64,000 nucleotides of DNA from contig NZ_LDQA01000021.1 in NCBI RefSeq assembly GCF_001475935.1, positions 124,001 to 188,000 of the forward strand. The letters run 5' to 3'. The notes beneath the pieces were generated by a model. That model made no database searches. It had not been told where the DNA came from and worked only from the letters and a program-made list of their open reading frames with translations. The position numbers were made by a program, and so were the translations under genes. Of the stretch, positions 1-64,000 are shown piece after piece. This stretch comes from Aureimonas ureilytica. Lineage in GTDB: Bacteria > Pseudomonadota > Alphaproteobacteria > Rhizobiales > Rhizobiaceae. The stretch's first letter is position 1; each line of letters begins with the position of its first letter.

Positions 1-451
1 TCGCCTCTTTCAGAAGTGCTTCCACCCGCTCGTAGGAGGCGCGCAACTTGGCCTCGGCTTCGGCCTTTTCCGCTTCGAGCCGGCGACGGTCGAGAACCTG
101 CGCGAAGGTGGATTGGAGAAGGTCGAAGAAGTCGTCGCCGATCGTCTTGACGATGTAGTCGGCCGCCCCCGCCTTGAGGGCGGCGACCGCCACGCGCCCT
201 TCCTCGGAGCCGGTGACATAGACGACGGGAGGCGGATGGGGCAGTCGGGCCATGGCGGCCAGCGTTTCCAGCCCGTCCATGCCCGGCATGTAATGATCCA
301 CGGCGACGAGATCGAACGCGCCCTCGCGGAGCCGTTCTAGGCCTTCCGTCCCGCCCGAGGCCGTTTCGATCGTATGGCCACGCCGTTCCATGGCGCGCCG
401 GACCAGACGGCACAGGCCCTCGTCGTCGTCGATATAAAGAACCCGTGCCAT
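1..451 (-). CDS. Response regulator, C-terminus cut by window edge (possible receiver-histidine kinase hybrid)
   Basis: The frame opens at an ATG at 451 and stays open to base 1, so the stop lies outside the window. Residues 1-120 are a CheY-like receiver: acidic cluster IDDDE near residue 7-11, phospho-acceptor Asp in AVDHYMPGMDG, and the Lys of YIVKT. After the receiver comes a charged helix (about 120-150, EAEKAEAEAKLRASYERVEALLKEA spacing) of the kind that leads into a HisKA_2/HWE kinase module in alphaproteobacterial hybrid proteins; the kinase itself is not in the window, so that part is inference. It starts 5 bases after the stop of the preceding response regulator and is the third gene of a kinase-regulator-regulator operon. 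Confidence is high for the receiver, low for what follows. Confidence 0.75.
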   Translation of the reverse strand, partial: MARVLYIDDDEGLCRLVRRAMERRGHTIETASGGTEGLERLREGAFDLVAVDHYMPGMDGLETLAAMARLPHPPPVVYVTGSEEGRVAVAALKAGAADYIVKTIGDDFFDLLQSTFAQVLDRRRLEAEKAEAEAKLRASYERVEALLKEA

Positions 452-456
452 GCTGG

Positions 457-912
457 TCAGATGCTTTCGCTGGTCGCTTCCGGGATCTGGATCACGGACA
501 GGAAAAGGCCGAGCTGCCGGATGGCCTGGGCGAAGCTTTCGTAATTCACGGGCTTGGTGATGTAGACATTGGCGCCCAGATCGTAGCAGCGCTGAATCTC
601 GACCTTATCGTCCGTCGTGGTCAGCACCACCACCGGCGTGCGGCGCAGCGGGCCGGCGGCATTCTCCTTCATGCGCACCAGAATGTCGGTGCCGCTCATG
701 TCGGGCAGGTTGAGGTCCAGAAGCACGAGCGCGGGATGGCCTCCCGAAGGCCCGTCGGCATCTCCCAGCAGGAAGTTCAGGGCGCTGGTTCCATCGGTGA
801 AATGGCGAATCGGATTGTGGACGCCCGCCCGGCGGATGTTCTTTTCGATGAGGCGCGCATGGCCTTCATCGTCCTCGACCATGACGATCGTAACGCTACG
901 CGGCGAGTTCAA
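457..912 (-). CDS. Single-domain response regulator (Rcp1-like)
   Basis: This 151-residue protein is a stand-alone receiver domain. It shows the acidic pocket VEDDEGH, the phospho-acceptor Asp in VLLDLNLPDMSG, Thr in VVLTTTDD and the conserved Lys in YITKPVN. The extended loop before the phosphorylation site resembles the Rcp1 class of phytochrome-partner regulators. It has no DNA-binding output domain, so it probably acts as a phosphotransfer or allosteric partner. Its ATG overlaps the stop of the upstream histidine kinase by 4 bases, so it is almost certainly co-translated with it and is probably its cognate receiver. Confidence 0.9.
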   Translation of the reverse strand: MNSPRSVTIVMVEDDEGHARLIEKNIRRAGVHNPIRHFTDGTSALNFLLGDADGPSGGHPALVLLDLNLPDMSGTDILVRMKENAAGPLRRTPVVVLTTTDDKVEIQRCYDLGANVYITKPVNYESFAQAIRQLGLFLSVIQIPEATSESI

Positions 913-2378
913 GACGCTCTAGCTCCTTCGTCCGAAAGGTCGGCCCGCATGGAAAGGCAAAATGTCGCACCGGCGTCAAGAGTTGATTCGCAAGATATTA
1001 TGCCTCCCAAACGATAAACCATCGCGCGCACATGAGCCAGCCCGATGCCTTCACCCGGCTGATCCTGCGCGCCGGAGCGGCGAAACAGGTCGAACACCCG
1101 GTCATGGTCCTTCGGGTCGATCCCGCGCCCATTGTCGGCCACCTCGAACAGGGCGCGCTCGCCTTCGCGCCGGCCGCGAATCTCGATCACCGGCGGGCGC
1201 CCGGGCTTGCGATATTTGATGGCGTTCTCGATGAGATTGGAGAAAATCTGCTCCAGACCCACCCGGTCGCTCACGAGGCTGGGCAGGGGGGACACGCGCA
1301 CTTCGCCGCCCACATCCTGCAACTTGTGCTGGGAACTGCCCACGATTCCGGCGACCAGGGCGTTCATGTCGATCGGCTCGGGCGCGAGGTTGCGCCGCCC
1401 TTCGCGCGACAGGCGCAGGATGGCGTTGATAAGGCGGTCCATCTTCTCGGTGGACGCACGGATGAAGCGGATCGACTCCGGCAGGTCCTCGCGCACGGCG
1501 AGCTTGGCGTCCTCCGATACGGGGAAGCCTTCGGTCTCCGCCCGCTCCACGAGCTCGCTCAGGGGGCGGATCGTGGCCTCCATCTCGCTCGTGAAGCCCA
1601 TCACGTTTACGAGAGGTGAGCGCAAATCGTGGCTGACGATATAGGCGAAGCGCTGGATTTCGTCGTTGGCACGCTGAAGATCGACCGTGCGCGCCTGCAC
1701 GGCTCCTTCCAGATCGTCGTTCAGCCGGGCCAACTCGCCGCTGGTGCGATGGAGCGCGCGAAGGGTGCTGCGCGTCACCCAGATCGTGCCCGCTGCCACC
1801 AGCATGAGAAGAACGGCCGCGAGAGCGATGACGCCATAGGCGATGCGCTGGCTGGCCTGCTGACGCTCGATGCGCTCTTCCAAGAGCTGACGTTCTTCCT
1901 CGGTCAGGATGCCGGCGAGTTCGCGAACCTGCTGGATCAACTGGGTCGAGCGGTCCCAGGAGAAGTCGAAACCGCTGGGCGAGGTTTCCTCGCGGCGCTG
2001 CGCCATGGATCTGCGGATCAGAATGAGATGCTCGCGACTCGCGGCCGCGAGGCGATCCAACAGATGGCTTTGGTCGGCATTGTCCCTCACCATGGCGCGC
2101 AGATCTTCCAACGCGGGGCCCATGTTGCCGGCGATACCCTCGACCGCGCGTGCGAAGCGGGCGTCAGGATCGAGCAGGAAGCCGCGCCGCGCCGTTTCGG
2201 CCTGTTCCGACAGGGTGCGAAACTGCGACAGCCCCAGCTCGACCCGCAGCGAATGCGAGACGAGCGCCGTGTTGTCGGCCACGCGCGCAATCAGCCATGT
2301 CGTCGCGCCCCCGGCGATCACGAGAAGGGCGAAGCCTGTCGCCACGGCGCCAACGGTGACGCGCGACAGGCGCCTCAC
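909..2378 (-). CDS. Sensor histidine kinase with CHASE3 extracellular domain
   Basis: A 489-residue membrane histidine kinase. An N-terminal membrane helix (about 10-32) is followed by a CHASE3-type periplasmic helical domain (about 35-170, including the [18 protein letters not shown] pattern), a second membrane helix (about 177-200), a coiled linker, a HisKA box with the phospho-acceptor His in [11 protein letters not shown], and an HATPase domain with N box [10 protein letters not shown]1 DNGRGID and G2 [13 protein letters not shown]3 domains sense unknown ligands. The gene heads an operon with two receivers and is divergent from the aldehyde dehydrogenase across 167 bases. The same extracellular domain type appears in the chemoreceptor at 39462-41489. 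Confidence 0.9.
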
Positions 2379-2545
2379 AAGCTTTCTCCCGGACGAGCGG
2401 AAGGGCGAGTTCGAGAGACGCGGAACGAATTCTCAGACATTTAGACCCTGTAAACGAAAACAGCGGTTCCAACCGAGATGGAAGGTCTATAGGAAAGCGC
2501 CAGTCTTTCGGAAGCGCCTGCTTCCAGCCATGGCGGAGAAATACC

Positions 2546-4129
2546 ATGACCATCCAGGGCGAACTCATCATCGGCCACACGCTGGCCAAGGGAACGGCCG
2601 GCGAGATCTTCGGCGTCGAAGCGGCCAGCGGCCAGCGCATCGAGCCAGCCTTCGGCGGCGCCACCAAGGACGATCTGGAAAAGGCCTGCCGCCTCGCCGA
2701 CGAGGCCTTCGACACCTATCGCGAAACCAGCCTCGAGGATCGCGCCCGCTTCCTTGAAGCCATCGCGGACGAGATCCTGGCGCTGGGCGACGAACTGGTC
2801 GAGCGCTGCTGCCAGGAAAGCGGCCTGCCGCGCCCCCGCGTCGAAGGCGAGCGCGGCCGCACGATGGGCCAGCTTCGCATGTTCGCGGGTGTGTTGCGCG
2901 ATGGCGGCTTCCTCGACGCGCGCGTCGATCCGGCTATGCCCGAGCGCCAGCCCCTGCCGCGCCCGGACCTGCGCCTGCGCAACGTGCCGCTTGGGCCCGT
3001 CGCCGTGTTCGGCGCGTCCAACTTCCCGCTCGCCTTCTCGGTCGCCGGCGGTGACACGGCCTCGGCGCTCGCCGCCGGCTGCCCCGTCGTGGTGAAGGCG
3101 CATTCGGCCCATCCCGGCACGTCGGAACTCGTCGGCCGCGCCGTTCTGGCTGCGGCCCAGCGCTGCAACATGCCCGAGGGCGTGTTCTCGCTTCTGTTCG
3201 ACGCCAGCCGCCAGATCGGCCAGGGCCTCGTCGCCGACCACCGCATCAAGGCCGTTGGTTTCACCGGCTCGCGCAGTGGCGGCACGGCGCTGATGCAGAT
3301 CGCGGCCGCCCGCCCCGAGCCGATCCCGGTCTATGCCGAGATGAGCTCGATCAACCCGGTGATCCTCTTCCCCGGCGCGCTGGCCGCGCGGGCCGAGGCG
3401 ATCGCCAAGGGCTTCGTCGCGTCGCTGACGCTCGGCGCCGGCCAATTCTGCACCAATCCGGGCCTCATCCTCGCCGTGGAAGGCGAGGGGCTGAAGACGT
3501 TCGAGGCCGCCGCCGCCAAGGCGCTGGCCGAGACCTCGGCCGCCGTCATGCTGACGCCCGGCATCTGCAAGTCCTATGCGGGCGGCGTCGCCAAGCTCGC
3601 CGGCCATGCCAAGGTCGAGACGCTCGGCCGGGGCCAGGAAGGCGGCGAGTTGCGCGGCCAGTCGGCGCTCTTCGCGGTCTCGGCTGAAGATTTCCTCTCC
3701 GACGCGCATCTGCAGGAAGAGGTGTTCGGCTCCTCCTCGCTCGTCGTGCGCTGCCGCGACGAGGCGGAACTCGCCAAGGTGATCCAGGGTCTGGAAGGCC
3801 AGCTCACCGCCGCGATCCACATCGCCGACTCCGACCACGCGGCGGCGCGCAAGCTCCTGCCGCTTCTGGAAAAGCGCGCGGGCCGCATCCTCGTCAACGG
3901 CTTCGGCACGGGCGTCGAGGTCTCTCACGCCATGGTCCATGGCGGGCCTTATCCGTCCACGGCCGATGGCCGCTCGACCTCGGTCGGCTCCAAGGCGATC
4001 GAGCGCTTCCTGCGCCCCGTTTCCTATCAGGACCTGCCGGACGCGCTCCTGCCCGACGCGCTCAAGGACGCGAACCCGCTGAAGCTCTGGCGTCGCCAGG
4101 ACGGCAAGCTCGTCGCGCCGAACAGCTGA
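2546..4129 (+). CDS. Aldehyde dehydrogenase (NADP+), 2,5-dioxovalerate / alpha-ketoglutarate semialdehyde dehydrogenase type
   Basis: This 527-residue protein has all core aldehyde dehydrogenase signatures: catalytic Cys302 in [10 protein letters not shown], Glu265 in VYAEMSS, the cofactor-binding FTGSRSGG stretch and the substrate-fold motif [11 protein letters not shown]. Length and these motifs fit the family that oxidises 2,5-dioxopentanoate to 2-oxoglutarate in non-phosphorylative pentose, hexarate or hydroxyproline catabolism. No other gene of such a pathway is nearby, so the physiological substrate is uncertain. A good ribosome site (GGAG) precedes the ATG by 8 bases. The following glycosyltransferase begins 5 bases after its stop but probably has an unrelated function. 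Confidence 0.88.
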
Positions 4130-4134
4130 TACGC

Positions 4135-5301
4135 ATGACCGATCTCCAGCCGGTGCAGCCGTTCCGGCTGGAAACGCTTGGGAGCCATGAGGCTCTCACC
4201 CGTGTCGCCCTCCATCGGGGCGGCACGTTCGATGGGGCGGGGGCCGTCGCCATTCTTCCCGCGCGGGACGAGGCGGAGCGGATCGACGCCACCTTGCGCG
4301 CGCTGATGGCCGAGCTTGCGCCGGGCGAAGGCGTCGTCCTCGTGGTCAATGGTTCGACCGACGACACGCTGGCGCGCGCGCTGGCCCTGTTCGAAGCCGG
4401 CGACGCACCGTTTCTCCTTCTCGACGTGAACTGGCAGCCCGGCCGAGGCTCGGCCCCGCTCGCCCGGCGTCTGGCGCTGGACCTCGCCTTCGAACTGTCG
4501 CCACACGCCCATCTCTTCTCGATCGACGCCGATACCGTGGTTCAGCCCGGCTGGCGCGCGGCCTACGAAGCGGAATTCACCGGCGGCGCGGCGCTCGTCT
4601 GCGGGGCCATCGGCTTCGACCCGGCGGAAGCCGCGCTCCTGCCGCCGACCGACGAGGCGGCGGAAACGGTGCTGCGCGAATACCGCGCCGCTTCGCGCGA
4701 GATCGACGCCCGGCTCGACCCCGATCCGCTCAATCCTTGGCCGCATCACGGCAATATCGGCGGCGCGAATTTCGGCCTGCGCGCGGGTGTCTATGGTGCG
4801 GTCGGCGGCCTGCCCGTCACCAGCTTCGGCGAGGACCGCGCGCTCTTGCGCCGCGTGCGCGCGCTCGGGCTGCCCGTGCGGTTCAGCGAGGGACCGCTGG
4901 TCTGGACCTCCTGCCGGCTCGACGGCCGGGCGCGGGGCGGCCTGTCGGACGAGCTGAAGCGCTCGCGCAACGAGGCCGACCCATTGGTGGACGAAGCGCT
5001 GGAGCCGGCCGACGTGCTGGAGCGCCGCATCCGCGCGCGGCTGGCTTTCTCACGGGCCGGCTCGGCGCAAGCGCGCGGAGACGTTCTGTCGGCGCTCGGC
5101 CTGACCGAGGCCGAGATCGAGGCTGTCGAAGTAGAAGCCACGCCCGGCGAAGCCTGGACCCTCGTGGAAGAACTCAGTCCCTTGTTGAAGCGCGAGCGCC
5201 TGCGGCGCTCGCAGCTGGCCACTGAGCTGCCCGCTCTTCTCAAGCTTCTCCAGGCGGTGCGCGAAAGCGCAGCAAGTCCAGCCGGTAGCGATCCCGCCTG
5301 A
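4135..5301 (+). CDS. Glycosyltransferase family 2 protein
   Basis: A 388-residue soluble GT-A-type transferase. The N-terminal half has the nucleotide-sugar fold: AILPARDEAERI as first beta strand, VVLVVNGSTDDT, then the metal-binding motif FSIDADTVV around residue 125-133. A later GEDRALLRRVRALG stretch matches the acceptor-side region of GT2 enzymes. The C-terminal 120 residues are helical and of unknown role. It begins 5 bases after the aldehyde dehydrogenase with no clear ribosome site, suggesting coupled translation. Its 3' end overlaps the convergent PIG-L/methyltransferase gene by 62 bases. Neighbouring genes suggest it takes part in synthesis of a modified glycan; donor and acceptor are unknown. 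Confidence 0.85.
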   Translation: MTDLQPVQPFRLETLGSHEALTRVALHRGGTFDGAGAVAILPARDEAERIDATLRALMAELAPGEGVVLVVNGSTDDTLARALALFEAGDAPFLLLDVNWQPGRGSAPLARRLALDLAFELSPHAHLFSIDADTVVQPGWRAAYEAEFTGGAALVCGAIGFDPAEAALLPPTDEAAETVLREYRAASREIDARLDPDPLNPWPHHGNIGGANFGLRAGVYGAVGGLPVTSFGEDRALLRRVRALGLPVRFSEGPLVWTSCRLDGRARGGLSDELKRSRNEADPLVDEALEPADVLERRIRARLAFSRAGSAQARGDVLSALGLTEAEIEAVEVEATPGEAWTLVEELSPLLKRERLRRSQLATELPALLKLLQAVRESAASPAGSDPA

Positions 5302-6565
5302 TCGAGCGCTCCAGCGTCAGCTTTTCGGCCGCGACCATGCGCAGGAAGTCCGCCGCGTCGTCGCCCGACAGCGGCGTGTCGGTGGGGCCGAGATAGTTGA
5401 CCAGAAGCAGTCCCGCGCCCGGCCGCGACTTGCGGCAGGCGCGAGAGAGCAGCGTCTCGATCTCCGGCTCGGTCAGGAAATAGAGCATTTCCGAGAGGAC
5501 GAGCAGGTCGAAAGGCAGATCGGGGAAGTCGTCCGGCATTCGCCCGACATGGAACTCCAGCCGTCCCGGCGCGCCATGGCGCGCGTTCGCGCGCGCGACG
5601 ATGTTGGGGTCGAGGTCGAAGCCGGTGACCGCAGAGAAGCGGGTGGCGAGCGCGGCCGAGAGATGACCCTCGCCGCAGCCGATCTCGATGGCTTGGCCCC
5701 GCCAGTCGTCGCCGAGGAAATGGATCACGTCCTCGCGCTTCTCGATCTCGTAGGCGCTGTCGCGCGCGCCCCAGGGGTCGTTGTCGCCGCGATAGAGCGT
5801 CTCGAAATGCTCCGCACCCGGCGGCGTACCCGGCCTCATGTGCCAGAACACACATTCGAACGGGCCTTGATGATGCCGCAGGAACCAGTCGGGCAGGGCG
5901 AAGCCTTCCGGGGCGTCCGTCACGATGCCCCCCATCTGGGTTTCATGCCGGGCGATGGCGCGCGCCTTTTCCACGATCGGCGTCTCCACGCGGAACGGAT
6001 GCAACCCCTCGACATCCACCTCCTTGTCCTCGGGGTGACGCAGCGACCAGACGGGATAGGACAGAAGCCGGATATGGGGGCGCAGCCGATGCACGGCCTC
6101 CGCCAGGAGCGCGGCGGCTTCATGGTCCGGGTGCGGGTCGAAAAGCACGGTGGAGGCGAGCGCCGTCGCGCCTGTTCGGTCGCAGAGCGCCGCGACCTTT
6201 TCCGCCGCGCCCGCGAAATCGTCGTGCCAGCGGGATGCGCCGTCGGGGAGGGCGAGGCGCAGCATCTCGGCGGTTTCGCAGCCCAGTTCCGCCATGGCGA
6301 GCGCCTGTTCCTCGCGCCGGCGCGCGGCCAGGCGTTCGGGCGGCCATTCGGCCGAGCCCCGATGCGAGCCCTCGCCATCGGTCAGCGCGACGAGGCCAAC
6401 CGCGCGTCCCGCCTGCGCGGCGGCCAGAAGCAGGCCGGACGCGCCGAGTGCCTCGTCGTCCGGGTGCGGCGCAATGACCACCAGCCCGCCCGCGCCGATC
6501 AGGAGCAGCGGGTCCACGACGGGGGCCACATCGTGGCGGGCGCACCAGTCGCCGTAGCGGCTCAT
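5240..6565 (-). CDS. Bifunctional PIG-L family deacetylase / class I SAM-dependent methyltransferase
   Basis: A 441-residue two-domain protein. Residues 1-230 are a PIG-L/LmbE deacetylase with the zinc motif PHPDDE (33-38) and the second metal His in FDPHPDHEAA; this family removes acetyl groups from N-acetylglucosamine-type amines. Residues 250-441 are a Rossmann methyltransferase with SAM motif AIEIGCGEGHLS near 290 and an acidic FDLDPNI end of strand 2, resembling NodS-type enzymes. The ATG at 6565 was chosen because it overlaps the stop of the upstream flavoprotein gene (ATGA) and starts the conserved domain; the open frame continues upstream without similarity. Deacetylation followed by methylation of the freed amine is a natural guess for the fusion but is inference. 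Confidence 0.87.
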   Translation of the reverse strand: MSRYGDWCARHDVAPVVDPLLLIGAGGLVVIAPHPDDEALGASGLLLAAAQAGRAVGLVALTDGEGSHRGSAEWPPERLAARRREEQALAMAELGCETAEMLRLALPDGASRWHDDFAGAAEKVAALCDRTGATALASTVLFDPHPDHEAAALLAEAVHRLRPHIRLLSYPVWSLRHPEDKEVDVEGLHPFRVETPIVEKARAIARHETQMGGIVTDAPEGFALPDWFLRHHQGPFECVFWHMRPGTPPGAEHFETLYRGDNDPWGARDSAYEIEKREDVIHFLGDDWRGQAIEIGCGEGHLSAALATRFSAVTGFDLDPNIVARANARHGAPGRLEFHVGRMPDDFPDLPFDLLVLSEMLYFLTEPEIETLLSRACRKSRPGAGLLLVNYLGPTDTPLSGDDAADFLRMVAAEKLTLERSIRRDRYRLDLLRFRAPPGEA

Positions 6566-7665
6566 CCGAAAATCTCCGGCAGTCGCGCCGCCAGCCGGCG
6601 CGCATGATCCAACAGCGCGGCATCCGGATTGGCCTGCCGCAGATAGGTTGATAGGTCGCGGATCGGGCGCGCCAAGGGATGGTCTTCCGCAAAGGCCGAA
6701 AGTCCGAGGCCGCGTTCGGCCAGCGCGATCACGGCCAGCCCCGCCGATTCCACCCGCAGCCGCGCGAAAACCGCGAGCGAGGCGGCAAGCTCGGCCTCCT
6801 CTCCGCCCTCCACCGCGCGCGCCGCCGCCTCGACCTGAAGCCGCGCGTCCCGCGCCGCCAGAATGGCTTCGCCGACCCGCGCGCTCTGGAGCGGGTGATC
6901 GAGCCGCCCCGTCTCGCGCAGACCATCCGCCAGCCCGCGCACGATCCGCTCGATCGCGCCGAGCTGCACCGCCGCGCAACGCCAGATGCCGCCCATGAAG
7001 AAGGGCTCGCGGCGATAGTCGTCCGGCCCGCCGAGACGCGCCGAGACGGGAATCTCTAGGCCGTCGAACCGGAACGTGCCCGAGCGCGAGGCGCGCATTC
7101 CGCGCATATTCCAGCTGGAGAAGTCCAGGCGGGAGGGCTCGTCCACATCGATCAGGAGAAGCTGAAGCCGCCCGTCCGCCTCCGTCACCGGAACCAGCGC
7201 CAGCGAAACCCAGCCGAGGCCGGAGGCGTAGCGCTTCGCCCCGGTCAGCCGCAGGCGGTCGCCCTCGATAGGCTCGACCGCAAAGGGCGGACTGCCATCC
7301 GCACCCCAGACGCCAAGCAGCGCGCCGCGCTCGACCCGTGCCCGCACCATCGCCTTCTGATCCGCCCGGCCGAACAGCGCAACGAGTTGCAGCGCGTTGG
7401 CATGGCCCTCGAACAGACGACCGAGGCTGAGATCGACGCTGCCGAGCGCCACGAAGAAGGGCAGCGAGCGCGCGGCCGGGTAGGCATAGGCAAAGCCTGA
7501 CCCTTCGGGGCGCATGGGCGCGGCGAGGCAACCATGCCGGCGCAGGGCCTCCAGTTCGGCCGTGAGATCGGCCTCGTGCCCGTCCGCCCGCGCGGCGGCG
7601 AGAAGCGCGATCTCCGCGAGCGCGCGGAAGGATCCGTCGATGATCTCGCTCGAAAGCTCTTCCAT
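6562..7665 (-). CDS. Acyl-CoA dehydrogenase-like flavoprotein
   Basis: A 367-residue protein with the layout of acyl-CoA dehydrogenases: helical N-terminal domain (1-100), beta middle domain with LLGVWGADGSPP and the TGAKRYASGLGW motif that lines the flavin, and a C-terminal four-helix bundle. It is shorter than fatty-acid-oxidation members (about 380-400) and I cannot place the catalytic Glu, so the substrate may not be an acyl-CoA; relatives act on carrier-bound or sugar-linked substrates. The ATG at 7665 was chosen because the 67 upstream in-frame residues are low complexity. It overlaps the PIG-L/methyltransferase start by 4 bases, forming a two-gene operon. Confidence 0.78.
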   Translation of the reverse strand: MEELSSEIIDGSFRALAEIALLAAARADGHEADLTAELEALRRHGCLAAPMRPEGSGFAYAYPAARSLPFFVALGSVDLSLGRLFEGHANALQLVALFGRADQKAMVRARVERGALLGVWGADGSPPFAVEPIEGDRLRLTGAKRYASGLGWVSLALVPVTEADGRLQLLLIDVDEPSRLDFSSWNMRGMRASRSGTFRFDGLEIPVSARLGGPDDYRREPFFMGGIWRCAAVQLGAIERIVRGLADGLRETGRLDHPLQSARVGEAILAARDARLQVEAAARAVEGGEEAELAASLAVFARLRVESAGLAVIALAERGLGLSAFAEDHPLARPIRDLSTYLRQANPDAALLDHARRLAARLPEIFG

Positions 7666-7873
7666 GGCCGTGAACTCATCTGGTTGGCGCTGACGTCGGA
7701 TGTCGCGCGTCTCGTGATGGACGGGCGAGGTGCCGTCACTGTCTCCGTTTCCCGGAGCCGTGTGCCGGCGCTCGGCGCCCGCGCGGTTGGAGGCGCTGGT
7801 CGACACGGAGTTTGGATCGCTCAAGAAACCTTCGGACAGCCACCGCGATGGACAGCGCCTCACCATGAGCTAG

Positions 7874-8890
7874 ATGCCGCACGGCAATCGCATAGGACTC
7901 ATTTGGATGGCCGGGAAACGACATTCGGAGCACCGGGCGGGCGTTTCGCGCTGTTTCCTGTGCGGCGCACGGCTTTGGGACGCGGCCGGGCGCGATCTGT
8001 CCTGGGGCGAGCTGGTGCGTCCTTTCGCGTTCGCCTGCGGGTCCTGCGGGCTCTTGGTGGATGATCCGGCGGCCGGCGCACCAAGCCTCGCGCATCTCGG
8101 CCGGGCGCTGAAGCCGGGGCTCATCGCGTGTGAGCCCGACGCGACCTACGGGTTTGATGCCTATACGCTACGCTCGGCTGCCACGCTGCACGGGCTCTGG
8201 GCCGAGCCGATGGGCGAAGCGCAGGCCGAGGCGCTGCGCCAACCCCATTCGCCGCTCCCCGGCGCGGCGCATTTGCGCGCGCTCACCGACGGGCCGTCCG
8301 CACCGATCAGCCTCGCCATCCTCTGCCGCGCGGCCGAGCGCGAGGCCGCGCTGGGCTTGGCCCAAACCGCCCGCCTCTGGTGCGACGATGTGGTGATCCT
8401 GCTCGATGGCGAAGGGGCGGGGGAGGACGGCCCCGGCTTACGCCTGCGCCATCGTCCGCTCGCCGGCCATTTCGCTGCCCAGCGCAACGCCGCGCAGGAC
8501 ATGGCGCGCCATGAGTGGGTGCTGCAACTCGACGCCGACGAGACGCTGGAGGAGGGCGTGGCCGAGGCGCTGCCCTATCTCCTGGGGGCGGCCGGGCCAG
8601 ATGTGGTCTCGATCGGCCTGCGGCGCGCCAATCGCGTGGACGGCGTCCTGTCCGACCTCTTTCCCGACACGCAATATCGGCTGAACCGGCGCTTCGTGCG
8701 CTACGAGAACCCCGTGCACGAGCGTCCGGCACGCCCCTGGCAGCGGAGCCTTCTGTTTCTGGGCGGCGGCATCCGGCATCATCTCGGGCGCGCCCATGTG
8801 GAAGCACGCTCCCACCGCTACGAGGCGATGAACCCCGGCGGCGGGCGCTTGTTCGAAGAGAGCGAGCTTCTGCGCCCCTACGAGGCCTGA
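7874..8890 (+). CDS. Glycosyltransferase family 2-like protein with N-terminal zinc-ribbon-like cysteines
   Basis: A 338-residue protein. The first part carries two CxxC pairs (C27/C30 and C55/C58), which look like a zinc ribbon. From about residue 133 a GT2 fold follows: APISLAILCRAAE, a strand ending VVILLDG, AAQRNAAQDMARHEWVLQLDADE with the DxD-type metal motif (LDADE), and a C-terminal RRFVRYENPVHERP segment typical of this transferase class. It is divergent from the flavoprotein operon across about 200 bases and overlaps the convergent GT4 by 13 bases. Role inferred: a sugar transfer in the same glycan pathway. Confidence 0.78.
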   Translation: MPHGNRIGLIWMAGKRHSEHRAGVSRCFLCGARLWDAAGRDLSWGELVRPFAFACGSCGLLVDDPAAGAPSLAHLGRALKPGLIACEPDATYGFDAYTLRSAATLHGLWAEPMGEAQAEALRQPHSPLPGAAHLRALTDGPSAPISLAILCRAAEREAALGLAQTARLWCDDVVILLDGEGAGEDGPGLRLRHRPLAGHFAAQRNAAQDMARHEWVLQLDADETLEEGVAEALPYLLGAAGPDVVSIGLRRANRVDGVLSDLFPDTQYRLNRRFVRYENPVHERPARPWQRSLLFLGGGIRHHLGRAHVEARSHRYEAMNPGGGRLFEESELLRPYEA

Positions 8891-10062
8891 CGGGCCTTGG
8901 CGTAGAGCGCCAATGTTTCCCGGCCCAGCGTGTCGCGGTTGAAGCGACCGGCGGCTTTCAGAGCCGCCGCGCGCAGCGACTGGCGGGTCTCGTCGTTGGT
9001 CAGGATCGGGCGGATGGCGTCGGCCAGCGCCGCGCCGGTGTCGCTCGCCGCCATCAGGCCCGCGCCCGTATCGCCCACGAACTCGCGCCCACTCGCATCC
9101 AGCGCGTTGGCGACCATCGGCCGGCCATAGGCGATGCCCTCCTGATAGACGAGGCCGAAGCTCTCGTAGCGCGAAGGGGCCAGAACCGCGTGCGCCCCGG
9201 CATATTCCACCGCCAGCGCCTCTTCCTGCATCCGCCCCAGCGCCTTGACGCGCCGGCGCGCCGGCTCGGGCAGATCGGCCGGGACATCGCCCTCCGGCAC
9301 GCCGACGAGGCGCACTTCGAAGTCCGGGATCGCGCCGCGATCGACCTCCGCGCCGAGGATCGCGGCCGCTTCCATGATCATGTCGAAGCCCTTGCGATGC
9401 TCCGCCCGGCCGACGAAAAGAAGCCGCAGCGGCTCGCCCGACCTGGCCTCGGGATAGGCGGCGGCCTTCGCCCGCGCCAGCGTGCCGGGCGGCAGGCTGA
9501 GGCCCACCACCGCATGGGGCTGGAGGCCGGTGAGGCCGTATTCCGCCGTGATGCGGCGGGCATGTTCGCCCGTGTTCGAGATGAGCCCGGCGCTCCCCTT
9601 GGCCTGCCGGATTTCCAGCCGGTCGGCCGCCCAGCCGTCGATCCGGTCCCGAGCGCTGGTGGCGGGGTCGCGCGAGAAGGCGGCGGGCGTCGAGTTGCGC
9701 GTGACCAGCGCGAAGTCGTGCCGCCCGGTCAGAAGCGCGGCCGGGGCGTACCAGTTGGTCGCCTCCACCACGTCGAAGGGCCGGGCGGCATGTTCGGCGA
9801 GAACCGCGCGGCGAAAGGCGAGCGGGGCGGCCAGATGCCCCGCGCCGCCATAGAGCCGCAGACGCCCGAGACCGCTCGCCTTGTCGATGGCGCAGCCGAC
9901 GATGGACACCCCGCCCGCCGTCTCGCGCCCCGTGCGGTCGAGCGTGAAGAGCGTGACGTCGCAGCCGGCCTGAACGAGGCTTTCGGCGATCTCGCGGGCC
10001 GCCGTGGACAGGCCGCTCGGCGAAGGCGGATAGTCCCAGGCGAGGAGGGCGGTTCGCATCAT
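8878..10062 (-). CDS. Glycosyltransferase family 4 protein
   Basis: A 394-residue GT-B transferase. The N-terminal domain opens with ALLAWDYPPSPSGLSTAAREI, a typical acceptor-domain start with a glycine-rich loop. The C-terminal donor domain has LRLLFVGRAEHRKGFDMI and the EX7E-type signature region APSRYESFGLVYQEGIAYGRP. The start overlaps the stop of the preceding GT4 (ATGA at 10059-10062), so the two are translationally coupled. Donor sugar is unknown. Confidence 0.88.
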   Translation of the reverse strand: MMRTALLAWDYPPSPSGLSTAAREIAESLVQAGCDVTLFTLDRTGRETAGGVSIVGCAIDKASGLGRLRLYGGAGHLAAPLAFRRAVLAEHAARPFDVVEATNWYAPAALLTGRHDFALVTRNSTPAAFSRDPATSARDRIDGWAADRLEIRQAKGSAGLISNTGEHARRITAEYGLTGLQPHAVVGLSLPPGTLARAKAAAYPEARSGEPLRLLFVGRAEHRKGFDMIMEAAAILGAEVDRGAIPDFEVRLVGVPEGDVPADLPEPARRRVKALGRMQEEALAVEYAGAHAVLAPSRYESFGLVYQEGIAYGRPMVANALDASGREFVGDTGAGLMAASDTGAALADAIRPILTNDETRQSLRAAALKAAGRFNRDTLGRETLALYAKARQAS

Positions 10063-11099
10063 TGGGCGAGAAGCCTTTCATAGAGTTCGACATAGCGCTG
10101 GGCCATGTGGCGGCTGGTGAACCGCTCCTCGAAGCGTCGGCGCACGCCCGCCCTGTCGATTGTGCCGATCCGCTTGAGCGCGTCCACCGCTTCCGCTTCG
10201 CTCTCCACCACGAATCCCGTGACGCCGTCTTCCACGATCTCGGCGACGCTGCCGCGCTTCCAGGCGATGACGGGCGTGCCGCAGGCCATGGCCTCGATCA
10301 TCACCAGGCCAAAGGGCTCCGGCCAGTCGATCGGAAAGAGCAGCGCTTCCGCGCCGCCGAGGAGCGTGTTCTTGGCGGCGTCATCCACCGGGCCGACATA
10401 TTCGGCAGTTGTCGACAGGAGCGGGCGCACCTCGCGCTCGAAGTAAAGCGGGTTGCCGACATCCACCGTGCCCGCGAGCCGGATGGATCGCCCAGCGGCC
10501 TTCGCGACGCGGATGGCCGTGTCGGGGCGTTTCTGGTCCGTCATGCGGCCGATAAAGGCGAGATAGCGCCCCGGCGCGGTCTGGGGCGTGTAGCGCGATC
10601 CGTCGATCCCGTGATGCACGACGCCGGCGCGGTTCGCCTCCGGGATGCCGCTTTCCTGCGCGGACGAGATGGCGGCGACCGGCAGATCGGGAAAGGCAGC
10701 GAAGAACAATTGTCGATCCAGCTCGTCCACCCGCCAGTGAATGGTGGTCAGGCTGTGCTTGCGCCGCTCGCCCAGAAGCGCGGCGTGGAAGAATTCGCCG
10801 TGACAATGGACGATGTCGAAGGACCCGAGATGCCGGCGCAGATGCTCCATCTGCACCGCCTCCAGAACCGCCGGAATAGAGGGAGGAACTTGGCCATATT
10901 GAGTCTCCAGCGCCTGAAGACTCGGTAGGGAACCGATGATCGGGCCATTCGTCGCACTGTCGGTTGGCGCGAACAGCGTTACCTCGTGACCAAGACTTCG
11001 CAACGCGGCGCTTAATTCTTGGATAATTCTTTCGGTGCCGCCGTGATTGATCGGCGGAACCGGGAAAATGTTAGGCGCGACTTGAGCGATGCGGAGCAT
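10059..11099 (-). CDS. Glycosyltransferase family 4 protein
   Basis: A 346-residue GT-B transferase beginning MLRIAQVAPNIFPVPP and then the HGGTERIIQELSAAL loop found in UDP-sugar-using GT4 enzymes. The donor domain has RYLAFIGRMTDQKRPD and LLFPIDWPEPFGLVMIEAMACGTPVIA, with both Glu residues of the retaining GT4 signature. The ATG at 11099 fits the domain start; the much longer open frame upstream runs antisense into the sucrose-phosphate-synthase-like gene and is not credible. It is the first gene of a two-GT4 operon, divergent from 11169-13247 over only 69 bases. Confidence 0.88.
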   Translation of the reverse strand: MLRIAQVAPNIFPVPPINHGGTERIIQELSAALRSLGHEVTLFAPTDSATNGPIIGSLPSLQALETQYGQVPPSIPAVLEAVQMEHLRRHLGSFDIVHCHGEFFHAALLGERRKHSLTTIHWRVDELDRQLFFAAFPDLPVAAISSAQESGIPEANRAGVVHHGIDGSRYTPQTAPGRYLAFIGRMTDQKRPDTAIRVAKAAGRSIRLAGTVDVGNPLYFEREVRPLLSTTAEYVGPVDDAAKNTLLGGAEALLFPIDWPEPFGLVMIEAMACGTPVIAWKRGSVAEIVEDGVTGFVVESEAEAVDALKRIGTIDRAGVRRRFEERFTSRHMAQRYVELYERLLAQ

Positions 11100-11168
11100 T
11101 TGGGGACCTGAACAAAACTCTTCCTCGGTCATTATGGGCGAGATGAGGGGTTGGAAAGGGAGACGGTC

Positions 11169-13247
11169 ATGTTCTTGCTTCATGTCGCCCTGCAGGGCTG
11201 CCTGCGCGCCGAGAATGTCGCTTATGGTCTGACGGCCGATACGGGGGGCCATATCCGCTATCTGCTCGATCTGGTTCGCGCGTCCTCCACGGCAGGTCCC
11301 GTGCGCCGCACGGTGATCGCGACGCGGGGGTTCGTGAGCGAACTGGGGGACGAGTACGCGCCAGCGCCGGTGCGCGAGGAATCCGGCATCGAAATTCTGC
11401 GCTTGGCGAGCGCGCGGCCCGATTATCTGCCCAAGGAGGATTTGTGGGCCGAGACGGAAAGCTTCGCTGAAGGTTTGATCGCCTGGATCGAGGCGCAGGA
11501 CGAGCGCCCTGACCTGATCCATGCCCATTATGCCGATGCCGCCAGCGTCGCCGCCATCGTGGAAGATCGGCTCGGCATTCCCTTCGTCTTTACCGCCCAT
11601 TCGCTCGGCCGGGTGAAGGCCGAGGTGATGGGCGCGCGCGCCGCCGACGTGCCGCATCTGGACAAGCGCATCGAGATCGAGGAAGCGGCCATCGCGCGCG
11701 CCTCGTTGGTCATCGCCTCCTCGCGCGACGAGGCGGAGGTGCAATATGCCGGCTACCGCGAGTACGACCCCGGCCGCATCCGCATTCTGCCGCCCGGCAG
11801 CGATCTCGAGCGCTTCGGCGCGGCGACCGCCTGCCCCAAGGTCGAAGCCTCCATCAACCGCTTCCTGAACGAGCCGGACAAGCCGGTGTTGCTGGCCCTG
11901 GCACGGCCCGTCGCCAAGAAGAACCTCTGCGCCCTCGTGCGTGCCTATGGCGAAAATGCCGAACTGCGCCAGCGCGCCAATCTCGTGATCATGGCCGGCA
12001 ACCGGCAGGACCTCTCAAGCCTCGACGGCGAAATGTCCGGCGAAATCCGCGAGATCCTGTGCCTCATCGATCGCTACGATCTCTACGGCCATGTTGCCTA
12101 TCCCAAGACGCACCGGCCCGACGATGTGGCCGCGATCTACGCCTATGCGCGGGATCGGCGCGGCATCTTCGTCAATCCCGCCCTCAACGAGCCCTTCGGC
12201 CTGACGCTGCTGGAAGCCTCGGCGGTCGGCCTGCCGCTGGTGGCCACCGACAGCGGCGGCCCGAACGACATCATCGAGATGTGCGGCAATGGCGAGCTGG
12301 TGGACCCGCAATCCACGCAGGCCATCGCCGAAGGGGCGCTGCGCATTCTGCGCGACCCCGCATTGTGGGATCGCTATGCGGCGGCGGGCGCCAAGGCTGT
12401 CGCGGCCTATGACTGGAGCCGGCACGCCGCGCGCTATCATGAGCTGGTGCAGTCTCTGCTGGCCCGCCGGCAGGCGTCCAGCGCCAGGGTCGAACAGCTA
12501 CTGATCTGCGATATCGACAACACGCTAGTCGGCTGCGACATCGGCGTGCAGCGTTTCACGCAATGGCGCAGCGAGCAGGACGCCCTGGTTTTCGGGGTCG
12601 CCACCGGCCGCTCGTTCCACAGCGCCATGTCGATTCTGGAGCAGCGCAACGCGCCGCGCCCGCAGGTGATGATCACATCGGTCGGCTCGGAAATCTATCA
12701 TCTCGACAGCAACGGAACGACTTATACCGCCGATCCGGACTGGCGTGACACCGTGCGCCGGGGCTGGAACCGCCAAGCGGTCCATCTCGCCCTGCGCGGG
12801 CTGCCGGGCCTCGTGCCGCAGGCCGCGCTGGAACAGCGGGCTTTCAAGCTCTCCTATTTCAGCGATGGCGACCGCGAGATCACGTCTCGCGTGCGCGAGC
12901 GACTGGAACTGGCGGGCCTGCGCTGCTCGGTGATCCATAGCCACGGGCGCTATCTCGATATCCTGCCCGTGCGCGCCTCCAAGGGCACGGCGGTGGACTT
13001 CGTGCGCCGGCGCTATGGCCTGCCCGAAAACGCGGTCTTCGTCGCCGGGGATTCCGGCAACGACATCGAGATGCTGCGCACGATCCCGCAGGCGATCATC
13101 GTCGCCAATTTCTCCGACGATCTGGCGAGCCTGCCGTCGCTGAAGCATTCCTATGTCGCGAGCGCCACTTATGCGCGCGGTGTCATCGAAGGCGTTCTCC
13201 ACTTCCGCAACAAGGCGCGCGCGGCATGGCCATCATCAGTGCTCTGA
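11169..13247 (+). CDS. Sucrose-phosphate synthase-like GT4 fused to HAD-family sugar phosphatase
   Basis: A 692-residue fusion. Residues 1-435 resemble sucrose-phosphate synthase: YGLTADTGGHIRYLLDL near the start, RPVAKKN in the donor domain and NPALNEPFGLTLLEASAVGLP. Residues 440-692 are a HAD phosphatase like sucrose-6-phosphate phosphatase, with motif 1 LLICDIDNTLVG (about 446-455) and motif 4 FVAGDSGNDIEML. Such fusions make and dephosphorylate sucrose phosphate in one protein; mannosylfructose-phosphate synthase is a close alternative in alphaproteobacteria. The ATG at 11169 is preferred over the upstream TTG because GGAAAGGGAGA lies 6 bases before it. The product could be a compatible solute or a glycan precursor. 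Confidence 0.83.
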   Translation: MFLLHVALQGCLRAENVAYGLTADTGGHIRYLLDLVRASSTAGPVRRTVIATRGFVSELGDEYAPAPVREESGIEILRLASARPDYLPKEDLWAETESFAEGLIAWIEAQDERPDLIHAHYADAASVAAIVEDRLGIPFVFTAHSLGRVKAEVMGARAADVPHLDKRIEIEEAAIARASLVIASSRDEAEVQYAGYREYDPGRIRILPPGSDLERFGAATACPKVEASINRFLNEPDKPVLLALARPVAKKNLCALVRAYGENAELRQRANLVIMAGNRQDLSSLDGEMSGEIREILCLIDRYDLYGHVAYPKTHRPDDVAAIYAYARDRRGIFVNPALNEPFGLTLLEASAVGLPLVATDSGGPNDIIEMCGNGELVDPQSTQAIAEGALRILRDPALWDRYAAAGAKAVAAYDWSRHAARYHELVQSLLARRQASSARVEQLLICDIDNTLVGCDIGVQRFTQWRSEQDALVFGVATGRSFHSAMSILEQRNAPRPQVMITSVGSEIYHLDSNGTTYTADPDWRDTVRRGWNRQAVHLALRGLPGLVPQAALEQRAFKLSYFSDGDREITSRVRERLELAGLRCSVIHSHGRYLDILPVRASKGTAVDFVRRRYGLPENAVFVAGDSGNDIEMLRTIPQAIIVANFSDDLASLPSLKHSYVASATYARGVIEGVLHFRNKARAAWPSSVL

Positions 13248-14092
13248 CGCTGGTTCGCGGCCGCGAGCGCCATCTCGCCAACCTTATGAAGAGCCTCGCG
13301 CTTCAAACGCAAAGGCCCGACGAACTCGTCATCGCCTGGATGCAGGCGGAGCCGCACGGCAACCTGCCCGAGATCGGGATGCCCGTGCGCCATGTCTTCG
13401 TGCCGGGCGATCCGATGCCGCTCGCGGCCGCGCGCAATCGCGCGGCCGAGGCGGCTCGGGGCGAGGTGCTGGTGTTTCTCGACGTGGACTGCATCGCAGG
13501 CCCGGACCTCGTGGCCGCCTATGGCGCGGCGGCCGGGGAGCGAGACGGATTGTTTCTCGGCGAGGTTCTGTATTTGCCGGATGGTGCGGTGGGCGAGGCG
13601 ATCGACTACGCCGCGCTCGACCGGATCGGACAGGCGCACCCGTCCAAGCCCGCCATGCCCGACACAGGCGTGCGCGAGGAGCCCGACTCGGGCGAACTCT
13701 GGGGCCTGTCCTTCGCGCTGCGTCGCGAGCGCTATCTGGCGCTCGGCGGCATGGACGAGAGCTTTCATGGCTATGGCGGCGAAGAGACCGATTTCGCCGC
13801 GCGCGCGGGCGCATCCGGCCTTCGGTTCTATTGGACGGCGGGTGCGCGGGCCTATCACCAGCACCATCCCGTCCATGTGCCGCCGCTCCACCAGTTCGAC
13901 CATATCCTGCGCAACGCCGCGCGCTTTCGCGACAAGCACGGGCGCTGGTGCATGGATTACTGGCTCGGCCAGTTCCGGGATCAGGGCCTGATCGGCTGGA
14001 GCGAAAGCGCCGAGCGGATCGAACTGCACCGCCGCCCCGAGCCGCAGGAAATTGCCTCAGCGCTTCAGCCGGGCGAGCGTTTGTTCAGCTGA
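13226..14092 (+). CDS. Glycosyltransferase family 2 protein
   Basis: A 288-residue GT2. It begins MAIISALTLVRGRERHLANLMKSL, then PLAAARNRAAEAARGEVLVFLDVDCIAGPDL with the DxD-type motif (LDVDC), and a galactosyltransferase-like C-terminal signature FALRRERYLALGGMDESFHGYGGEETDFAAR, the part that binds donor phosphate and acceptor. Its start overlaps the end of the synthase/phosphatase gene by 22 bases in another frame, so the two are co-transcribed. Its place next to a sucrose-type synthase suggests it may extend the disaccharide, but this is a guess. Confidence 0.87.
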   Translation: MAIISALTLVRGRERHLANLMKSLALQTQRPDELVIAWMQAEPHGNLPEIGMPVRHVFVPGDPMPLAAARNRAAEAARGEVLVFLDVDCIAGPDLVAAYGAAAGERDGLFLGEVLYLPDGAVGEAIDYAALDRIGQAHPSKPAMPDTGVREEPDSGELWGLSFALRRERYLALGGMDESFHGYGGEETDFAARAGASGLRFYWTAGARAYHQHHPVHVPPLHQFDHILRNAARFRDKHGRWCMDYWLGQFRDQGLIGWSESAERIELHRRPEPQEIASALQPGERLFS

Positions 14093-14130
14093 GGCGCTCT
14101 CAACTCGCAGCATCCTGCCCTTTGCGGGCG

Positions 14131-14165
14131 TCTCGCGGCGGGCCTTCTATCGTTCCGCCGCGAGA
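14131..14165. terminator. Perfect 11-bp inverted repeat between convergent genes, possible bidirectional terminator
   Basis: Bases 14131-14141 (TCTCGCGGCGG) pair perfectly with 14155-14165 (CCGCCGCGAGA) around a 13-base loop. It lies between the convergent GT2 (ends 14092) and GT28-like gene (ends 14192), where a shared terminator is expected. There is no T-tract on either side, so it is a weak candidate for intrinsic termination. Confidence 0.4.
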
Positions 14166-14191
14166 ATTCGAGTATCTGACAATGCGCGGGA

Positions 14192-15346
14192 TCAGCCGGC
14201 GACGACGCTCAGCGCCGGTGCGGCGCTTGTCTTGGCATCTGCCTCCGTAGCCCCGGCCCAAAGCTCGTCGCAGAGCCCTTCCAACCAGCCGGCAGCCTTG
14301 CGGGCGGCCTCCGCGTCGTAGAGCGAGGCGATGGCCTGCGTCTCCAACCCGCGCGCGCGCTCCAGCAGCGCCTGCCAGCCGATGAGGTCGCCCGGCCAGG
14401 CCGGCGCGCTGACCGCCGCGCCGAGCCGCACCAAGGCTTCGGCCTTGCGGGTCTGCTCGCCGAAATAGCGCCATTCCGGCATCACCACCAAGGGGCGGCC
14501 GACCCGCGCGATCTCATGCACCGTGTTGTCGCCCGCCGAGGCGATCACGATATCGGCGGCGGCCAGATAATCGGTGACGCCGCGCACCCAGCCGAGCTCC
14601 TGGCAATTGCTGAAATCCGTCTCATGCCCTTCGCGGTGCGTCGGGCCGAGCACCAGCCAGAGCGCGTCCGGCGCGGCGCGGGCGGCGACCGTGAGCGGGG
14701 CATAGGGTGTCCCGCTGCCCCCGCCGCCCGTCAGCACCACGACGATCTCGTGGGTCGGATCGAGGCCGAGCTTGGCGCGCGCCTCGGCCTTGCCCGGCAC
14801 GGCATCCAGCGTCGTGCACAGGCCGCCGGAATAGAAGGTCTTGGCGCGCAGGCGCGCGGGATAGTCGTCCTGCTCCATGCGCTCGTCGAAGGGCGCGAGC
14901 ATCCCGACGGCCGCCTCGTAGGCGCCGACATGGCCGATATCCCCCCGGTCGCCATGCATTCTGATCTGGATCGAGGGCACGCTCGCCGCGCGCGCCAGGA
15001 GGCCGATCTCGCAGGAGACATCCACCACGAAGAGTCCGGTGTCGCGGTCGTCCAGATGGTCGAGGATGGTGCGCATGGTCCGGCGCATTTCCGACACGCC
15101 GAGCGGCACGCAATGCATCACGCTCGGCGTCGGCTCGGCATAGAGGCGGGGCGTCGGCACGCCTGCGCCGATCATGTTGGGCAGGGGCACGATCTCGATG
15201 TCGCGCCCGAACCCGTCGAACAGATGCGGCCCCGCCGTCAGCACCGAGACCGGCCGGTCCTTCGCAAATTCCGACACGAGCGCCATGGTGCGGTTGGCGT
15301 GTCCACGCCCCTGATGATGCACGAAGAAGGAGATGGGTTTCTTCAA
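14192..15346 (-). CDS. MurG-like (GT28 family) glycosyltransferase
   Basis: About 384 residues with the GT28 plan. The N-terminus KKPISFFVHHQGRGHANRT has the glycine/His loop of MurG- and diacylglycerol-glucosyltransferase-like enzymes. The C-terminal domain has VVVLTGGGGSGTPYAPL, followed by DYLAAADIVIASAGDNTVHEIARVGRPLVVMPEWRYFGEQ, the UDP-sugar-binding region. The start is uncertain: the domain begins at a TTG (15346); an ATG at 15409 would add 21 residues of unconvincing sequence. It converges on the GT2 at 13226-14092 and is divergent from the OmpR-type regulator. Confidence 0.8.
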   Translation of the reverse strand: MKKPISFFVHHQGRGHANRTMALVSEFAKDRPVSVLTAGPHLFDGFGRDIEIVPLPNMIGAGVPTPRLYAEPTPSVMHCVPLGVSEMRRTMRTILDHLDDRDTGLFVVDVSCEIGLLARAASVPSIQIRMHGDRGDIGHVGAYEAAVGMLAPFDERMEQDDYPARLRAKTFYSGGLCTTLDAVPGKAEARAKLGLDPTHEIVVVLTGGGGSGTPYAPLTVAARAAPDALWLVLGPTHREGHETDFSNCQELGWVRGVTDYLAAADIVIASAGDNTVHEIARVGRPLVVMPEWRYFGEQTRKAEALVRLGAAVSAPAWPGDLIGWQALLERARGLETQAIASLYDAEAARKAAGWLEGLCDELWAGATEADAKTSAAPALSVVAG

Positions 15347-15641
15347 GGGGGTGCCGAGCTCCGGGGAGGGGTGCGGATGGCCGCAGGGACGGGGGCATAT
15401 CGGCCGCATCCGCAAAATGACGAGTCCGGGGATCGGTAGGCGGGACGTGACCGGGCGCGTGCCATCGTCGCGGCGAGGGCAAAAGTGGCGTTTGCCGGGC
15501 TGCGACGCGGGGGAGCGTTGCGCGGGCGGATTGTCGCGCGTCACGCCGCCAGCAAGGTTTCGCAACAAAAAGATCCGTTCCGCCACGGCCAAACCGCGCT
15601 AACGAGAGCGCGGGACGGCCTCCAAAGCGAAGGCAAGGCGG
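15347..15641. other. Non-coding stretch between divergent genes
   Basis: About 295 bases separate the GT28-like gene from the response regulator at 15642. No credible gene is seen. A 7-bp inverted repeat (15594-15600 with 15607-15613) lies in the presumed leader of the regulator, and a purine-rich ribosome site (AAGGCAAGGCGG) precedes its ATG. Promoters for both directions must lie here, but I cannot assign -10/-35 elements. Confidence 0.4.
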
Positions 15642-16361
15642 ATGAGCTTGGGCATCAAACTTCTGGTGGTGGACGACGACGCCGAAATCCGGCACCTGCT
15701 CGGGCGCTATCTGGAAGATCAGGGCTTCGAGATCCGGCTGGCGGCGGATCGGCGCGATTGCGAAAGCCGGTTGGCCGCCGAGACGTTCGATCTCGTGGTG
15801 CTCGACGTCATGCTGCCGGATGGCTCGGGGCTCGATCTCTGCCGCGAGGTGAAGGACCGAACGCCGGACCTTGCCATCATTCTGCTCACCGCGTTGAAGG
15901 AAGACATCGACCGCATTATCGGGCTGGAGCTGGGGGCCGACGATTATCTGGTGAAGCCCTTCAACCCGCGCGAACTCGTGGCCCGCATTCGCGCCGTGCT
16001 CCGGCGCGGTGGTCGCGTGAGCGAGGCGGTGGCTCCCGCGCCGCGCTACCGTTTCGAGAGCTTCCATCTCGACACCGCGACACGCCGCGTGCGCGACGAG
16101 GGTTCGGGGCAGGACATTGATCTGACGGGCGCGGAGTTCGATCTTCTGGTGATCTTTCTGGAGCGACCTGGCCGCGTCCTGTCGCGCGACATGCTGATGG
16201 ACCTCCTGCATGGGCGCAGCGCCACCGATCCGTTCGATCGCACGATCGACGTCACCATGAGCCGGCTTCGCAAGAAGATCGGCGACAACGGGGTGTTTCG
16301 CCTGTTCAAGACGGTGCGCAACGGCGGATACCAGTTCGCGGCCCCGGTCGAGAAGGTCTGA
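15642..16361 (+). CDS. OmpR/PhoB-family response regulator
   Basis: A 239-residue DNA-binding regulator. The receiver (1-122) has VVDDDAE, phospho-acceptor Asp in VVLDVMLPDGSG, and Lys in YLVKPFN. The winged-helix output (about 135-235) has DLTGAEFDLLVIFLERPGRVLSRDMLMDLL and the recognition segment DRTIDVTMSRLRKKIGD. It is followed after 3 bases by its histidine kinase and so forms an OmpR/EnvZ-type pair. Target genes are unknown. Confidence 0.92.
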   Translation: MSLGIKLLVVDDDAEIRHLLGRYLEDQGFEIRLAADRRDCESRLAAETFDLVVLDVMLPDGSGLDLCREVKDRTPDLAIILLTALKEDIDRIIGLELGADDYLVKPFNPRELVARIRAVLRRGGRVSEAVAPAPRYRFESFHLDTATRRVRDEGSGQDIDLTGAEFDLLVIFLERPGRVLSRDMLMDLLHGRSATDPFDRTIDVTMSRLRKKIGDNGVFRLFKTVRNGGYQFAAPVEKV

Positions 16362-16364
16362 GCC

Positions 16365-17621
16365 ATGGTGTCGCTGCGCAACCGGCTGGCGCTGCTTCTC
16401 GTCGGGGCGATCGTCGGCGTCGTGGTTCTGGCGGCGGTTGTGACCTTCCAGATTCTGGACCAAGACGACTCCGCCGATTTCGAAGGCATGTTCGCCGAAA
16501 GCGTGTCGCTGGCTCTGCGCGTCGCCGAAGGCTCAGGCGCGAAGGCGCGGGCAGCGGGCATCGAGACCGGCCCGGAGCCACGTGCCAGCGAAGTTCACGA
16601 AGAACCGAGCGCCAAACTTATCCAGCGGCTTCGGGCCGAAGGGACGGATATGGACGTGCGTGTCGTCTCCAGCGAGGACGGCCGGCACTTCCGCATCGCC
16701 GTGCCGCTCCGCGACGGGACATGGATGTTCCTGCACTATCCCGGCCTGCCGCCATCGCCCATCGGCCCGCTCGTCTCCTATCTCTCGCTTGTGACGCTCG
16801 GCGCGATCGCCGTGGCTCTGATGGCCGCGCGGCGGATCACCGGACCCTTGCGCGTTCTGGAACAGGCCGCCGCCTCGGTGCGCCCGGACGGAACGCTGGC
16901 CCCGCTCACGCCCAAAGGGCCGGCGGAACTGCGCGCGACGGCCGAGGCGCTGAACCGCCTGTCGGAGCGGGTCCGCTCGGCGACCGAGAGCCGAATGCGC
17001 CTCGTGGCCGCCGCCGGCCATGATCTTCGCACGCCGATGACGCGCCTGCGCCTTCGCGCCGAGTTCCTGCCCGAGGCGGAGCGCGAAGCGTGGTTGAGGG
17101 ATCTGGGCGAACTCGACGCCATCGCCGACAGCGCCATCCGCCTCGTGCGCGAGGAAGTCTCCTCCGACCCGCCCGAGCCCGTGGCGCTGCCGGCGCTGCT
17201 GGGCGAAATCGCGGGGGAACTCGGCGCGATCGGGCGCCTGGTGCGGTTCGAGGGCGGCGCGGCGAGCGGGTTCGTGAGGGGGCAGCGCCTCGCGCTCAAA
17301 CGCGCCTTCAGCAATCTCATCGACAATGCCGCGACGCATGGCGGGGGCGCGGTGCTGCGCCTTGAGGGCACGGGCGAGGCTTGGCGCGTCGTGGTCGAGG
17401 ATCGCGGGCCGGGCATCCCGGCCGAGCTTCTGGCGCGCGTGTTCGAGCCCTTCTTCCGGGTCGATGCGGGACGGCGCAAGACCCATGGTGGCGCAGGGCT
17501 CGGCCTTGCCATCGCGCATGAAATCCTCGAGCGGCACGGCGGCACGATCCGCATCGAGAACCGCGAGGGTGGCGGCCTGCGGCAGGTGGTGAACCTCCCC
17601 CGCTTCGAGCCTACCAGTTGA
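16365..17621 (+). CDS. EnvZ-like sensor histidine kinase
   Basis: A 418-residue kinase with two membrane helices (about 7-27 and 133-153) bracketing a roughly 100-residue periplasmic domain, then HAMP, a HisKA box with the phospho-acceptor in AAAGHDLRTPMTRLRLRAEFL, and an HATPase domain with N box NLIDNAATHG, G1 EDRGPGIP and G2 GAGLGLAI. The HDLRTPMTRLRLRAE box is the EnvZ pattern. The sensed signal is unknown. Its 3' end overlaps the convergent gene at 17611 by 11 bases. Confidence 0.92.
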   Translation: MVSLRNRLALLLVGAIVGVVVLAAVVTFQILDQDDSADFEGMFAESVSLALRVAEGSGAKARAAGIETGPEPRASEVHEEPSAKLIQRLRAEGTDMDVRVVSSEDGRHFRIAVPLRDGTWMFLHYPGLPPSPIGPLVSYLSLVTLGAIAVALMAARRITGPLRVLEQAAASVRPDGTLAPLTPKGPAELRATAEALNRLSERVRSATESRMRLVAAAGHDLRTPMTRLRLRAEFLPEAEREAWLRDLGELDAIADSAIRLVREEVSSDPPEPVALPALLGEIAGELGAIGRLVRFEGGAASGFVRGQRLALKRAFSNLIDNAATHGGGAVLRLEGTGEAWRVVVEDRGPGIPAELLARVFEPFFRVDAGRRKTHGGAGLGLAIAHEILERHGGTIRIENREGGGLRQVVNLPRFEPTS

Positions 17622-18321
17622 CGAGGCGGGCCAAGCTTCCGGCAGCAGCGTGGCCCGTGTCCCACGCGGCGGAAAGCGAGCGGGTGAGAAGGCCAGGCGC
17701 GGCTTCGGCCGGCTGCCATGCGGGACGAGCGGGGCCTTGCGTCTCGGCATCGGCCACGATCTCGCGGGCTGACGCTTCGAGATCGGCGAGGCGCGTGCGG
17801 GCCGGCGTCGCCGGGCGACGCGCGGCCTTCGCGATGCTGCGATGCAGCAGCGGATCGCGGGACTCGCAGGCCGGCGCGCATTGGTCGAACAGAAGCACAC
17901 CGTCCTTCCGCGCTGCGTCGAAGCTCGCCAGACGAACCGGCGGGGAGGTGCGCGCGGCGGCGGGCTTGGCTTCGGCCTCAGCCTGCATCTCTGCGACCGG
18001 CCCGAACACACGGGCGGGAACCGGCAGCCGCGCCTCGCGCACGGGTTTGCTCACGCTGGCGGTCATTATGGGCGTCGTCTCAGTGTCGCTGGCCCTCATG
18101 ACTCCGGTGCCAAGCCCCGGCAGCACCATGGCCTCTCGCTGGGGCTCGCTCTGCGCGGCTTCCTCGGCAAAGCCCGGCCATACCGCATCGCCCAGTCCGA
18201 GATCGATATGGGACGCGGCATTCAGCGCGATCATGACCGAGCCCGACAGAAGCGCCTGACCGGCAAAGCGCCGGGCAAGACGGGTCAGAGGGTGAAAGCT
18301 GCGGGTCGTCGCTGAAGCCAT
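17611..18321 (-). CDS. Hypothetical protein, probably membrane-anchored or exported
   Basis: I do not recognise this 236-residue protein. The N-terminus has basic residues and then a hydrophobic stretch (about residues 18-38, FAGQALLSGSVMIALNAASHI), a possible signal anchor. The rest is rich in Ala, Pro, Arg and Glu with no cysteine-rich or enzymatic motif; the only cysteines are in a DQCAPACESRD segment around residue 145-155. It is transcribed toward the EnvZ-like kinase gene and is 167 bases downstream of the diacylglycerol kinase gene on the same strand. Codon usage looks like its neighbours, so it is probably a real lineage-specific gene. Confidence 0.6.
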   Translation of the reverse strand: MASATTRSFHPLTRLARRFAGQALLSGSVMIALNAASHIDLGLGDAVWPGFAEEAAQSEPQREAMVLPGLGTGVMRASDTETTPIMTASVSKPVREARLPVPARVFGPVAEMQAEAEAKPAAARTSPPVRLASFDAARKDGVLLFDQCAPACESRDPLLHRSIAKAARRPATPARTRLADLEASAREIVADAETQGPARPAWQPAEAAPGLLTRSLSAAWDTGHAAAGSLARLVNW

Positions 18322-18488
18322 GTCCGATCGTCCTTGTGGGTCGAACGGAATCTGCGCTCTTTGGGAGACACCAGTGGGGCCGCTTCGTTACGTTTTGTGA
18401 CCGAGATTTCCGAAATGTTGCGGAGCTTGTCGGGGGCGTACCGCCGCCCGGAACCCGGCAAACGTTTGTTCGGGCGCGACTTTCGACG

Positions 18489-18884
18489 TCAGAAAGCGCG
18501 CAGCAGCACCACGGCGCCATAGCCGCAATTGGCGAGAATGAGGCAGAAGACGGCAAACGAGCCGAGATCCTTGGCCTGCTTGGCGAAGTCGGAAATCTCC
18601 GGCGACACGCGGTCCACGATCACCTCGATCGCCGTGTTCAGCGCCTCGCCGGCCATGAGCACCAGCATCAGAACGATCTGCACGAGGAAGTCGAGCGGGC
18701 TCGCCCCGATCAGCGCGAAGACGCCGAGCAGCGCGCCGCCCGCCATCAGCTCGTGCCGGAAGGCGGTTTCGCCGAGAATGCGGCGGAAGCCGCCGAAGGA
18801 ATAACGCGCGGCCGCGAAGAGATGGCCCGCGCCGCGCTTCTTTTGAGGCGCCGCCGTCCGGTCGAGCGAAAGATCGAGGCTCAT
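18489..18884 (-). CDS. dgkA: Diacylglycerol kinase (DgkA family)
   Basis: A 131-residue small integral membrane kinase with three predicted helices. It carries the family signature GEALNTAIEVIVDRVSPE and the AKDLGSFAVF region that forms the active site with the EALNTAIE helix. It phosphorylates diacylglycerol to phosphatidic acid, recycling the lipid left when phosphoethanolamine is transferred from phosphatidylethanolamine. The ATG at 18884 overlaps the stop of the transferase gene (ATGA), which fits that metabolic link. Confidence 0.93.
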   Translation of the reverse strand: MSLDLSLDRTAAPQKKRGAGHLFAAARYSFGGFRRILGETAFRHELMAGGALLGVFALIGASPLDFLVQIVLMLVLMAGEALNTAIEVIVDRVSPEISDFAKQAKDLGSFAVFCLILANCGYGAVVLLRAF

Positions 18885-20530
18885 GGGCGAGTTCCGATGG
18901 AGGCGAGGGTCTTTCCCGTGCCACGGCACGGGGCGAAGGCATCGAGCTCCCGGCTGTAAACCGAGGTCGAAACGTCCATCAAGCCCAAAATCGTGTGGAA
19001 CACATTGTCGTGCGAGAGATCTGCGCTAGCGCGAGACTTCAGGCAGGACGTGTCGATCCCGAACGCGGTCTGATAGCTCTGCGAGAACCAGGCGACCTGA
19101 GGCACATGGGTCTGCGTCGAGGGCGCGATGAAATAGGGCGCGGCGTGAAGATAGAGCCCGTTTTCGCCCAGCGATTCGCCATGATCGGACACGAAGAACA
19201 GCGCGGTCGAAAGCCTGTCCTCGCCCTTCAGCGTATCGATGATTTCGGACAGGACATGGTCGGTGTAGAGGATCGTGTTGTCATAGGCGTTGACGATCTC
19301 GGCGCGCTCGCAATCGGCGAACTGCGCCGTCTGACAGGCCGGCTGGAAGCGCTCGAAGTCCTTGGGGTAGCGCTCGAAATAGGCCGGGCCATGGCTGCCC
19401 AGCTGATGCAGCACGATCACCGTGTCGGACTGGACGCTCGGCAGCGCGCGCTTCAGCCGATCCACCAGGATCTCGTCATGGCACTCGCCGCCCGAGCAGA
19501 AGCGCGGATCGTTCGTGGCGGGCAGGAACTCGTAGGGGATGCGCTCGGCCACGCGCATGGAGCCCGTGTCGTTGTCGTACCATTCGACCTTCACACCGGC
19601 ATGGGTGAGCACGTCCGTCAGGTTTTCCGTCGAATGCGCCTTGCGCTCGGAATAGTCGCGGCGCGGATAGTTCGAGAACATGCAAGGGACGGACACGGCC
19701 GTCGACGTGCCGCAGCTCGATACGTTGGAGAAGTTGAAAACGCCTCGCGCGGCCAATTCCGGCGTGGTGTTCTTCTCGTAGCCGTTCAGCCCGAAATTCT
19801 GCGCGCGCGCCGTTTCGCCGACGACGAAGACGGTCAGCACCGGCTTGCCCGCCTTGGCGATGAGCGGCCCCTTGGCGGCGTCCGTGCCCAGCGGGGCGGG
19901 CGTCAGGTTGCGGTCCTCCATCTCGCGCGAGGCGAACTGGAACGCGGCGACCACGGGGGCGCTTGGGTTGAGGCTGGCGATCAGATCGCGATGCTGGCGG
20001 AAGGTCGAGGCGAAGGCCGAGTAGTTGAGGAATGTCGCGAGCGCCGCGCCGCCCAGAAGGGCGAAGACGGTCAGCGTGTTGTAGAGGAACTTGGCGGGAA
20101 ACCGGCGATGGCGCACCCGCACGAAGGCGATGGCGAGCGAAGGCAGGACACCGAACAGAACGAGATGCAGGATGAGATTGGGCGTGAAGAGATGCTTGGC
20201 CTCGCTCGTTGTTGTCAGCGCGACATTCTGAATCATCTCCCGATCGATCAGGACGCCGAACGTGTTCACATAGTAGGAGGCGGAAGCGGCCACGAGAACG
20301 AGCGCGATCAGGACTGGCTTGATGACATATTTCACCGAGACGATGACGAGGATCGCCGACAAGAGGCAGAACAGCCCGAGCCCGAGCCACACCAGCTTGT
20401 CGAGATGGCCGGAAAAATATTCGAGCCCCTTGCGCCAGAAGGTTTGGTTCGGCCCTACAAGAAGAAAGGCGGCCGTGAGAAGTGACAGCGAGACGCTGCC
20501 GATGACGGGGCGATGAAGGCGCATGGACAT
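18881..20530 (-). CDS. eptA: Phosphoethanolamine-lipid A transferase (EptA family)
   Basis: A 549-residue inner-membrane enzyme with five N-terminal helices (to about residue 170) and a periplasmic sulfatase-fold domain. Metal and catalytic residues are visible: Glu239 in VVGETARAQ, the nucleophile Thr275 in SSCGTSTAVSVPCMF, and the DH pair in FVSDHGESLGE. The cysteines of the periplasmic domain (SSCGT, VPCMF, RFCSGGEC, ACQ, DCE) match the disulfides of EptA/MCR-type enzymes. It transfers phosphoethanolamine to lipid A and so reduces binding of polymyxin-like peptides. It is coupled to dgkA and divergent from a PmrA/PmrB-like system, a common resistance arrangement. Confidence 0.93.
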   Translation of the reverse strand: MSMRLHRPVIGSVSLSLLTAAFLLVGPNQTFWRKGLEYFSGHLDKLVWLGLGLFCLLSAILVIVSVKYVIKPVLIALVLVAASASYYVNTFGVLIDREMIQNVALTTTSEAKHLFTPNLILHLVLFGVLPSLAIAFVRVRHRRFPAKFLYNTLTVFALLGGAALATFLNYSAFASTFRQHRDLIASLNPSAPVVAAFQFASREMEDRNLTPAPLGTDAAKGPLIAKAGKPVLTVFVVGETARAQNFGLNGYEKNTTPELAARGVFNFSNVSSCGTSTAVSVPCMFSNYPRRDYSERKAHSTENLTDVLTHAGVKVEWYDNDTGSMRVAERIPYEFLPATNDPRFCSGGECHDEILVDRLKRALPSVQSDTVIVLHQLGSHGPAYFERYPKDFERFQPACQTAQFADCERAEIVNAYDNTILYTDHVLSEIIDTLKGEDRLSTALFFVSDHGESLGENGLYLHAAPYFIAPSTQTHVPQVAWFSQSYQTAFGIDTSCLKSRASADLSHDNVFHTILGLMDVSTSVYSRELDAFAPCRGTGKTLASIGTRP

Positions 20531-20625
20531 CCGGCACAGGGGTAGGGTCGGTCTCGCGGCGAGCGGCGGCGAACCATGCTCGCAAGTCCGCTTCCATATC
20601 AGTTTTGTGACGTTGCGCCTTCGCG

Positions 20626-20651
20626 GCTTCTATACAGTTTCGTATAGAAGC
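20626..20651. promoter_or_regulatory. Perfect 10-bp inverted repeat between eptA and response regulator, putative operator
   Basis: Bases 20626-20635 (GCTTCTATAC) pair with 20642-20651 (GTATAGAAGC) around AGTTTC. The repeat is AT-rich against its surroundings and lies between the divergent eptA and PmrA-like genes, so it is well placed to bind a regulator of one or both. Intrinsic termination is unlikely here. PmrA boxes are usually direct repeats, so the binding protein is not certain. Confidence 0.55.
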
Positions 20652-20776
20652 TATGAGCGCCGTCCTCTGTCTTGCCGGTGCGACACCCGCTGCCGCAAAG
20701 CCGGGCGGGGAGGTCGTTGGGTGGCACTGCGTTGGGAGGCGACCCGCTTTCGCCTCATGGCGCATCGGAGTCCGGC

Positions 20777-21448
20777 ATGAAGGTTCTTCTGATCGAGGAC
20801 GATCGCTCTACCGCCGATTATGTCGGCGCGGGCCTGCGCGAGGAAGGGCATGAGATCGACCATGCGCCTGACGGAATGACCGGCTTCGAACTCGCCTGCA
20901 CGCGCAGCTACGACGCGCTGGTGGTGGACCGGATGCTGCCGCGCCTCGACGGCTTGTCGCTGGTGCGCGCGCTCCGCTCGGCCGGGCGCAATGCGCCCGT
21001 CCTCTTCCTCACCTCCGTCGGCGGGGTGGACGACCGGGTGGAAGGTCTGGAAGCGGGGGCGGACGATTATCTCCTGAAGCCCTTCGCCTTTTCCGAGCTG
21101 ATGGCGCGCCTCAACGCCCTGATGCGCCGCGCGCCGGGGCGGCGGGAAGAGACCACGCTGGAAGTCGGAGACCTCAAGGTCAATCTCCTGTCGCGCTCCG
21201 TCTCGCGCGCAGGGACCTCGATCGAGCTTCAGCCGCGAGAATTCCGACTTCTGGAATATATGATGCGCAATCGCGGCCGGGTGCTGACGCGAACCATGCT
21301 TCTGGAGCGGGTCTGGGATTTCCACTTCGACCCCAAGACCAATGTCGTGGAAACCCATGTCAGCCGGCTGCGCGCCAAGGTGGACCGGCCCTTCGCCAGC
21401 GAGATGATCCGCACCGTGCGCGGCTCGGGCTATCTTCTGGATGCGTGA
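20777..21448 (+). CDS. OmpR-family response regulator (PmrA/QseB-like)
   Basis: A 223-residue regulator. The receiver has LIEDDRST, phospho-acceptor Asp in LVVDRMLPRLDG and Lys in YLLKPFAF; the winged-helix domain has LQPREFRLLEYMMRNRGRVLTRTMLLERVWDF and the recognition region TNVVETHVSRLRAKVD. The ATG at 20777 begins the receiver directly; upstream in-frame sequence is not conserved-looking. It is divergent from eptA and overlaps the start of its kinase by 8 bases. Control of eptA-dgkA is the likely output, from context. Confidence 0.9.
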   Translation: MKVLLIEDDRSTADYVGAGLREEGHEIDHAPDGMTGFELACTRSYDALVVDRMLPRLDGLSLVRALRSAGRNAPVLFLTSVGGVDDRVEGLEAGADDYLLKPFAFSELMARLNALMRRAPGRREETTLEVGDLKVNLLSRSVSRAGTSIELQPREFRLLEYMMRNRGRVLTRTMLLERVWDFHFDPKTNVVETHVSRLRAKVDRPFASEMIRTVRGSGYLLDA

Positions 21449-22889
21449 GCGCGCGCGGGAGCGCGGCTCCGGCTTCTCGGTCCTGCGCACCACGACCTAT
21501 CGTCTGGCGCTGGCCTATACGCTGATCTTTATTCTGGCGGTCGCGGCCATCATGGGCCTCACCTACGCGGTCGCGACCCACGAAATCCGCGGCATTTCGG
21601 TGCGCGAGATCGACCATGACATGGCCGTCTTCGAATCCGCCTTTCGCGAGGGCGGCGAGGCGGAACTGCGCCACAGCGTGCACGAGCGCTCGGAAGGCGC
21701 GCCGGGAGACAGTTTCTTTCTGCTTCTGGCCCCGGACGGCAGTTTTCTTGAAGGCAATATCCCGCCCGTGCTCTGGCGCGAGGGCTGGAACCAGCAACTC
21801 GTCAATGAAGAGGTGCTGCATCTCAGCCAGGATCTGATGGACGCTGCCGCGACCAATAGCGACGACGAGGTGAGGCTCTTTTCGTTCGGGCGCGAGATCG
21901 GGCCCTATCGGCTTCTGGCCGGGCGCAACTCGCATGTGCTGCATGAAATCCAGGAGATCATGCTGGCCTGCCTGCTTCTGGGCTGCGTGGCGATCTCGCT
22001 GGTGGCCATGGTCAGCGCCTATGTCTTCAGCCGCGAGCCGGCGCGGCGGCTGAACGAGATCGCCGAGGTCACGCACAAAGTGGTCGCCGGGCGCTTCGAG
22101 CTTCGCCTGCCCGTGACGAAGCGGGGCGACGAGATCGACCGCCTGTCGGGTGACGTGAACCGGATGCTGTCGCGCATCGAGACGCTGATGGAGAGCCTGC
22201 GGCAGGTCTCCACCGATATCGCGCACGATCTGCGCACGCCGCTCGCCCGGCTGCGCCAGCGGCTGGACACGATGGCCCGCCAAAGACCCGAGCCCGCCCG
22301 TTTCGAGCGCGCCATGGAGGAGGCGATCGAGGAAAGCGACACGATCATCGAGACCTTCAACGCGCTCTTGCGCATCGCGCAGGTCGAGGCCGGCGCACGC
22401 CGCGCGCGGTTTCGCCCGCTCGACCTTTCGAAGCTCGTGGACAATGTCTGCGACACCTATGGCGAGGTCGCGCTGGACGAGGGGCACAGGCTGGACCCGC
22501 GCATCGAGCCCGGTCTCACCATCCAAGGCGACGGCGAACTCCTGACGCAGCTTCTCGCCAATCTGATCGAAAACGCCATCCGCCATGTTCCAGCTCCAGC
22601 AAAGATCGAGGTCCGGCTCGGCGCGCAGGGCGGGGCCGTGATCCTGAGCGTGCGCGACGACGGGCCGGGCGTCCCGGCTGAGGAGCGGGAGGCGATCTTC
22701 CGCCGCCTTTATCGGCTCGACCGCAGCCGCACGACGCCCGGCACGGGGCTGGGCCTTGCCATGGTCAGCGCCATTGCGGACCTGCACGAGGCGAGGATCG
22801 ATGTGTCGGACGGCGAACCCGGCCTTTGCGTGGCGCTTCTTTTCCCGCCGCTGACGGAACTCGGGGCGCTGCCTCGCGACGGGGCATGA
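21441..22889 (+). CDS. Sensor histidine kinase (PmrB/QseC-like)
   Basis: A 482-residue kinase with membrane helices at about 20-42 and 172-196, a periplasmic domain between them, HAMP, phospho-acceptor His in VSTDIAHDLRTPLARLRQRL, and HATPase with N box NLIENAIRHV, G1 RDDGPGVP and G2 GTGLGLAM. It starts 8 bases inside the 3' end of its response regulator. The periplasmic domain is acidic (several DE, EE and EGGE clusters), as in sensors of cationic peptides or metals, but this is only suggestive. Confidence 0.92.
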   Translation: MRERARERGSGFSVLRTTTYRLALAYTLIFILAVAAIMGLTYAVATHEIRGISVREIDHDMAVFESAFREGGEAELRHSVHERSEGAPGDSFFLLLAPDGSFLEGNIPPVLWREGWNQQLVNEEVLHLSQDLMDAAATNSDDEVRLFSFGREIGPYRLLAGRNSHVLHEIQEIMLACLLLGCVAISLVAMVSAYVFSREPARRLNEIAEVTHKVVAGRFELRLPVTKRGDEIDRLSGDVNRMLSRIETLMESLRQVSTDIAHDLRTPLARLRQRLDTMARQRPEPARFERAMEEAIEESDTIIETFNALLRIAQVEAGARRARFRPLDLSKLVDNVCDTYGEVALDEGHRLDPRIEPGLTIQGDGELLTQLLANLIENAIRHVPAPAKIEVRLGAQGGAVILSVRDDGPGVPAEEREAIFRRLYRLDRSRTTPGTGLGLAMVSAIADLHEARIDVSDGEPGLCVALLFPPLTELGALPRDGA

Positions 22890-22924
22890 AAAAAGGCCGG
22901 CCCCCGAGGGAGCCGGCCTTTCGT
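22890..22924. terminator. Strong bidirectional intrinsic terminator
   Basis: A 10-bp stem, AAAGGCCGGC (22892-22901) with GCCGGCCTTT (22912-22921), closes a 10-base loop. It has an A-run on the 5' side and T's on the 3' side, so it can end transcription from both strands. It lies between the convergent kinase (ends 22889) and PepSY-like gene (ends 22947). Confidence 0.85.
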
Positions 22925-22946
22925 CGGATCGAACGGAGAGGGCCGA

Positions 22947-23843
22947 TCAGCCCTCGAAACGCTCCTTGCGCAGCGTGCCGTCGAAGTTCAGCTCGACCGT
23001 CACGTCGCGCCCACTCTTGTCCTTGGCTTCCGCCGCGACATGGCGCGGGCCGGTCTCGTAGTCGCCGACATAGGTGTAGCCGAGCTTCTCGATCGCCGCC
23101 TTGGTAGCCGCTTCGTCCAGCGGGGCCACATAGGGCTCGCGCTCGGCGATGGCGTTGTTCTCGTCCACCTTCAGATCCCAGCGCTGGCCGGCGGCGTCCG
23201 TCGCGGTGAACTCGGCATGGTGGCGCTTGGCGTCCACCAGCGTCACGTCCTTGTAGCCGGCATCCGCGAGGGACTTTGCGGCGGCGTCCTTGTCCACCGA
23301 GCCGAAGTCGAACCAGCGGCCGTCGCGCTCGGCACGCTCGCCCGGAGGCGGAGGCGGCGGGCCGTCATGGCCGGGGCCATGGCGACCCGGACCCCCCGGT
23401 CCCTCGCGGCCCGGCCCATCGCGCTCGGGGCCGTCCCGTCCCGGTCCACCCGGACCCGGGCCGCGATCGGGGCGCGGGCGCTCCAGCGCGACACGCTCGC
23501 CGCCGCCGACGCTGATCGCATCGGCGCGAACCTCGCCGCCCCGGAAGGCGCCGTCGACGACGACCGTGTCGCCGATCTTCACCAGCGCGCCATTCTCGCC
23601 GCGCGGCCCGAGTTCCACCAGCGTGCGGCCGGTCGCGTCTTCCAGAACGAAGCGGTTGCCGAAGACATCAGTGACGCGGCCGTCGAGGCGGATCGTGTTC
23701 ATGTCGCGCAATTCGTTCACCTTCACCGGGGTGGCTTGCGGCGCGGCCGGGGCCTGCGCATAGGCCAGCCCTGAGCCGGCCAGAACGGGGGCGGCGAGGG
23801 CCGCGAGGGCGAGGCGACGCTTGAGGGACAGCTTGTGGGGCAT
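22947..23843 (-). CDS. Exported protein with OB-fold-like and PepSY-like regions
   Basis: A 298-residue secreted protein. A signal peptide ends near residue 30 (VLAGSGLAYAQA). Residues about 40-115 look like a small beta-barrel (NTIRLDGRVTDVFGNRFVLEDATGR, then VVVDGAFRGGEVRADAISV), as in bacterial OB-fold YdeI-type proteins. A Gly/Pro/Arg/Asp-rich low-complexity linker (about 118-170) follows. The C-terminal part has two PepSY-like repeats with the pattern A..L...GY..V, the second ending EAKDKSGRDVTVELNFDGTLR. It is divergent from a PhoPQ-like system with a palindromic site between, which suggests it is a target or modulator of that system. Confidence 0.75.
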   Translation of the reverse strand: MPHKLSLKRRLALAALAAPVLAGSGLAYAQAPAAPQATPVKVNELRDMNTIRLDGRVTDVFGNRFVLEDATGRTLVELGPRGENGALVKIGDTVVVDGAFRGGEVRADAISVGGGERVALERPRPDRGPGPGGPGRDGPERDGPGREGPGGPGRHGPGHDGPPPPPPGERAERDGRWFDFGSVDKDAAAKSLADAGYKDVTLVDAKRHHAEFTATDAAGQRWDLKVDENNAIAEREPYVAPLDEAATKAAIEKLGYTYVGDYETGPRHVAAEAKDKSGRDVTVELNFDGTLRKERFEG

Positions 23844-23902
23844 TTCGAAAGTCCTTTCCGTGTGGCGGATGGAGGCTTTTTACGAGACGCCGCGAAACCC
23901 CT

Positions 23903-23932
23903 CCTGAACCACGTGGTTCAGGTTCCGTTCAG
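23903..23932. promoter_or_regulatory. 20-bp perfect palindrome overlapping an 11-bp-period direct repeat, putative response-regulator box
   Basis: Bases 23903-23922 read CCTGAACCACGTGGTTCAGG, a perfect palindrome. Its right arm also starts a direct repeat, GTTCAG at 23916-23921 and again at 23927-23932, exactly 11 bases apart. Tandem half-sites one helical turn apart are the usual target of OmpR/PhoB-family regulators. The site lies between the divergent PepSY-like gene and the response regulator at 23986, so autoregulation and control of the PepSY-like gene are both plausible. Confidence 0.6.
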
Positions 23933-23985
23933 CCGCCGGGACTAGCGCGGAGGCTGGTGTGCAGCCGTAGAAAAGGGACGATCCG

Positions 23986-24660
23986 ATGCGCGTGCTTCTT
24001 GTCGAGGACGATGCCGCTCTCGCCGGCGAGATCGCGGCGGCGCTGCGGGCCGAGAATTTCGCGGTGGATCATGCCGAGAATGGCGAGGACGGTCTGCATC
24101 TCGGCGACACCGAGCTTTACGACGCGGCGGTTCTCGATCTCGGCCTGCCCGATATGAGCGGCATCGAGGTGCTGCGCGGCTGGCGCGAGGCCGCGCGCTC
24201 GCTGCCCGTCCTGATCCTGACGGCGCGGGATGGTTGGAGCGACAAGGTGCAGGGCTTCAAGGCCGGCGCCGACGATTATCTGGTGAAGCCCTTTCGCGTC
24301 GAGGAACTGGTGATGCGCCTGCGCGCCTTGGTGCGCCGCTCGCGCGGCCATGCCGACGCGCGCATCACCTGCGGGCCGATCAGCTATGACGCGCAGGTCG
24401 GCACGTTCGAGAAGGATGGCTTGCCGCTGAAGCTCACCGCGCTGGAATGGCGCGTTCTCTCCTGCCTCATGCTGCGCAAGGAGGTGGTGGTGCCGCGCGC
24501 CGACCTGATCGAGCGCGTCTACGAGGGCGATGCGGAGGTGGATTCCAACTCGGTCGAGGTCATCATCGCGCGGCTTCGACGCAAGATCGGCCATGGCATG
24601 ATCGAGACCTCGCGGGGCCTCGGCTACAGGCTCACCGCCGAAGGGGCCGGGGCGGCATGA
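23986..24660 (+). CDS. OmpR-family response regulator (PhoP-like)
   Basis: A 224-residue regulator. The receiver has LVEDDAAL, phospho-acceptor Asp in AVLDLGLPDMSG and Lys in YLVKPFRV. The winged helix has LTALEWRVLSCLMLRKEVVVPRADLIERVY and recognition region DSNSVEVIIARLRRKIG, close to PhoP/QseB members. Its stop overlaps the start of its kinase (ATGA at 24657-24660). The direct repeat just upstream is a likely self-binding site. Confidence 0.92.
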   Translation: MRVLLVEDDAALAGEIAAALRAENFAVDHAENGEDGLHLGDTELYDAAVLDLGLPDMSGIEVLRGWREAARSLPVLILTARDGWSDKVQGFKAGADDYLVKPFRVEELVMRLRALVRRSRGHADARITCGPISYDAQVGTFEKDGLPLKLTALEWRVLSCLMLRKEVVVPRADLIERVYEGDAEVDSNSVEVIIARLRRKIGHGMIETSRGLGYRLTAEGAGAA

Positions 24661-26147
24661 CGGCCCCGCACCCGCATCCCGAGGCCCGTCCTCCCCTCGC
24701 TCCGCCGCCCGCGCATCGCATGCCCACCCGCCCTTTCTCTCGTCGGTTCGCCCGCCTGTTCGGCGGCTCGTTGCGCGCGCGCCTCGTCGCCTCGGCGGTG
24801 CTGTTCGTTCTTGTCGCCATTCCGCTCACCGGGCTGGTGCTCGCCCATGTTCTGGAGGGCATCGTGCAGGCGGAGGTGGCGACGCGGCTCGACCTGCAAC
24901 TCTCGACCCTGCGCGCGGCGCTGACCGAGGGCGAGCGGCCTCCGCCCCGGCCCGGCCGGCCCCGTGGCGACGCGCGGCCTGGGGGCGATCTCAACTTCGA
25001 TCGGTTCGGCCCCGAACCCCCGCCCTTCGACCGGCCGGGCTCGGGCTGGTATTGGCGCATTCTCGTGGACGGGCGCGACATGGCGTCTTCGCGCTCGCTC
25101 GGCCCTCGCTCGCTCGACATGGCCGACCCTGACGAGGAAGACGGCCCACCCCATCGTCTGCGCCCGGCCCAGGACGCGGACGGCCAAGCGCTTCTGGTGC
25201 GCTCGCTGCGGTTCGAGCGCGAGGGCGAGAACATCCGCATCGACGTGACCGCCCCGCGCGGCGCGCTGAGCGCGCCCTTACGCGATGCGATCCTCGCCGT
25301 GGCGTTGACGCTCGCAGGTCTCGGCCTCCTCTTGATCGGGGCGATCGTGTTTCAGGTGCGCTTCGGCCTTCTGCCGCTGGAGCATCTGCGCGGCGCGCTG
25401 AAGGCCGTGCGCGAGGGGCGGCGCGAGCGGATCGAGGGGCCGCAACCGGCCGAGCTGAAGCCGCTGGTGGACGAGCTGAACGCGCTGATCGCGCAGGATG
25501 CCGCGCATCTGCGTCAGGCGCGGCTGCATGTCGCCAATCTCGCCCATGGCTTGAAGACGCCGCTCGCCACCTTGAGCGCGGCCGCCGAGCGCCTCGACGC
25601 GGGCGAGCGGCAGGCCGAAATGCTGGGCCTCCTCGACCTCATGGACCGGCGCATTCGCCATCACCTGCGCCGCGCCCGCACGGCGGCGCTGGGCGGCACG
25701 CGCCGGCAGGCCGATGTGGCGCGCCATGGGCGCGATCTCGCCGCGATGCTCGATAAGTTCCGCGAAAACGAAGCCGTGCGCATCGAGGCGCGCTTGCCGG
25801 AAACGCTGCCGGCCGGCGTGGACGGCGAGGATCTCGACGAGATGCTCGGCAATCTTCTCGACAATGCGCGCCGCCATGCGCGCAGCCTCGTGACGTTCGA
25901 CGCCGGGAGCCAGGGGCGCGAGGTGCTTATCCGCATCGGGGATGACGGGCCGGGCCTGTCGGAGGCCGAGATCGCGACGGTCCGCCAGCCCGGCCGCCGG
26001 CTGGACGAAAGCCAGCCCGGCCACGGCTTCGGCATTCCGATCACGGCCGAGATCGCCGAGCTTTACGGTGGCCGGCTGGAGTTCGGCCGAGCAGGCGTGG
26101 GCGGGCTGGAAGCGCGGCTCGTGCTGCCGGCCGCGACCGTGGAGTGA
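24657..26147 (+). CDS. PhoQ-like sensor histidine kinase
   Basis: A 496-residue kinase. A Pro/Arg-rich cytoplasmic N-terminus is followed by a membrane helix (about 42-64), a periplasmic domain with a Pro/Arg/Gly-rich insert (about 98-125), a second helix (about 208-232), HAMP, and a HisKA box of the PhoQ subtype with phospho-acceptor in NLAHGLKTPLATLSAAAERL (HGLKTPL rather than HDLRTPL). The HATPase has N box NLLDNARRHA and G1 GDDGPGLS. PhoQ-type kinases sense cations, acidity or peptides; here the signal is unknown. An alternative start at residue 22 (MPTRPFSRR) is possible. Confidence 0.88.
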   Translation: MTAPHPHPEARPPLAPPPAHRMPTRPFSRRFARLFGGSLRARLVASAVLFVLVAIPLTGLVLAHVLEGIVQAEVATRLDLQLSTLRAALTEGERPPPRPGRPRGDARPGGDLNFDRFGPEPPPFDRPGSGWYWRILVDGRDMASSRSLGPRSLDMADPDEEDGPPHRLRPAQDADGQALLVRSLRFEREGENIRIDVTAPRGALSAPLRDAILAVALTLAGLGLLLIGAIVFQVRFGLLPLEHLRGALKAVREGRRERIEGPQPAELKPLVDELNALIAQDAAHLRQARLHVANLAHGLKTPLATLSAAAERLDAGERQAEMLGLLDLMDRRIRHHLRRARTAALGGTRRQADVARHGRDLAAMLDKFRENEAVRIEARLPETLPAGVDGEDLDEMLGNLLDNARRHARSLVTFDAGSQGREVLIRIGDDGPGLSEAEIATVRQPGRRLDESQPGHGFGIPITAEIAELYGGRLEFGRAGVGGLEARLVLPAATVE

Positions 26148-26194
26148 GGCCGGCAGAATGACACCGGCGGATGCCGAGACGGCAACCGCGCGCC

Positions 26195-27427
26195 TCAGTC
26201 GCTGTCGGAGGCGCGCGGCTTGTCCGGTGCCGTGTTCGCCGCAGGACGGTGGCTCAGACGGCGGAGCTTGCCGCGCCAGGAGCGCAGCCGGCCATAAAGC
26301 GCCCCGTTGCTTTTCAGTCGCGCGCGCAGTTCTTCGGCGCCCTTGTCGGCCAGCGCCATGGCGTGGCCGCGCAAGGAATAGACCTCTTCCAGACGGAAGA
26401 AGGGCCGACTCAAAGCCCCCACGCTTTGCTTGTAGCTCTGGCCACCGACCGAGAAGTCGAAATAGGTGACACCCTCGCGGCAGGCCTGTTCGATGGCCAG
26501 GCTGATCATGAAGAGGCCGGGCGCGGTGTTGCGTGCGCGCTCGTCATCCATGGCGATCAGAATGCCATGGGCCACGTCCCGATGGACCAGGTTCAGCATC
26601 AGCGCCAGGCAATCGCCATCCAGTTTGAGGCCGATAACCTGCGCCGAGCCGCCGGAAAGTCCCTCGTGAGCCGCCTGCCGGTAGAACTGGCCGTAGGCCG
26701 GGCTCGACAGAATGTCGAAGCGCCCGAGTTTACGAAACCGTGCGAGCCGCAGATGCAGCAGCTCGTCCATCATGGCGTCCACCTCGGCCGGCGTTCGAGC
26801 CGCTTCGAAGCTCAGCGTGCCCAACGCCTCCAGCCGTCGCCGCGTCTTGCCCACCTGCTTGACGAAGGATGGGCGGAAGACCCTGGCCGCCAGCGTGTCG
26901 GCGGGGCCGGGTGTTGCCATGCCGGACACCGACAGCGCCGAGTCTTGAATTCCATCGACGAGCGCCAGCGGGTTGGGAATGCCGGGCACGATCTCATGCG
27001 GGATCGAATCGAGACGCAGCCGGTCCGCCTTCGGCAATGCGGCACGGACCGCCAGCCAGAGGCGCCGGGCCTCTTCGGCCGTGTAGGCGACGGGCTGGGC
27101 AAGGACCGGCGCGGTATAGTCGCATACGCCCGCGCTGAGCGGCACGATCTCCGTCAGGCCTGCCTTGCGCCTGATCGCCAGCGGCAGGAGCAGGATCGGC
27201 GCGCCGCTCGCCGCGTCGCGGAGTTCCACGATGAGAGGTTCGGACTTGTCCAGCGCCAGAAGGTGTTCCACCACCAGCGCCATCCAGCCATAGCGCTGAT
27301 GGGCGTTGCAGGCGCCCTGCGCTTCGCAGGCGAGCCAGAGATCGCGAACCGATGCGAGATCGCGGTGAAGCCATGCGACGGGTGTCACGGCGACTGGCAC
27401 GCTTGAGGGAAGGGAACGCTCATCCAT
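26195..27427 (-). CDS. GNAT-fold acyl/acetyltransferase (BioF2-like, CelD/FemAB superfamily)
   Basis: A 410-residue protein of the type often found in exopolysaccharide loci. The N-terminal region includes HQRYGWMALVVEHLLALDKSEPLIVELRD; the C-terminal GNAT domain (about 170-340) has FVKQVGKTRRRLEALG, a split HILIAMDDERARNTAPGLFMISLAIEQACREGVTYFDFSVGGQSYKQ pattern characteristic of the BioF2-like family. It probably adds an acyl group to a sugar intermediate. It overlaps the flippase gene by 8 bases at its start and is last in a three-gene operon (GT4, flippase, acyltransferase). Confidence 0.82.
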   Translation of the reverse strand: MDERSLPSSVPVAVTPVAWLHRDLASVRDLWLACEAQGACNAHQRYGWMALVVEHLLALDKSEPLIVELRDAASGAPILLLPLAIRRKAGLTEIVPLSAGVCDYTAPVLAQPVAYTAEEARRLWLAVRAALPKADRLRLDSIPHEIVPGIPNPLALVDGIQDSALSVSGMATPGPADTLAARVFRPSFVKQVGKTRRRLEALGTLSFEAARTPAEVDAMMDELLHLRLARFRKLGRFDILSSPAYGQFYRQAAHEGLSGGSAQVIGLKLDGDCLALMLNLVHRDVAHGILIAMDDERARNTAPGLFMISLAIEQACREGVTYFDFSVGGQSYKQSVGALSRPFFRLEEVYSLRGHAMALADKGAEELRARLKSNGALYGRLRSWRGKLRRLSHRPAANTAPDKPRASDSD

Positions 27428-28694
27428 GCGATCGGCCCGAGAGGAAGCGGAGGGAGAAGGGGCGGCCGGCCTCGCGCGGGGCGAGGCGACGGCTGACGGC
27501 GGTCCAGGAGAGAACGGCCACCAGAATCTCGGACGCGGCGGCCCCCGCCAGCACCCAGTCCGGCGGAGCCAGCAGAAGCAGCGCCACGATCAAGGCCATT
27601 CCGAAAGTGGCCGCGATGCCGGTCGTCAGCGCGACCGTGCCGAAATCACCCAGTGATTCCAGCGTGATGCGCGGCATGACGTAGAGCATGGTGGTGAAGT
27701 AGATCGCCCAGGAAAACAGCCCGATCAGCCAGCCGTCGGCATGGGCGAGAACGTCGGATTTCACGAAGGGCAGAACCGCCAGAACCAGCCCGCCATAGGC
27801 AAGGCCGACCAGCCCGAGCCCCAGCGTCCACAAGCCCATCAGCCGCCAGACAGCGGCATCGTCCCGCCCGACGAGACGCGCGATTTCGGGCTGCACCATA
27901 TTGGCGATGGCACCCGCCACGATGCGCAGCGGCGTGAAGAAGACGAGCACGGCCGCGATCGGCGCATAGGCGGCGGGGCCGGCGAAGCTTGCCACCAAGA
28001 GCGCCATGGCTTGGCCTTGAAGCGTCACCGTGGTCGCGCTCAGCGCCGACCAGCGCACGGAGCGCCAGAGGCCGAGCCAGCGCCGGCGCATACTGGCGCG
28101 CAGCGTGAAGCGGATCGGCCGGCGCATTCCCAAGAGCATGATGGCGACGCCGAGCGCGTTGGTCACGGCGAGCGCCAGAAAGGTCTCGTGCAGAAGGTCG
28201 CCCCCGCGCCAGACCACGAAACCCGTGGCGAGAACGCTGAAAGCCGTGAAGCCGAGATCGCTCAGTGCCACGAGGCCCGGCCGGCCCAGCGCGAAGTTGC
28301 TGACGCGCAGATGGCTGCGGAACGACCAGAATAGCACGAAGATGCCGACCGAGCCGATCTCGGTGGCGTCCCAGGCGAGCATCAGGAGAACCGTCACGAG
28401 GCTGATCGCGACCGACAGGACGAAAGCCCCCGACGCGAAGCTCACGTCATAGGCATGGGCGCGGTGACGCCCGCTTTCCCGGCCGATCCAGATCGAGGCG
28501 GGAACGGCGGTGAGCGAGCGCACATAGGTGATCGCGACGCCGCCCATGACCATGGCGAGCGCGAACAGCCCGTAGCTTTCGGCCGACAGGCGATGCAGGA
28601 GGAGGATGTTCAGGGCGAAATGAAAGGCGCTCTGCATCGCCTCGCCGCCGATCATCATCACGAGGCGGCGCGCCAGCGGGAGGAGGCGTCTCAT
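27420..28694 (-). CDS. Polysaccharide flippase-like membrane protein (Wzx/MATE-like)
   Basis: A 424-residue integral membrane protein with about 12 hydrophobic helices and short basic loops, matching the oligosaccharide flippase (MOP) superfamily. It should move lipid-linked repeat units across the inner membrane. The short N-terminal segment RLLPLARRLVMMIGGEAMQSAFHFALNILLL is typical of the first helix. The start overlaps the preceding GT4 gene by 4 bases and its stop is within the acyltransferase gene, so it is in an operon with both. Confidence 0.8.
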   Translation of the reverse strand: MRRLLPLARRLVMMIGGEAMQSAFHFALNILLLHRLSAESYGLFALAMVMGGVAITYVRSLTAVPASIWIGRESGRHRAHAYDVSFASGAFVLSVAISLVTVLLMLAWDATEIGSVGIFVLFWSFRSHLRVSNFALGRPGLVALSDLGFTAFSVLATGFVVWRGGDLLHETFLALAVTNALGVAIMLLGMRRPIRFTLRASMRRRWLGLWRSVRWSALSATTVTLQGQAMALLVASFAGPAAYAPIAAVLVFFTPLRIVAGAIANMVQPEIARLVGRDDAAVWRLMGLWTLGLGLVGLAYGGLVLAVLPFVKSDVLAHADGWLIGLFSWAIYFTTMLYVMPRITLESLGDFGTVALTTGIAATFGMALIVALLLLAPPDWVLAGAAASEILVAVLSWTAVSRRLAPREAGRPFSLRFLSGRSHG

Positions 28695-29842
28695 GCCGCG
28701 CTCCGCCTGGAAGGGGCCGACGCCTGCCGGCGTGCCAGATTGGCGCTGAGAACGCCTGTCAACGCCTCGGCCGCCGTCGCTTGGGAGAAGAGCCGCTCGA
28801 ACCGCGTGCGGCCGGCCTCAGCGAAGGCGGGGAGAGGGGAGGGGTCGGCGAGGATCGCCTCGATCCGCGCGGCGAGCGCGGCCGGATCGCCCGGCGGCAC
28901 GACCCAGCCGGTGCGCCCATCCTCCACGGTTTCGCCGAGGCCGCCAATATCGGAGACGATCGGCGGGCGGCCATAGGCCTGCGCCTCGATCGCCACGCGC
29001 CCCAGCGACTCGGGCAAACGCGAAGGAACCGCCACGATGTCGGCCCAGCGGTAATGCTCGGCCGGGTCCGGCACGAAGGGAAGCAGGCGAACGACGGAGT
29101 CCAGCCCCGCTGCCGTGATGCGCCGCTCCAGCTCGATCTCGGGCGCGCGCGTCTCGAAGGCGCTGCCGACGATGCGCACCGACAGGCGCGCGCGTAACAT
29201 CGGCGGCAGGAGGGCGAGCGCGTCGAGCAGGACTTCCTGCCCCTTGATGCGGTTGATGCGCCCCAGCATCAGAAGATGAAGCGGGCCTTCGGCGGTGGCC
29301 TTGACCGGCTGCGTGTCGGCCGCCAGCGCCACGCCATTATAGATCACGTGGCTCCGTTGGCCCGCGAGGCCGGGATAGGTGCGCTTTGTCGCCTGCGAGT
29401 TGAAGATGATCTCCGCCCCGCTCCAGCGCAGGAGGGCGCGGAGCACCTTCAACGCCCCGCCTTCGGGGATTTCGTGCACATGGATGATCGTCTTGGCCTT
29501 GAACAGGCGAGCGACCAGCGTGTGGTCGAAGACCACGGCGGTGTTGATATAGACGAGGTCGGCCGCGCGCAGCCGCTTCAGGGCGCGCCAGAGCGCGCGG
29601 GGCAGGTCGATCGCGGCGGTCGCGATCAGCTGTGGCAGCGAATGCCGGCGCAGGACCCAGAGCGGCTCGATCGCAGGCGCGAAGCCTTCCTTGCGCAGCG
29701 CCTCGGCGAGCGGCCCTTCGCGCGGGAGCACGATTTCGATCTCGGCATGGGGAAAGGCGGAACGGATCGCGCGCAGGCTCTCGATGAAGCTGCGGTCCGA
29801 CCCATAGAGCTCGTAGCCTTGATGAATGCAGGAAATGCGCAT
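28691..29842 (-). CDS. Glycosyltransferase family 4 protein
   Basis: A 383-residue GT-B enzyme beginning MRISCIHQGYELYGSDRSFIESLRAI, a GT4 acceptor-domain start with a GSDR loop. The donor domain has PLHLLMLGRINRIKGQEVLLDAL and IVAVPSRLPESLGRVAIEAQAYGRPPIV, with the retaining-enzyme EX7E pattern. The ATG at 29842 is chosen over an upstream start since the domain begins exactly there. It is the first gene of the minus-strand operon and divergent from the Wzc-like gene across about 165 AT-richer bases that probably hold both promoters. Confidence 0.88.
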   Translation of the reverse strand: MRISCIHQGYELYGSDRSFIESLRAIRSAFPHAEIEIVLPREGPLAEALRKEGFAPAIEPLWVLRRHSLPQLIATAAIDLPRALWRALKRLRAADLVYINTAVVFDHTLVARLFKAKTIIHVHEIPEGGALKVLRALLRWSGAEIIFNSQATKRTYPGLAGQRSHVIYNGVALAADTQPVKATAEGPLHLLMLGRINRIKGQEVLLDALALLPPMLRARLSVRIVGSAFETRAPEIELERRITAAGLDSVVRLLPFVPDPAEHYRWADIVAVPSRLPESLGRVAIEAQAYGRPPIVSDIGGLGETVEDGRTGWVVPPGDPAALAARIEAILADPSPLPAFAEAGRTRFERLFSQATAAEALTGVLSANLARRQASAPSRRSAA

Positions 29843-30008
29843 GGCCCATCGCCCCTGCGCCCGGCGGTCGCCCACCCGGCGCTGGTCCCCCGCCACATGC
29901 CCGAAAGGAAGGTCGGAACATGCAGCCGCAGGACAATCATAATCAGAATTTAGCCATTCCGATCTAATCCAAGAGCGGTGCAGATTGTGTGAACGACGTG
30001 GGTGGGCA

Positions 30009-32108
30009 ATGGGCGGCTGGGCTCAACTTTCGAATGATGGCGTCGAAGGCCCGTCCCACGCCGAGGATTCGTCGGTTGAACTCGGCGAACTCAAGGGAAT
30101 TCTGGTCCATCGGCGCGGCCTGATCCTCGGAACGGCGGTGCTTCTGGCCGTGTTGGCGCTCGTCTACGGTCTCGTGACGCCGCCGCTCTACAGCGCCACC
30201 GCCGAAATCCTGATCGACCCGCGCGACCGGCAGATCGTCAGCAACGCCATCAACCCGAGCACGCTGTCGCCCGATGGCGGCATCACGCAGGTCGAAAGCC
30301 AGGTCGCGGTGGTGCAGTCGAATTCCGTGCTCCTGCGCGCCATCGAAATGGCCAATCTCACCGCCGACCCTCATTTCAACCGGGTGAGTTTCCTGTCCCG
30401 CCTCAAGGCCCGGTTGCTGGGACAGCCGCTCGACGCCGAGCGTTCGAAGGACGAGGCGACGGCCCGCACGCTCGACCAGCTGCGCCGCAATCTGTCGGTC
30501 AAGCGCGCCGACAAGGTTCTGGTGATCGACGTGACGGTGACGGCGCAAGAGCCGGCAGAGGCCGCACGCCTCGCCAATATCATCGCCGATTCCTATCTCG
30601 CCGATCAGAGCGACGCCCGCGCCGACGCCTCCCGCGATGCGGCCGGTGCGCTGACGGCGCGTCTCGCCGAGCAGCGGGCCGCCGTGCAGGCGGCGGAAGA
30701 CGCGGTGGAAAAATACCGCAACGACAACAATCTGATCAGCGCCGGCGGCGTGCTCGTGTCCGATCAGGCGCTGGCCGATATCAATACGCAGCTGGCCAAT
30801 GCGCGCAACGTGACCGCCTATCAGAAGGCACGGGTGGACCAGATCCAGTCGATCATCGCCTCGGGCCGCACGCCCGACGCCACGGGCGAAGTGATGCGCT
30901 CCACGGTGATCTCCAGCCTGCGCGACCGCGAGGCCGCGCTCGACCAGCGCATTTCCGAAATGACGCTCCAGCTCGGCGCGCGCCACCCGACGCTCCAGGC
31001 CGCCCAAGCGCAGAAGGTCGGCATCGAGCGTCAGATCCGCACCGAGCTGGCTCGCATCGCCGCCTCCGCCACCGCCGACTACAATTGGGCCAAGGCGGCC
31101 GAGGACGAGTTGAAGACCCGTCAGGCGACATTGGAAAGCCAGACGCGCGCCACCGATCAGGTTCAGGTTCGCCTGCGTGAGCTGGAGAGGGACCGTGATG
31201 CCGTGCGCGAGGTCTATGCCAATTACCTCAAGCGCAGCCAGGAGGTGCGCGAGCAGTCCAATATCGACAGCACCAATGCGCGCGTGATCAGCCGGGCCAT
31301 CGTGCCGATCGACAAGAAGGGGCCGCCGACGCCGCTTCTGGCGGTGGCCGGCTTCTTCGGCGGGCTTGGCCTGGGCGCGGCGCTGGCGCTGCTGGTGGAA
31401 TACGCCTCGCCGACCGCCCTGTCGGAGCGGCAGGTGCGCCAGGCCGCCGGCGCGCCGGTTCTGGCCGTTCTCCCGGGCTCGATCCTGCGGGGTCGCCAGC
31501 CCGCCCGCGCCGGGCGCCGCGCGCGCAATCTGTCCGGCCTTCTGGGGCTGGTGCTGCGGCGGCTTTCCACCAGCCGCCGGGAGCGGCGCTCGCCGGTTTC
31601 CGTGGTGCTGCTTTGCTCGGCCGAGGCGGATGCGCGGGCGCGCGGGCGCGTGGCGAGCGAGCTGGCCGCTACGGCCGCCTCGCGCGGGGAGCGGGTGCTG
31701 CTGATCGACGCCGATCTGATGCATAGCCGCGCTCAGGGGCCGGCCGGGTTGATCGATGTTCTGTCGGGTGAAAGCCGCCTGTCGAACGCCGTGCAGGATT
31801 GCTACGACGATCAGGTCCGCTTCATGGCGATCGGCGGCGACCGGGCCGTTCTGAAGGAGCGGGACGCGCTGCGCTTCACCGAGCGGCTCTGGATGGACGC
31901 GGCCGACAGTTTCGACATCGTGGTGGTCGATGCCGGCGATCTCACGACCAATCTGCGCGCCTCCGCGCTGGTCGCCACGGCCGAGGACATTCTGGTGGTC
32001 GCCCGCCTGCGCTCGACCCCGCTGGAAGCGATCCGGGCGCAGGCGACGGCTGCCGGCGTCATGGGCCGCGATCTCTCCGGCGCGCTCGTGATCGGCGCGG
32101 GGCGCTGA
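30009..32108 (+). CDS. Exopolysaccharide copolymerase (Wzz/Wzc-like) with degenerate tyrosine-kinase domain
   Basis: A 699-residue inner-membrane protein. A Wzz domain with a first membrane helix near 40-60 (LILGTAVLLAVLALVYGLV), a long coiled-coil periplasmic part with the GNVR-type stretch, and a second helix near 440-462 (LLAVAGFFGGLGLGAALALL). The cytoplasmic C-terminus looks like a BY-kinase: VLLIDADL matches Walker A' and FDIVVVDAGD matches Walker B. However, the P-loop position reads LLCSAEADARARGRVASE with no GK[ST], and there is no C-terminal tyrosine cluster, so kinase activity is probably lost. The TTG at 29985 is an alternative start. Confidence 0.87.
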   Translation: MGGWAQLSNDGVEGPSHAEDSSVELGELKGILVHRRGLILGTAVLLAVLALVYGLVTPPLYSATAEILIDPRDRQIVSNAINPSTLSPDGGITQVESQVAVVQSNSVLLRAIEMANLTADPHFNRVSFLSRLKARLLGQPLDAERSKDEATARTLDQLRRNLSVKRADKVLVIDVTVTAQEPAEAARLANIIADSYLADQSDARADASRDAAGALTARLAEQRAAVQAAEDAVEKYRNDNNLISAGGVLVSDQALADINTQLANARNVTAYQKARVDQIQSIIASGRTPDATGEVMRSTVISSLRDREAALDQRISEMTLQLGARHPTLQAAQAQKVGIERQIRTELARIAASATADYNWAKAAEDELKTRQATLESQTRATDQVQVRLRELERDRDAVREVYANYLKRSQEVREQSNIDSTNARVISRAIVPIDKKGPPTPLLAVAGFFGGLGLGAALALLVEYASPTALSERQVRQAAGAPVLAVLPGSILRGRQPARAGRRARNLSGLLGLVLRRLSTSRRERRSPVSVVLLCSAEADARARGRVASELAATAASRGERVLLIDADLMHSRAQGPAGLIDVLSGESRLSNAVQDCYDDQVRFMAIGGDRAVLKERDALRFTERLWMDAADSFDIVVVDAGDLTTNLRASALVATAEDILVVARLRSTPLEAIRAQATAAGVMGRDLSGALVIGAGR

Positions 32109-32109
32109 C

Positions 32110-33453
32110 ATGTCGTTGCGCGGAGCGCCCTCCGCCGGCCTGCCGCGCGCAGGGCTCGGGGCGCACGCGCGCGAGGCGAGCCCTGCGCGCCTCGACCAAC
32201 TCTCGCGTTGGGGCATTCTCGCCATCGTCCTGGCGCTGTTCACCCTGTCGGGCGGCGTCCTCTGGTATGCCGGCTATAATTACGACGGGCTGATGGGCAG
32301 CGCGCTGACCAAGCTGCACCCCGCCACCTATCTGACGCTCTGTGTGCTCGGCTGGCGCGCCTGCGTCTTCGGCAATCCGTTCGGCTATCTCGCCCATGTC
32401 GGGCGGTTGCGGCCCGCGTCGCTGCTTCTGGTGCTGATCTCGCTGGGCGCGCTCGTCTCGGTGATTCTGCGCCAGCGCCCCAACATGGCCGGGCTGGTGG
32501 ACACGTTCCTCGCCGCCGGCCTCTTGGGCCTGCTTCTGGCGGACATGGACGAGCGGCTGCGCCGACAGATGGAGATGCTGCTTCACGGCGTGATGACCGT
32601 GAACGGACTGATGGCGCTGTTCGAATTCGCCACCAAGATCCTGATCTTTCCCTATCGATTCGACGGCGAGACCTTTCCGACCGATCTACGATCCGCCGCC
32701 CTTCAAGGTCACCCGCTGGTCAACGCGACGCTGACGGCCTGCTACGTGCTGGCGCTGATGAGCGGCGCGCGGCAGATGTCCACCCCGGTTCGCCTCGGCC
32801 TCATCCTTCTGCAACTGGCCGCCATGGTGGCCTTTGGCGGACGCACCGCCATCGTCACGGTTCTGGCGCTCGGCCTCACCTACGGGCTCTGGCATAGCTT
32901 CGGGATGGTTCGGCGTCGGCGCATTCATCTGATGGCGGCGGCGCTGATTCTCCTGGGGCTCTGTCTGGTGCCGGTGGCGCTGGCCGTTCTGATCTCGGGC
33001 GGCTTCTTCGACGATCTGCTCGGCCGCTTCGTGTCGGACGGCGGCAGCGCCAATGCACGCGTCGAGATGTTCGGCCTGTTCCAGCATTTTTCGCTGCCCG
33101 ATCTTCTGATCGGCCCCGATGTCGAACTTCTGGAAAGCCTTCGGCGCATTTCGGGCCTTGAATGGGGCATCGAGAATCCGATCATTCGCATGATGCTCTA
33201 TCAGGGGGCCTTCTTCATGGCTCTGATGTTCGTCGGCTTCGCCCTCTTCATGCGCGAGCTGGCGCGGGGCCGGGCGGGAAGCTGGCTGCCGATGATCGCT
33301 TGGCTGATCCTGATCAACGGTTCGGAGAGCTTGGCCTCGAAAACGACGCTCATGTCGAAATTCGCGGTGATACTTCTCTGCCTTTACCGAACAGGAGAGC
33401 GGGACCGATCGATGGTTTCCCCTCTTCAGCCCCGTCCCGTCATCAGGCGCTGA
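32110..33453 (+). CDS. Membrane protein resembling VpsF / O-antigen polymerase-ligase family
   Basis: A 447-residue protein with about ten membrane helices and a long periplasmic loop (about 180-215 and 300-350), the plan of Wzy-type polymerases and WaaL ligases. The segment LRSAALQGHPLVNATLTACYVLAL resembles the VpsF family of exopolysaccharide loci, and AFGGRTAIVTVLALGLT carries the conserved Arg after a Gly pair seen in this superfamily. It begins 1 base after the copolymerase stop, so they are co-transcribed. It probably polymerises lipid-linked repeat units in the periplasm. Confidence 0.8.
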   Translation: MSLRGAPSAGLPRAGLGAHAREASPARLDQLSRWGILAIVLALFTLSGGVLWYAGYNYDGLMGSALTKLHPATYLTLCVLGWRACVFGNPFGYLAHVGRLRPASLLLVLISLGALVSVILRQRPNMAGLVDTFLAAGLLGLLLADMDERLRRQMEMLLHGVMTVNGLMALFEFATKILIFPYRFDGETFPTDLRSAALQGHPLVNATLTACYVLALMSGARQMSTPVRLGLILLQLAAMVAFGGRTAIVTVLALGLTYGLWHSFGMVRRRRIHLMAAALILLGLCLVPVALAVLISGGFFDDLLGRFVSDGGSANARVEMFGLFQHFSLPDLLIGPDVELLESLRRISGLEWGIENPIIRMMLYQGAFFMALMFVGFALFMRELARGRAGSWLPMIAWLILINGSESLASKTTLMSKFAVILLCLYRTGERDRSMVSPLQPRPVIRR

Positions 33454-33642
33454 GCGAGATCATCGGCGTCTGCGATAGTTGGTGGAATGGCCAAGCCCTT
33501 CGATATGCTGGGCTCTCAGAAGCTGATGGCAGAAAGAATACCGCGCATGGGTGATCTTTAACCTGCTTCCGTTAGCGTCACTGATAAATCACAAGAGAGT
33601 GAGCGGATCGGAGGCTGATGCCTCGATAGCCGCTTGCTCTCG

Positions 33643-35151
33643 ATGACTTCGAACGGTGAGGAGTGGCGCCGCTTGCGGATCGTCCTGCATGTGAACGAGG
33701 CGGACCTTCGCCAGTGGCACGAGTTGCTGCTGGAGCGTCTTGCCGCGCTTCCCGGTTGCTCCGTCGAACTGGCCTTGTCGCACGGGCCATCGCACGTGCC
33801 CGCCGGAACCCATGCGCTGTTCCAGCTCGAATCCGTGCTGCACGGCCTGCCGCCTCGGCGCTTGTCCGCGCCGATCGCGCCCTCTTCCTTGGCTGCTATC
33901 TCGCGCAAGGGCGCGACACCGGCCGAGCTCGCCATCGACCTGTCGGGTGACGCGCAGCCGGACGCCGCCCGGATCTGGCGTCTGGCCTTCAACGGCGGGG
34001 CGGGGGAGGGCGGGCTGCTCGCCGCGATCCTCGCCAACGAGCCGATCCTGGCCGAGGTCGTGGAAGACGGGCGCGCGATTGCGCAAGGCCGGCTCGGGAC
34101 GGAATATCCGGGTGTCGCGCTCGCCACGTTCGAGGACGTCCTGGCCCGCGCGATCACCCTGATCACCGCCTGCGTCCAAACGGGCGGGCCGGGCGCGCTG
34201 CCGGTTCTGCCGGGCGAGGCGCCACGCGCGGCCATCGGCGCCGGGCGGCCGCTGCCTGAGCGCGCCCTGCGCGCGACTGTTGGCGCGGTGCTCCGGCGCA
34301 TCTATCGCCTGTGCTACCGCACGCCCCATTGGCGCGTCGGCTGGCGGCGCTGCGAAGGGGGCGATCTGTTCGACCTGAAGGCCCATCCGGCCTCGGGCTG
34401 GATCGATCTCAAGGACGACGGCAAGCGCTTCTATGCCGACCCCTTTCCGATCGAGGCGGACGGGGCGGTCACGCTCTTCGTCGAGGATTACGTCCATTCT
34501 CTTGGCAAGGGGCTGATCTCGGCCGTGCGCTTCGGCCCCGACGGGCCTGTTGGAGCGCCTGTGCCCGTCATGGAACAGGATTGCCACCTGTCCTATCCCT
34601 TCGTCTTCGAGCGCGAAGGCGAGATGTGGATGATCCCCGAAACCAACCAACGCGGCACGATAGAGCTGTTCCGCGCGACCGCCTTTCCGGGCGGCTGGGT
34701 GCGCGAATCCGTGCTGGTGAGCGGCCTGTCGGCCAGCGACGCGACGCTGGTGGAGAAGGACGGGTTGTTCTGGCTCTTCGCCACGGTGCGCGACGGCGGC
34801 GGGGCCTTTTCGGACGCGCTGCATCTCTGGTCCGCGCCCGATTTTCGCGGTCCCTGGACGGCTCATCCCCGCAACCCCGTGCTGATCGACATCGCCTCGG
34901 CCCGGCCCGCCGGACGCATGGTCTGGCGCGACGGCGCGCTGTGGCGGCCGGTGCAGGATTGCCGGCGGGGCTATGGCGCGGCCATGGGGCTCGCCAAGGT
35001 TCTGCGCCTCGACGCGGACGGCTTCGAGCAGAGCGTGGAAACGCTTCTCACGCCCGGCCCGCTCTGGCCCGGCCGCCGCTTGCATAGCCTGAACCGCGCT
35101 GGTTCTTTTGAGTTTATCGACGGGTCCGGGACGGCGCCGCGCTGGTCCTGA
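33643..35151 (+). CDS. Two-part protein: formyltransferase-like N-terminus, beta-propeller (inositolphosphorylceramide-glucosamine-transferase-like) C-terminus
   Basis: A 502-residue protein. Residues about 1-190 are alpha/beta (LRIVLHVNEADLRQWHELLLERL, then AIDLSGD and RIWRLAFNGGAGEGG) and faintly resemble the formyltransferase fold. Residues about 240-490 form repeated blades typical of a five-bladed propeller: RFYADPFPIEADGAVTLFVEDY, LSYPFVFEREGEMWMIPE and DATLVEKDGLFWLFATV. Proteins of this plan occur in exopolysaccharide loci, but no role is proven. A short upstream start (TTG 33634) is possible; the ATG at 33643 is preferred. It stands between the polymerase and the flavin hydroxylase. 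Confidence 0.72.
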   Translation: MTSNGEEWRRLRIVLHVNEADLRQWHELLLERLAALPGCSVELALSHGPSHVPAGTHALFQLESVLHGLPPRRLSAPIAPSSLAAISRKGATPAELAIDLSGDAQPDAARIWRLAFNGGAGEGGLLAAILANEPILAEVVEDGRAIAQGRLGTEYPGVALATFEDVLARAITLITACVQTGGPGALPVLPGEAPRAAIGAGRPLPERALRATVGAVLRRIYRLCYRTPHWRVGWRRCEGGDLFDLKAHPASGWIDLKDDGKRFYADPFPIEADGAVTLFVEDYVHSLGKGLISAVRFGPDGPVGAPVPVMEQDCHLSYPFVFEREGEMWMIPETNQRGTIELFRATAFPGGWVRESVLVSGLSASDATLVEKDGLFWLFATVRDGGGAFSDALHLWSAPDFRGPWTAHPRNPVLIDIASARPAGRMVWRDGALWRPVQDCRRGYGAAMGLAKVLRLDADGFEQSVETLLTPGPLWPGRRLHSLNRAGSFEFIDGSGTAPRWS

Positions 35152-35180
35152 CCTGGATTGTCCAACGAAGCTTGAAGCCC

Positions 35181-36371
35181 ATGTCGTCTCAGCCCACGCC
35201 TTCTTCCCTTGATCGTTCAGGCCCGGATGGGGCGGCCGTGTCGGTGGATGTCGCCATCGTCGGTGCCGGTTTGGCCGGCACGGCCTGCGCGCTGCGCCTC
35301 CATGCCTTGGGCTACAAGGTGGCGCTGATCGATGCCCATGCCGAGCATGGCGAGGAATTCCGGGCCGAGAAGATGGGCCTCGTGCATCTGGCGCTGTTCG
35401 AGAAGCTGGGTCTCGACCAGATCGCCAAATCCGCGCTGACGCCGATGCTCGACAATCATACCTATCGGCTGGGCCGGCTCTACGCGCGCAAGGACATTCC
35501 CGAATACGGCTTTTCCTACGCCACGCTCGTCAACGCGCTGCGCCATGCCGTACCGGACGAACTGCTGCGCATCACCGGCAAGGTGACCGAGATCCAGCGG
35601 TTGGATGATGATGTCAGGCAGCTCATTCTGGCCGATGGCACGAGGGTCGATGCGAGACTGGTCGTCATCTCGACCGGGCTCGGCGAGGCCATCCGGCGCA
35701 TGGCGGGCGTCAAGCGAACCGTCATCTCTCGCGGCCATTCGCTGGCCTTCGGCTTCGATCTGGTCGGGTCGGCGCGTGATTACGGCTTCGGCACGCTGAA
35801 CTATTACAGCAAGCGCTTCGAGGATCGTTACGCCTATCTGACCTTCTTCCCGATCGGCGACACGATGCGGGCGAACTTCTTCACCTATCGCGAGATGACC
35901 GACCCGTTCGTGAAGCGGTTCCGCGCCGAGCCGCAGGCGGTGCTGCGCGAGCTGATGCCGGAAATCGCGCCGGTCTGCGGTGGTTTCGACGTTGCCGGCC
36001 CGGTCTCCGTGCGCCCCGTCGATCTCAGCGTCAGCGAGGATTACGAACAGCCGGGGCTGGTTCTGGTGGGCGACGCCTTCTGCACCACCTGCCCCGTGCC
36101 AGGCGTCGGCATCAGCCGCGTGATGACGGATGTGGAGCGCCTCTGCAATGTCCATATCCCGGCCTGGCTGGCGACGCCCGGCATGGGGCTGGACAAGATC
36201 TCGACCTATTACCGCGATCCGGTGAAGATCAAGACCGATCGGGTGGGGATGCGCGTCAGCTGGTATGCGCGCCGCGTCAGCGTCGGGGAGGGGCTGGTCT
36301 GGAAGATGAGGCGCACGCGCAACCGCCTGGTTCGCCGCTCGCTGCTGGCCCTGCGCCATGCGCCCGCGTGA
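35181..36371 (+). CDS. FAD-dependent monooxygenase-like oxidoreductase (UbiH/PHBH fold)
   Basis: A 396-residue flavoprotein. The FAD-binding GxGxxG is VAIVGAGLAGTACALRL near residue 24-40, the DG-type motif is around VVISTGLGEAIRR, and the GD motif is LVLVGDAFCTTCPVPGVGISRV, as in aromatic hydroxylases. No ubiquinone gene is nearby; the whole neighbourhood makes polysaccharide, so the substrate may be a lipid or sugar intermediate. The stop precedes the GT4 gene and its reading frame overlaps the open frame upstream of that gene's start. Confidence 0.82.
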   Translation: MSSQPTPSSLDRSGPDGAAVSVDVAIVGAGLAGTACALRLHALGYKVALIDAHAEHGEEFRAEKMGLVHLALFEKLGLDQIAKSALTPMLDNHTYRLGRLYARKDIPEYGFSYATLVNALRHAVPDELLRITGKVTEIQRLDDDVRQLILADGTRVDARLVVISTGLGEAIRRMAGVKRTVISRGHSLAFGFDLVGSARDYGFGTLNYYSKRFEDRYAYLTFFPIGDTMRANFFTYREMTDPFVKRFRAEPQAVLRELMPEIAPVCGGFDVAGPVSVRPVDLSVSEDYEQPGLVLVGDAFCTTCPVPGVGISRVMTDVERLCNVHIPAWLATPGMGLDKISTYYRDPVKIKTDRVGMRVSWYARRVSVGEGLVWKMRRTRNRLVRRSLLALRHAPA

Positions 36372-36519
36372 TGAGGACGCACAACAGGCCGGGGCTTGCG
36401 GTGCGCCGGCCGCACGCGCAGACATGACGCAACGACATGTCGGGCGTGGCCCGCTTCCTTCCGATCCTCGCCGGGGCTCTGGCGAGCCCAGCCCATTCCT
36501 GCCTCCAGAAAGCGGACCC

Positions 36520-37677
36520 ATGCCGGACGAGACGAAGCCCATCCTGCGCATTCTGGGCACGCGCGGCGTGCCTGCGGCCCATGGCGGCTTCGAGACCTTC
36601 GCCGAGCAATTGTCGCTGTTTCTGGTGGCGAAGGGCTGGCGTGTGGTCGTCTACTGCCAGCACGATGTCGCCGAGGTGACGCGGCCGCTCGGCTTCAGCA
36701 CATGGCGCGGCGTCGAGCTGGTGCATATTCAGATCGCCTCGTCGGGACCGAAATCCACACTCGAATTCGACTGGAAGTCCGTCCAACATGCCGGCGCCGA
36801 GCCGGGGCTCTGCCTCGTGCTCGGCTACAATAGCGGCCTCTTCCTTCCCTGGCTCCGCCTCAAGGGCAAGACAGTGCTCACCAATATGGACGGCATGGAA
36901 TGGCGTCGGGCCAAATGGGGGCCGGCCATCAAGGCTTGGTTCTGGGTCAATGAATGGATCGCGGCCTGGTCCTCGCATCGCCTGATCGCCGACCATCCCG
37001 CCATCGCCGACCATCTCGCGACGCGGCGCCCGCGCCGGCATATTGCCACCATCGCCTATGGCGCGAACGAGGTGCCGCCGCAGCCGGAAGGGCCGGTGCG
37101 CGATCTCGGCCTGGAGCCCGGCCACTATCTCGTGTCGATCGCGCGCATCGAGCCCGACAACAACATCCACACGATCGTCGAGGCCTTCTCTCGCCAGCCG
37201 CGCGGCGCCACGCTCGTGGTGCTCGGCACCTTGCAGCGCGGCCAGCCCTACCATGATCGCCTGCTGGATGCTGCGGGCCCGGAGGTCGTCTTTCCCGGCG
37301 CCATCTATGACGGGGCGGCCGTCGCGGCGCTGCGCTATCACGCGCGGGCCTATGTTCACGGCCACACGGTCGGCGGCACCAACCCTTCGCTGGTGGAATC
37401 GCTGGCCGCCGGCAATGCCTGTCTCTGCCATGACAATGCGTTCAACCGCTGGACGGCGGGCGCGGCAGGCACCTATTTCACAGATCTCGATAGCTGCGAA
37501 GCCGCGATCGAGCGCGTGCTGTCGGACGACGCCTTGGTCGAGCGCGCCCAGGCCGCCGCCCGCGCGCGGGCCGCGGCCGCGTTTCGTCTGGACGATATCC
37601 TGTCCGCCTATGAGCAGGAATTCATCGCCTATACCGGCCATCCCGCCGGCCCTCAGACCGTGGGCGCGATGACGTAA
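36520..37677 (+). CDS. Glycosyltransferase family 4 with DUF1972-type N-terminus
   Basis: A 385-residue GT-B enzyme. The start ILGTRGVPAAHGGFETFAEQLSLFL is the signature of the DUF1972/rhamnosyltransferase-like GT4 group. The donor domain has YLVSIARIEPDNNIHTIVEAF and HGHTVGGTNPSLVESLAAGNACL, where the second acidic residue of the EX7E pattern is replaced by a Ser/Ala-rich stretch. The ATG at 36520 begins the domain; a longer frame from 36358 adds 54 low-complexity residues. It lies 17 bases before the GH5 gene. Acts in the cytoplasm on a lipid-linked intermediate, from context. Confidence 0.85.
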   Translation: MPDETKPILRILGTRGVPAAHGGFETFAEQLSLFLVAKGWRVVVYCQHDVAEVTRPLGFSTWRGVELVHIQIASSGPKSTLEFDWKSVQHAGAEPGLCLVLGYNSGLFLPWLRLKGKTVLTNMDGMEWRRAKWGPAIKAWFWVNEWIAAWSSHRLIADHPAIADHLATRRPRRHIATIAYGANEVPPQPEGPVRDLGLEPGHYLVSIARIEPDNNIHTIVEAFSRQPRGATLVVLGTLQRGQPYHDRLLDAAGPEVVFPGAIYDGAAVAALRYHARAYVHGHTVGGTNPSLVESLAAGNACLCHDNAFNRWTAGAAGTYFTDLDSCEAAIERVLSDDALVERAQAAARARAAAAFRLDDILSAYEQEFIAYTGHPAGPQTVGAMT

Positions 37678-37694
37678 CCAAAGGACGCCGAGCG

Positions 37695-38969
37695 ATGAAC
37701 ACGGGGCTGACGCGGCGGTGCTTTCTGGGTGGAGGGCTGGCTGCATCCAGCATCCTGCTGGCGGGCGGCTCGGCGCGCGCGGAGAATGCTGGCGGGTTGG
37801 AGGCGATGCCCATCACGCTTGCGCGCGGCGTCAACGCCTTTCCCTGGTTCTCGCTGACGCGTGAATATCCAGCGCCCCGCACCGATTACGGCGAGCCGCC
37901 CTTCCAGACCCAGCGTCCGGTGCCGACGCGGGACGATCTTCAGCGTCTGCGGCAGGCGGGGCTGGATTTCATCCGGCTGCCGGTCGACCCAGGCCCCTTT
38001 CTGGCTGCCGCGCCGGATCGTCGCCGCGCGCTTCTGGGTACGCTCTCGGAGGCCGTGGCGCTGACGCTGGATTACGATCTGAAGCTTGTCGTCAATCTTC
38101 AAGTAAATGGGGCCACCCATTACTGGAACCAGGAGCGGCTGGTGTCGGGACCGGACGCGCCGGGCTTTGCCACGTATGTCGCCTTCGCGGGCGAGGTCGC
38201 CGCGTTGCTGGCCGAGTTCAATCAAGCGCGTGTCGCCCTCGAACCGATCAACGAACCGCCCCAAGCCTGCGATGCCATCACGTGGCCGGCGATGCAGCAG
38301 CGCCTGTTTGAAACCGCCCGGCAGGCTGCGCCCAATCTCACGCTCGTGGCGACGGGCGCTTGCGGCAGCATGATCCGGGGGCTGGAGGCGCTGGACCCCG
38401 CGCCGCTTCTGGGGCAGGGGCCGGTTCTCTTTACCTTCCATTTTTACGAGCCCTATCTGTTCAGCCATCAGGGCGCGCCCTGGATGCGCGAGCCGGTCTA
38501 TCGCGCGCTCAACGCCGTGCCCTGGCCCGCGCGCGAAGGCACGCTGGACAGGACGCTGCAGGCGGTGCGCGCGCGCATGGCCGAGGATCGCGAGCGCCCG
38601 AAAGCGGAAGCGGACGCTGCCTACAAGGAAACGGTTCGGCTGCTCCAGCAGTATTTCGACGCGGATCCGGGCCGATCCTTCATCGATCATTATCTTGATC
38701 AGGCCGCCGACTGGGCGCGCCGGCATCGTATCCCCGCCGGCCGCGTGCTGATGGGCGAGTTCGGCGCCCTGCGCACCGACGCCCGCTACACCGCATCCGG
38801 TGCGCCGGACCGCGCGCGCTATATCCGGGACGTGCGCGAAAGCGCCGAAGCGCGGGGCTTCCCCTGGGCCTTCTGGAACCTGTTCGACGGCATGGGCGTG
38901 ATGGACGACACGACACGCCAGCTCGACCCGGCCATCGTTCAGGCGCTCGGCCTCACCCTGTCTCGGTGA
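37695..38969 (+). CDS. Glycoside hydrolase family 5 protein, exported
   Basis: A 424-residue protein. The N-terminus LTRRCFLGGGLAASSILLAGGSARA has a twin-arginine-like pair and a cleavable signal, so export through Tat is plausible. The GH5 fold shows acid/base Glu in EPINEPPQ (about 187) and nucleophile Glu in VLMGEFGAL (about 355). GH5 enzymes cut beta-glucans, beta-mannans and similar chains. In a polysaccharide locus such an enzyme may trim or release the polymer, as glycanases do in rhizobial exopolysaccharide clusters. It is the last gene of the plus-strand run. Confidence 0.87.
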   Translation: MNTGLTRRCFLGGGLAASSILLAGGSARAENAGGLEAMPITLARGVNAFPWFSLTREYPAPRTDYGEPPFQTQRPVPTRDDLQRLRQAGLDFIRLPVDPGPFLAAAPDRRRALLGTLSEAVALTLDYDLKLVVNLQVNGATHYWNQERLVSGPDAPGFATYVAFAGEVAALLAEFNQARVALEPINEPPQACDAITWPAMQQRLFETARQAAPNLTLVATGACGSMIRGLEALDPAPLLGQGPVLFTFHFYEPYLFSHQGAPWMREPVYRALNAVPWPAREGTLDRTLQAVRARMAEDRERPKAEADAAYKETVRLLQQYFDADPGRSFIDHYLDQAADWARRHRIPAGRVLMGEFGALRTDARYTASGAPDRARYIRDVRESAEARGFPWAFWNLFDGMGVMDDTTRQLDPAIVQALGLTLSR

Positions 38970-39461
38970 CCGCTTCCGACACACGCCAAAGGTCTTCCCC
39001 AAATTCACCATGCGCAAGCAGTTCGATCGGAAGTAAAGCGTTAAGGCCAATCTGCAGTCGCGACTGAAATCGTTGCGACCTCCTGAGAAGTTAAAGGCCT
39101 GTTCGTCTTGATCGTGCATCGTCCCGGACATGCGGCGACATTCCGTCGCTGTTGCAGAAAGACTGGCTGACTCGAATCGTCCGTGCTTCTAGCATGACGT
39201 TGTTCTTGCAGCTGTTCTTACTGCGACATTACTAAATCGGTCTTTCCATTCCAAGCTCAGGAGAGATGGGCCGAGTTTGATTAATGTCCTTTGGCCGACC
39301 GTATTCGCGTTTTCAACGCGGCGGGTCCGGCGCTCACCCATCCCGTGACGGCGCGACGGCGGCGGCACGATCCTGCGGACCCGCTTTGCGCCGCCACGGC
39401 GGCGCTTGGCCGACCCGATCTGCCATTTCGATTTCATGCTTCGACCAAAAGGGGGCGCCGA
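38970..39461. other. 492-base non-coding stretch before the chemoreceptor
   Basis: No credible gene is seen. The middle (about 39000-39270) is noticeably richer in A and T than its neighbours, as expected of promoter DNA, and several small inverted repeats occur (for example GTCGCGAC near 39058). A GGAGAG ribosome-like site precedes an ATG near 39265, but that frame stops after three codons. The promoter of the chemoreceptor must be here; no -35/-10 pair was assigned. Confidence 0.4.
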
Positions 39462-41489
39462 ATGCTCAATATGTCCAACCTTCGCATGAAGGCGAAGATC
39501 GCTCTTCTCTTCAGTGTTGTCGCGGCGACCACCATCGCGGCGGTTGGTTTCATCTATGTCGGCAAGAACACCTTGTCCGAGACAATGTATTGGAACGATC
39601 ATACGCATGATGTCATCACGGAGGTCAGCCATCTCGTGGAAGGGATGGTGGATCGTGAAACCGCGATGCGCGGCTTCCTGATCACCGGCGCGCAGGCCAA
39701 TCTGGAGCCCTACAATGAGGGCGGGCGCATCTTCTCGGAGGCCATGAACAAAGCCACCGAGCTGACGGCAGACAATCCGTTGCAGCAGTCGCGTCTGGCG
39801 CAGGTAAGCCGCTTGGCCGATCGCTGGACACGTGAAGTCGCCGAACCCGCGATCGCCTTCATGGCACGCCCCGAAACGCGTCAGCAGGCCTGGGACCTCG
39901 AGATCACCGCCGCCGGCAAGCGGGACATGGACGAGTTGCGCGCCGTCACGGGCCAGATGATCGCCACCGAACAGACCCTCATGGCGGAGCGTCAGGCGCG
40001 CGCGGCGGCGGCTGAGCGCATGATCGAATGGGCGATCGGCGGCGGTCTTCTCGGCATGATCCTGGCGCTGGTCGCGGCCGGCATCGTGCTGGTACGGGCC
40101 ACCAGCGCGCCGTTGCAGCGCGCCGTGGCTCTGGCCGAGGCGATCAGCCAAGGCGATCTCACACAATCGGCCGAGGTGCGCGGACGCGACGAGGTGGCCG
40201 ATCTCCTGCGTGCGATGAACGCCATGCGCGACACGCTGCGAGCCACGATTCAGGACGTGATCACCTCGGCCCAGCAGGTCGCGGCCGGCGCTCAGCTCTC
40301 GGCCACCACGTCCGAGCAACTGAGCCAGGCGGCCAACGAACAATCCGCCTCCACCGAGCAGCTTGGTGAGGGAACGGCGGAACAGGCGACCTCCGCGCAG
40401 CAGCTCTCGCGCGGCCTCAACGAACAGGCCACGGCCACCGAACGTCTCAGCCGGGGTGCGGTCGCGCAGGCGGCGGCCACCGAGCAGGCTTCCGCCGCCA
40501 TGGAGGAAATGTCGGCCAATATTCGCCAGACCGCCGAAAACGCCACCACCACGGAAAAGATCGCGGCCCAGGCCTCGCAGAACACCAAGCGCAGCGGCGA
40601 GGCCGTGATCAGTTCCCTCGAAGCGATGCGCACCATCGCCGGCAAGATCCGCATCGTTCAGGAGATCGCGCGCCAGACCGACCTACTGGCCCTCAATGCG
40701 GCGATCGAAGCGGCGCGTGCCGGCACCCACGGCAAGGGCTTCGCGGTGGTCGCCTCCGAGGTGCGCAAGCTCGCCGAGCGCAGCCAAGGCGCGGCCTCCG
40801 AGATCAGCGAGCTCGCCGCCTCGACCCTCACCATCTCGGAGGAAGCGGGCCGCATGTTGCAGCAGCTCGTCCCCGACATCGAGCGCACAGCCGAGCTGGT
40901 GAGCGAGATTTCGGCCGCCTGCCGCGAGCAGAATGCCGGTGCCGAGCAGATCAACCAAGCGATCCAGCAACTCGACCAGGTCACGCAGCAGACCAGCCAG
41001 TCCGTGCAGGAACTTGACGAGGTGGCCCAGCAGAATGCCGAGGCGGTGCGTCAGCTCGATGAGATCGCCCAACAAAGCGCTGCTGCCGTTCATCAGCTCG
41101 ACCAGACCACGCAGCAGAACGCGGCGGCCGCCACCGAAATGTCCGCCACGGCCGAGCAATTGTCGGCCGAGGCCGCGCGGTTGACCGATCGCGTCAGCTT
41201 CTTCCAACTGGGCGAACAGGCGGCACCCGCGTCGGCCCCCCGTCCGCAGGCCTTTGCGGCCGCCCCCGCACCCACCGTTCGGGCGTTGCAAGTAAAGGTC
41301 GATCAGTTCGCCAAGAGTCGTCCGACCCCTCCTGCTCGCCCCGTCGCGCCGGCGCGCGCCGTGAAGCCGGCTTCCGAGCGCGAGACGCCCGCAGCCCGCC
41401 CCAGCCTCGCAAGTGCCCCGCGCGGCGGTGTGGCCATCGATCTCGGCCCGGAAGACGGCACGGTCGGTTTCGAGCGCCTCAGCTCCTGA
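39462..41489 (+). CDS. Methyl-accepting chemotaxis protein with CHASE3 domain
   Basis: A 675-residue chemoreceptor. A first helix (about 10-32), a CHASE3-type periplasmic domain (about 35-185, including [15 protein letters not shown]), a second helix (about 190-215), HAMP, then a long cytoplasmic signalling coiled coil with tip [32 protein letters not shown], where the usual Glu after AG is Thr. The coiled coil has 14-residue repeats of the type [17 protein letters not shown] near the C-terminus. A Pro/Ala-rich tail of about 100 residues follows and ends without the CheR pentapeptide. The ATG at 39462 follows a G-rich ribosome site. No che gene is nearby. Confidence 0.92.
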
Positions 41490-41520
41490 TCGGACAGAGG
41501 ATCCATCCGGCCATTGGCCC

Positions 41521-41556
41521 GCCCCGCGCCACACCCGCGCGGGGCAGGCTCTTTTA
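41521..41556 (+). terminator. Intrinsic terminator of the chemoreceptor gene
   Basis: A perfect 9-bp stem, GCCCCGCGC (41521-41529) with GCGCGGGGC (41537-41545), is followed by AGGCTCTTTT. It is 32 bases beyond the chemoreceptor stop. Confidence 0.75.
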
Positions 41557-42047
41557 TGAGCGGATTGTCCGTCAGGCGTGCCGGATACCGATCGCTTGGG
41601 CTGAGACTTTCACGGCTCCGTTGCGAGGACGATGCTCGCGCGATGGGTTGGGGAGAGAAGAGCCGGCTGCGATGGGGGCCATTGTGCTTCAGCCCCGACC
41701 AAGAGGGAGGAGGGGGTGGAGCACAGGCGCCATCTCGTCCCGATCGGCCGGGCCTTGCCTATCGCGGTCACAGCGCGGGCCACCAAGCGTCGTGAGCTGG
41801 CAGATCGGAGGTAGGGCCCTTGTGCCGTGACAACAGGCTTGGGGGGGGCGCTGGAGCAAAGTGGTGGACGTATCCCGTCGGGGTTGAAGAGCCTGCGCTC
41901 CACACCGATGAGCAGGGACTTATACAAAGCAAAGCCAATGTCATCCGCTTGAGGGAAAGCGGCGAGGGCTCTCGTCGGCGAATCGACACCGACCTGCGCC
42001 GATGTCTCGAAGCGGTCGACGGCTTGGTTCGTAGCTGTCTTTTGAAA
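41557..42047. other. Non-coding stretch between chemoreceptor and tRNA genes
   Basis: About 490 bases without a credible gene. Open frames in it have poor codon usage and no recognisable motif. A run of eight G's lies near 41841-41848. I see no direct repeats, integrase or attachment-site signature, although a tRNA gene flanks it. Confidence 0.45.
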
Positions 42048-42124
42048 TGGCGCGCCCGAAAGGATTCGAACCTCTGACCCCCAGATTCGTAGTCTGGTGC
42101 TCTATCCAGCTGAGCTACGGGCGC
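42048..42124 (-). tRNA. tRNA-Arg (anticodon ACG), copy 1
   Basis: The reverse complement folds as a 77-base tRNA: acceptor GCGCCCG pairs with CGGGCGC, D arm GCTC...GAGC, anticodon stem CCAGA/TCTGG with loop CTACGAA (anticodon ACG), T loop GGTTCGAATCC, discriminator G and an encoded CCA end. The ACG anticodon is converted to ICG by TadA in bacteria and reads CGU, CGC and CGA. Confidence 0.96.
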
Positions 42125-42167
42125 CGATGAAGCGGGGGAGGCGTTGGCCTCTACCGTTCGTGAGCGC

Positions 42168-42196
42168 TTGATACATTCGACGCTGATCGAATGCAA
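42168..42196 (-). promoter_or_regulatory. Putative sigma-70-type promoter of tRNA-Arg copy 1
   Basis: On the minus strand TTGCAT (42196-42191) and TATCAA (42173-42168) are separated by exactly 17 bases. The start of transcription would fall about 37 bases before the tRNA. The second copy has the same layout at the same distance, which supports the call. Confidence 0.6.
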
Positions 42197-42483
42197 GAAG
42201 GAAAAGGCGATTCGGACAAGAGAGCGAGTGCGGCGCCCGTCTTCAATGGAAGTCATCAGACGAACCACGCGGGTTGAGACATACTGGCTTTGAGGCTCCC
42301 TGTCTCATGCCGCCTGACCAACCGATGCCGAAGGGGCGAAACGCCGTCGCAAGACCTGCTGCGTCTCCTTGCGGGCACACGGGAACAGGAAGGCAAAGGC
42401 GAAGGGTGCGATGTATGGACTACGCCCGACTGGACACGTCTTGCCACGACCCAATGTCGGTCAATCTGATGATGTTATGAAAA

Positions 42484-42560
42484 TGGCGCGCCCGAAAGGA
42501 TTCGAACCTCTGACCCCCAGATTCGTAGTCTGGTGCTCTATCCAGCTGAGCTACGGGCGC
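42484..42560 (-). tRNA. tRNA-Arg (anticodon ACG), copy 2
   Basis: This 77-base gene is identical to copy 1 at 42048-42124, with the same acceptor stem, ACG anticodon and encoded CCA. It lies 436 bases away in the same orientation. Confidence 0.96.
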
Positions 42561-42602
42561 CGATGAAGCGGGGAGGCGTTGGCCTCGGCCGTTCGTGAGC
42601 GC

Positions 42603-42631
42603 TTGGTAGCCCGCACCTCGGCGGATTGCAA
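42603..42631 (-). promoter_or_regulatory. Putative sigma-70-type promoter of tRNA-Arg copy 2
   Basis: On the minus strand TTGCAA (42631-42626) and TACCAA (42608-42603) are separated by 17 bases, at the same distance from the tRNA as in copy 1. The spacer sequence differs completely between copies, so conservation of just the two hexamers points to selection. Confidence 0.55.
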
Positions 42632-42697
42632 GCGCGTTGTCGGAAGAATGCGAAAAATCTCTGCAAGTGTCTGAGAGTATTGAAAGATCGGAATTCG

Positions 42698-44140
42698 TCA
42701 GGCAAAGCTGCGGGGCAGGTCGATCTCGAATCGCGCGCCAGCGGTCGCGTCGTCCGAGAGACGGATCGTGCCCCCATGCGCCTGGACGATCTCGGCCGCG
42801 ATGGCGAGGCCAAGCCCCGTGCCGCCGGCGCGGGTCGATCCACGAAACGCCTGGAACAGGTTTTCGCGCGCCCGCGCGCTCACCCCCGGCCCCGTGTCCT
42901 CGACGACGATGCGATCACCATTGGGAAGGGCCGTGGCTGAGACGGTGACGCGGCGCACCACGGCCTCCGCCTCGTCGCTGTCGATCGACTGGATGGCGTT
43001 GCGCGCGAGATTGGACAGAACGCGGAAGAACTGCTCGGGGTCGAGGTCGAGTTCCAGATCGTCGGGCACGCCGTTGACGAGATCCACCGGGCGCTCGGGC
43101 GCCGCGCTCTGGCTGTCCAGAACTTCGCCGACCAGCAGACGCAGGTGAACGCGCCGGCGCTTGGGCTGGCTTTCCGAGGCGCGGCCATAGGCCAGAACCG
43201 ACTGCGTGTAGTCGAGGGCGCGGTCCAACGAGCGGATGAGGGCAGGGGCGAATCGCTGGACCTGCGCGTCGGGCAGGGTCGAGAGGCGATCGGAAATCAG
43301 CTGCGCGGAGGCGAGAATATTGCGCAGATCGTGATTGATCTTGGAGACGGCGAGGCCGAGATCGGCGAGATGGCGTTGTTCGCGCAGCGTGCGCGCGAGC
43401 GTGGCCTGCATGGCGGCCAGTTCCGTTTCGGCAATGCCGATCTCGTCCTCCCGCGCGCCGGGGCGGATGACGCGCTCTGGGTCTTCCGGCATTCGCCCGA
43501 AGCGCTGCATGGCGGCTACCATGCGCCGGATGGGCCGCAACAGCGAATAGTTCAATGCGCCGAACACCAGCGCGCCCACGAAACTCGCGATGGAGAGCGA
43601 GAGAAGGAAGATGTTGCGCGAATAAACCAGCATCGCGTGATGCAGCGGGCGCTCGTTGATCACGATTTCGCCGGACATGCTGCCGTCGCCGATCGGGCCG
43701 ATCAGGCGAATGAGGCGGTTGCCGCCCGACACCAAGGCTTCGAAGCTCATGCCGATCGAGGACGAGGCGTCTTCCTCGCGGAGATCGACCGTGCGGCTGA
43801 CCGGGCCGAGATCGCTGGCGCGCGCAAGAAGCTTCGTCTCGCCCGGCCGCCTGATCGCGACGAGCCGCGCGTCGAGCGCTTCAAGGAGGTCGGCTTCTTG
43901 TTCCGGCGTCAGGAGAAGGCCCGCATCACCGAATTGCGCGACGAGCGAGGCGACCGAGACGGTTTCGAGCTTCGCCTCCAGCCATTCCTGCCGGAAGCGC
44001 GCGATGGAGGGCACGAAGATCAGAACTTCCGCCGCCATCACGGCGAGGGCGGTGACAGCGAACAGGCGCACCGACAGGCGATGGCGCCAGCGCGGGCGCT
44101 CCAAAGGCGCCATATCCGCTTTATCGACGCGATCGATCAT
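42698..44140 (-). CDS. Orphan sensor histidine kinase
   Basis: A 480-residue kinase with membrane helices at about 25-47 and 178-200 and a periplasmic domain between them. After HAMP the His box reads VSKINHDLRNILASAQLISDRL, an NHDLRN subtype rather than the usual HDLRTP. HATPase motifs are N box NLARNAIQSI, G1 EDTGPGVS and G2 GTGLGLAI. No response regulator gene is adjacent: the tRNA pair lies on one side and the rpmH-rnpA-yidC block on the other, divergent over 343 bases. The partner must be encoded elsewhere. Confidence 0.9.
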   Translation of the reverse strand: MIDRVDKADMAPLERPRWRHRLSVRLFAVTALAVMAAEVLIFVPSIARFRQEWLEAKLETVSVASLVAQFGDAGLLLTPEQEADLLEALDARLVAIRRPGETKLLARASDLGPVSRTVDLREEDASSSIGMSFEALVSGGNRLIRLIGPIGDGSMSGEIVINERPLHHAMLVYSRNIFLLSLSIASFVGALVFGALNYSLLRPIRRMVAAMQRFGRMPEDPERVIRPGAREDEIGIAETELAAMQATLARTLREQRHLADLGLAVSKINHDLRNILASAQLISDRLSTLPDAQVQRFAPALIRSLDRALDYTQSVLAYGRASESQPKRRRVHLRLLVGEVLDSQSAAPERPVDLVNGVPDDLELDLDPEQFFRVLSNLARNAIQSIDSDEAEAVVRRVTVSATALPNGDRIVVEDTGPGVSARARENLFQAFRGSTRAGGTGLGLAIAAEIVQAHGGTIRLSDDATAGARFEIDLPRSFA

Positions 44141-44483
44141 GATCCGCTTGAGCTGCCTTCGTCTTGCGCCATCGCTGACGCTATTCTTACCTTCGGTTTA
44201 GAATGGCCGGGCGCGAATGTCACGAAACCGTGCGGAATTGATGATCCCCAGGGATTTCGCGCCGGATCGTCACCGAACTGTCGGCGAGTCTCGCTAACGT
44301 TGAACGTTAAAGCGGCGGCGAGAGCCCGGCTGCGGATTGACTTTGCGCCCCATCTGCCGCACAAGGCCGGCCGAAGACCGAATGCTGAGCCGCGAAGGTT
44401 TGCCTTTGCCGGCCATCTTGCGCGTTCGACAGATCTTGAACCATTGACGTTGCCAGAGGCCCGCACGGCGCGGGATATTGACG
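44141..44483. other. Non-coding stretch between divergent kinase and rpmH
   Basis: No credible gene in 343 bases. It must hold the kinase promoter (AT-richer DNA near 44170-44230) and the strong rpmH promoter. A TTGCCA at about 44450 lies 18 bases before GATATT, but that would put the transcript start at the ATG itself, so I do not call it. The dnaA gene often next to rpmH in other phyla is absent, as is usual in Rhizobiales. Confidence 0.4.
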
Positions 44484-44618
44484 ATGAAGCGCACTTACCA
44501 ACCCTCCAAGCTCGTCCGCAAGCGTCGCCACGGCTTCCGTGCCCGTATGGCGACCGTCGGCGGACGCAATGTGATCGCGGCTCGCCGCGCCCGCGGCCGC
44601 AAGCGCCTTTCGGCCTAA
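44484..44618 (+). CDS. rpmH: Ribosomal protein bL34
   Basis: A 44-residue basic protein starting [17 protein letters not shown] and ending [11 protein letters not shown], the whole-length pattern of bacterial bL34. It is a component of the large ribosomal subunit. A GGGA ribosome site lies about 7 bases upstream. It is followed after 43 bases by rnpA, the standard order. Confidence 0.97.
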
Positions 44619-44661
44619 GCGGCCGATCAGGCCCGCGAGGGATAGTCCCATCGCCAGCCGT

Positions 44662-45015
44662 TTGAAGACGCGCGCCGAATTTCTAGCGGTGCGCAAGGGC
44701 CGTCGATTGAACGGCCCTTTCTTTTTGATCGAAGCTCTGGACCGGGCCGATGGCGCGCCGCCGCGCTACGGCCTGACCGTGACGCGCAAGGTCGGCAATG
44801 CCGTCGAGCGCAACCGGATCCGCCGCCGCCTGCGCGAGGCGATCCGAACCCGTTGCGGGGCTGACATGGCGACGGGCTTCGATTATGTGATCGTCGCCCG
44901 CCGCGATCTTCTCTCGCTGCCTTTCGAAACGCTGACCGGCGAATTGTCGCGACGTGTCTCGAAGGTCAAGGCAGCGGAGCGGACGTCGCAAAAGCCCCCT
45001 TCGGGAAGTGAATAA
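44662..45015 (+). CDS. rnpA: Ribonuclease P protein component
   Basis: A 117-residue protein with the RnpA signature [20 protein letters not shown] (the RNR motif that binds the catalytic RNA) and the N-terminal [15 protein letters not shown] segment. It matures tRNA 5' ends with RNase P RNA. The only standard start giving a full domain is TTG at 44662, which has no well-spaced ribosome site. A GAGGG is ideally placed for an ATC at 44650 that would add IASR, so a rare start is possible. It overlaps yidC by 1 base. Confidence 0.95.
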
Positions 45016-46817
45016 TGGAAAACAGCCGCAATTTCCTGATCGCCATGGCGCTTTCGATCGCCGTATTGATCGGGTGGCAGTTCTTCGTCATCAGTCCGCG
45101 CTCGGAGGCGCAGCGTCAATTGGAGCAGTCGCAGCAGGCGACGCTCCAGACGCCGACGACTCCGGCCGGAACGGCGCAGGACCCTGCCGTCTCACCCGCC
45201 GGGCGCGAAAGCGTGGTGCCCACCTCGCAATCGCCCGAGGTGACAGGCCAGACGCGCGACACGGCGCTCGCGGCCAATCCCCGCATTCCGATCGACACGC
45301 CCTCCGTTTCGGGCTCGATCAACCTTCAGGGCGCGCGGCTCGATGATCTGCGCCTCAAAGGCTATCACGAGACGGTCAGCGATTCCTCTCCGACCATCGT
45401 GCTCCTGTCGCCCGAGACGATCGGCAAGGACGCCTATTTCGCCGAACTCGGCTATACCGGCCAGAACGTCGGCGCCCTTCCGGGGCCGCAGACGCTCTGG
45501 ACGGCCACGCCCGGCCAGACGCTGACGCCCGCAACGCCGGTCACGCTGACGGCGACCAACGGCCAGGGCCTCACCTTCACGCGCACCATCTCGGTGGACG
45601 ACAAGTTCATGTTCACCATCGAGGATCGGGTGGCGAACACGAGCGGCGCGCCGGTCGCGGTCTCGTCCTATGGCCGCGTCGTGCGCTTCTCCAAGCCCGA
45701 GGTCGCCTCCGCCTATGTCCTGTTCGAAGGGCTGCTTGGCGTCTTCGGCGACGATGGCCTGCACGAGGTGAAGTATCACAACATCGAAGAGGAGAAGGAG
45801 GCCAATCCGCCCTCCGCTTCGAACGGCTGGCTCGGCATCACCGACAAATACTGGGCGACGGCGCTGATTCCGCCGCAGAACGACGGCACCTTCCAGCCCC
45901 ATTTCCGCTATTCGGCCGACGGCCGTTCCTACTACCAGTCCGACTATCTCGAACAGCCGGTGACGATCGAGCCGGGCGCGACGGTCAGCACCTCCTCGCG
46001 CGTCTTCGCGGGCGCCAAGGTCGTGGACGTCATCAACGGCTACGAGCACGATCTCGGCATTCGCCAGTTCGGCCAGTTGATCGACTGGGGCTGGTTCTAC
46101 TTCATCACCAAGCCCATGTTCTGGGCGATCGACCATCTCTACACGCTGACGGGCAATTTCGGCGTCGCGATCCTCCTCATTACCGTCATTCTCAAACTCT
46201 TCTTCTTCCCGCTGGCGTCGAAGAGCTACAAGTCGATGGCCAAGATGAAGACCGTGCAGCCCAAGCTCACCGAGCTGCGCGAGAAATATGCCGACGACCG
46301 CGCCAAGCAGCAGCAGGAGATGATGCGCATCTACAAGGAGGAGAAGATCAACCCGGCGGCAGGTTGCTGGCCGGTGCTGGTCCAGATCCCCGTGTTCTTC
46401 GCGCTCTACAAGGTGCTCTACATCACGATCGAGATGCGGCATGCGCCCTTCTTCGGCTGGATCCACGATCTCGCCGCGCCCGATCCGACGAGCCTGTTCA
46501 ACCTGTTCGGCCTGATCCCGATCACGCTGCCGCATCTTCTCATGGTCGGCGTCTGGCCGATGCTGATGGGCATCACGATGTTCATCCAGATGCGCCTGAA
46601 CCCGACGCCGCCGGACCCGGCCCAGCAGATGGTGTTCACCTGGATGCCGGTCATCTTCACCTTCATGATGGCCTCCTTCCCGGCCGGCCTCGTGATCTAT
46701 TGGACATGGAACAACACGCTCTCGATCACCCAGCAGTCGATCATCATGAAGCGCCACGGCGCGAAGATCGAACTCTGGGACAATCTCTCCGGCATGTTCC
46801 GCAAGAAAAAAGCCTAA
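45015..46817 (+). CDS. yidC: Membrane protein insertase YidC
   Basis: A 600-residue insertase of Gram-negative type. It has an N-terminal helix (about 6-24), a Ser/Thr/Pro-rich linker, a large periplasmic beta domain (about 90-330), and a conserved five-helix core from about 355. The core includes the cytoplasmic hairpin KSYKSMAKMKTVQPKLTELREKYADD and the hydrophilic-groove helix NPAAGCWPVLVQIPVFFALYKVLY. It inserts proteins into the inner membrane with or without SecYEG. Its ATG overlaps the rnpA stop by 1 base. A terminator follows. Confidence 0.97.
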   Translation: MENSRNFLIAMALSIAVLIGWQFFVISPRSEAQRQLEQSQQATLQTPTTPAGTAQDPAVSPAGRESVVPTSQSPEVTGQTRDTALAANPRIPIDTPSVSGSINLQGARLDDLRLKGYHETVSDSSPTIVLLSPETIGKDAYFAELGYTGQNVGALPGPQTLWTATPGQTLTPATPVTLTATNGQGLTFTRTISVDDKFMFTIEDRVANTSGAPVAVSSYGRVVRFSKPEVASAYVLFEGLLGVFGDDGLHEVKYHNIEEEKEANPPSASNGWLGITDKYWATALIPPQNDGTFQPHFRYSADGRSYYQSDYLEQPVTIEPGATVSTSSRVFAGAKVVDVINGYEHDLGIRQFGQLIDWGWFYFITKPMFWAIDHLYTLTGNFGVAILLITVILKLFFFPLASKSYKSMAKMKTVQPKLTELREKYADDRAKQQQEMMRIYKEEKINPAAGCWPVLVQIPVFFALYKVLYITIEMRHAPFFGWIHDLAAPDPTSLFNLFGLIPITLPHLLMVGVWPMLMGITMFIQMRLNPTPPDPAQQMVFTWMPVIFTFMMASFPAGLVIYWTWNNTLSITQQSIIMKRHGAKIELWDNLSGMFRKKKA

Positions 46818-46846
46818 CGAGCACACGAGTGTTCGATTGCTAACGC

Positions 46847-46876
46847 GAGCCGCCGGTGAGAGCCGGCGGCTTTTCT
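46847..46876 (+). terminator. Intrinsic terminator after yidC
   Basis: AGCCGCCGG (46848-46856) pairs with CCGGCGGCT (46863-46871) around TGAGAG, followed by TTTCTC. It ends the rpmH-rnpA-yidC transcript and separates it from the acetyltransferase gene. Confidence 0.8.
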
Positions 46877-46947
46877 CTTGAGAGCGCGGGGCCTGATGCA
46901 TCAGGCCGGATTGGACCCGACGCCCCCGGCCATGATAGGCAGGACCC

Positions 46948-47589
46948 ATGCTGTCCGGTCCCGACCCCCTGGCGATCCATCCCGCGCCCGCGCACCAGCG
47001 AATGGTGTTCCTGAAAAACGTGGTTACCGATCCCAAGATCGAGATCGGCGACTACACCTATTACGACGACCCCGAGAACGCGCTGCTCTTTGCCTCGCGC
47101 AACGTGCTGCACCATTACGACTTCCTGGGCGACAAGCTGCGCATCGGGCGCTTCTGCGCCATCGCCACCGGCGCGCGCTTCATCATGAACGGCGCGAACC
47201 ACGCCATGACCGGCTTCTCCACCTATCCGTTCAACATCTTCGGGAATGGATGGGAGGAAGGCTTCGACATCGCCACCATCACCGCCGGCCTGCGCGGCGA
47301 CACGGTGATCGGCAACGATGTCTGGATCGGCGCGGAAGCGGTGATCATGCCGGGCGTCACGATCGGCGACGGCGCGATCATCGGCGCCTTCAGCGTGGTG
47401 ACGCGCGATGTCGCGCCCTATGCCATCGTCGCGGGAAATCCGGCGGTGGAGCGCCGCCGTCGCTTCGAGCCCGAACTCGTGGAGCGCCTTCTGCGCGTCG
47501 CCTGGTGGAACTGGCCGGTCGAGCGCATCACGAAACATCTGGCAGCCATTCGCGGCGCCGACATCGACGCCCTGGAGCGAGCCGAATGA
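46948..47589 (+). CDS. CatB/Vat-family xenobiotic acetyltransferase (left-handed beta-helix)
   Basis: A 213-residue hexapeptide-repeat acetyltransferase. It begins [37 protein letters not shown] and carries [13 protein letters not shown] with the catalytic His of the family, then the repeats [45 protein letters not shown]. Members acetylate chloramphenicol or streptogramins, or sugars, with acetyl-CoA; the true substrate here is unknown and resistance is not implied. It lies between yidC and engB, where Rhizobiales usually have nothing, and its stop overlaps the engB start (ATGA). Confidence 0.88.
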
Positions 47590-48263
47590 GCGAGACACAC
47601 GCAAGCGACACCCCTCAACCGAACGAAGACCAGCGTCTGTTCTTCGCACGCCCCTGGGTCTTCATCCGCGGCGTGCCGGCCATGAAGTTCCTGCCGCCCG
47701 AAGGCCCGCCCGAGGTCGCCTTCGCCGGGCGTTCCAATGTCGGCAAGTCGTCGCTGATCAACGGCATCGTCGGCCAGAAGGGCTTGGCGCGCACGTCCAA
47801 CACGCCGGGCCGCACGCAGGAGCTCAACTATTTCGTGCCGGACGGCTACTCGGGGGAGGGGGCGGACCTGCCGCCCATCGCCATCGTGGACATGCCCGGC
47901 TACGGCTATGCCAAGGCGCCCAAGGAACAGGTCGATGCCTGGACCAAGCTCGTCTTCGACTATCTGCGCGGGCGTGCGACGCTGAAGCGTGTCTTCGTGC
48001 TGATCGACTCGCGCCATGGCATCAAGAAGAACGATCTCGAAGTCATGTCGCTGCTCGACAAGGCGGCCGTCTCCTATCAGATCGTCCTGACCAAGGCCGA
48101 CAAGATTTCCGCGCTAGCCCTGCCCAAGCTCGAGGCGGCGACGCGCGAACTGATCCGCAAGCGCCCCGCAGCCTATCCGACGATCATCTCCACTTCGTCG
48201 GAAAAGGGCTTCGGCATGGATGACATCCAGGCTGAGATCGCGAATTTCGCGTTGAACGGCTGA
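47586..48263 (+). CDS. engB: Ribosome biogenesis GTP-binding protein YihA/YsxC/EngB
   Basis: A 225-residue GTPase needed for large-subunit assembly. G1 is [16 protein letters not shown]2 Thr lies in [14 protein letters not shown]3 is [11 protein letters not shown] and G4 is LTKADK. The ATG at 47586 overlaps the acetyltransferase stop by 4 bases; an earlier start in this frame is not plausible. It converges on the NUDIX gene with only 3 bases between their stops. Confidence 0.96.
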
Positions 48264-48266
48264 CCC

Positions 48267-48719
48267 TTAGCCGAAGGAGTGGTTCATCAGAAACGGCAGG
48301 AGCGCGCCTGGAAAGAGCCTGGGCTCGCCGCGCGCCAAAGCCTCGATTTCGAACCAGCGCGCGGTGCAGAGCGTCCCGTCCCCCTCGGGATAGATGACGC
48401 CGCCATCGGTCGGAATGTTGCAGTCGAGAAGCCGGATCGGCGCGGCAAACAGGAATTCGTGGCGGGTCTCGCCATCCTTCTCGTAGAGACTCTCAAAAAC
48501 CGTCCAGTCCCCAGTGATCTCGATGCGGGTATCGAGTTCCTCTCGGAACTCGCGCGCGAGCGCGTCCTCGCGCGTTTCGCCATATTCGATGGAGCCGCCG
48601 AGCGGGCGCACGCCGCGCAGGCGCCCCAGATCGTCCGTCACCTCGAAGGCCAGAAGGCGCCCGTCCTGGAAGGCGAGGCCGATCACCTTGGTCTTGATGC
48701 GTTTGCGCCGACCCGCCAT
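48267..48719 (-). CDS. NUDIX hydrolase
   Basis: A 150-residue pyrophosphohydrolase. The Nudix box is complete: GGSIEYGETREDALAREFREEL fits GX5EX7REUXEEXGU, with the metal-binding Glu residues. The N-terminus is basic (AGRRKRIKTKVIG), and the substrate is not predictable from sequence. The stop is 3 bases from the engB stop, and the TetR gene ends 2 bases upstream of its ATG, so it may share that transcript. Confidence 0.9.
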   Translation of the reverse strand: MAGRRKRIKTKVIGLAFQDGRLLAFEVTDDLGRLRGVRPLGGSIEYGETREDALAREFREELDTRIEITGDWTVFESLYEKDGETRHEFLFAAPIRLLDCNIPTDGGVIYPEGDGTLCTARWFEIEALARGEPRLFPGALLPFLMNHSFG

Positions 48720-48721
48720 CC

Positions 48722-49381
48722 TCAAGCCTCCACGCCGTAGCCGGCCATGAACAGCCGGACGCCGGAGGCGACCACCTGCCGGATTTCGTCCGGCGTCGGG
48801 TCGGGCGCTTGGTCGTCGAAGAAGCGCCGGCGCAGAAGGCCGGCAGTGGCGAGCTCTATGAATTGCGCGGCCGCCATGGCGGTATCCTCGATCCGCAGCG
48901 TTCCGGCCTCGCAGGCGCGGTCGAGATAGGCGGTCAGCAGGGCATGGCCACGTTGCGGGCCGTGACGGTAGAAATCGCGCCCGAGCTGGGGCATTCGGCT
49001 GGCGACGGCGATCACCGTGCGCTTGGCGTGCATGGCCTCCGCGCACAGGACGATCTCGGCGAGCCGCGTGCCGAAGCGCGTCAGCGTGTCGGCCGGATGC
49101 TCGGTTTCCACCAGAAGCGCTTCGACTTCCGAGAAATAGCGGTCGCGCTCCTGATCGATCAGAGCGGCGAACAGCTCCTCCTTGGAGCGGAAATAGACGT
49201 AGAGCGTCGATTTCGACACGCCCGATTCGCGCGTGACATCGTTCATCGAGGCCGCGTCGAAGCCCATGCGCACGAAGGCGCGGCGCGCGCCTTCGAGGAT
49301 CTGTCGCCGCTTGGCGGGATCTTCGCCGGCGGGGCAGCGGCCATCAACCGGATGGGACGACGGAGAAGCGGCGAGGCTCAT
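48722..49381 (-). CDS. TetR/AcrR-family transcriptional regulator
   Basis: A 219-residue repressor. The N-terminal helix-turn-helix is MNDVTRESGVSKSTLYVYFRSKEELFAAL (about 48-76), and the C-terminal ligand domain resembles the AefR-like subgroup (PQLGRDFYRHGPQRGHALLTAYL). It is divergent from the efflux pump genes with a 21-bp palindrome in between, so it most likely represses the pump and itself until a drug-like ligand binds. A shorter N-terminus from a later start cannot be excluded; the helix-turn-helix is intact either way. Confidence 0.9.
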   Translation of the reverse strand: MSLAASPSSHPVDGRCPAGEDPAKRRQILEGARRAFVRMGFDAASMNDVTRESGVSKSTLYVYFRSKEELFAALIDQERDRYFSEVEALLVETEHPADTLTRFGTRLAEIVLCAEAMHAKRTVIAVASRMPQLGRDFYRHGPQRGHALLTAYLDRACEAGTLRIEDTAMAAAQFIELATAGLLRRRFFDDQAPDPTPDEIRQVVASGVRLFMAGYGVEA

Positions 49382-49446
49382 GAGAGCGGTCCTTCGCGGT
49401 ATTTTAAGCGTGACGGATTATTTTGAAAAGCAACCCGCCTGCCAGC

Positions 49447-49501
49447 TTGAAATGCCTATGGATCACGGTTATGTCAACGTCGAACCGAACGGTTCGGTTC
49501 G
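49447..49501 (+). promoter_or_regulatory. Promoter of the efflux operon with overlapping TetR-type operator
   Basis: TTGAAA (49447-49452) and TATGTC (49470-49475) are 17 bases apart. The predicted transcript start (about 49482) falls at the left end of a 21-bp palindrome, 49481-49501, with 10-bp arms CGAACCGAAC and GTTCGGTTCG around one central base. The operator would block initiation, as expected for a TetR repressor encoded divergently. Confidence 0.72.
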
Positions 49502-49516
49502 ATTGGGGTTTCAAAG

Positions 49517-50743
49517 ATGACCAAGTCCGCCACTGACGCGCCCGACGCGACGGAACGCGCCCCGACCGACCGGCCGGCCCGCACCGACGCTCCCAAGCTG
49601 GAAATCGTCGGCCGCAAGAATGACGCCGCGCCCGCGCAGGCGGCCGAGGCCAAGCCTGCCGCCGCGCAGCCCAAGAAGAAGGGCGGCCTGAAGAAGCTCA
49701 TCTTCGGCGCGCTGCTTCTGGGCGCGATCGGCGGCGGCGCCTGGTACGGCCATCAATGGTGGATGAACGGGCGCTTCATGGTGACGACCGACGACGCCTA
49801 TGTCGGCGCCGACATGGCGATCCTCTCGCCCAAGGTCACCGGCTATATCCAGTCCGTTCCCGTCACCGAGAATCAGAGCGTGAAGGCGGGCGACCCGATC
49901 ATTGTGATCGATGGCGGGGACTACGCGCTGGCGCTCCGCTCCACTGATGCCAAGATCGCCGCGCAGAACGCCACGATCACGCGCATCAAGGCGCAGCAGG
50001 CCGCAGCCGTGCAGCAGGTGGCCGAAGCCGAAGCCAATCGCGAAGCAGCCATCGCGGCGGTCAATCAGTCCGATCTCGACCTGCGCCGCGCCAGCGATCT
50101 GGTGCGCTCTGGCACCTCGGCCCAGGCCCCGCTCGATCAGGCCCGCTCGGCCAAGGCGCAGGCTGACGCCAAGCTTGCCGGCGCGGACGCCTCGCTCTCG
50201 GCCGCCAAGGCCAATGTCGCGGTGTTCGACGCGCAGATCACCGAGGCGGAAGCCGCGCTGCCGAGCCTTCAGGTGGCGCATGATCAGGCCGAGCGCGATC
50301 TGTCCTTCACGACGATCCGCGCGCCCTATGACGGCGTCGTCGGCAATCTTTCGGCCCAGCCGGGCGATCTCGTGTCGCCGGGGCGTCGTCTGGCGGCCAT
50401 CGTCCCGCTCGATCAGGTCTATGTGGACGCGAACTTCAAGGAAACGCAGCTCCACCAGATCGCGCTCGGCGAAAAGGTGCGCATCGAAGTCGACGCCATG
50501 CCGGGCGTCGAGGTCGAAGGCAAGGTCGTCTCGCTTTCGCCCGCCTCCGGTTCGGTCTTCTCGCTGCTACCGGCGGACAACGCGACGGGCAACTTCACCA
50601 AGATCGTGCAGCGCGTTCCCGTGCGCATCGAGATCGACCGCGCGGACGAGCAGGCGAGCCTCCTGCGCCCCGGCCTGTCGGTGACGGTCGCCGTCGATAC
50701 GCGCACCGCGCCGGGCGCGGTCAAGAGCGCCGAGGCGAAGTAA
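49517..50743 (+). CDS. emrA: HlyD-family membrane fusion protein (EmrA-like)
   Basis: A 408-residue periplasmic adaptor. It has a basic cytoplasmic tail rich in Ala/Lys, one membrane helix (about 58-78, LIFGALLLGAIGGGAWYGH), a biotinyl-lipoyl-like domain split around a coiled coil (TDDAYVGADMAILSPKVTGYIQSVPVTENQSV), and the matching second half (FTTIRAPYDGVVGNL, SPGRRLAAIVPL). It connects the inner-membrane pump to an outer-membrane channel. The pump gene follows after 177 bases. The start is 15 bases after the palindromic operator. Confidence 0.9.
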   Translation: MTKSATDAPDATERAPTDRPARTDAPKLEIVGRKNDAAPAQAAEAKPAAAQPKKKGGLKKLIFGALLLGAIGGGAWYGHQWWMNGRFMVTTDDAYVGADMAILSPKVTGYIQSVPVTENQSVKAGDPIIVIDGGDYALALRSTDAKIAAQNATITRIKAQQAAAVQQVAEAEANREAAIAAVNQSDLDLRRASDLVRSGTSAQAPLDQARSAKAQADAKLAGADASLSAAKANVAVFDAQITEAEAALPSLQVAHDQAERDLSFTTIRAPYDGVVGNLSAQPGDLVSPGRRLAAIVPLDQVYVDANFKETQLHQIALGEKVRIEVDAMPGVEVEGKVVSLSPASGSVFSLLPADNATGNFTKIVQRVPVRIEIDRADEQASLLRPGLSVTVAVDTRTAPGAVKSAEAK

Positions 50744-50920
50744 AGCGGTGGGAGGGGCGGGGAGACTCGCCTCCGGCCCCCATAATGCGATGCCCTTGCC
50801 TGTGGAAGCCGATGCGCTCCCACGGGCACCATGCCCTTGTCTCCGCCGCCGCGCCCCTTCGCGCGCCGACGCCTGTTCGTTTCCGTGGCCGGGCGAGATG
50901 CTCGGCGGGAGCCAAGCCCC

Positions 50921-52519
50921 ATGTCCTCCGTCACAGCCGATTCCAAACTGCCTGCCCGCCCCGCCGCGCCGACATCGGGCGGCGGCGACACGATCCCCAT
51001 GCGCCGAATGCTGGCTTTCATGGCCATGGTCTTCGGCATGTTCATGGCGATCCTCGACATTCAGATCGTCTCGGCTTCGCTTGCGGAAATTCAGGCCGGC
51101 CTATCCGCCTCGACCGACGAGATCGCCTGGGTGCAGACGGCCTATCTGATCGCCGAAGTGGTGATGATCCCGCTATCGGGCTTTCTCGCCCGCATGATGT
51201 CGACGCGCATCCTCTTCACGCTGGCGGCGGCGGGCTTCACGCTGTCCTCGGCGCTCTGCGCGACGGCCACCAATATCGATCAGATGATCTTCTACCGCGC
51301 CATCCAGGGCTTCATCGGCGGCGGCATGATCCCGAGCGTCTTCGCGGCCGCCTTCACCATCTTCCCCCCCTCCAAGCGCGCCGTCGTCTCGCCCATGATC
51401 GGCCTCGTGGCGACGCTGGCTCCCACCATCGGCCCGACGGTCGGCGGCTATCTCAGCCACGCCCTGTCCTGGCACTGGCTGTTTCTCGTCAACGTGCCCT
51501 TCGGCATCCTCGTGACACTGGCGGTCTGGAACCTCGTGGATTTCGACAAGCCGGAATGGTCGCTCTTTTCCAAGTTCGACTGGTTCGGCCTGCTCGGCAT
51601 GGCGGCCTTTCTCGGCTCGCTCGAATATGTGCTGGAAGAAGGCCCGCTGGACGACTGGTTCGAAAGCAAGACCATCGTCGTCATGAGCGTGATCCTCGTG
51701 GTTGGCGCGGGGCTGTTTCTCTACCGCGCCTTCACCGCCAAGGAGCCGATCGTCGATCTCACGGCCTTCACCAACCGTAACTTCGCCTTCGGCTCGCTCT
51801 TCTCCTTCATCATGGGCGTCGGGCTCTATGGCCTGACCTATCTCTACCCGGTCTATCTCGGCCGCATTCGGGGCTATGATTCGCTGATGATCGGCGAGAC
51901 CATGTTCGTCTCGGGTCTGGCGATGTTCTTCACCGCGCCGCTCTCGGGCAAACTCTCCTCCAAGCTCGATCCGCGCGTCATGATGGCCATGGGCTTCTCG
52001 GCCTTCGGCCTCGGCACCTGGCTGATGAGCGGGCTGACGCATGACTGGGATTTCTACGAGCTTCTGATCCCGCAATTGCTGCGCGGCTTCGGGCTGATGA
52101 TGGCCATGGTGCCGATCAACAATATCGCGCTCGGAACCCTGCCGCCGCAGAAGATGAAGGGCGCGTCCGGCCTCTACAATCTGACGCGCAATCTCGGTGG
52201 CGCGGTGGGTCTTGCCATCATCAACACGATGATCAACGACCGCACGGTCCTGCACTATGATCGCTTGGCCGAGCGCGTGCGCTGGGGCAGCCAGATCGCC
52301 GAAGACCGGCTGAACGACATGGCCTCCAGCTTCAACGCGGCCGGTCTCGACGGGGCCAATGTCGCGCTCAAGCAGATGAGCGGCCTCATTCACCGCGAGG
52401 CGAGCGTCATGGCCTTTTCGGACGTGTTCGTGATGCTGACGGGGTTGTTCGTTGCGCTCTGCTTTCTGACGGTCATGATCCGCCGTCCCTCCGCCAGCGT
52501 GAAGGTGGACGCGCACTGA
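50921..52519 (+). CDS. emrB: MFS drug transporter, DHA2 family (EmrB-like)
   Basis: A 532-residue protein with about 14 membrane helices. The first helix region has DIQIVSASLAEIQAGL (motif D1 of DHA2 pumps), the cytoplasmic loop has GFLARMMSTR (motif A), and motif C is PTIGPTVGGYLS. It exports hydrophobic drugs with proton exchange and pairs with the fusion protein upstream. The ATG at 50921 begins the recognisable protein; an earlier start at 50831 adds 30 Arg/Pro-rich residues. The 177 bases between the two pump genes hold no gene. A terminator follows. Confidence 0.92.
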   Translation: MSSVTADSKLPARPAAPTSGGGDTIPMRRMLAFMAMVFGMFMAILDIQIVSASLAEIQAGLSASTDEIAWVQTAYLIAEVVMIPLSGFLARMMSTRILFTLAAAGFTLSSALCATATNIDQMIFYRAIQGFIGGGMIPSVFAAAFTIFPPSKRAVVSPMIGLVATLAPTIGPTVGGYLSHALSWHWLFLVNVPFGILVTLAVWNLVDFDKPEWSLFSKFDWFGLLGMAAFLGSLEYVLEEGPLDDWFESKTIVVMSVILVVGAGLFLYRAFTAKEPIVDLTAFTNRNFAFGSLFSFIMGVGLYGLTYLYPVYLGRIRGYDSLMIGETMFVSGLAMFFTAPLSGKLSSKLDPRVMMAMGFSAFGLGTWLMSGLTHDWDFYELLIPQLLRGFGLMMAMVPINNIALGTLPPQKMKGASGLYNLTRNLGGAVGLAIINTMINDRTVLHYDRLAERVRWGSQIAEDRLNDMASSFNAAGLDGANVALKQMSGLIHREASVMAFSDVFVMLTGLFVALCFLTVMIRRPSASVKVDAH

Positions 52520-52525
52520 CGATCA

Positions 52526-52554
52526 GAGACCGGGGCTGCCTCAGCCCCGGTCTC
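52526..52554. terminator. Bidirectional terminator overlapping the end of the phosphatase gene
   Basis: A perfect 12-bp stem, GAGACCGGGGCT (52526-52537) with AGCCCCGGTCTC (52543-52554), closes a 5-base loop. It ends the pump transcript, and its right arm encodes the last codons of the convergent phosphatase (stop at 52541). Confidence 0.7.
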
Positions 52555-52984
52555 GCAGTTCCGTCAGCTTGGTCTGGATGCGTCGGAAGACGTCGCGATA
52601 GGCGTCGAGAATCTGTCCCCGGCTGCCGTTGACGATGGACGGGTCGGGCATCGGCCAGAATTCCACGGCCGTGGCATCCGCCCCGGTCGCGCTCATGGCG
52701 GCGTGATGGGCCTCGGGCGAGAGGGTGATCACGAGGTCGAAATAGCCGTCCCCCAGATCCTCCCATTTCTGCGGCTTGCGGTCGCCGAGCGACAGGCCCT
52801 GCTCGGCCAGGATCACATCCACGAACGGATCGCGCTCCCCGTCCTTCACGCCGACCGAGGCGATATAGATGGAGGGCGGCAGGACGGATCGGGCAATGGC
52901 TTCGGCCATGGGCGAGCGGATCGAGTTCGCGCCGCAGACGAAGAGGATGGAATCGACCTTGCGAGCGGGGGAGGGAGCGCTCAT
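52541..52984 (-). CDS. Low-molecular-weight protein tyrosine phosphatase-like protein (arsenate-reductase/phosphatase fold)
   Basis: A 147-residue protein with the active-site loop FVCGANSIRSPMAE, in which Cys17 and Arg23 match the CX5R(S/T) motif. The acid region is FWPMPDPSIVNG, the DP motif of this family. It is typically found after UPF0262 in Rhizobiales, as here. Substrate and role are unknown; dephosphorylation of a protein or arsenate reduction are possible. The gene overlaps the efflux-operon terminator at its 3' end. Confidence 0.88.
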   Translation of the reverse strand: MSAPSPARKVDSILFVCGANSIRSPMAEAIARSVLPPSIYIASVGVKDGERDPFVDVILAEQGLSLGDRKPQKWEDLGDGYFDLVITLSPEAHHAAMSATGADATAVEFWPMPDPSIVNGSRGQILDAYRDVFRRIQTKLTELRDRG

Positions 52985-53039
52985 GCGGTGTATGCCTCCC
53001 GGTGTGTGATGGTCTCGGCGTTCAACCCGCTGGCCTCCC

Positions 53040-53507
53040 TCACGTGCGCCGATGCAGAACGCAGATCAGCGTGAAGAGACGCCGCGCCGTGTCCTTGTCC
53101 AGTTCGATCTTGCCCTTCAGCCGCTCGCGCAGGAGGTCCGATCCGTCATTGTGTATGCCCCGCCGACCCATGTCGATCGCCTCGATCTGCGAGGGCGTCG
53201 CCGTGCGGATCGCCTCGTGATAGCTGTCGCAGATCAGGAAATAGTCCCGGATGACGCGACGGAAGGGTGTCAGCGAGAGAATGTGAACGGCCAATGGCTG
53301 GCCGCCCTCGTCCGTGACGTCGAAGACGAGGCGGCGGTCGGCCAGCGCGAGCTTCAGCCGAAAGCGTCCGCCGGGATGACCTTCGAGGTCGAAGAGGTTC
53401 TCCTCGATCAGGTCCACGATCGCGACGGCGCGATCATGCTCCACATCGGGCGCCGCGCGCCCGATCGATTCATCGAGGTCGATCGAAACCAGGCGTCCGC
53501 GCTCCAT
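53040..53507 (-). CDS. UPF0262 family protein
   Basis: A 155-residue protein matching UPF0262 in length and in stretches such as [26 protein letters not shown] and [45 protein letters not shown]. The function is not known; it is conserved among alphaproteobacteria next to hisD. It begins 8 bases after the hisD stop and is probably co-transcribed. Confidence 0.93.
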
Positions 53508-53515
53508 GAGGTCCT

Positions 53516-54811
53516 CTAGAGATTGAGCCGGATGGCGACGGATCGCCCATGCGCGTCGAGTCCTTCGACGCGGGCAAGTTCGATGGCCGAGGGGCCGAGT
53601 TCGCGCAGCGCCTCGGCCGAAAGCTTGAGGATCGAGGTGCGCTTCACGAAATCGAGCACCGAAAGGCCGGAGGAGAAGCGCGCCGAGCGCGCCGTCGGCA
53701 GAACATGGTTCGATCCGCCGACATAATCACCGATGACTTCGGGCGTGTGGCGGCCGAGGAACACGGCGCCGGCATTGCGGATGCGGGCAAACAGCGCGTC
53801 CGGGTCGTCGGTTGCGATTTCCAGATGCTCGGCGGCGATGCGGTCGGCAAGGGGTGGGGCGTCGCGCAGAAGATCGCTCACCACGATCACCGCGCCGAAC
53901 TCGGCCCAGCTCGCGCTGGCGGTTTCGGAGCGCGAGAGCGTTTGAAGCTGGCGCTCCACGGCTGCTTCCACGCGGGCGGCGAGGTCTTCGCTATCGGTGA
54001 GCAGGATCGACTGCGCCGCCCGGTCGTGCTCGGCCTGGGCCAGAAGATCGGCGGCCAGCCAGTCCGGGTCGTTGTCGGCATCGGCGATCACGAGCACTTC
54101 GGATGGACCGGCGATCATGTCGATGCCGACCGTGCCGAAGACCTGCCGCTTGGCGCTTGCCACATAGGCATTGCCAGGGCCGACGATCTTCGCGACGGGG
54201 GCGATGCTTTCCGTGCCATAGGCGAGCGCCGCGACGGCCTGTGCCCCGCCGACGCGGTAGATCTCGGACACGCCCGCGATGCGCGCGGCGGCCAGCACCA
54301 GCGGGTTGAGCGCGCCGCGCATGGCCGGCACGACCATGGCGATGCGCTCGACGCCCGCCACCTTGGCCGGCACGGCGTTCATCAGGACGGAAGAGGGATA
54401 GCTCGCCGCCCCACCCGGCACATAAAGGCCGACCGATTCCACCGCCGTCCAGCGCGAGCCGAGCTCGGCACCGATTGCGTCCATATAGCGGTCGTCTTTC
54501 GGCATCTGCCGGATATGGTGGCTTTCGATGCGGCGATGGGCGAGGTCTAGGGCGGCGCGCGTTTTTGGCGGCGTCGCCTCCAGCGCGGCCTCGATTTCGG
54601 CCTCCGGCACGCGCAGCGTCTCGGGCGTCAGTTCCAGATGGTCGAAGCGCGCGGTCAGCTCGATCAGCGCCGCGTCGCCGCGCTGGCGCACGTCCGACAC
54701 GATCTCGCGCACGGTGGCTTCGACATCCACCGAAGCCTCGCGCTTGGCGGCCAGAAGCGCGCGGAAACGCTGTTCGAAATCCGGTTCGCTGATATGGAGC
54801 CGTTGCGGCAC
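53516..54811 (-). CDS. hisD: Histidinol dehydrogenase
   Basis: A 431-residue enzyme catalysing the last two steps of histidine synthesis, histidinol to histidine with NAD and zinc. Conserved segments include [67 protein letters not shown], and [27 protein letters not shown]. Length and order of motifs fit the family exactly. It sits between DUF2948 and UPF0262, the standard Rhizobiales order, with no other his gene in the window. Confidence 0.96.
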
Positions 54812-54856
54812 GTCAGGCCCTCTTTCCCGGCGCGCCGTCCGCTCCCGTCGCCCGTG

Positions 54857-55309
54857 TCAACCCTTGTCGTGGTCGGGCCGCGACGGGGTGCTCCAGGCGG
54901 CGCCGAGATCGGTCAGCTGCGCTTCGATACATTCGACATCGAGCCTTATCGCGGCACCGCCCGCGAACACAAGGTCGATCGTGCCCGAAGGGTCGTCCGT
55001 CACGCTCCAACGAATGGCGAGAAGCGCCAGCACGGCGTCCTCATCGGCCTGTGCGAAGCCGCTGCGCTTGACCGATGTCACGCGGTCGAAATGCAGGACA
55101 CTGCGCCGACGCTCGTATTCCCCTTGCCGGCGAAACAGGCCGCGACGGGGCGGCGCCTTTTCCCAGACGAAGCGGTTCATCGGCAGGGTGAACTGCCGGC
55201 GCGCGCCCGAGAAGCTGATGTCGCCAAGCCGAATCACGGCGTCCTGCACATGGGCCGACACGATGTCGAGATCGCCCCGATCGAGCGCCATCAATCGAAG
55301 AAGGTCCAT
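54857..55309 (-). CDS. DUF2948 family protein
   Basis: A 150-residue protein resembling DUF2948, the small protein encoded upstream of hisD in Rhizobiales. It includes MALDRGDLDIVSAHVQDAVIRLGDISF, NRFVWEK and RSVLHFDRVTSVKRSGF, and a C-terminal IRLDVECIEAQLTDLGAAW that may be a helical cap. No catalytic motif is obvious. It begins 45 bases before hisD. Confidence 0.9.
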   Translation of the reverse strand: MDLLRLMALDRGDLDIVSAHVQDAVIRLGDISFSGARRQFTLPMNRFVWEKAPPRRGLFRRQGEYERRRSVLHFDRVTSVKRSGFAQADEDAVLALLAIRWSVTDDPSGTIDLVFAGGAAIRLDVECIEAQLTDLGAAWSTPSRPDHDKG

Positions 55310-55399
55310 TGCGACTGCTGCTCCTCATTGCTCTGCCGCATAGGAGCTAGGGCATTGCGCGGAAAAGTGCGACGGCCGAGACTGAAATCCGGGGCGGTT

Positions 55400-56395
55400 T
55401 CAGTTGCTTTCGGGCTTTCGATATTGCTCCCCGACCCGGCCGAATTCGCCCTGAAGCCGGCCGAGCGCGATCTGAATGTGGTAGAGGCCGATCAGGAGCG
55501 AGCGCGAACGTAGCGCCAGCGCCACCGAGCGCGGCGGGGCGGCGAGCGCGAGGGCCAGGCTCTTGGCGAGCGTTCGCGCGCGCCCGTCGCGCCCACGCTG
55601 CACCAGCGTCGAGAGCGCGCCGTTGCGCAGCGAGCGAGCGTTGATCCAGGAAAACTCCGTGCGCCGCTTCGGAACGACCTCCCGCACCGCCGCCTCGCGG
55701 CACCAGCCGAAGCGAAAGCCCGCCTCCCGGCAGCGCGAGAAGAGATCGGCGTCGCCGCCGCCCGTGAAGTTGAAGCGCGGGTCGAACAGGGGTTCGCGCA
55801 TGCGATCCAGAACGGCCGCGCGAATCGCGACATTGCCCGACGACACCAGCGTCGGCACCGGCCCGCTCGCATCGAAGGGCGGGCGAAACACGGGATGCGC
55901 GGCCAGCCCCTGCTTGGCGGCATCCTCGAACACGGGAATCTGCGGCGCGCCGGTGACATTGACATCCAGGCGATCCAGCGCCGCCAGATGGGCCTCGATC
56001 CAGTCCTGCGCGGCTTCCTCGTCATCGTCGATGATCAGTGCCACCTGAAGCGCGGGATAGAAGCGCCGCGCGGCGGCAAAGCCGGCATTATAGGCCGAGC
56101 AATTGCCGCGCTCATGCGCCACCACGACGAGGCCCGTCAGCGATCCGCTTTCGAACAGCGGGCGCGCCGCCTCCAGCCCTTCGCGCCCTTCGGAATCGTT
56201 TTCCACGAGCACGATCGCGAAAGGGCGGTGCGTGGTCTGCGCTTGGAGCGACGCCAGCGTGCGCAGCACGAGATCGGGCCGACGGAAGGTCGGCACCACG
56301 ACCACGATCTCCCGCTCCGCCCCATGATTCGGCGACAGGGCTTCGACCGTGACGGCGGTTGGCAGGCGATCGAGGGGCAGGGGCGTGGGTTCCAT
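55400..56395 (-). CDS. Glycosyltransferase family 2 protein
   Basis: A 331-residue GT2. The start is REIVVVVPTFRRPDLVLRTLASLQAQ, followed by the DxD-like motif IDDDEEAAQDW near residue 130 and SSGNVAIRAAVLDRMREPLFDPRFNFTGGGDADLFSRCREAG. The ATG at 56395 is preferred; the longer frame to 56563 adds 56 residues and would overlap the divergent DUF6492 gene. A 7-bp inverted repeat lies at its stop (55381-55404). It lies in the position where murA usually precedes DUF2948. Confidence 0.86.
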   Translation of the reverse strand: MEPTPLPLDRLPTAVTVEALSPNHGAEREIVVVVPTFRRPDLVLRTLASLQAQTTHRPFAIVLVENDSEGREGLEAARPLFESGSLTGLVVVAHERGNCSAYNAGFAAARRFYPALQVALIIDDDEEAAQDWIEAHLAALDRLDVNVTGAPQIPVFEDAAKQGLAAHPVFRPPFDASGPVPTLVSSGNVAIRAAVLDRMREPLFDPRFNFTGGGDADLFSRCREAGFRFGWCREAAVREVVPKRRTEFSWINARSLRNGALSTLVQRGRDGRARTLAKSLALALAAPPRSVALALRSRSLLIGLYHIQIALGRLQGEFGRVGEQYRKPESN

Positions 56396-56549
56396 GGGGG
56401 AAACTTGCCGCAAATCGATGAATGATCCTTCAAGAGCTTCCCCCGCGTCATCACCCAATTGACGGATCGCTCCCACTGCCATGATAGATGTCACCTTGAA
56501 ACGATCGGCTGAGGCCTGTCGGTAGGGGAGCCCAGGCGCGGACAGATCG

Positions 56550-57428
56550 ATGCCCTTTTCCATCGCGCTCGTGACATCATCCTATCGCGGCGATCTGGAA
56601 CGCTGTCGCCTCCTGTGCGACAGCGTGGACCGCTTCGTGACCGGCCATGCCATCCACTACATTCTGGTCGAGGCCGCCGATCTCGCCGCCTTTCGCGTCT
56701 TCGAGGGGCCCAACCGCAGGGTCGTGTGCGAGCGGGATATCCTGCCCGTCTGGCTTCGCCCGATCCCCGATCCGCTCGATCGACGTCGACGGCTCTGGTT
56801 GTCTCCCTTCGGCCTCCCGCTGCGCGGCTGGCATGTGCAGCAGCTTCGGCGCATTGCCATGGGCGCGGCCATGGCGGAAGACGTGCTGGTGTCCCTGGAT
56901 TCCGATGTCGTGTTCGTGCGCCCCTTCGATGTCGGCCATTTCCGACAGGGCGAGGCGGTGCGCTTCTACCGCCGCGCCGAGGGCTTGGCGGCGGTCGAGC
57001 CCGCGCGCCGTGCCGAGCATGAGCGGTGGGCACGGCGAGCGGCTCGGCTTCTGGGCCTCGCGCGCGAGCCCGTTCCAGCTGCGACCTACATCACCACGCT
57101 GATCGCCTGGCGTCGCGATACGGTTCGGGACATGCTGGCGCGCATCGCCCGCACGACGCATCGCCCGGCCATGATGGCGCTGGTCAGTTCACGCGCCCTG
57201 TCGGAATGCACGATTTATGGCCGCTTCGTGGACGAGGCGGAGGAGCGGCCGGAGCGCCATGTGGCGACCGACGAGCGGCTCTGCGCGGTTTACTGGGACG
57301 GGCCGCCGCTGGATGAGGCAGGCCTCGAACGCTTTCTGACCGGACTTTCGCCCGAGCAGGTGGCGCTGGGACTTCAGTCCTTTACCGGCACGGACCCCGC
57401 CATCATCCGGCGCGTCGTCGGCATCTAA
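56550..57428 (+). CDS. DUF6492 family protein, glycosyltransferase-like
   Basis: A 292-residue protein starting MPFSIALVTSSYRGDLERCRLLCDSV, with the DxD-type motif SLDSDVVFVRPF near residue 115-122 and a GLPLRGWHVQQLRRIAMGAAM helix before it. This is the pattern of DUF6492, a family annotated near polysaccharide genes and presumed to be glycosyltransferases. It is divergent from the GT2 at 55400-56395 and converges on the flippase. Function is not established. Confidence 0.78.
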   Translation: MPFSIALVTSSYRGDLERCRLLCDSVDRFVTGHAIHYILVEAADLAAFRVFEGPNRRVVCERDILPVWLRPIPDPLDRRRRLWLSPFGLPLRGWHVQQLRRIAMGAAMAEDVLVSLDSDVVFVRPFDVGHFRQGEAVRFYRRAEGLAAVEPARRAEHERWARRAARLLGLAREPVPAATYITTLIAWRRDTVRDMLARIARTTHRPAMMALVSSRALSECTIYGRFVDEAEERPERHVATDERLCAVYWDGPPLDEAGLERFLTGLSPEQVALGLQSFTGTDPAIIRRVVGI

Positions 57429-57437
57429 GAGCTCGTC

Positions 57438-57471
57438 CGAAAAGCCCGCCGGGTACTTTCCAGACGGGCTC
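57438..57471 (-). terminator. Weak intrinsic terminator of the flippase gene
   Basis: On the minus strand AGCCCG (57470-57465) pairs with CGGGCT (57448-57443) and is followed by TTTTC. The stem is only 6 bp. It lies just past the flippase stop at 57485, between convergent genes. Confidence 0.4.
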
Positions 57472-57484
57472 TGAGATCGCACGC

Positions 57485-58807
57485 TCAGGCCGCCGCGATG
57501 TCGGGCGCGCCGGACGGGCCGTCGCGCGGCAAGCGGCTGCGCCAGTCGAGCGCGATATAGGTGGCCCCGGCCGAAGCGATCCAGAGCGCGGCGAAGACAC
57601 CGTTCAGCCCGAGGATCCACTGATCGTCCGGCGTGGTGGCCGCCCCTTGCAGGAGCAGCGTCAGGAAGCCTGCCTTGAGAAGACCCAGAAGCGCCAGGAT
57701 CGCCGCGCGCATGCCCGTGCGCCCCCGCGCGTAGAGCAACTCGCTTTGATATTCGACGAGGTTGCGGAAGGCCGGCACGAGAAGCACCAGAAGCACGAGC
57801 GGCGCGGCGTCGGCGACATTGCGCCCGAGCAGCGTCGGCGCGACCGCAAGGATCAGCCCGAGCACCCCCATTCCGGCGACCGACACCAGCGCGATGCCGC
57901 CCTCCGTCATCCAGCGTCGCCGCCAGGACTGCAGAAGCCCCGGTGTGCGGATCAGCTTCTGCACGATCATCATGTTGAAGGAGCGCACCGGCAGCGCCGT
58001 CAGGTCGATGAGGCGCATCAGCATGGCATAGATGCCGGCGATCGCCGGCCCGCCGAGCGACAACACCAGAAGCTTGTCCATCTCGGATTGGAGATAGAAC
58101 AGGATCTCCGCGCCCGCGACGGCGAGACTGTCGCCGAGGCGGCGCAGGTAAAGGGCCGGACGCCAGCGAAGCCGCTGGCGCGGATAGAAGAGCACGATTC
58201 CGAGCAGCGCCGACCCGGCATTGGCTGCGAAGTAGAAGACGCTCCACGACAGGAGATCGGTCTGGGCAAGGCCGGCATGAGCGAACAGAAGGGCGGCGAG
58301 CGCCTTGGCGGCCGAGCCGACGATCACCAGCACCGAGGCGCGCCCGAAGCGCCCCATGCCGTTGTTGACGATGCACACGACCTCCAGCGAGCGCCAGCCG
58401 ATGATTTCGGCCGCGACCACCAGCGCGAAGGGGAGAAGGCCCATGTCGCCTTCGAAGACGAGCCCGTAAAAGCCGAGCGCCACCAAGGCCACCACGGGCA
58501 TGGAGGCGAGAAGCGCCGCCAGATAGCCCGCCGTATAGGCGCCGATGAGGTGCGGCTTGCGCGTGGCCGCGCGGTAGAGCGGCGACACGAAGCCGAAGCC
58601 GGCAATGCGCGACAGGACGATGCCCGTGCCCGACGCCGTGGCGAAAAGGCCGAAGCCGGCAATGCTCAATGCATTCGCAACGGCTGTGAAATACAAGAGA
58701 GACAGGACCAGCCGCCCCGCCGAGCCGCCGATCAGCTTGGTATAATCGCGCAGAAGGTGAAGATTGGCATGACCCATCCGAGCCAGGCCACGGATCGCTC
58801 CGCGCAT
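57485..58807 (-). CDS. Polysaccharide flippase-like membrane protein (Wzx/MOP superfamily)
   Basis: A 440-residue membrane protein with about 12 helices. It starts MRGAIRGLARMGHANLHLLRDYTKLIGGSAGRLVLSLLYF, and carries a conserved IYAMLMRLIDLTALPVRSFNMMIVQKLI in the middle, a pattern seen in flippases of exopolysaccharide loci. The ATG at 58807 has an excellent ribosome site (GAAGGGAGAG) and leaves 30 bases to the divergent GH10 gene; the longer frame to 58894 would overlap it. It should move lipid-linked repeat units outward. It is a second flippase, besides 27420-28694. Confidence 0.82.
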   Translation of the reverse strand: MRGAIRGLARMGHANLHLLRDYTKLIGGSAGRLVLSLLYFTAVANALSIAGFGLFATASGTGIVLSRIAGFGFVSPLYRAATRKPHLIGAYTAGYLAALLASMPVVALVALGFYGLVFEGDMGLLPFALVVAAEIIGWRSLEVVCIVNNGMGRFGRASVLVIVGSAAKALAALLFAHAGLAQTDLLSWSVFYFAANAGSALLGIVLFYPRQRLRWRPALYLRRLGDSLAVAGAEILFYLQSEMDKLLVLSLGGPAIAGIYAMLMRLIDLTALPVRSFNMMIVQKLIRTPGLLQSWRRRWMTEGGIALVSVAGMGVLGLILAVAPTLLGRNVADAAPLVLLVLLVPAFRNLVEYQSELLYARGRTGMRAAILALLGLLKAGFLTLLLQGAATTPDDQWILGLNGVFAALWIASAGATYIALDWRSRLPRDGPSGAPDIAAA

Positions 58808-58837
58808 TCCGTCTCTCCCTTCCATCCGATAGAGCGC

Positions 58838-60004
58838 ATGACCGACGAGACCAGCCAAGCCGCCGTCCATCATCGCGCCGATGCGCCTCTGCACTCGATC
58901 CCACGAGGCCCGAACGCGATCCCCCGCCAGCTTAGCACCGCGCCCTTAACGCGCCGTTCGCTTCTGGTGGGAGGCGCGGCGGGGATGGCCTGCGCCATGG
59001 GGCTGGGCGCGAACCCCGCCCGTGCCCTTGCGCCGCGCGTGCCCTTCGGCGCGGCGGTGCAGGTGGATCATTTCGAGGCGGATGCGGACTATCGCGCGCT
59101 GATCGAGCGCGAATGCGATCTCCTCATGCCGTCCAACGAGCTGAAATTCGGCCTGCTCCGCCCGACGCGCCCGGAATTCTGGTTCGACCCGGCCGACCGG
59201 ATGGTGAACTGGGCGCGTTCGCGGGGCATGATGTCGCGCGGCCATGCCTTCGTCTGGTGGTCCACCAACCCGCCCTGGCTGGAGGCGATCCGCGACCCGG
59301 CCGATGCCGAGCGGGTGCTGGTGGAGCATATCGAGCGCGTGGCCGAGCATTACCGGGGCCGGCTCGGCAGCTGGGACGTGGTGAACGAGGTGATCGCCAA
59401 CGACCCGCGCGAGCCCGGCGGCCCCTTGCGCGACACATGGTGGCGGCGCCGGCTCGGGGCGCGCCACATTTCTCTCGCCTTCCGAACCGCCATGCGGGCG
59501 GACCCCAGCGCCAAGCTCGTCATCAACGATTACGATCTGGAATTCGAAGGACCGCGCTACGACGCGCGCCGCGCCGAGATCCTCCATCTCGTGCGCCAGT
59601 TGCAGGACGAGGGACTGCGGGTCGATATGGTCGGCCTTCAGGCGCATCTCTACAGCCATATCAAAGTGGACCGCGAGGCGCTGGCGCGCTTCGGGCGCGA
59701 CTTGAAGGCGCTGGGCGTCGGCCTGCTCGCAAGCGAGCTGGATGTGATCGACTTTCAGGTTCGGGGCGACGCCGACGCCATCGACGCGGCGGCCGAGCGC
59801 AGCGTCAGCGACTTTCTGGACGGGCTGTTCGCCGGTCAGCGCCCTTATGCCGTGATCACCTGGGGCATCAGCGATCGCTACACCTGGGTGCCGGACGCCA
59901 TGCCGCGCTCCGACGGCCAGCCGAACCGGCCCCTGCCGTTCGACGCGGCGCTTCGGCCCAAGCCCTGGTATGTGACGCTACGTCAGAAACTTGCGACGGG
60001 CTGA
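58838..60004 (+). CDS. Glycoside hydrolase family 10 protein, exported
   Basis: A 388-residue enzyme. A twin-arginine-like signal LTRRSLLVGGAAGMACAMGLGANPARA lies after a 35-residue N-terminal extension. The GH10 barrel shows the acid/base Glu in WDVVNEVI (about 183) and the nucleophile Glu in LLASELDV (about 300), and FVWWSTNPPWL and LVINDYDLEFEG, typical GH10 loops. GH10 enzymes are known as xylanases, but family members in rhizobial exopolysaccharide clusters (R. leguminosarum PssW) act on the bacterium's own polymer. Its context suggests the same. Confidence 0.88.
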   Translation: MTDETSQAAVHHRADAPLHSIPRGPNAIPRQLSTAPLTRRSLLVGGAAGMACAMGLGANPARALAPRVPFGAAVQVDHFEADADYRALIERECDLLMPSNELKFGLLRPTRPEFWFDPADRMVNWARSRGMMSRGHAFVWWSTNPPWLEAIRDPADAERVLVEHIERVAEHYRGRLGSWDVVNEVIANDPREPGGPLRDTWWRRRLGARHISLAFRTAMRADPSAKLVINDYDLEFEGPRYDARRAEILHLVRQLQDEGLRVDMVGLQAHLYSHIKVDREALARFGRDLKALGVGLLASELDVIDFQVRGDADAIDAAAERSVSDFLDGLFAGQRPYAVITWGISDRYTWVPDAMPRSDGQPNRPLPFDAALRPKPWYVTLRQKLATG

Positions 60005-60099
60005 CCGTTCCGTAACGATTGGAAGGCGCGTTAAGGATTTGTTTGCCATATTCGCGGAGGTTTGGCCAAACCGTCCTCGTTGAGAACAGGCCCACCCGG

Positions 60100-62220
60100 A
60101 TGTTCCATTCCGACACCCATGCTGAGAGCGTCTTCGCGGGCGAACGGCCGCGCCGGTCCAGGGCCGATGGGCAGACGTCGCTGTTCGATCCGGCTGTGCT
60201 GGCGAGCGGCATCTGGCAGCGACGCGGCTTCATCGTTCTGGCGACCGTGCTCGGCGTCGGGCTGGCCGGTGCCTATGCCTATTCCACGCCCAAAGCCTAT
60301 ACGGGCATCGCCCAGCTCGTGCTCGATCCGCGCGATCTCAACATCGTGCAGAACGACGTGACCTCGTCCCAGACGGGCATGAGCACGGACGGGACGCTGG
60401 CGCTGGTGGAAAGTCAGATCGCGGTGATGACCTCGAATTCGGTTCTGGAGCGCGTCGTCTCCCAGGCAGGCCTGACCGCCGATCCCGAGTTCAACGGCAC
60501 GCGCGAGAGCCTGTTTTCCGGCGTCACCAGCCTCGTGAACGCCTTCCTCTCGTCCAACGAGGACGCGGTGATCCGCGATCGCCAGCTTTTGACGATCGCG
60601 AACCTCGCCAAGCACGTGAAGGCCGTGCGCAACGCCAATAGTTTCGTGATCAACCTGTCGGTGACCTCCGAGGACCCCGACAAGGCGGCGCGTCTCGCCA
60701 ATCTGATCACCGAGAATTTCATCGCCGAGCAAGGCCGCGCCCAGTCGGAACTCGCGCGGCGCGCGACCACGGCCCTGTCCTCGCGCCTTGCCGAGCTGCG
60801 CCAGCGCGTCGTCGCCGCCGAAGATGCGGTGGAAGCCTACAAGGCCGACAACAAGCTCGTCGGCGTCGGCGGCCGGCTGATCGACGACGACTACATCACG
60901 CGCATCAACAGCCAGCTGGCCGATGTGCGCGCCCAGATCACCACGCTCGACGTGCGCGCCCAGTCGCTGCGCCGCGCCAGCTTCAGCGACGTGGTGGAGG
61001 GCTCCTTCCCCGAAGGGCTCAACTCCGAAACGCTGCAACGCCTGCGCCAGGCCTATACCGAAGCCACGCAGAGCGCCGCCGTTCTTGCCACGCGCCTCGG
61101 GCCCCGCCATCCCCAGCGTATCGGGGCGGACGAAGCCGTGACGGCGGCGCGGCGCGCAATCCAGAACGAGCTCGGCCGCATCGTCGCCTCGGCGCAGACG
61201 GAGCTTGCCCGCGCCCGCGATACCGAAGCCGATCTGAGCCGTCAGATCGACACGCTGCGCTCACGCCAGATCGAGACCAGCAGTTCCTTCGTGAAGCTTC
61301 GCGAGCTGGAGCGCGAGGTCGATGCCTCCCGCGCGGTCTACGAGGCCTATCTCCTGCGCACGCGCCAGACCAGCGAGCAGGAAAGCCTGAACACCGCCAA
61401 TGTGCGCGTGATCTCCGAGGCGACGGTCCCGCTTCAGCCCTCCAGCCTGTCGCGCCGCATCGTCATGGCGGCCGGTGGTGTCGCTGGGCTCGGCGTCGGC
61501 ATCATGCTGGCCGCGCTCGGCGCCATGCTCTCCATCCTGCGGGGCGGGGCTGGCAGCGCGCGCCGCGCCGAAGACGAACGGGGCGAGACGGAGCGTTTGG
61601 ACGAAGGTTTCACCCTCCGGCGCGCCGAGGCCCCGATACCCGCCGCCGCAGACTGGTCGCTGCGCGGCTCGGCCACTGACTCGGAAACGCACGAGCCGAT
61701 CCGCCGCGCTCAGGAGCCGTCCATCGTCTCGCCAGTCGATGCCGAAGATGAAGCGCCTCGCGCGTCGATCCGCGATGCGGGCGACGAACCTGGCGATGAA
61801 TCCGAATTCGAGACGGCTCGGACAGCGCGGGAACAGGACGAGTTCAAGGGCGATCACGAAGCATTCGAGGACGAACACGAACACGCCGTCCATGCGCCGA
61901 GCGACCCGGAGTTCGACCTGAACGAGGGCGACCTCGACCGCCGCCGGGCCGAACTGCGCGAGCGCATCCGCGCCATCGGCCTTCGCCGCTCCGGCGTGCG
62001 TCGCTTCCAGCCGGCCGAGGAACTGGACGCGCCGAGTCTCGACGCCGCCCCGTCCGGCTTCGATGAAGCGTCCAAGCGTCTCGATGACCTCTCCGAGCTG
62101 GCTCAGCCCAACGAGCCCGCCAACCGGCCCATGGTCGAGGAAGCCGCCCGCGAGCGCATAAGCCTGACGATGACCGCCGCGCGCCAGCGTCGAAGCCTCC
62201 TGGTTCAGCCCTCGTCCTAA
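60100..62220 (+). CDS. Wzz/Wzc-like exopolysaccharide copolymerase lacking a kinase domain
   Basis: A 706-residue protein. A first membrane helix (about 47-70, FIVLATVLGVGLAGAYAYST) and Wzz-like domain, a long coiled coil (about 200-420) with the GNVR-like EASRAVYEAYLLR-type segment, and a second helix (about 460-482, IVMAAGGVAGLGVGIMLAALGAML). Instead of a BY-kinase, a 220-residue acidic, disordered-looking tail follows, rich in Glu, Asp, Arg and Pro. The ATG at 60100 is preferred; an alternative at 60019 adds 27 residues. It resembles the copolymerase at 30009-32108 in the periplasmic half but has a different C-terminus. Confidence 0.85.
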   Translation: MFHSDTHAESVFAGERPRRSRADGQTSLFDPAVLASGIWQRRGFIVLATVLGVGLAGAYAYSTPKAYTGIAQLVLDPRDLNIVQNDVTSSQTGMSTDGTLALVESQIAVMTSNSVLERVVSQAGLTADPEFNGTRESLFSGVTSLVNAFLSSNEDAVIRDRQLLTIANLAKHVKAVRNANSFVINLSVTSEDPDKAARLANLITENFIAEQGRAQSELARRATTALSSRLAELRQRVVAAEDAVEAYKADNKLVGVGGRLIDDDYITRINSQLADVRAQITTLDVRAQSLRRASFSDVVEGSFPEGLNSETLQRLRQAYTEATQSAAVLATRLGPRHPQRIGADEAVTAARRAIQNELGRIVASAQTELARARDTEADLSRQIDTLRSRQIETSSSFVKLRELEREVDASRAVYEAYLLRTRQTSEQESLNTANVRVISEATVPLQPSSLSRRIVMAAGGVAGLGVGIMLAALGAMLSILRGGAGSARRAEDERGETERLDEGFTLRRAEAPIPAAADWSLRGSATDSETHEPIRRAQEPSIVSPVDAEDEAPRASIRDAGDEPGDESEFETARTAREQDEFKGDHEAFEDEHEHAVHAPSDPEFDLNEGDLDRRRAELRERIRAIGLRRSGVRRFQPAEELDAPSLDAAPSGFDEASKRLDDLSELAQPNEPANRPMVEEAARERISLTMTAARQRRSLLVQPSS

Positions 62221-62255
62221 GGGCCTGTTCCGCGTCGCTTCCCTTTTGTTCCGCA

Positions 62256-62299
62256 ATGACGCCCGACGATGAGCGCTTCCGCGCATCGTCGGGCGTCAT
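62256..62299. terminator. Long perfect hairpin after the copolymerase, probable terminator or repeat element
   Basis: Bases 62256-62271 (ATGACGCCCGACGATG) pair perfectly with 62284-62299 over 16 bp around a 12-base loop. It lies 36 bases after the copolymerase stop, between convergent genes. It lacks an adjacent T-tract, so Rho-independent termination is not assured; CCCTTTTGTT lies on the left side and GCAAAGGG on the right, extending the symmetry loosely. Confidence 0.55.
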
Positions 62300-62636
62300 C
62301 GCAAAGGGTCGTCGGGATCGTTTCGACGCTGCCGAAAGACCTGAGGCAGGCATCTCGCAGACCTGCCGCTGATCTCGGGAGCATCTCCGCGCAAAGAGCC
62401 TCGAACACCTTCGGTTCGTACAGGGAGACGAGGGGAGCCTGTCCCGCGCACAGCGGCGAGGCAAGGATCGGAGCAGGGGACGCGGCAAACTGATCCCGAA
62501 TGTTTCGCAGCTGCCCGGCCCTTTGGAGGATCAAGCGCTCGGCGCTCGCTTCGCAGTCGGCCCCCACACGCTTCGTCGTCGCTTTGGGACGAGCGCCCCG
62601 ACCGATCGGGACGCGAGGCCGCGACTGACAGCCGCC
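62300..62636. other. Non-coding stretch between convergent genes
   Basis: A 337-base stretch with no convincing gene. A minus-strand frame of 116 codons (62217-62567, GTG start) crosses it and runs through the hairpin at 62256-62299 into the copolymerase gene, so I do not call it. I saw no transposase fragment or repeats. Confidence 0.4.
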
Positions 62637-64000
62637 TCAATCTCCCGCCGGCGTTGGCGCATCGGGAGAGGCCAGACGCCGTGTCGAATGGCCCTCGATG
62701 GCGGCGGGGGGAAGCTCCGACAAGGGCGTGAACTCCGGCACGATCTGGCGCAGAACCGCGACGGCTCGCGCCGCGTCGCCCGCGCGAACGGCCTCTTCGG
62801 CCTCAGCGAAGCGATGCCGCAGGAGGTCGAGATCGCTGACGCGCGAGCGGGCGATCAAAAGCCCCGCGCGGCCCGTGCGCTCGCGCGTTTCGCCTTCGCC
62901 GAAGAGTTCCTCGTAGAGCTTCTCGCCCTTGCGCAGGCCGGTGTAGCGGATCGCGACATCGACATGCGGGCGCAGGCCCGCCAGCTGGATCAGCCGCTCG
63001 GCGAGTTCCGTGATGCGGATGGGCTCGCCCATGTCGAGAACGAAAATCTGCCCCTCGGCCGCGCCCGCGCCGAGCCCGTGGCCGGCGGCGTGGAGAATGA
63101 GGCGGGAGGCTTCGGGGATCGTCATGAAGAAGCGCGTGATGTCGGGATGGGTCACGGTCAGCGGCCCGCCGCGCGACAGCTGCGCCTGAAACAGCGGGAT
63201 CACCGAACCCGCCGAGCCCATGACATTGCCGAAGCGCACGGTCATGAAGCGCGTGCCCGAGCCCGCAAGGTCGAGCGCCTGGCAATAGGCTTCCGCCGCG
63301 CGCTTGGTCGCGCCCATGACATTGGTCGGATTCACCGCCTTGTCGGTCGAGACCATGACGAAGGCCGTCGCGCCGCAGCTGAGCGCCGCGTTCGCGACAT
63401 TGCGCGAGCCCAAAAGATTGGTCTCGATCCCCTCCAGCGGATTGTCCTCGACGATCGGGACATGCTTCAGCGCTGCGGCGTGAAAGATGACCTCCGGCCG
63501 CCACTCGGCAAAGAGGCGCGACACGCGGTCGGCCTGCCGGACATCCACGATCCGCTCCACCACCTCGACGCTGGGGTGGTGGACCTCCATGCGCTTGCCG
63601 ATGGAGTAGAGATTGAACTCGTTGGCATCCACGAGGATCAGACGCCCCGGCGCGAAGGCGGCGATCTGGTTGACGAGTTCCGAGCCGATCGAGCCGCCCG
63701 CGCCGGTCACGGCGATGCAGCGGCCGCGAATGAGCCGCGCCACTTCCGCCGTGTCGAGCTCGACTTCGGTGCGCCCGAGAAGGTCTTCCAGCGAGACGGG
63801 CAGAGCCTCGATCGGCTTGTCGGCATCGACGCCGCCCGCGCGCGAAATATCCGGCAGGCGCTTCACGGCGATCTGGAACGGGGCGGCACTCTCCACCACG
63901 TGCGAGAGATCGGCGGGAGAGATGTTGGTCTGCGTGACGATGATCTGCGTGATCGGCGTCGCGCCGTGCTCGGCCTGCTGCACGACCTCGGGCAGATCGT
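62637..64000 (-). CDS. Nucleoside-diphosphate-sugar dehydratase/epimerase (FlaA1/CapD family), N-terminus beyond window
   Basis: The frame stays open to base 64000, so the N-terminal part, usually four membrane helices in this family, is outside. What is seen is a regulatory CoA-binding-like segment (about 1-90 of the visible part) and an SDR domain with NAD motif VTGAGGSIGSEL, then STDKAVNPTNVMGATKR, in which the DK pair and MxxxK replace the usual YxxxK, typical of 4,6-dehydratases. It would make a 4-keto-6-deoxy sugar nucleotide such as UDP-QuiNAc precursors for the neighbouring polysaccharide. It converges on the copolymerase gene. Confidence 0.9.
   Translation of the reverse strand, partial: DLPEVVQQAEHGATPITQIIVTQTNISPADLSHVVESAAPFQIAVKRLPDISRAGGVDADKPIEALPVSLEDLLGRTEVELDTAEVARLIRGRCIAVTGAGGSIGSELVNQIAAFAPGRLILVDANEFNLYSIGKRMEVHHPSVEVVERIVDVRQADRVSRLFAEWRPEVIFHAAALKHVPIVEDNPLEGIETNLLGSRNVANAALSCGATAFVMVSTDKAVNPTNVMGATKRAAEAYCQALDLAGSGTRFMTVRFGNVMGSAGSVIPLFQAQLSRGGPLTVTHPDITRFFMTIPEASRLILHAAGHGLGAGAAEGQIFVLDMGEPIRITELAERLIQLAGLRPHVDVAIRYTGLRKGEKLYEELFGEGETRERTGRAGLLIARSRVSDLDLLRHRFAEAEEAVRAGDAARAVAVLRQIVPEFTPLSELPPAAIEGHSTRRLASPDAPTPAGD

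Follow-up and report, generated by a model that had tools for sequence, protein, structure and literature searches.

The locus and its gene layout

Near one end of a 64,000-nucleotide stretch of the Aureimonas ureilytica genome (contig NZ_LDQA01000021.1; hereafter the window), a glycosyltransferase gene lies next to genes for a deacetylase-methyltransferase fusion and a flavoprotein, which raises the question of what these enzymes might make together. The parts are of known kinds. It is quite possible, if not quite probable, that the window holds the Aureimonas variant of a mobile, probably cytosolic module of four enzymes, which modifies an amino sugar and is linked to stress in many of its hosts. 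The initial annotation described the fusion, a 4-base overlap with an acyl-CoA dehydrogenase (ACAD)-like gene and a GT2 gene on each side, and this layout is seen in the sequence:

4135..5301, + strand: GT2a, a GT2-like glycosyltransferase, core gene, 388 aa
6565-5240, - strand: PIG-L/methyltransferase fusion, 441 aa; PIG-L part N-terminal, NodS-like SAM methyltransferase part C-terminal
7665-6562, - strand: ACAD-fold flavoprotein, 367 aa; probably a reduced-flavin monooxygenase
6562..6565, - strand: ATGA shared by the flavoprotein stop and the fusion start, a 4-base overlap read from the sequence
7874..8890, + strand: GT2b, GT2-like, with an N-terminal CxxC...CxxC ribbon, accessory (PF00535, E 5.9e-05, 23.5 bits against a cut-off of 23.3)
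8878..10062, - strand: GT4a, accessory glycosyltransferase (PF00534, 2.3e-20); also in L067, L070 and L072
10059..11111, - strand: GT4b, accessory glycosyltransferase, part of the extended cluster (PF00534, 2.1e-20); family in 11 of 31 loci including the window
11172..13247, + strand: sucrose-phosphate synthase/phosphatase-like two-domain protein, accessory (TIGR02472, 3.1e-127; S6PP, 1.6e-62); also in L067 and L070
13226..14092, + strand: GT2c, accessory glycosyltransferase, galactosyltransferase-related (PF02709, 2.3e-09); family in 10 of 31 loci including the window
14192..15346, - strand: GT28-like glycosyltransferase, accessory (PF04101, 1.2e-07); family in 11 of 31 loci including the window

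The GT2a and fusion genes are convergent and share 62 bases at their 3' ends, and the reading frame of the flavoprotein is open further upstream, to an ATG at 7866. The 4-base ATGA overlap likely couples translation of the flavoprotein and the fusion. GT2 profiles of Pfam match GT2a narrowly under their cut-offs, and its residues D131-A132-D133 and E233-D234 are invariant in a 21-member alignment. The zinc-ribbon-like N-terminus that had been noticed in one of the GT2 enzymes belongs to GT2b, where a CxxC...CxxC ribbon precedes the glycosyltransferase domain in all five copies examined. The TIGR02472 match of the sucrose-phosphate synthase/phosphatase-like protein reaches 425 bits, under the cut-off of 576. 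A separate Wzz-type polysaccharide cluster lies at 26-39 kb of the window.

A four-gene core recurs across genera

The conserved unit consists of GT2a, the ACAD-like flavoprotein, PIG-L and the NodS-like methyltransferase, and the window is one variant of it. The co-occurrence search proposed with the initial annotation was run, and the core genes do recur together in other genomes: in the DNA retrieved for 127 merged flavoprotein loci, the methyltransferase was present in 116, GT2a in 100, PIG-L in 94 and all four genes in 86. Of 140 loci, 11 showed no other core gene in the retrieved DNA. Because the gene arrangement recurs across genera, it is not due to chance. A start codon that gives a 4-base overlap is available at 63 of 94 flavoprotein-PIG-L junctions and at 53 of 96 PIG-L-methyltransferase junctions. 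The neighbourhood of five genes proposed at first held for GT2a, the flavoprotein, PIG-L and the methyltransferase, but no GT2b was seen outside the window, L067, L070, L072 and L216; it clusters solely with the copies of L067, L070 and L072, and that of L216 was assigned by position and ribbon. A five-gene unit was rejected, as conservation of the core does not extend to GT2b or the aldehyde dehydrogenase. The fusion was likewise rejected as the essential novelty, since PIG-L and methyltransferase are fused in only 4 of the 99 loci that have both parts, three of the four being from Aureimonas; an independent fusion is found in another family (L208).

Hosts of the module include Methylobacterium, Sphingomonadaceae, Rhodobacterales, acetic acid bacteria and Deinococcus, and it is carried on plasmids of Deinococcus, Sulfitobacter, Bradyrhizobium and Jiella. 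Its distribution is patchy (6 of 385 genomes of the class), and the order of the core is kept amid many different surroundings. L067 has GT2a and the fusion, and the flavoprotein is absent. In one genus, all four genomes have GT2a, the flavoprotein and the methyltransferase and give no PIG-L match anywhere, which indicates that a PIG-L deacetylation step can sometimes be dispensed with.

The PIG-L deacetylase and NodS-like methyltransferase

The deacetylase and methyltransferase calls of the initial annotation agree with the Pfam matches of the fusion protein: residues 29-157 match PIG-L (PF02585, 1.1e-21, 78.1 bits against a cut-off of 28.2) and residues about 290-385 match class I SAM methyltransferases (PF13649, 1.2e-14). 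The PIG-L part contains the motifs PHPDDE and PHPDH, and H34, D36, D37, E38, H145, D147 and H148 are invariant among 24 sequences; we take the metal ligands to be among H34, D36, D37, H145, D147 and H148. By profile it matches deacetylases of amino sugars, chitobiose deacetylase, BshB and MshB among them, and it is a putative amino-sugar deacetylase. The methyltransferase part passes the curated NodS cut-off of Pfam (PF05401, 34.7 against 24 bits) and stays below that of the NCBIfam NodS equivalog NF041650 (38 against 300 bits). The analogy to NodS drawn at the outset extends to the whole family, as 27 of 27 of its methyltransferases reach E <= 0.001 against the NodS profile of Pfam, and to the fold: NodS structures are among the top matches of the fusion model (pLDDT 92.2, pTM 0.91), with TM scores normalized by target of up to 0.80.

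The flavoprotein is probably a reduced-flavin monooxygenase

The flavoprotein had been described as acyl-CoA-dehydrogenase-like. The ACAD fold stood, as shown by the family profile and a confident model (pLDDT 91.4), with the protein's own Pfam ACAD match falling short (18.3 bits against a cut-off of 22.4); by profile, however, its closest solved relatives are group D monooxygenases. When the family profile was compared with solved sequences, the best five were MsuC and DszC/TdsC (E 8e-21 to 5e-20), and the nitrososynthases followed lower and at a distance (3mxl, 5.7e-13; DnmZ, 1.4e-12). The YEGT-type motif near the C-terminus, whose Glu is presumably the catalytic residue of acyl-CoA dehydrogenases, is absent from the window protein, which has RDLSTYLRQANPD at the RD anchor, whereas two proteins of the same genome have RDARIAPIYEGTNG (L223) and RDARIAQIYEGANG (L225); this comparison concerns the YEGT-type position only, its register being taken from the RD anchor, where MAFFT had placed a gap. 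With this motif replaced, the reading as a fatty-acid acyl-CoA dehydrogenase was rejected. The C-terminal THTLHDP-type motif of MsuC and SfnB is not found either; a conserved (T/F)Y/F-x-RQxxxD stretch is present instead. Fold searches do not separate oxygenase from dehydrogenase, and dehydrogenases fit equally well. Since acyl-CoA dehydrogenases are more distant by profile than group D monooxygenases, oxygenation is likelier than desaturation, and the protein is probably a reduced-flavin monooxygenase.

The Deinococcus flavoprotein carries about 400 additional N-terminal residues. Pfam gave no match for this region and, for the one copy searched, no solved structure matched; a weak NCBIfam GH35 match (E 7e-4) was obtained in one of two copies.

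A probable link to the general stress response

In 183 upstream regions from the 127 merged loci, GGAAC-N17/18-GTT, the signature of EcfG general-stress promoters, was found at 33 sites against 2.9 expected, in a scan that controls for base composition and leaves host kinship uncorrected, several matches being from Ancylobacter. The spacing peak is sharp, the other 28 spacings giving 0-4 sites each. The excess is modest (16/215 versus 39/971, P 0.046) when other genes of the same islands supply the upstream regions for comparison. The islands used for this comparison carry other stress genes, too. Among recurrent neighbours of the module are genes for catalase, Mn-catalase, LigD_N (LigD), DUF892 and DUF421, as seen in raw counts over 111 loci with duplicates unmerged, no random-locus baseline and ten recurrent clusters annotated; one Deinococcus locus has a catalase and Dps nearby. 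Promoter signature and stress-gene neighbours together suggest that the module is probably part of the general stress response in many hosts. In the passages seen of a study on Sphingomonas melonis Fr1, the EcfG motif is given as GGAAC-N17-20-GTT and genes #3505-#3509, tempting but unproven candidates for counterparts of the module genes, appear as EcfG-dependent glycosyltransferase genes (PMC6599016).

At the module in the window and in its closest relatives, L070-L072, no exact EcfG motif was found with pattern spacers of 16-18. Evidence for EcfG control in the window itself did not emerge: one-mismatch candidates are scattered, and one of them, at 3766 (+), lies inside the aldehyde dehydrogenase gene, 369 bases before GT2a. 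The window's genome gave no match to NepR and a marginal one to PhyR (29.5 bits against a cut-off of 27). Passages on the regulon in a paper on Caulobacter SigT do not show the module (PMC3073932), and in the portions of the literature consulted on the gene combination, EcfG regulon membership and the flavoprotein class, no description of it was recognised.

A possible pathway and its alternatives

From the enzyme families, we infer the following order of steps. GT2a would transfer an N-acetylhexosamine onto a small acceptor, PIG-L would take the acetyl group off the transferred sugar and the NodS-like methyltransferase would place a methyl group on the freed amine. As a reduced-flavin monooxygenase, the ACAD-fold flavoprotein may then oxidize this amine or a carbon next to it. 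In Aureimonas, deacetylation and methylation would take place on one polypeptide, and the adjacent additional glycosyltransferases might elaborate the product. This would be a small soluble compound, either a protectant or a redox metabolite, in preference to a polymer of the cell surface. It is tempting to speculate, though we consider it unlikely, that alphaproteobacteria and Deinococcus share a new class of stress-induced low-molecular-weight metabolites, namely N-methylated, N-oxygenated amino-sugar glycosides, which would parallel mycothiol, bacillithiol or ergothioneine. If the pathway is as proposed, a widespread gene set would form a single pathway of the alphaproteobacterial general stress response, although its members now carry separate annotations: 'acyl-CoA dehydrogenase', 'PIG-L family deacetylase' and a methyltransferase called either 'SAM-dependent' or 'nodulation S'. 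The set is also present in the stress-tolerant genus Deinococcus.

The initial annotation favoured a secreted or surface glycan, with PIG-L and the methyltransferase acting on a lipid-linked or exported oligosaccharide. Additional glycosyltransferases do flank the module in the window, the GT4b, GT28-like and GT2c families each occur in 10 or 11 of the 31 loci, Deinococcus loci have an added glycosyltransferase and a UDP-galactopyranose mutase, and the window has its Wzz-type cluster. However, the core matched no transporter, exporter, flippase or polymerase family, and the ten annotated neighbour families, mostly stress genes with catalases, LigD_N and DUF892 among them, include no envelope-polymer genes, which makes a surface glycan rather unlikely. 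About as doubtful, and slightly more so, is a small-molecule pathway to a natural product or thiol-like cofactor in which the ACAD-like protein works as a dehydrogenase, for instance to form an imine or enamine: the top five profile matches are oxygenases and the YEGT-type motif of the same-genome dehydrogenases is replaced. It is very improbable that the genes share no pathway and are co-mobile passengers of stress islands, as the patchy distribution and the plasmids might suggest, for gene overlaps are frequent, PIG-L and methyltransferase were fused in two separate lineages and gene order is conserved in many surroundings. Least probable of all is a nodulation-like or signalling lipo-oligosaccharide, which the NodS-like methyltransferase and the chitobiose-deacetylase-like PIG-L bring to mind, given that Deinococcus, Sulfitobacter and acetic acid bacteria are among the hosts, that the deacetylase is of the PIG-L type, from which the NodB fold differs, and that the genome gave no NodA match, although control genomes likewise gave none.

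Comparison with known systems

The preferred reading, an amino-sugar-modifying module of four enzymes, can be set beside several known systems. During Nod-factor synthesis, NodB deacetylates and NodS then methylates; the module likewise combines a NodS-family methyltransferase with an amine-freeing deacetylase, but it differs in its PIG-L deacetylase, the added flavoprotein and its Deinococcus and other non-rhizobial hosts. In mycothiol and bacillithiol biosynthesis, the pairs MshA-MshB and BshA-BshB, each a glycosyltransferase and a PIG-L enzyme, make a small amino-sugar glycoside that is tied to oxidative stress. The module shares this pairing; however, its core has a GT2-like instead of a GT4 partner, shows no visible thiol-adding ligase and has a methyltransferase and a flavoprotein. 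With the group D flavin monooxygenases (MsuC, DszC and TdsC, and amino-sugar nitrososynthases such as KijD3 and DnmZ), the flavoprotein shares the fold, the best profile similarity and the absence of the YEGT-type motif, but identity in structural alignments is 17-21% and the THTLHDP-like motif of MsuC and SfnB is missing. Finally, many relatives of the module resemble the EcfG (PhyR-NepR) general stress regulon of alphaproteobacteria in promoter signature and stress-gene neighbours; the Deinococcus hosts lie, to our knowledge, outside that system.

Gene layout in the window

The initial annotation described a PIG-L deacetylase/SAM-methyltransferase fusion that overlaps a gene for an acyl-CoA dehydrogenase (ACAD)-like flavoprotein and is flanked by two GT2 genes; all of these features are present in the sequence and are given here with their neighbors:

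2546-4129: aldehyde dehydrogenase gene, ending 5 bases ahead of GT2a
4135-5301, plus strand: GT2a
6565-5240, minus strand: deacetylase/methyltransferase fusion
7665-6562, minus strand: ACAD-like flavoprotein gene, whose terminal ATGA is the fusion start
7874-8890, plus strand: GT2b, a zinc-ribbon GT2
8878-15346, downstream: two GT4 genes, a sucrose-phosphate synthase/phosphatase-like gene, GT2c and a GT28-like gene

The N-terminal CxxC...CxxC ribbon of GT2b is kept in all five copies compared, with divergent flanking residues, and the sucrose-phosphate synthase/phosphatase-like protein of this extended cluster (11172-13247) scores under both NCBIfam cut-offs. Elsewhere in the window lie a tandem pair of tRNA-Arg (acg) genes (42048-42124 and 42484-42560, about 360 bases between them) and a separate polysaccharide-type cluster (26195-38969), which encodes a GNAT protein, a GT4, a Wzz/GNVR protein, a DUF1972 glycosyltransferase, a GH5 protein and a protein with a GINT1_N (glucosamine inositolphosphorylceramide transferase) domain.

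A conserved core of four genes

The initial annotation treated these genes as one system, and a core of four, GT2a, the flavoprotein, PIG-L and the methyltransferase, is indeed found together in 86 of 127 flavoprotein loci that remained after near-identical ones had been pooled. The methyltransferase is present in 116 of these merged loci, GT2a in 100 and PIG-L in 94, with 11 of the 127 being pieces shorter than 9 kb. Among 140 loci (80 named and 60 other), the commonest layout is GT2a>flavoprotein>PIG-L>methyltransferase (49 loci); that of the window, flavoprotein>PIG-L>methyltransferase facing GT2a, is also among the commonest (39 loci), and the flavoprotein was seen without another core gene in 11. 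An available start codon would permit a 4-base overlap at 63 of the 94 junctions between flavoprotein and PIG-L genes and at 53 of the 96 between PIG-L and methyltransferase genes.

Of 99 loci that contain both PIG-L and methyltransferase, 4 encode them in a single reading frame, namely three Aureimonas loci and locus L208 of another family (f64); the fusion thus either arose more than once or was spread. The L208 fusion (8150-9409; 419 residues, both motif sets in one frame) stands in the order fusion>GT2a>flavoprotein and looks independent of the Aureimonas fusions. Genome G100 carries another fused copy at a locus that lacks a flavoprotein (L067, C1:1940000-1958000) but has the accessory glycosyltransferases and synthase of the window in partly rearranged order; this genome also holds a second, complete and unfused module (L045). 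Some Methylobacterium-type genomes (G117, G196) have PIG-L in a second locus, beside glycosyltransferase genes. Four genomes of one genus (g32: G028, G107, G138 and G166; loci L056, L059, L060 and L065) keep GT2a, flavoprotein and methyltransferase, and no PIG-L match was found anywhere in them; the amine would therefore be free from the start there or freed by another enzyme.

Distribution and plasmids

Within the order, a flavoprotein relative (E <= 1e-15) occurs in 28 of 297 genomes and 10 of 123 genera, with E values of 2e-43 or better for all 28 listed matches. In the 27 genomes other than that of the window it is accompanied by the methyltransferase (27), GT2a (24) and PIG-L (21). The fusion was matched over its whole length in two of the 297 genomes, one being the window's own. 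A class-wide draw contained the flavoprotein in only 6 of 385 genomes, and the module is therefore patchy. Family-wide searches (E <= 1e-50) recovered it from 55 of 200 genomes of one family and 16 of 119 of another; we infer these families to be Acetobacteraceae and Sphingomonadaceae, with flavoprotein sequences that coincide with Gluconacetobacter, Elioraea and Novosphingopyxis records. Scanning named genomes returned at least 559 relatives, the best 80 of which form the named set; among the matches listed, the nearest is from A. ureilytica (85% identity), which marks the host as Aureimonas-like.

Plasmids also encode the flavoprotein, in 43 records; Sulfitobacter accounts for 13 of these, Deinococcus for 6 and Paracoccus for 5. 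The whole core is present in all five plasmid regions inspected, those of Jiella pelagia (on a plasmid typed as conjugative), Deinococcus gobiensis, Deinococcus sp. AJ005, Sulfitobacter sp. D7 and Bradyrhizobium japonicum. Their genes are labeled acyl-CoA dehydrogenase, PIG-L deacetylase, SAM-dependent methyltransferase and glycosyltransferase, and the annotation of these regions contains no pathway name for them.

Predicted enzymes and product

A PIG-L profile built from 24 relatives, whose motif residues are invariant, matches TT1542, chitobiose deacetylases, BshB, teicoplanin-type deacetylases and MshB. The methyltransferase had been likened to NodS: all 27 relatives match Pfam NodS (E <= 0.001), and the modelled domain matches NodS structures with a TM score by target of up to 0.80; however, it scores far below the NCBI NodS equivalog cut-off and is thus NodS-like, not NodS. 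GT2a is GT2-like and weakly classified, with invariant DAD and ED residues.

For the flavoprotein (model pLDDT 91.4), the fold search gave a tie between dehydrogenases and oxygenases. The best solved relatives of its profile are methanesulfinate monooxygenase and DszC/TdsC, followed by acyl-CoA dehydrogenases and, lower, nitrososynthases. The glutamate of the dehydrogenase YEG-type motif is catalytic. RDARIA-x-IYEG(T/A)NG is found in two dehydrogenase-like proteins of the window's genome and VEGAN in another, whereas at this RD anchor the module flavoprotein reads RDLSTYLRQANPD. Because of its profile relatives and this replacement, the sequence favors an oxygenase rather than a dehydrogenase. 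In alanosine biosynthesis, the ACAD-like protein AlnG is proposed for N-hydroxylation, as described in a review (PMC7347517). The flavoproteins of two Deinococcus plasmids (L217:6579-8927, L218:6690-9053) are fused to about 400 N-terminal residues without an assigned family and are followed by a glycosyltransferase and a UDP-galactopyranose mutase.

The simplest predicted order of reactions would be glycosylation, deacetylation, N-methylation and oxidation. The extra glycosyltransferases beside the core make a glycan product possible; however, no transporters were matched in the core, and this, together with the stress setting, argues for a small internal compound.

Stress-gene neighbors and EcfG motif

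Recurrent neighbors of the module (Pfam annotation of ten gene clusters from 111 loci, with duplicate loci counted separately)
Short-chain dehydrogenase: 19 loci
Catalase: 18 loci
Crp-type regulator: 16 loci
Zinc alcohol dehydrogenase: 12 loci
Mn-catalase: 11 loci
LigD_N: 11 loci
DUF421: 8 loci
DUF892: two groups, 7 loci each
Polyketide-cyclase-like protein: 7 loci

The core is adjoined by a catalase gene on a Sulfitobacter plasmid, lies close to catalase and Dps on a Deinococcus plasmid and is accompanied by Ku and LigD on a Bradyrhizobium plasmid. These neighbors suggest a link to the general stress response of alphaproteobacteria; its sigma factor, EcfG, is described for S. melonis Fr1 as recognizing GGAAC-N17-20-GTT (PMC6599016). 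This motif precedes leading module genes in 17 of 106 regions of the named set (1.57 expected) and 16 of 92 of the other set (1.54 expected), with control patterns yielding 0-3 in both. In 183 upstream regions of the merged loci, spacers of 17 and 18 gave 9 and 24 sites (1.96 and 0.93 expected), compared with 0-4 for each of 28 other spacers between 4 and 33. In L115 and L146, where GT2a and flavoprotein units face each other, each unit has its own EcfG-type match.

The exact site is absent from most module copies, including those of the window and its nearest relatives, where one-mismatch candidates are scattered; one lies 369 bases ahead of GT2a within the aldehyde dehydrogenase gene (window and L070). 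Relative to the remaining genes of these islands, the excess is small (16 of 215 vs. 39 of 971, P 0.046); judged by the first residues of their products, many of these 39 resemble stress genes, Ku and catalase among them.

Comparison with known systems

Every core part belongs to a known family, and our literature searches found no account of these parts combined with this flavoprotein, of the spread of the set or of its stress promoter. In its predicted steps, the module resembles Nod factor synthesis, where the logic of deacetylation followed by methylation is already known, and shares with mycothiol and bacillithiol synthesis the established pairing of a glycosyltransferase with a PIG-L enzyme.
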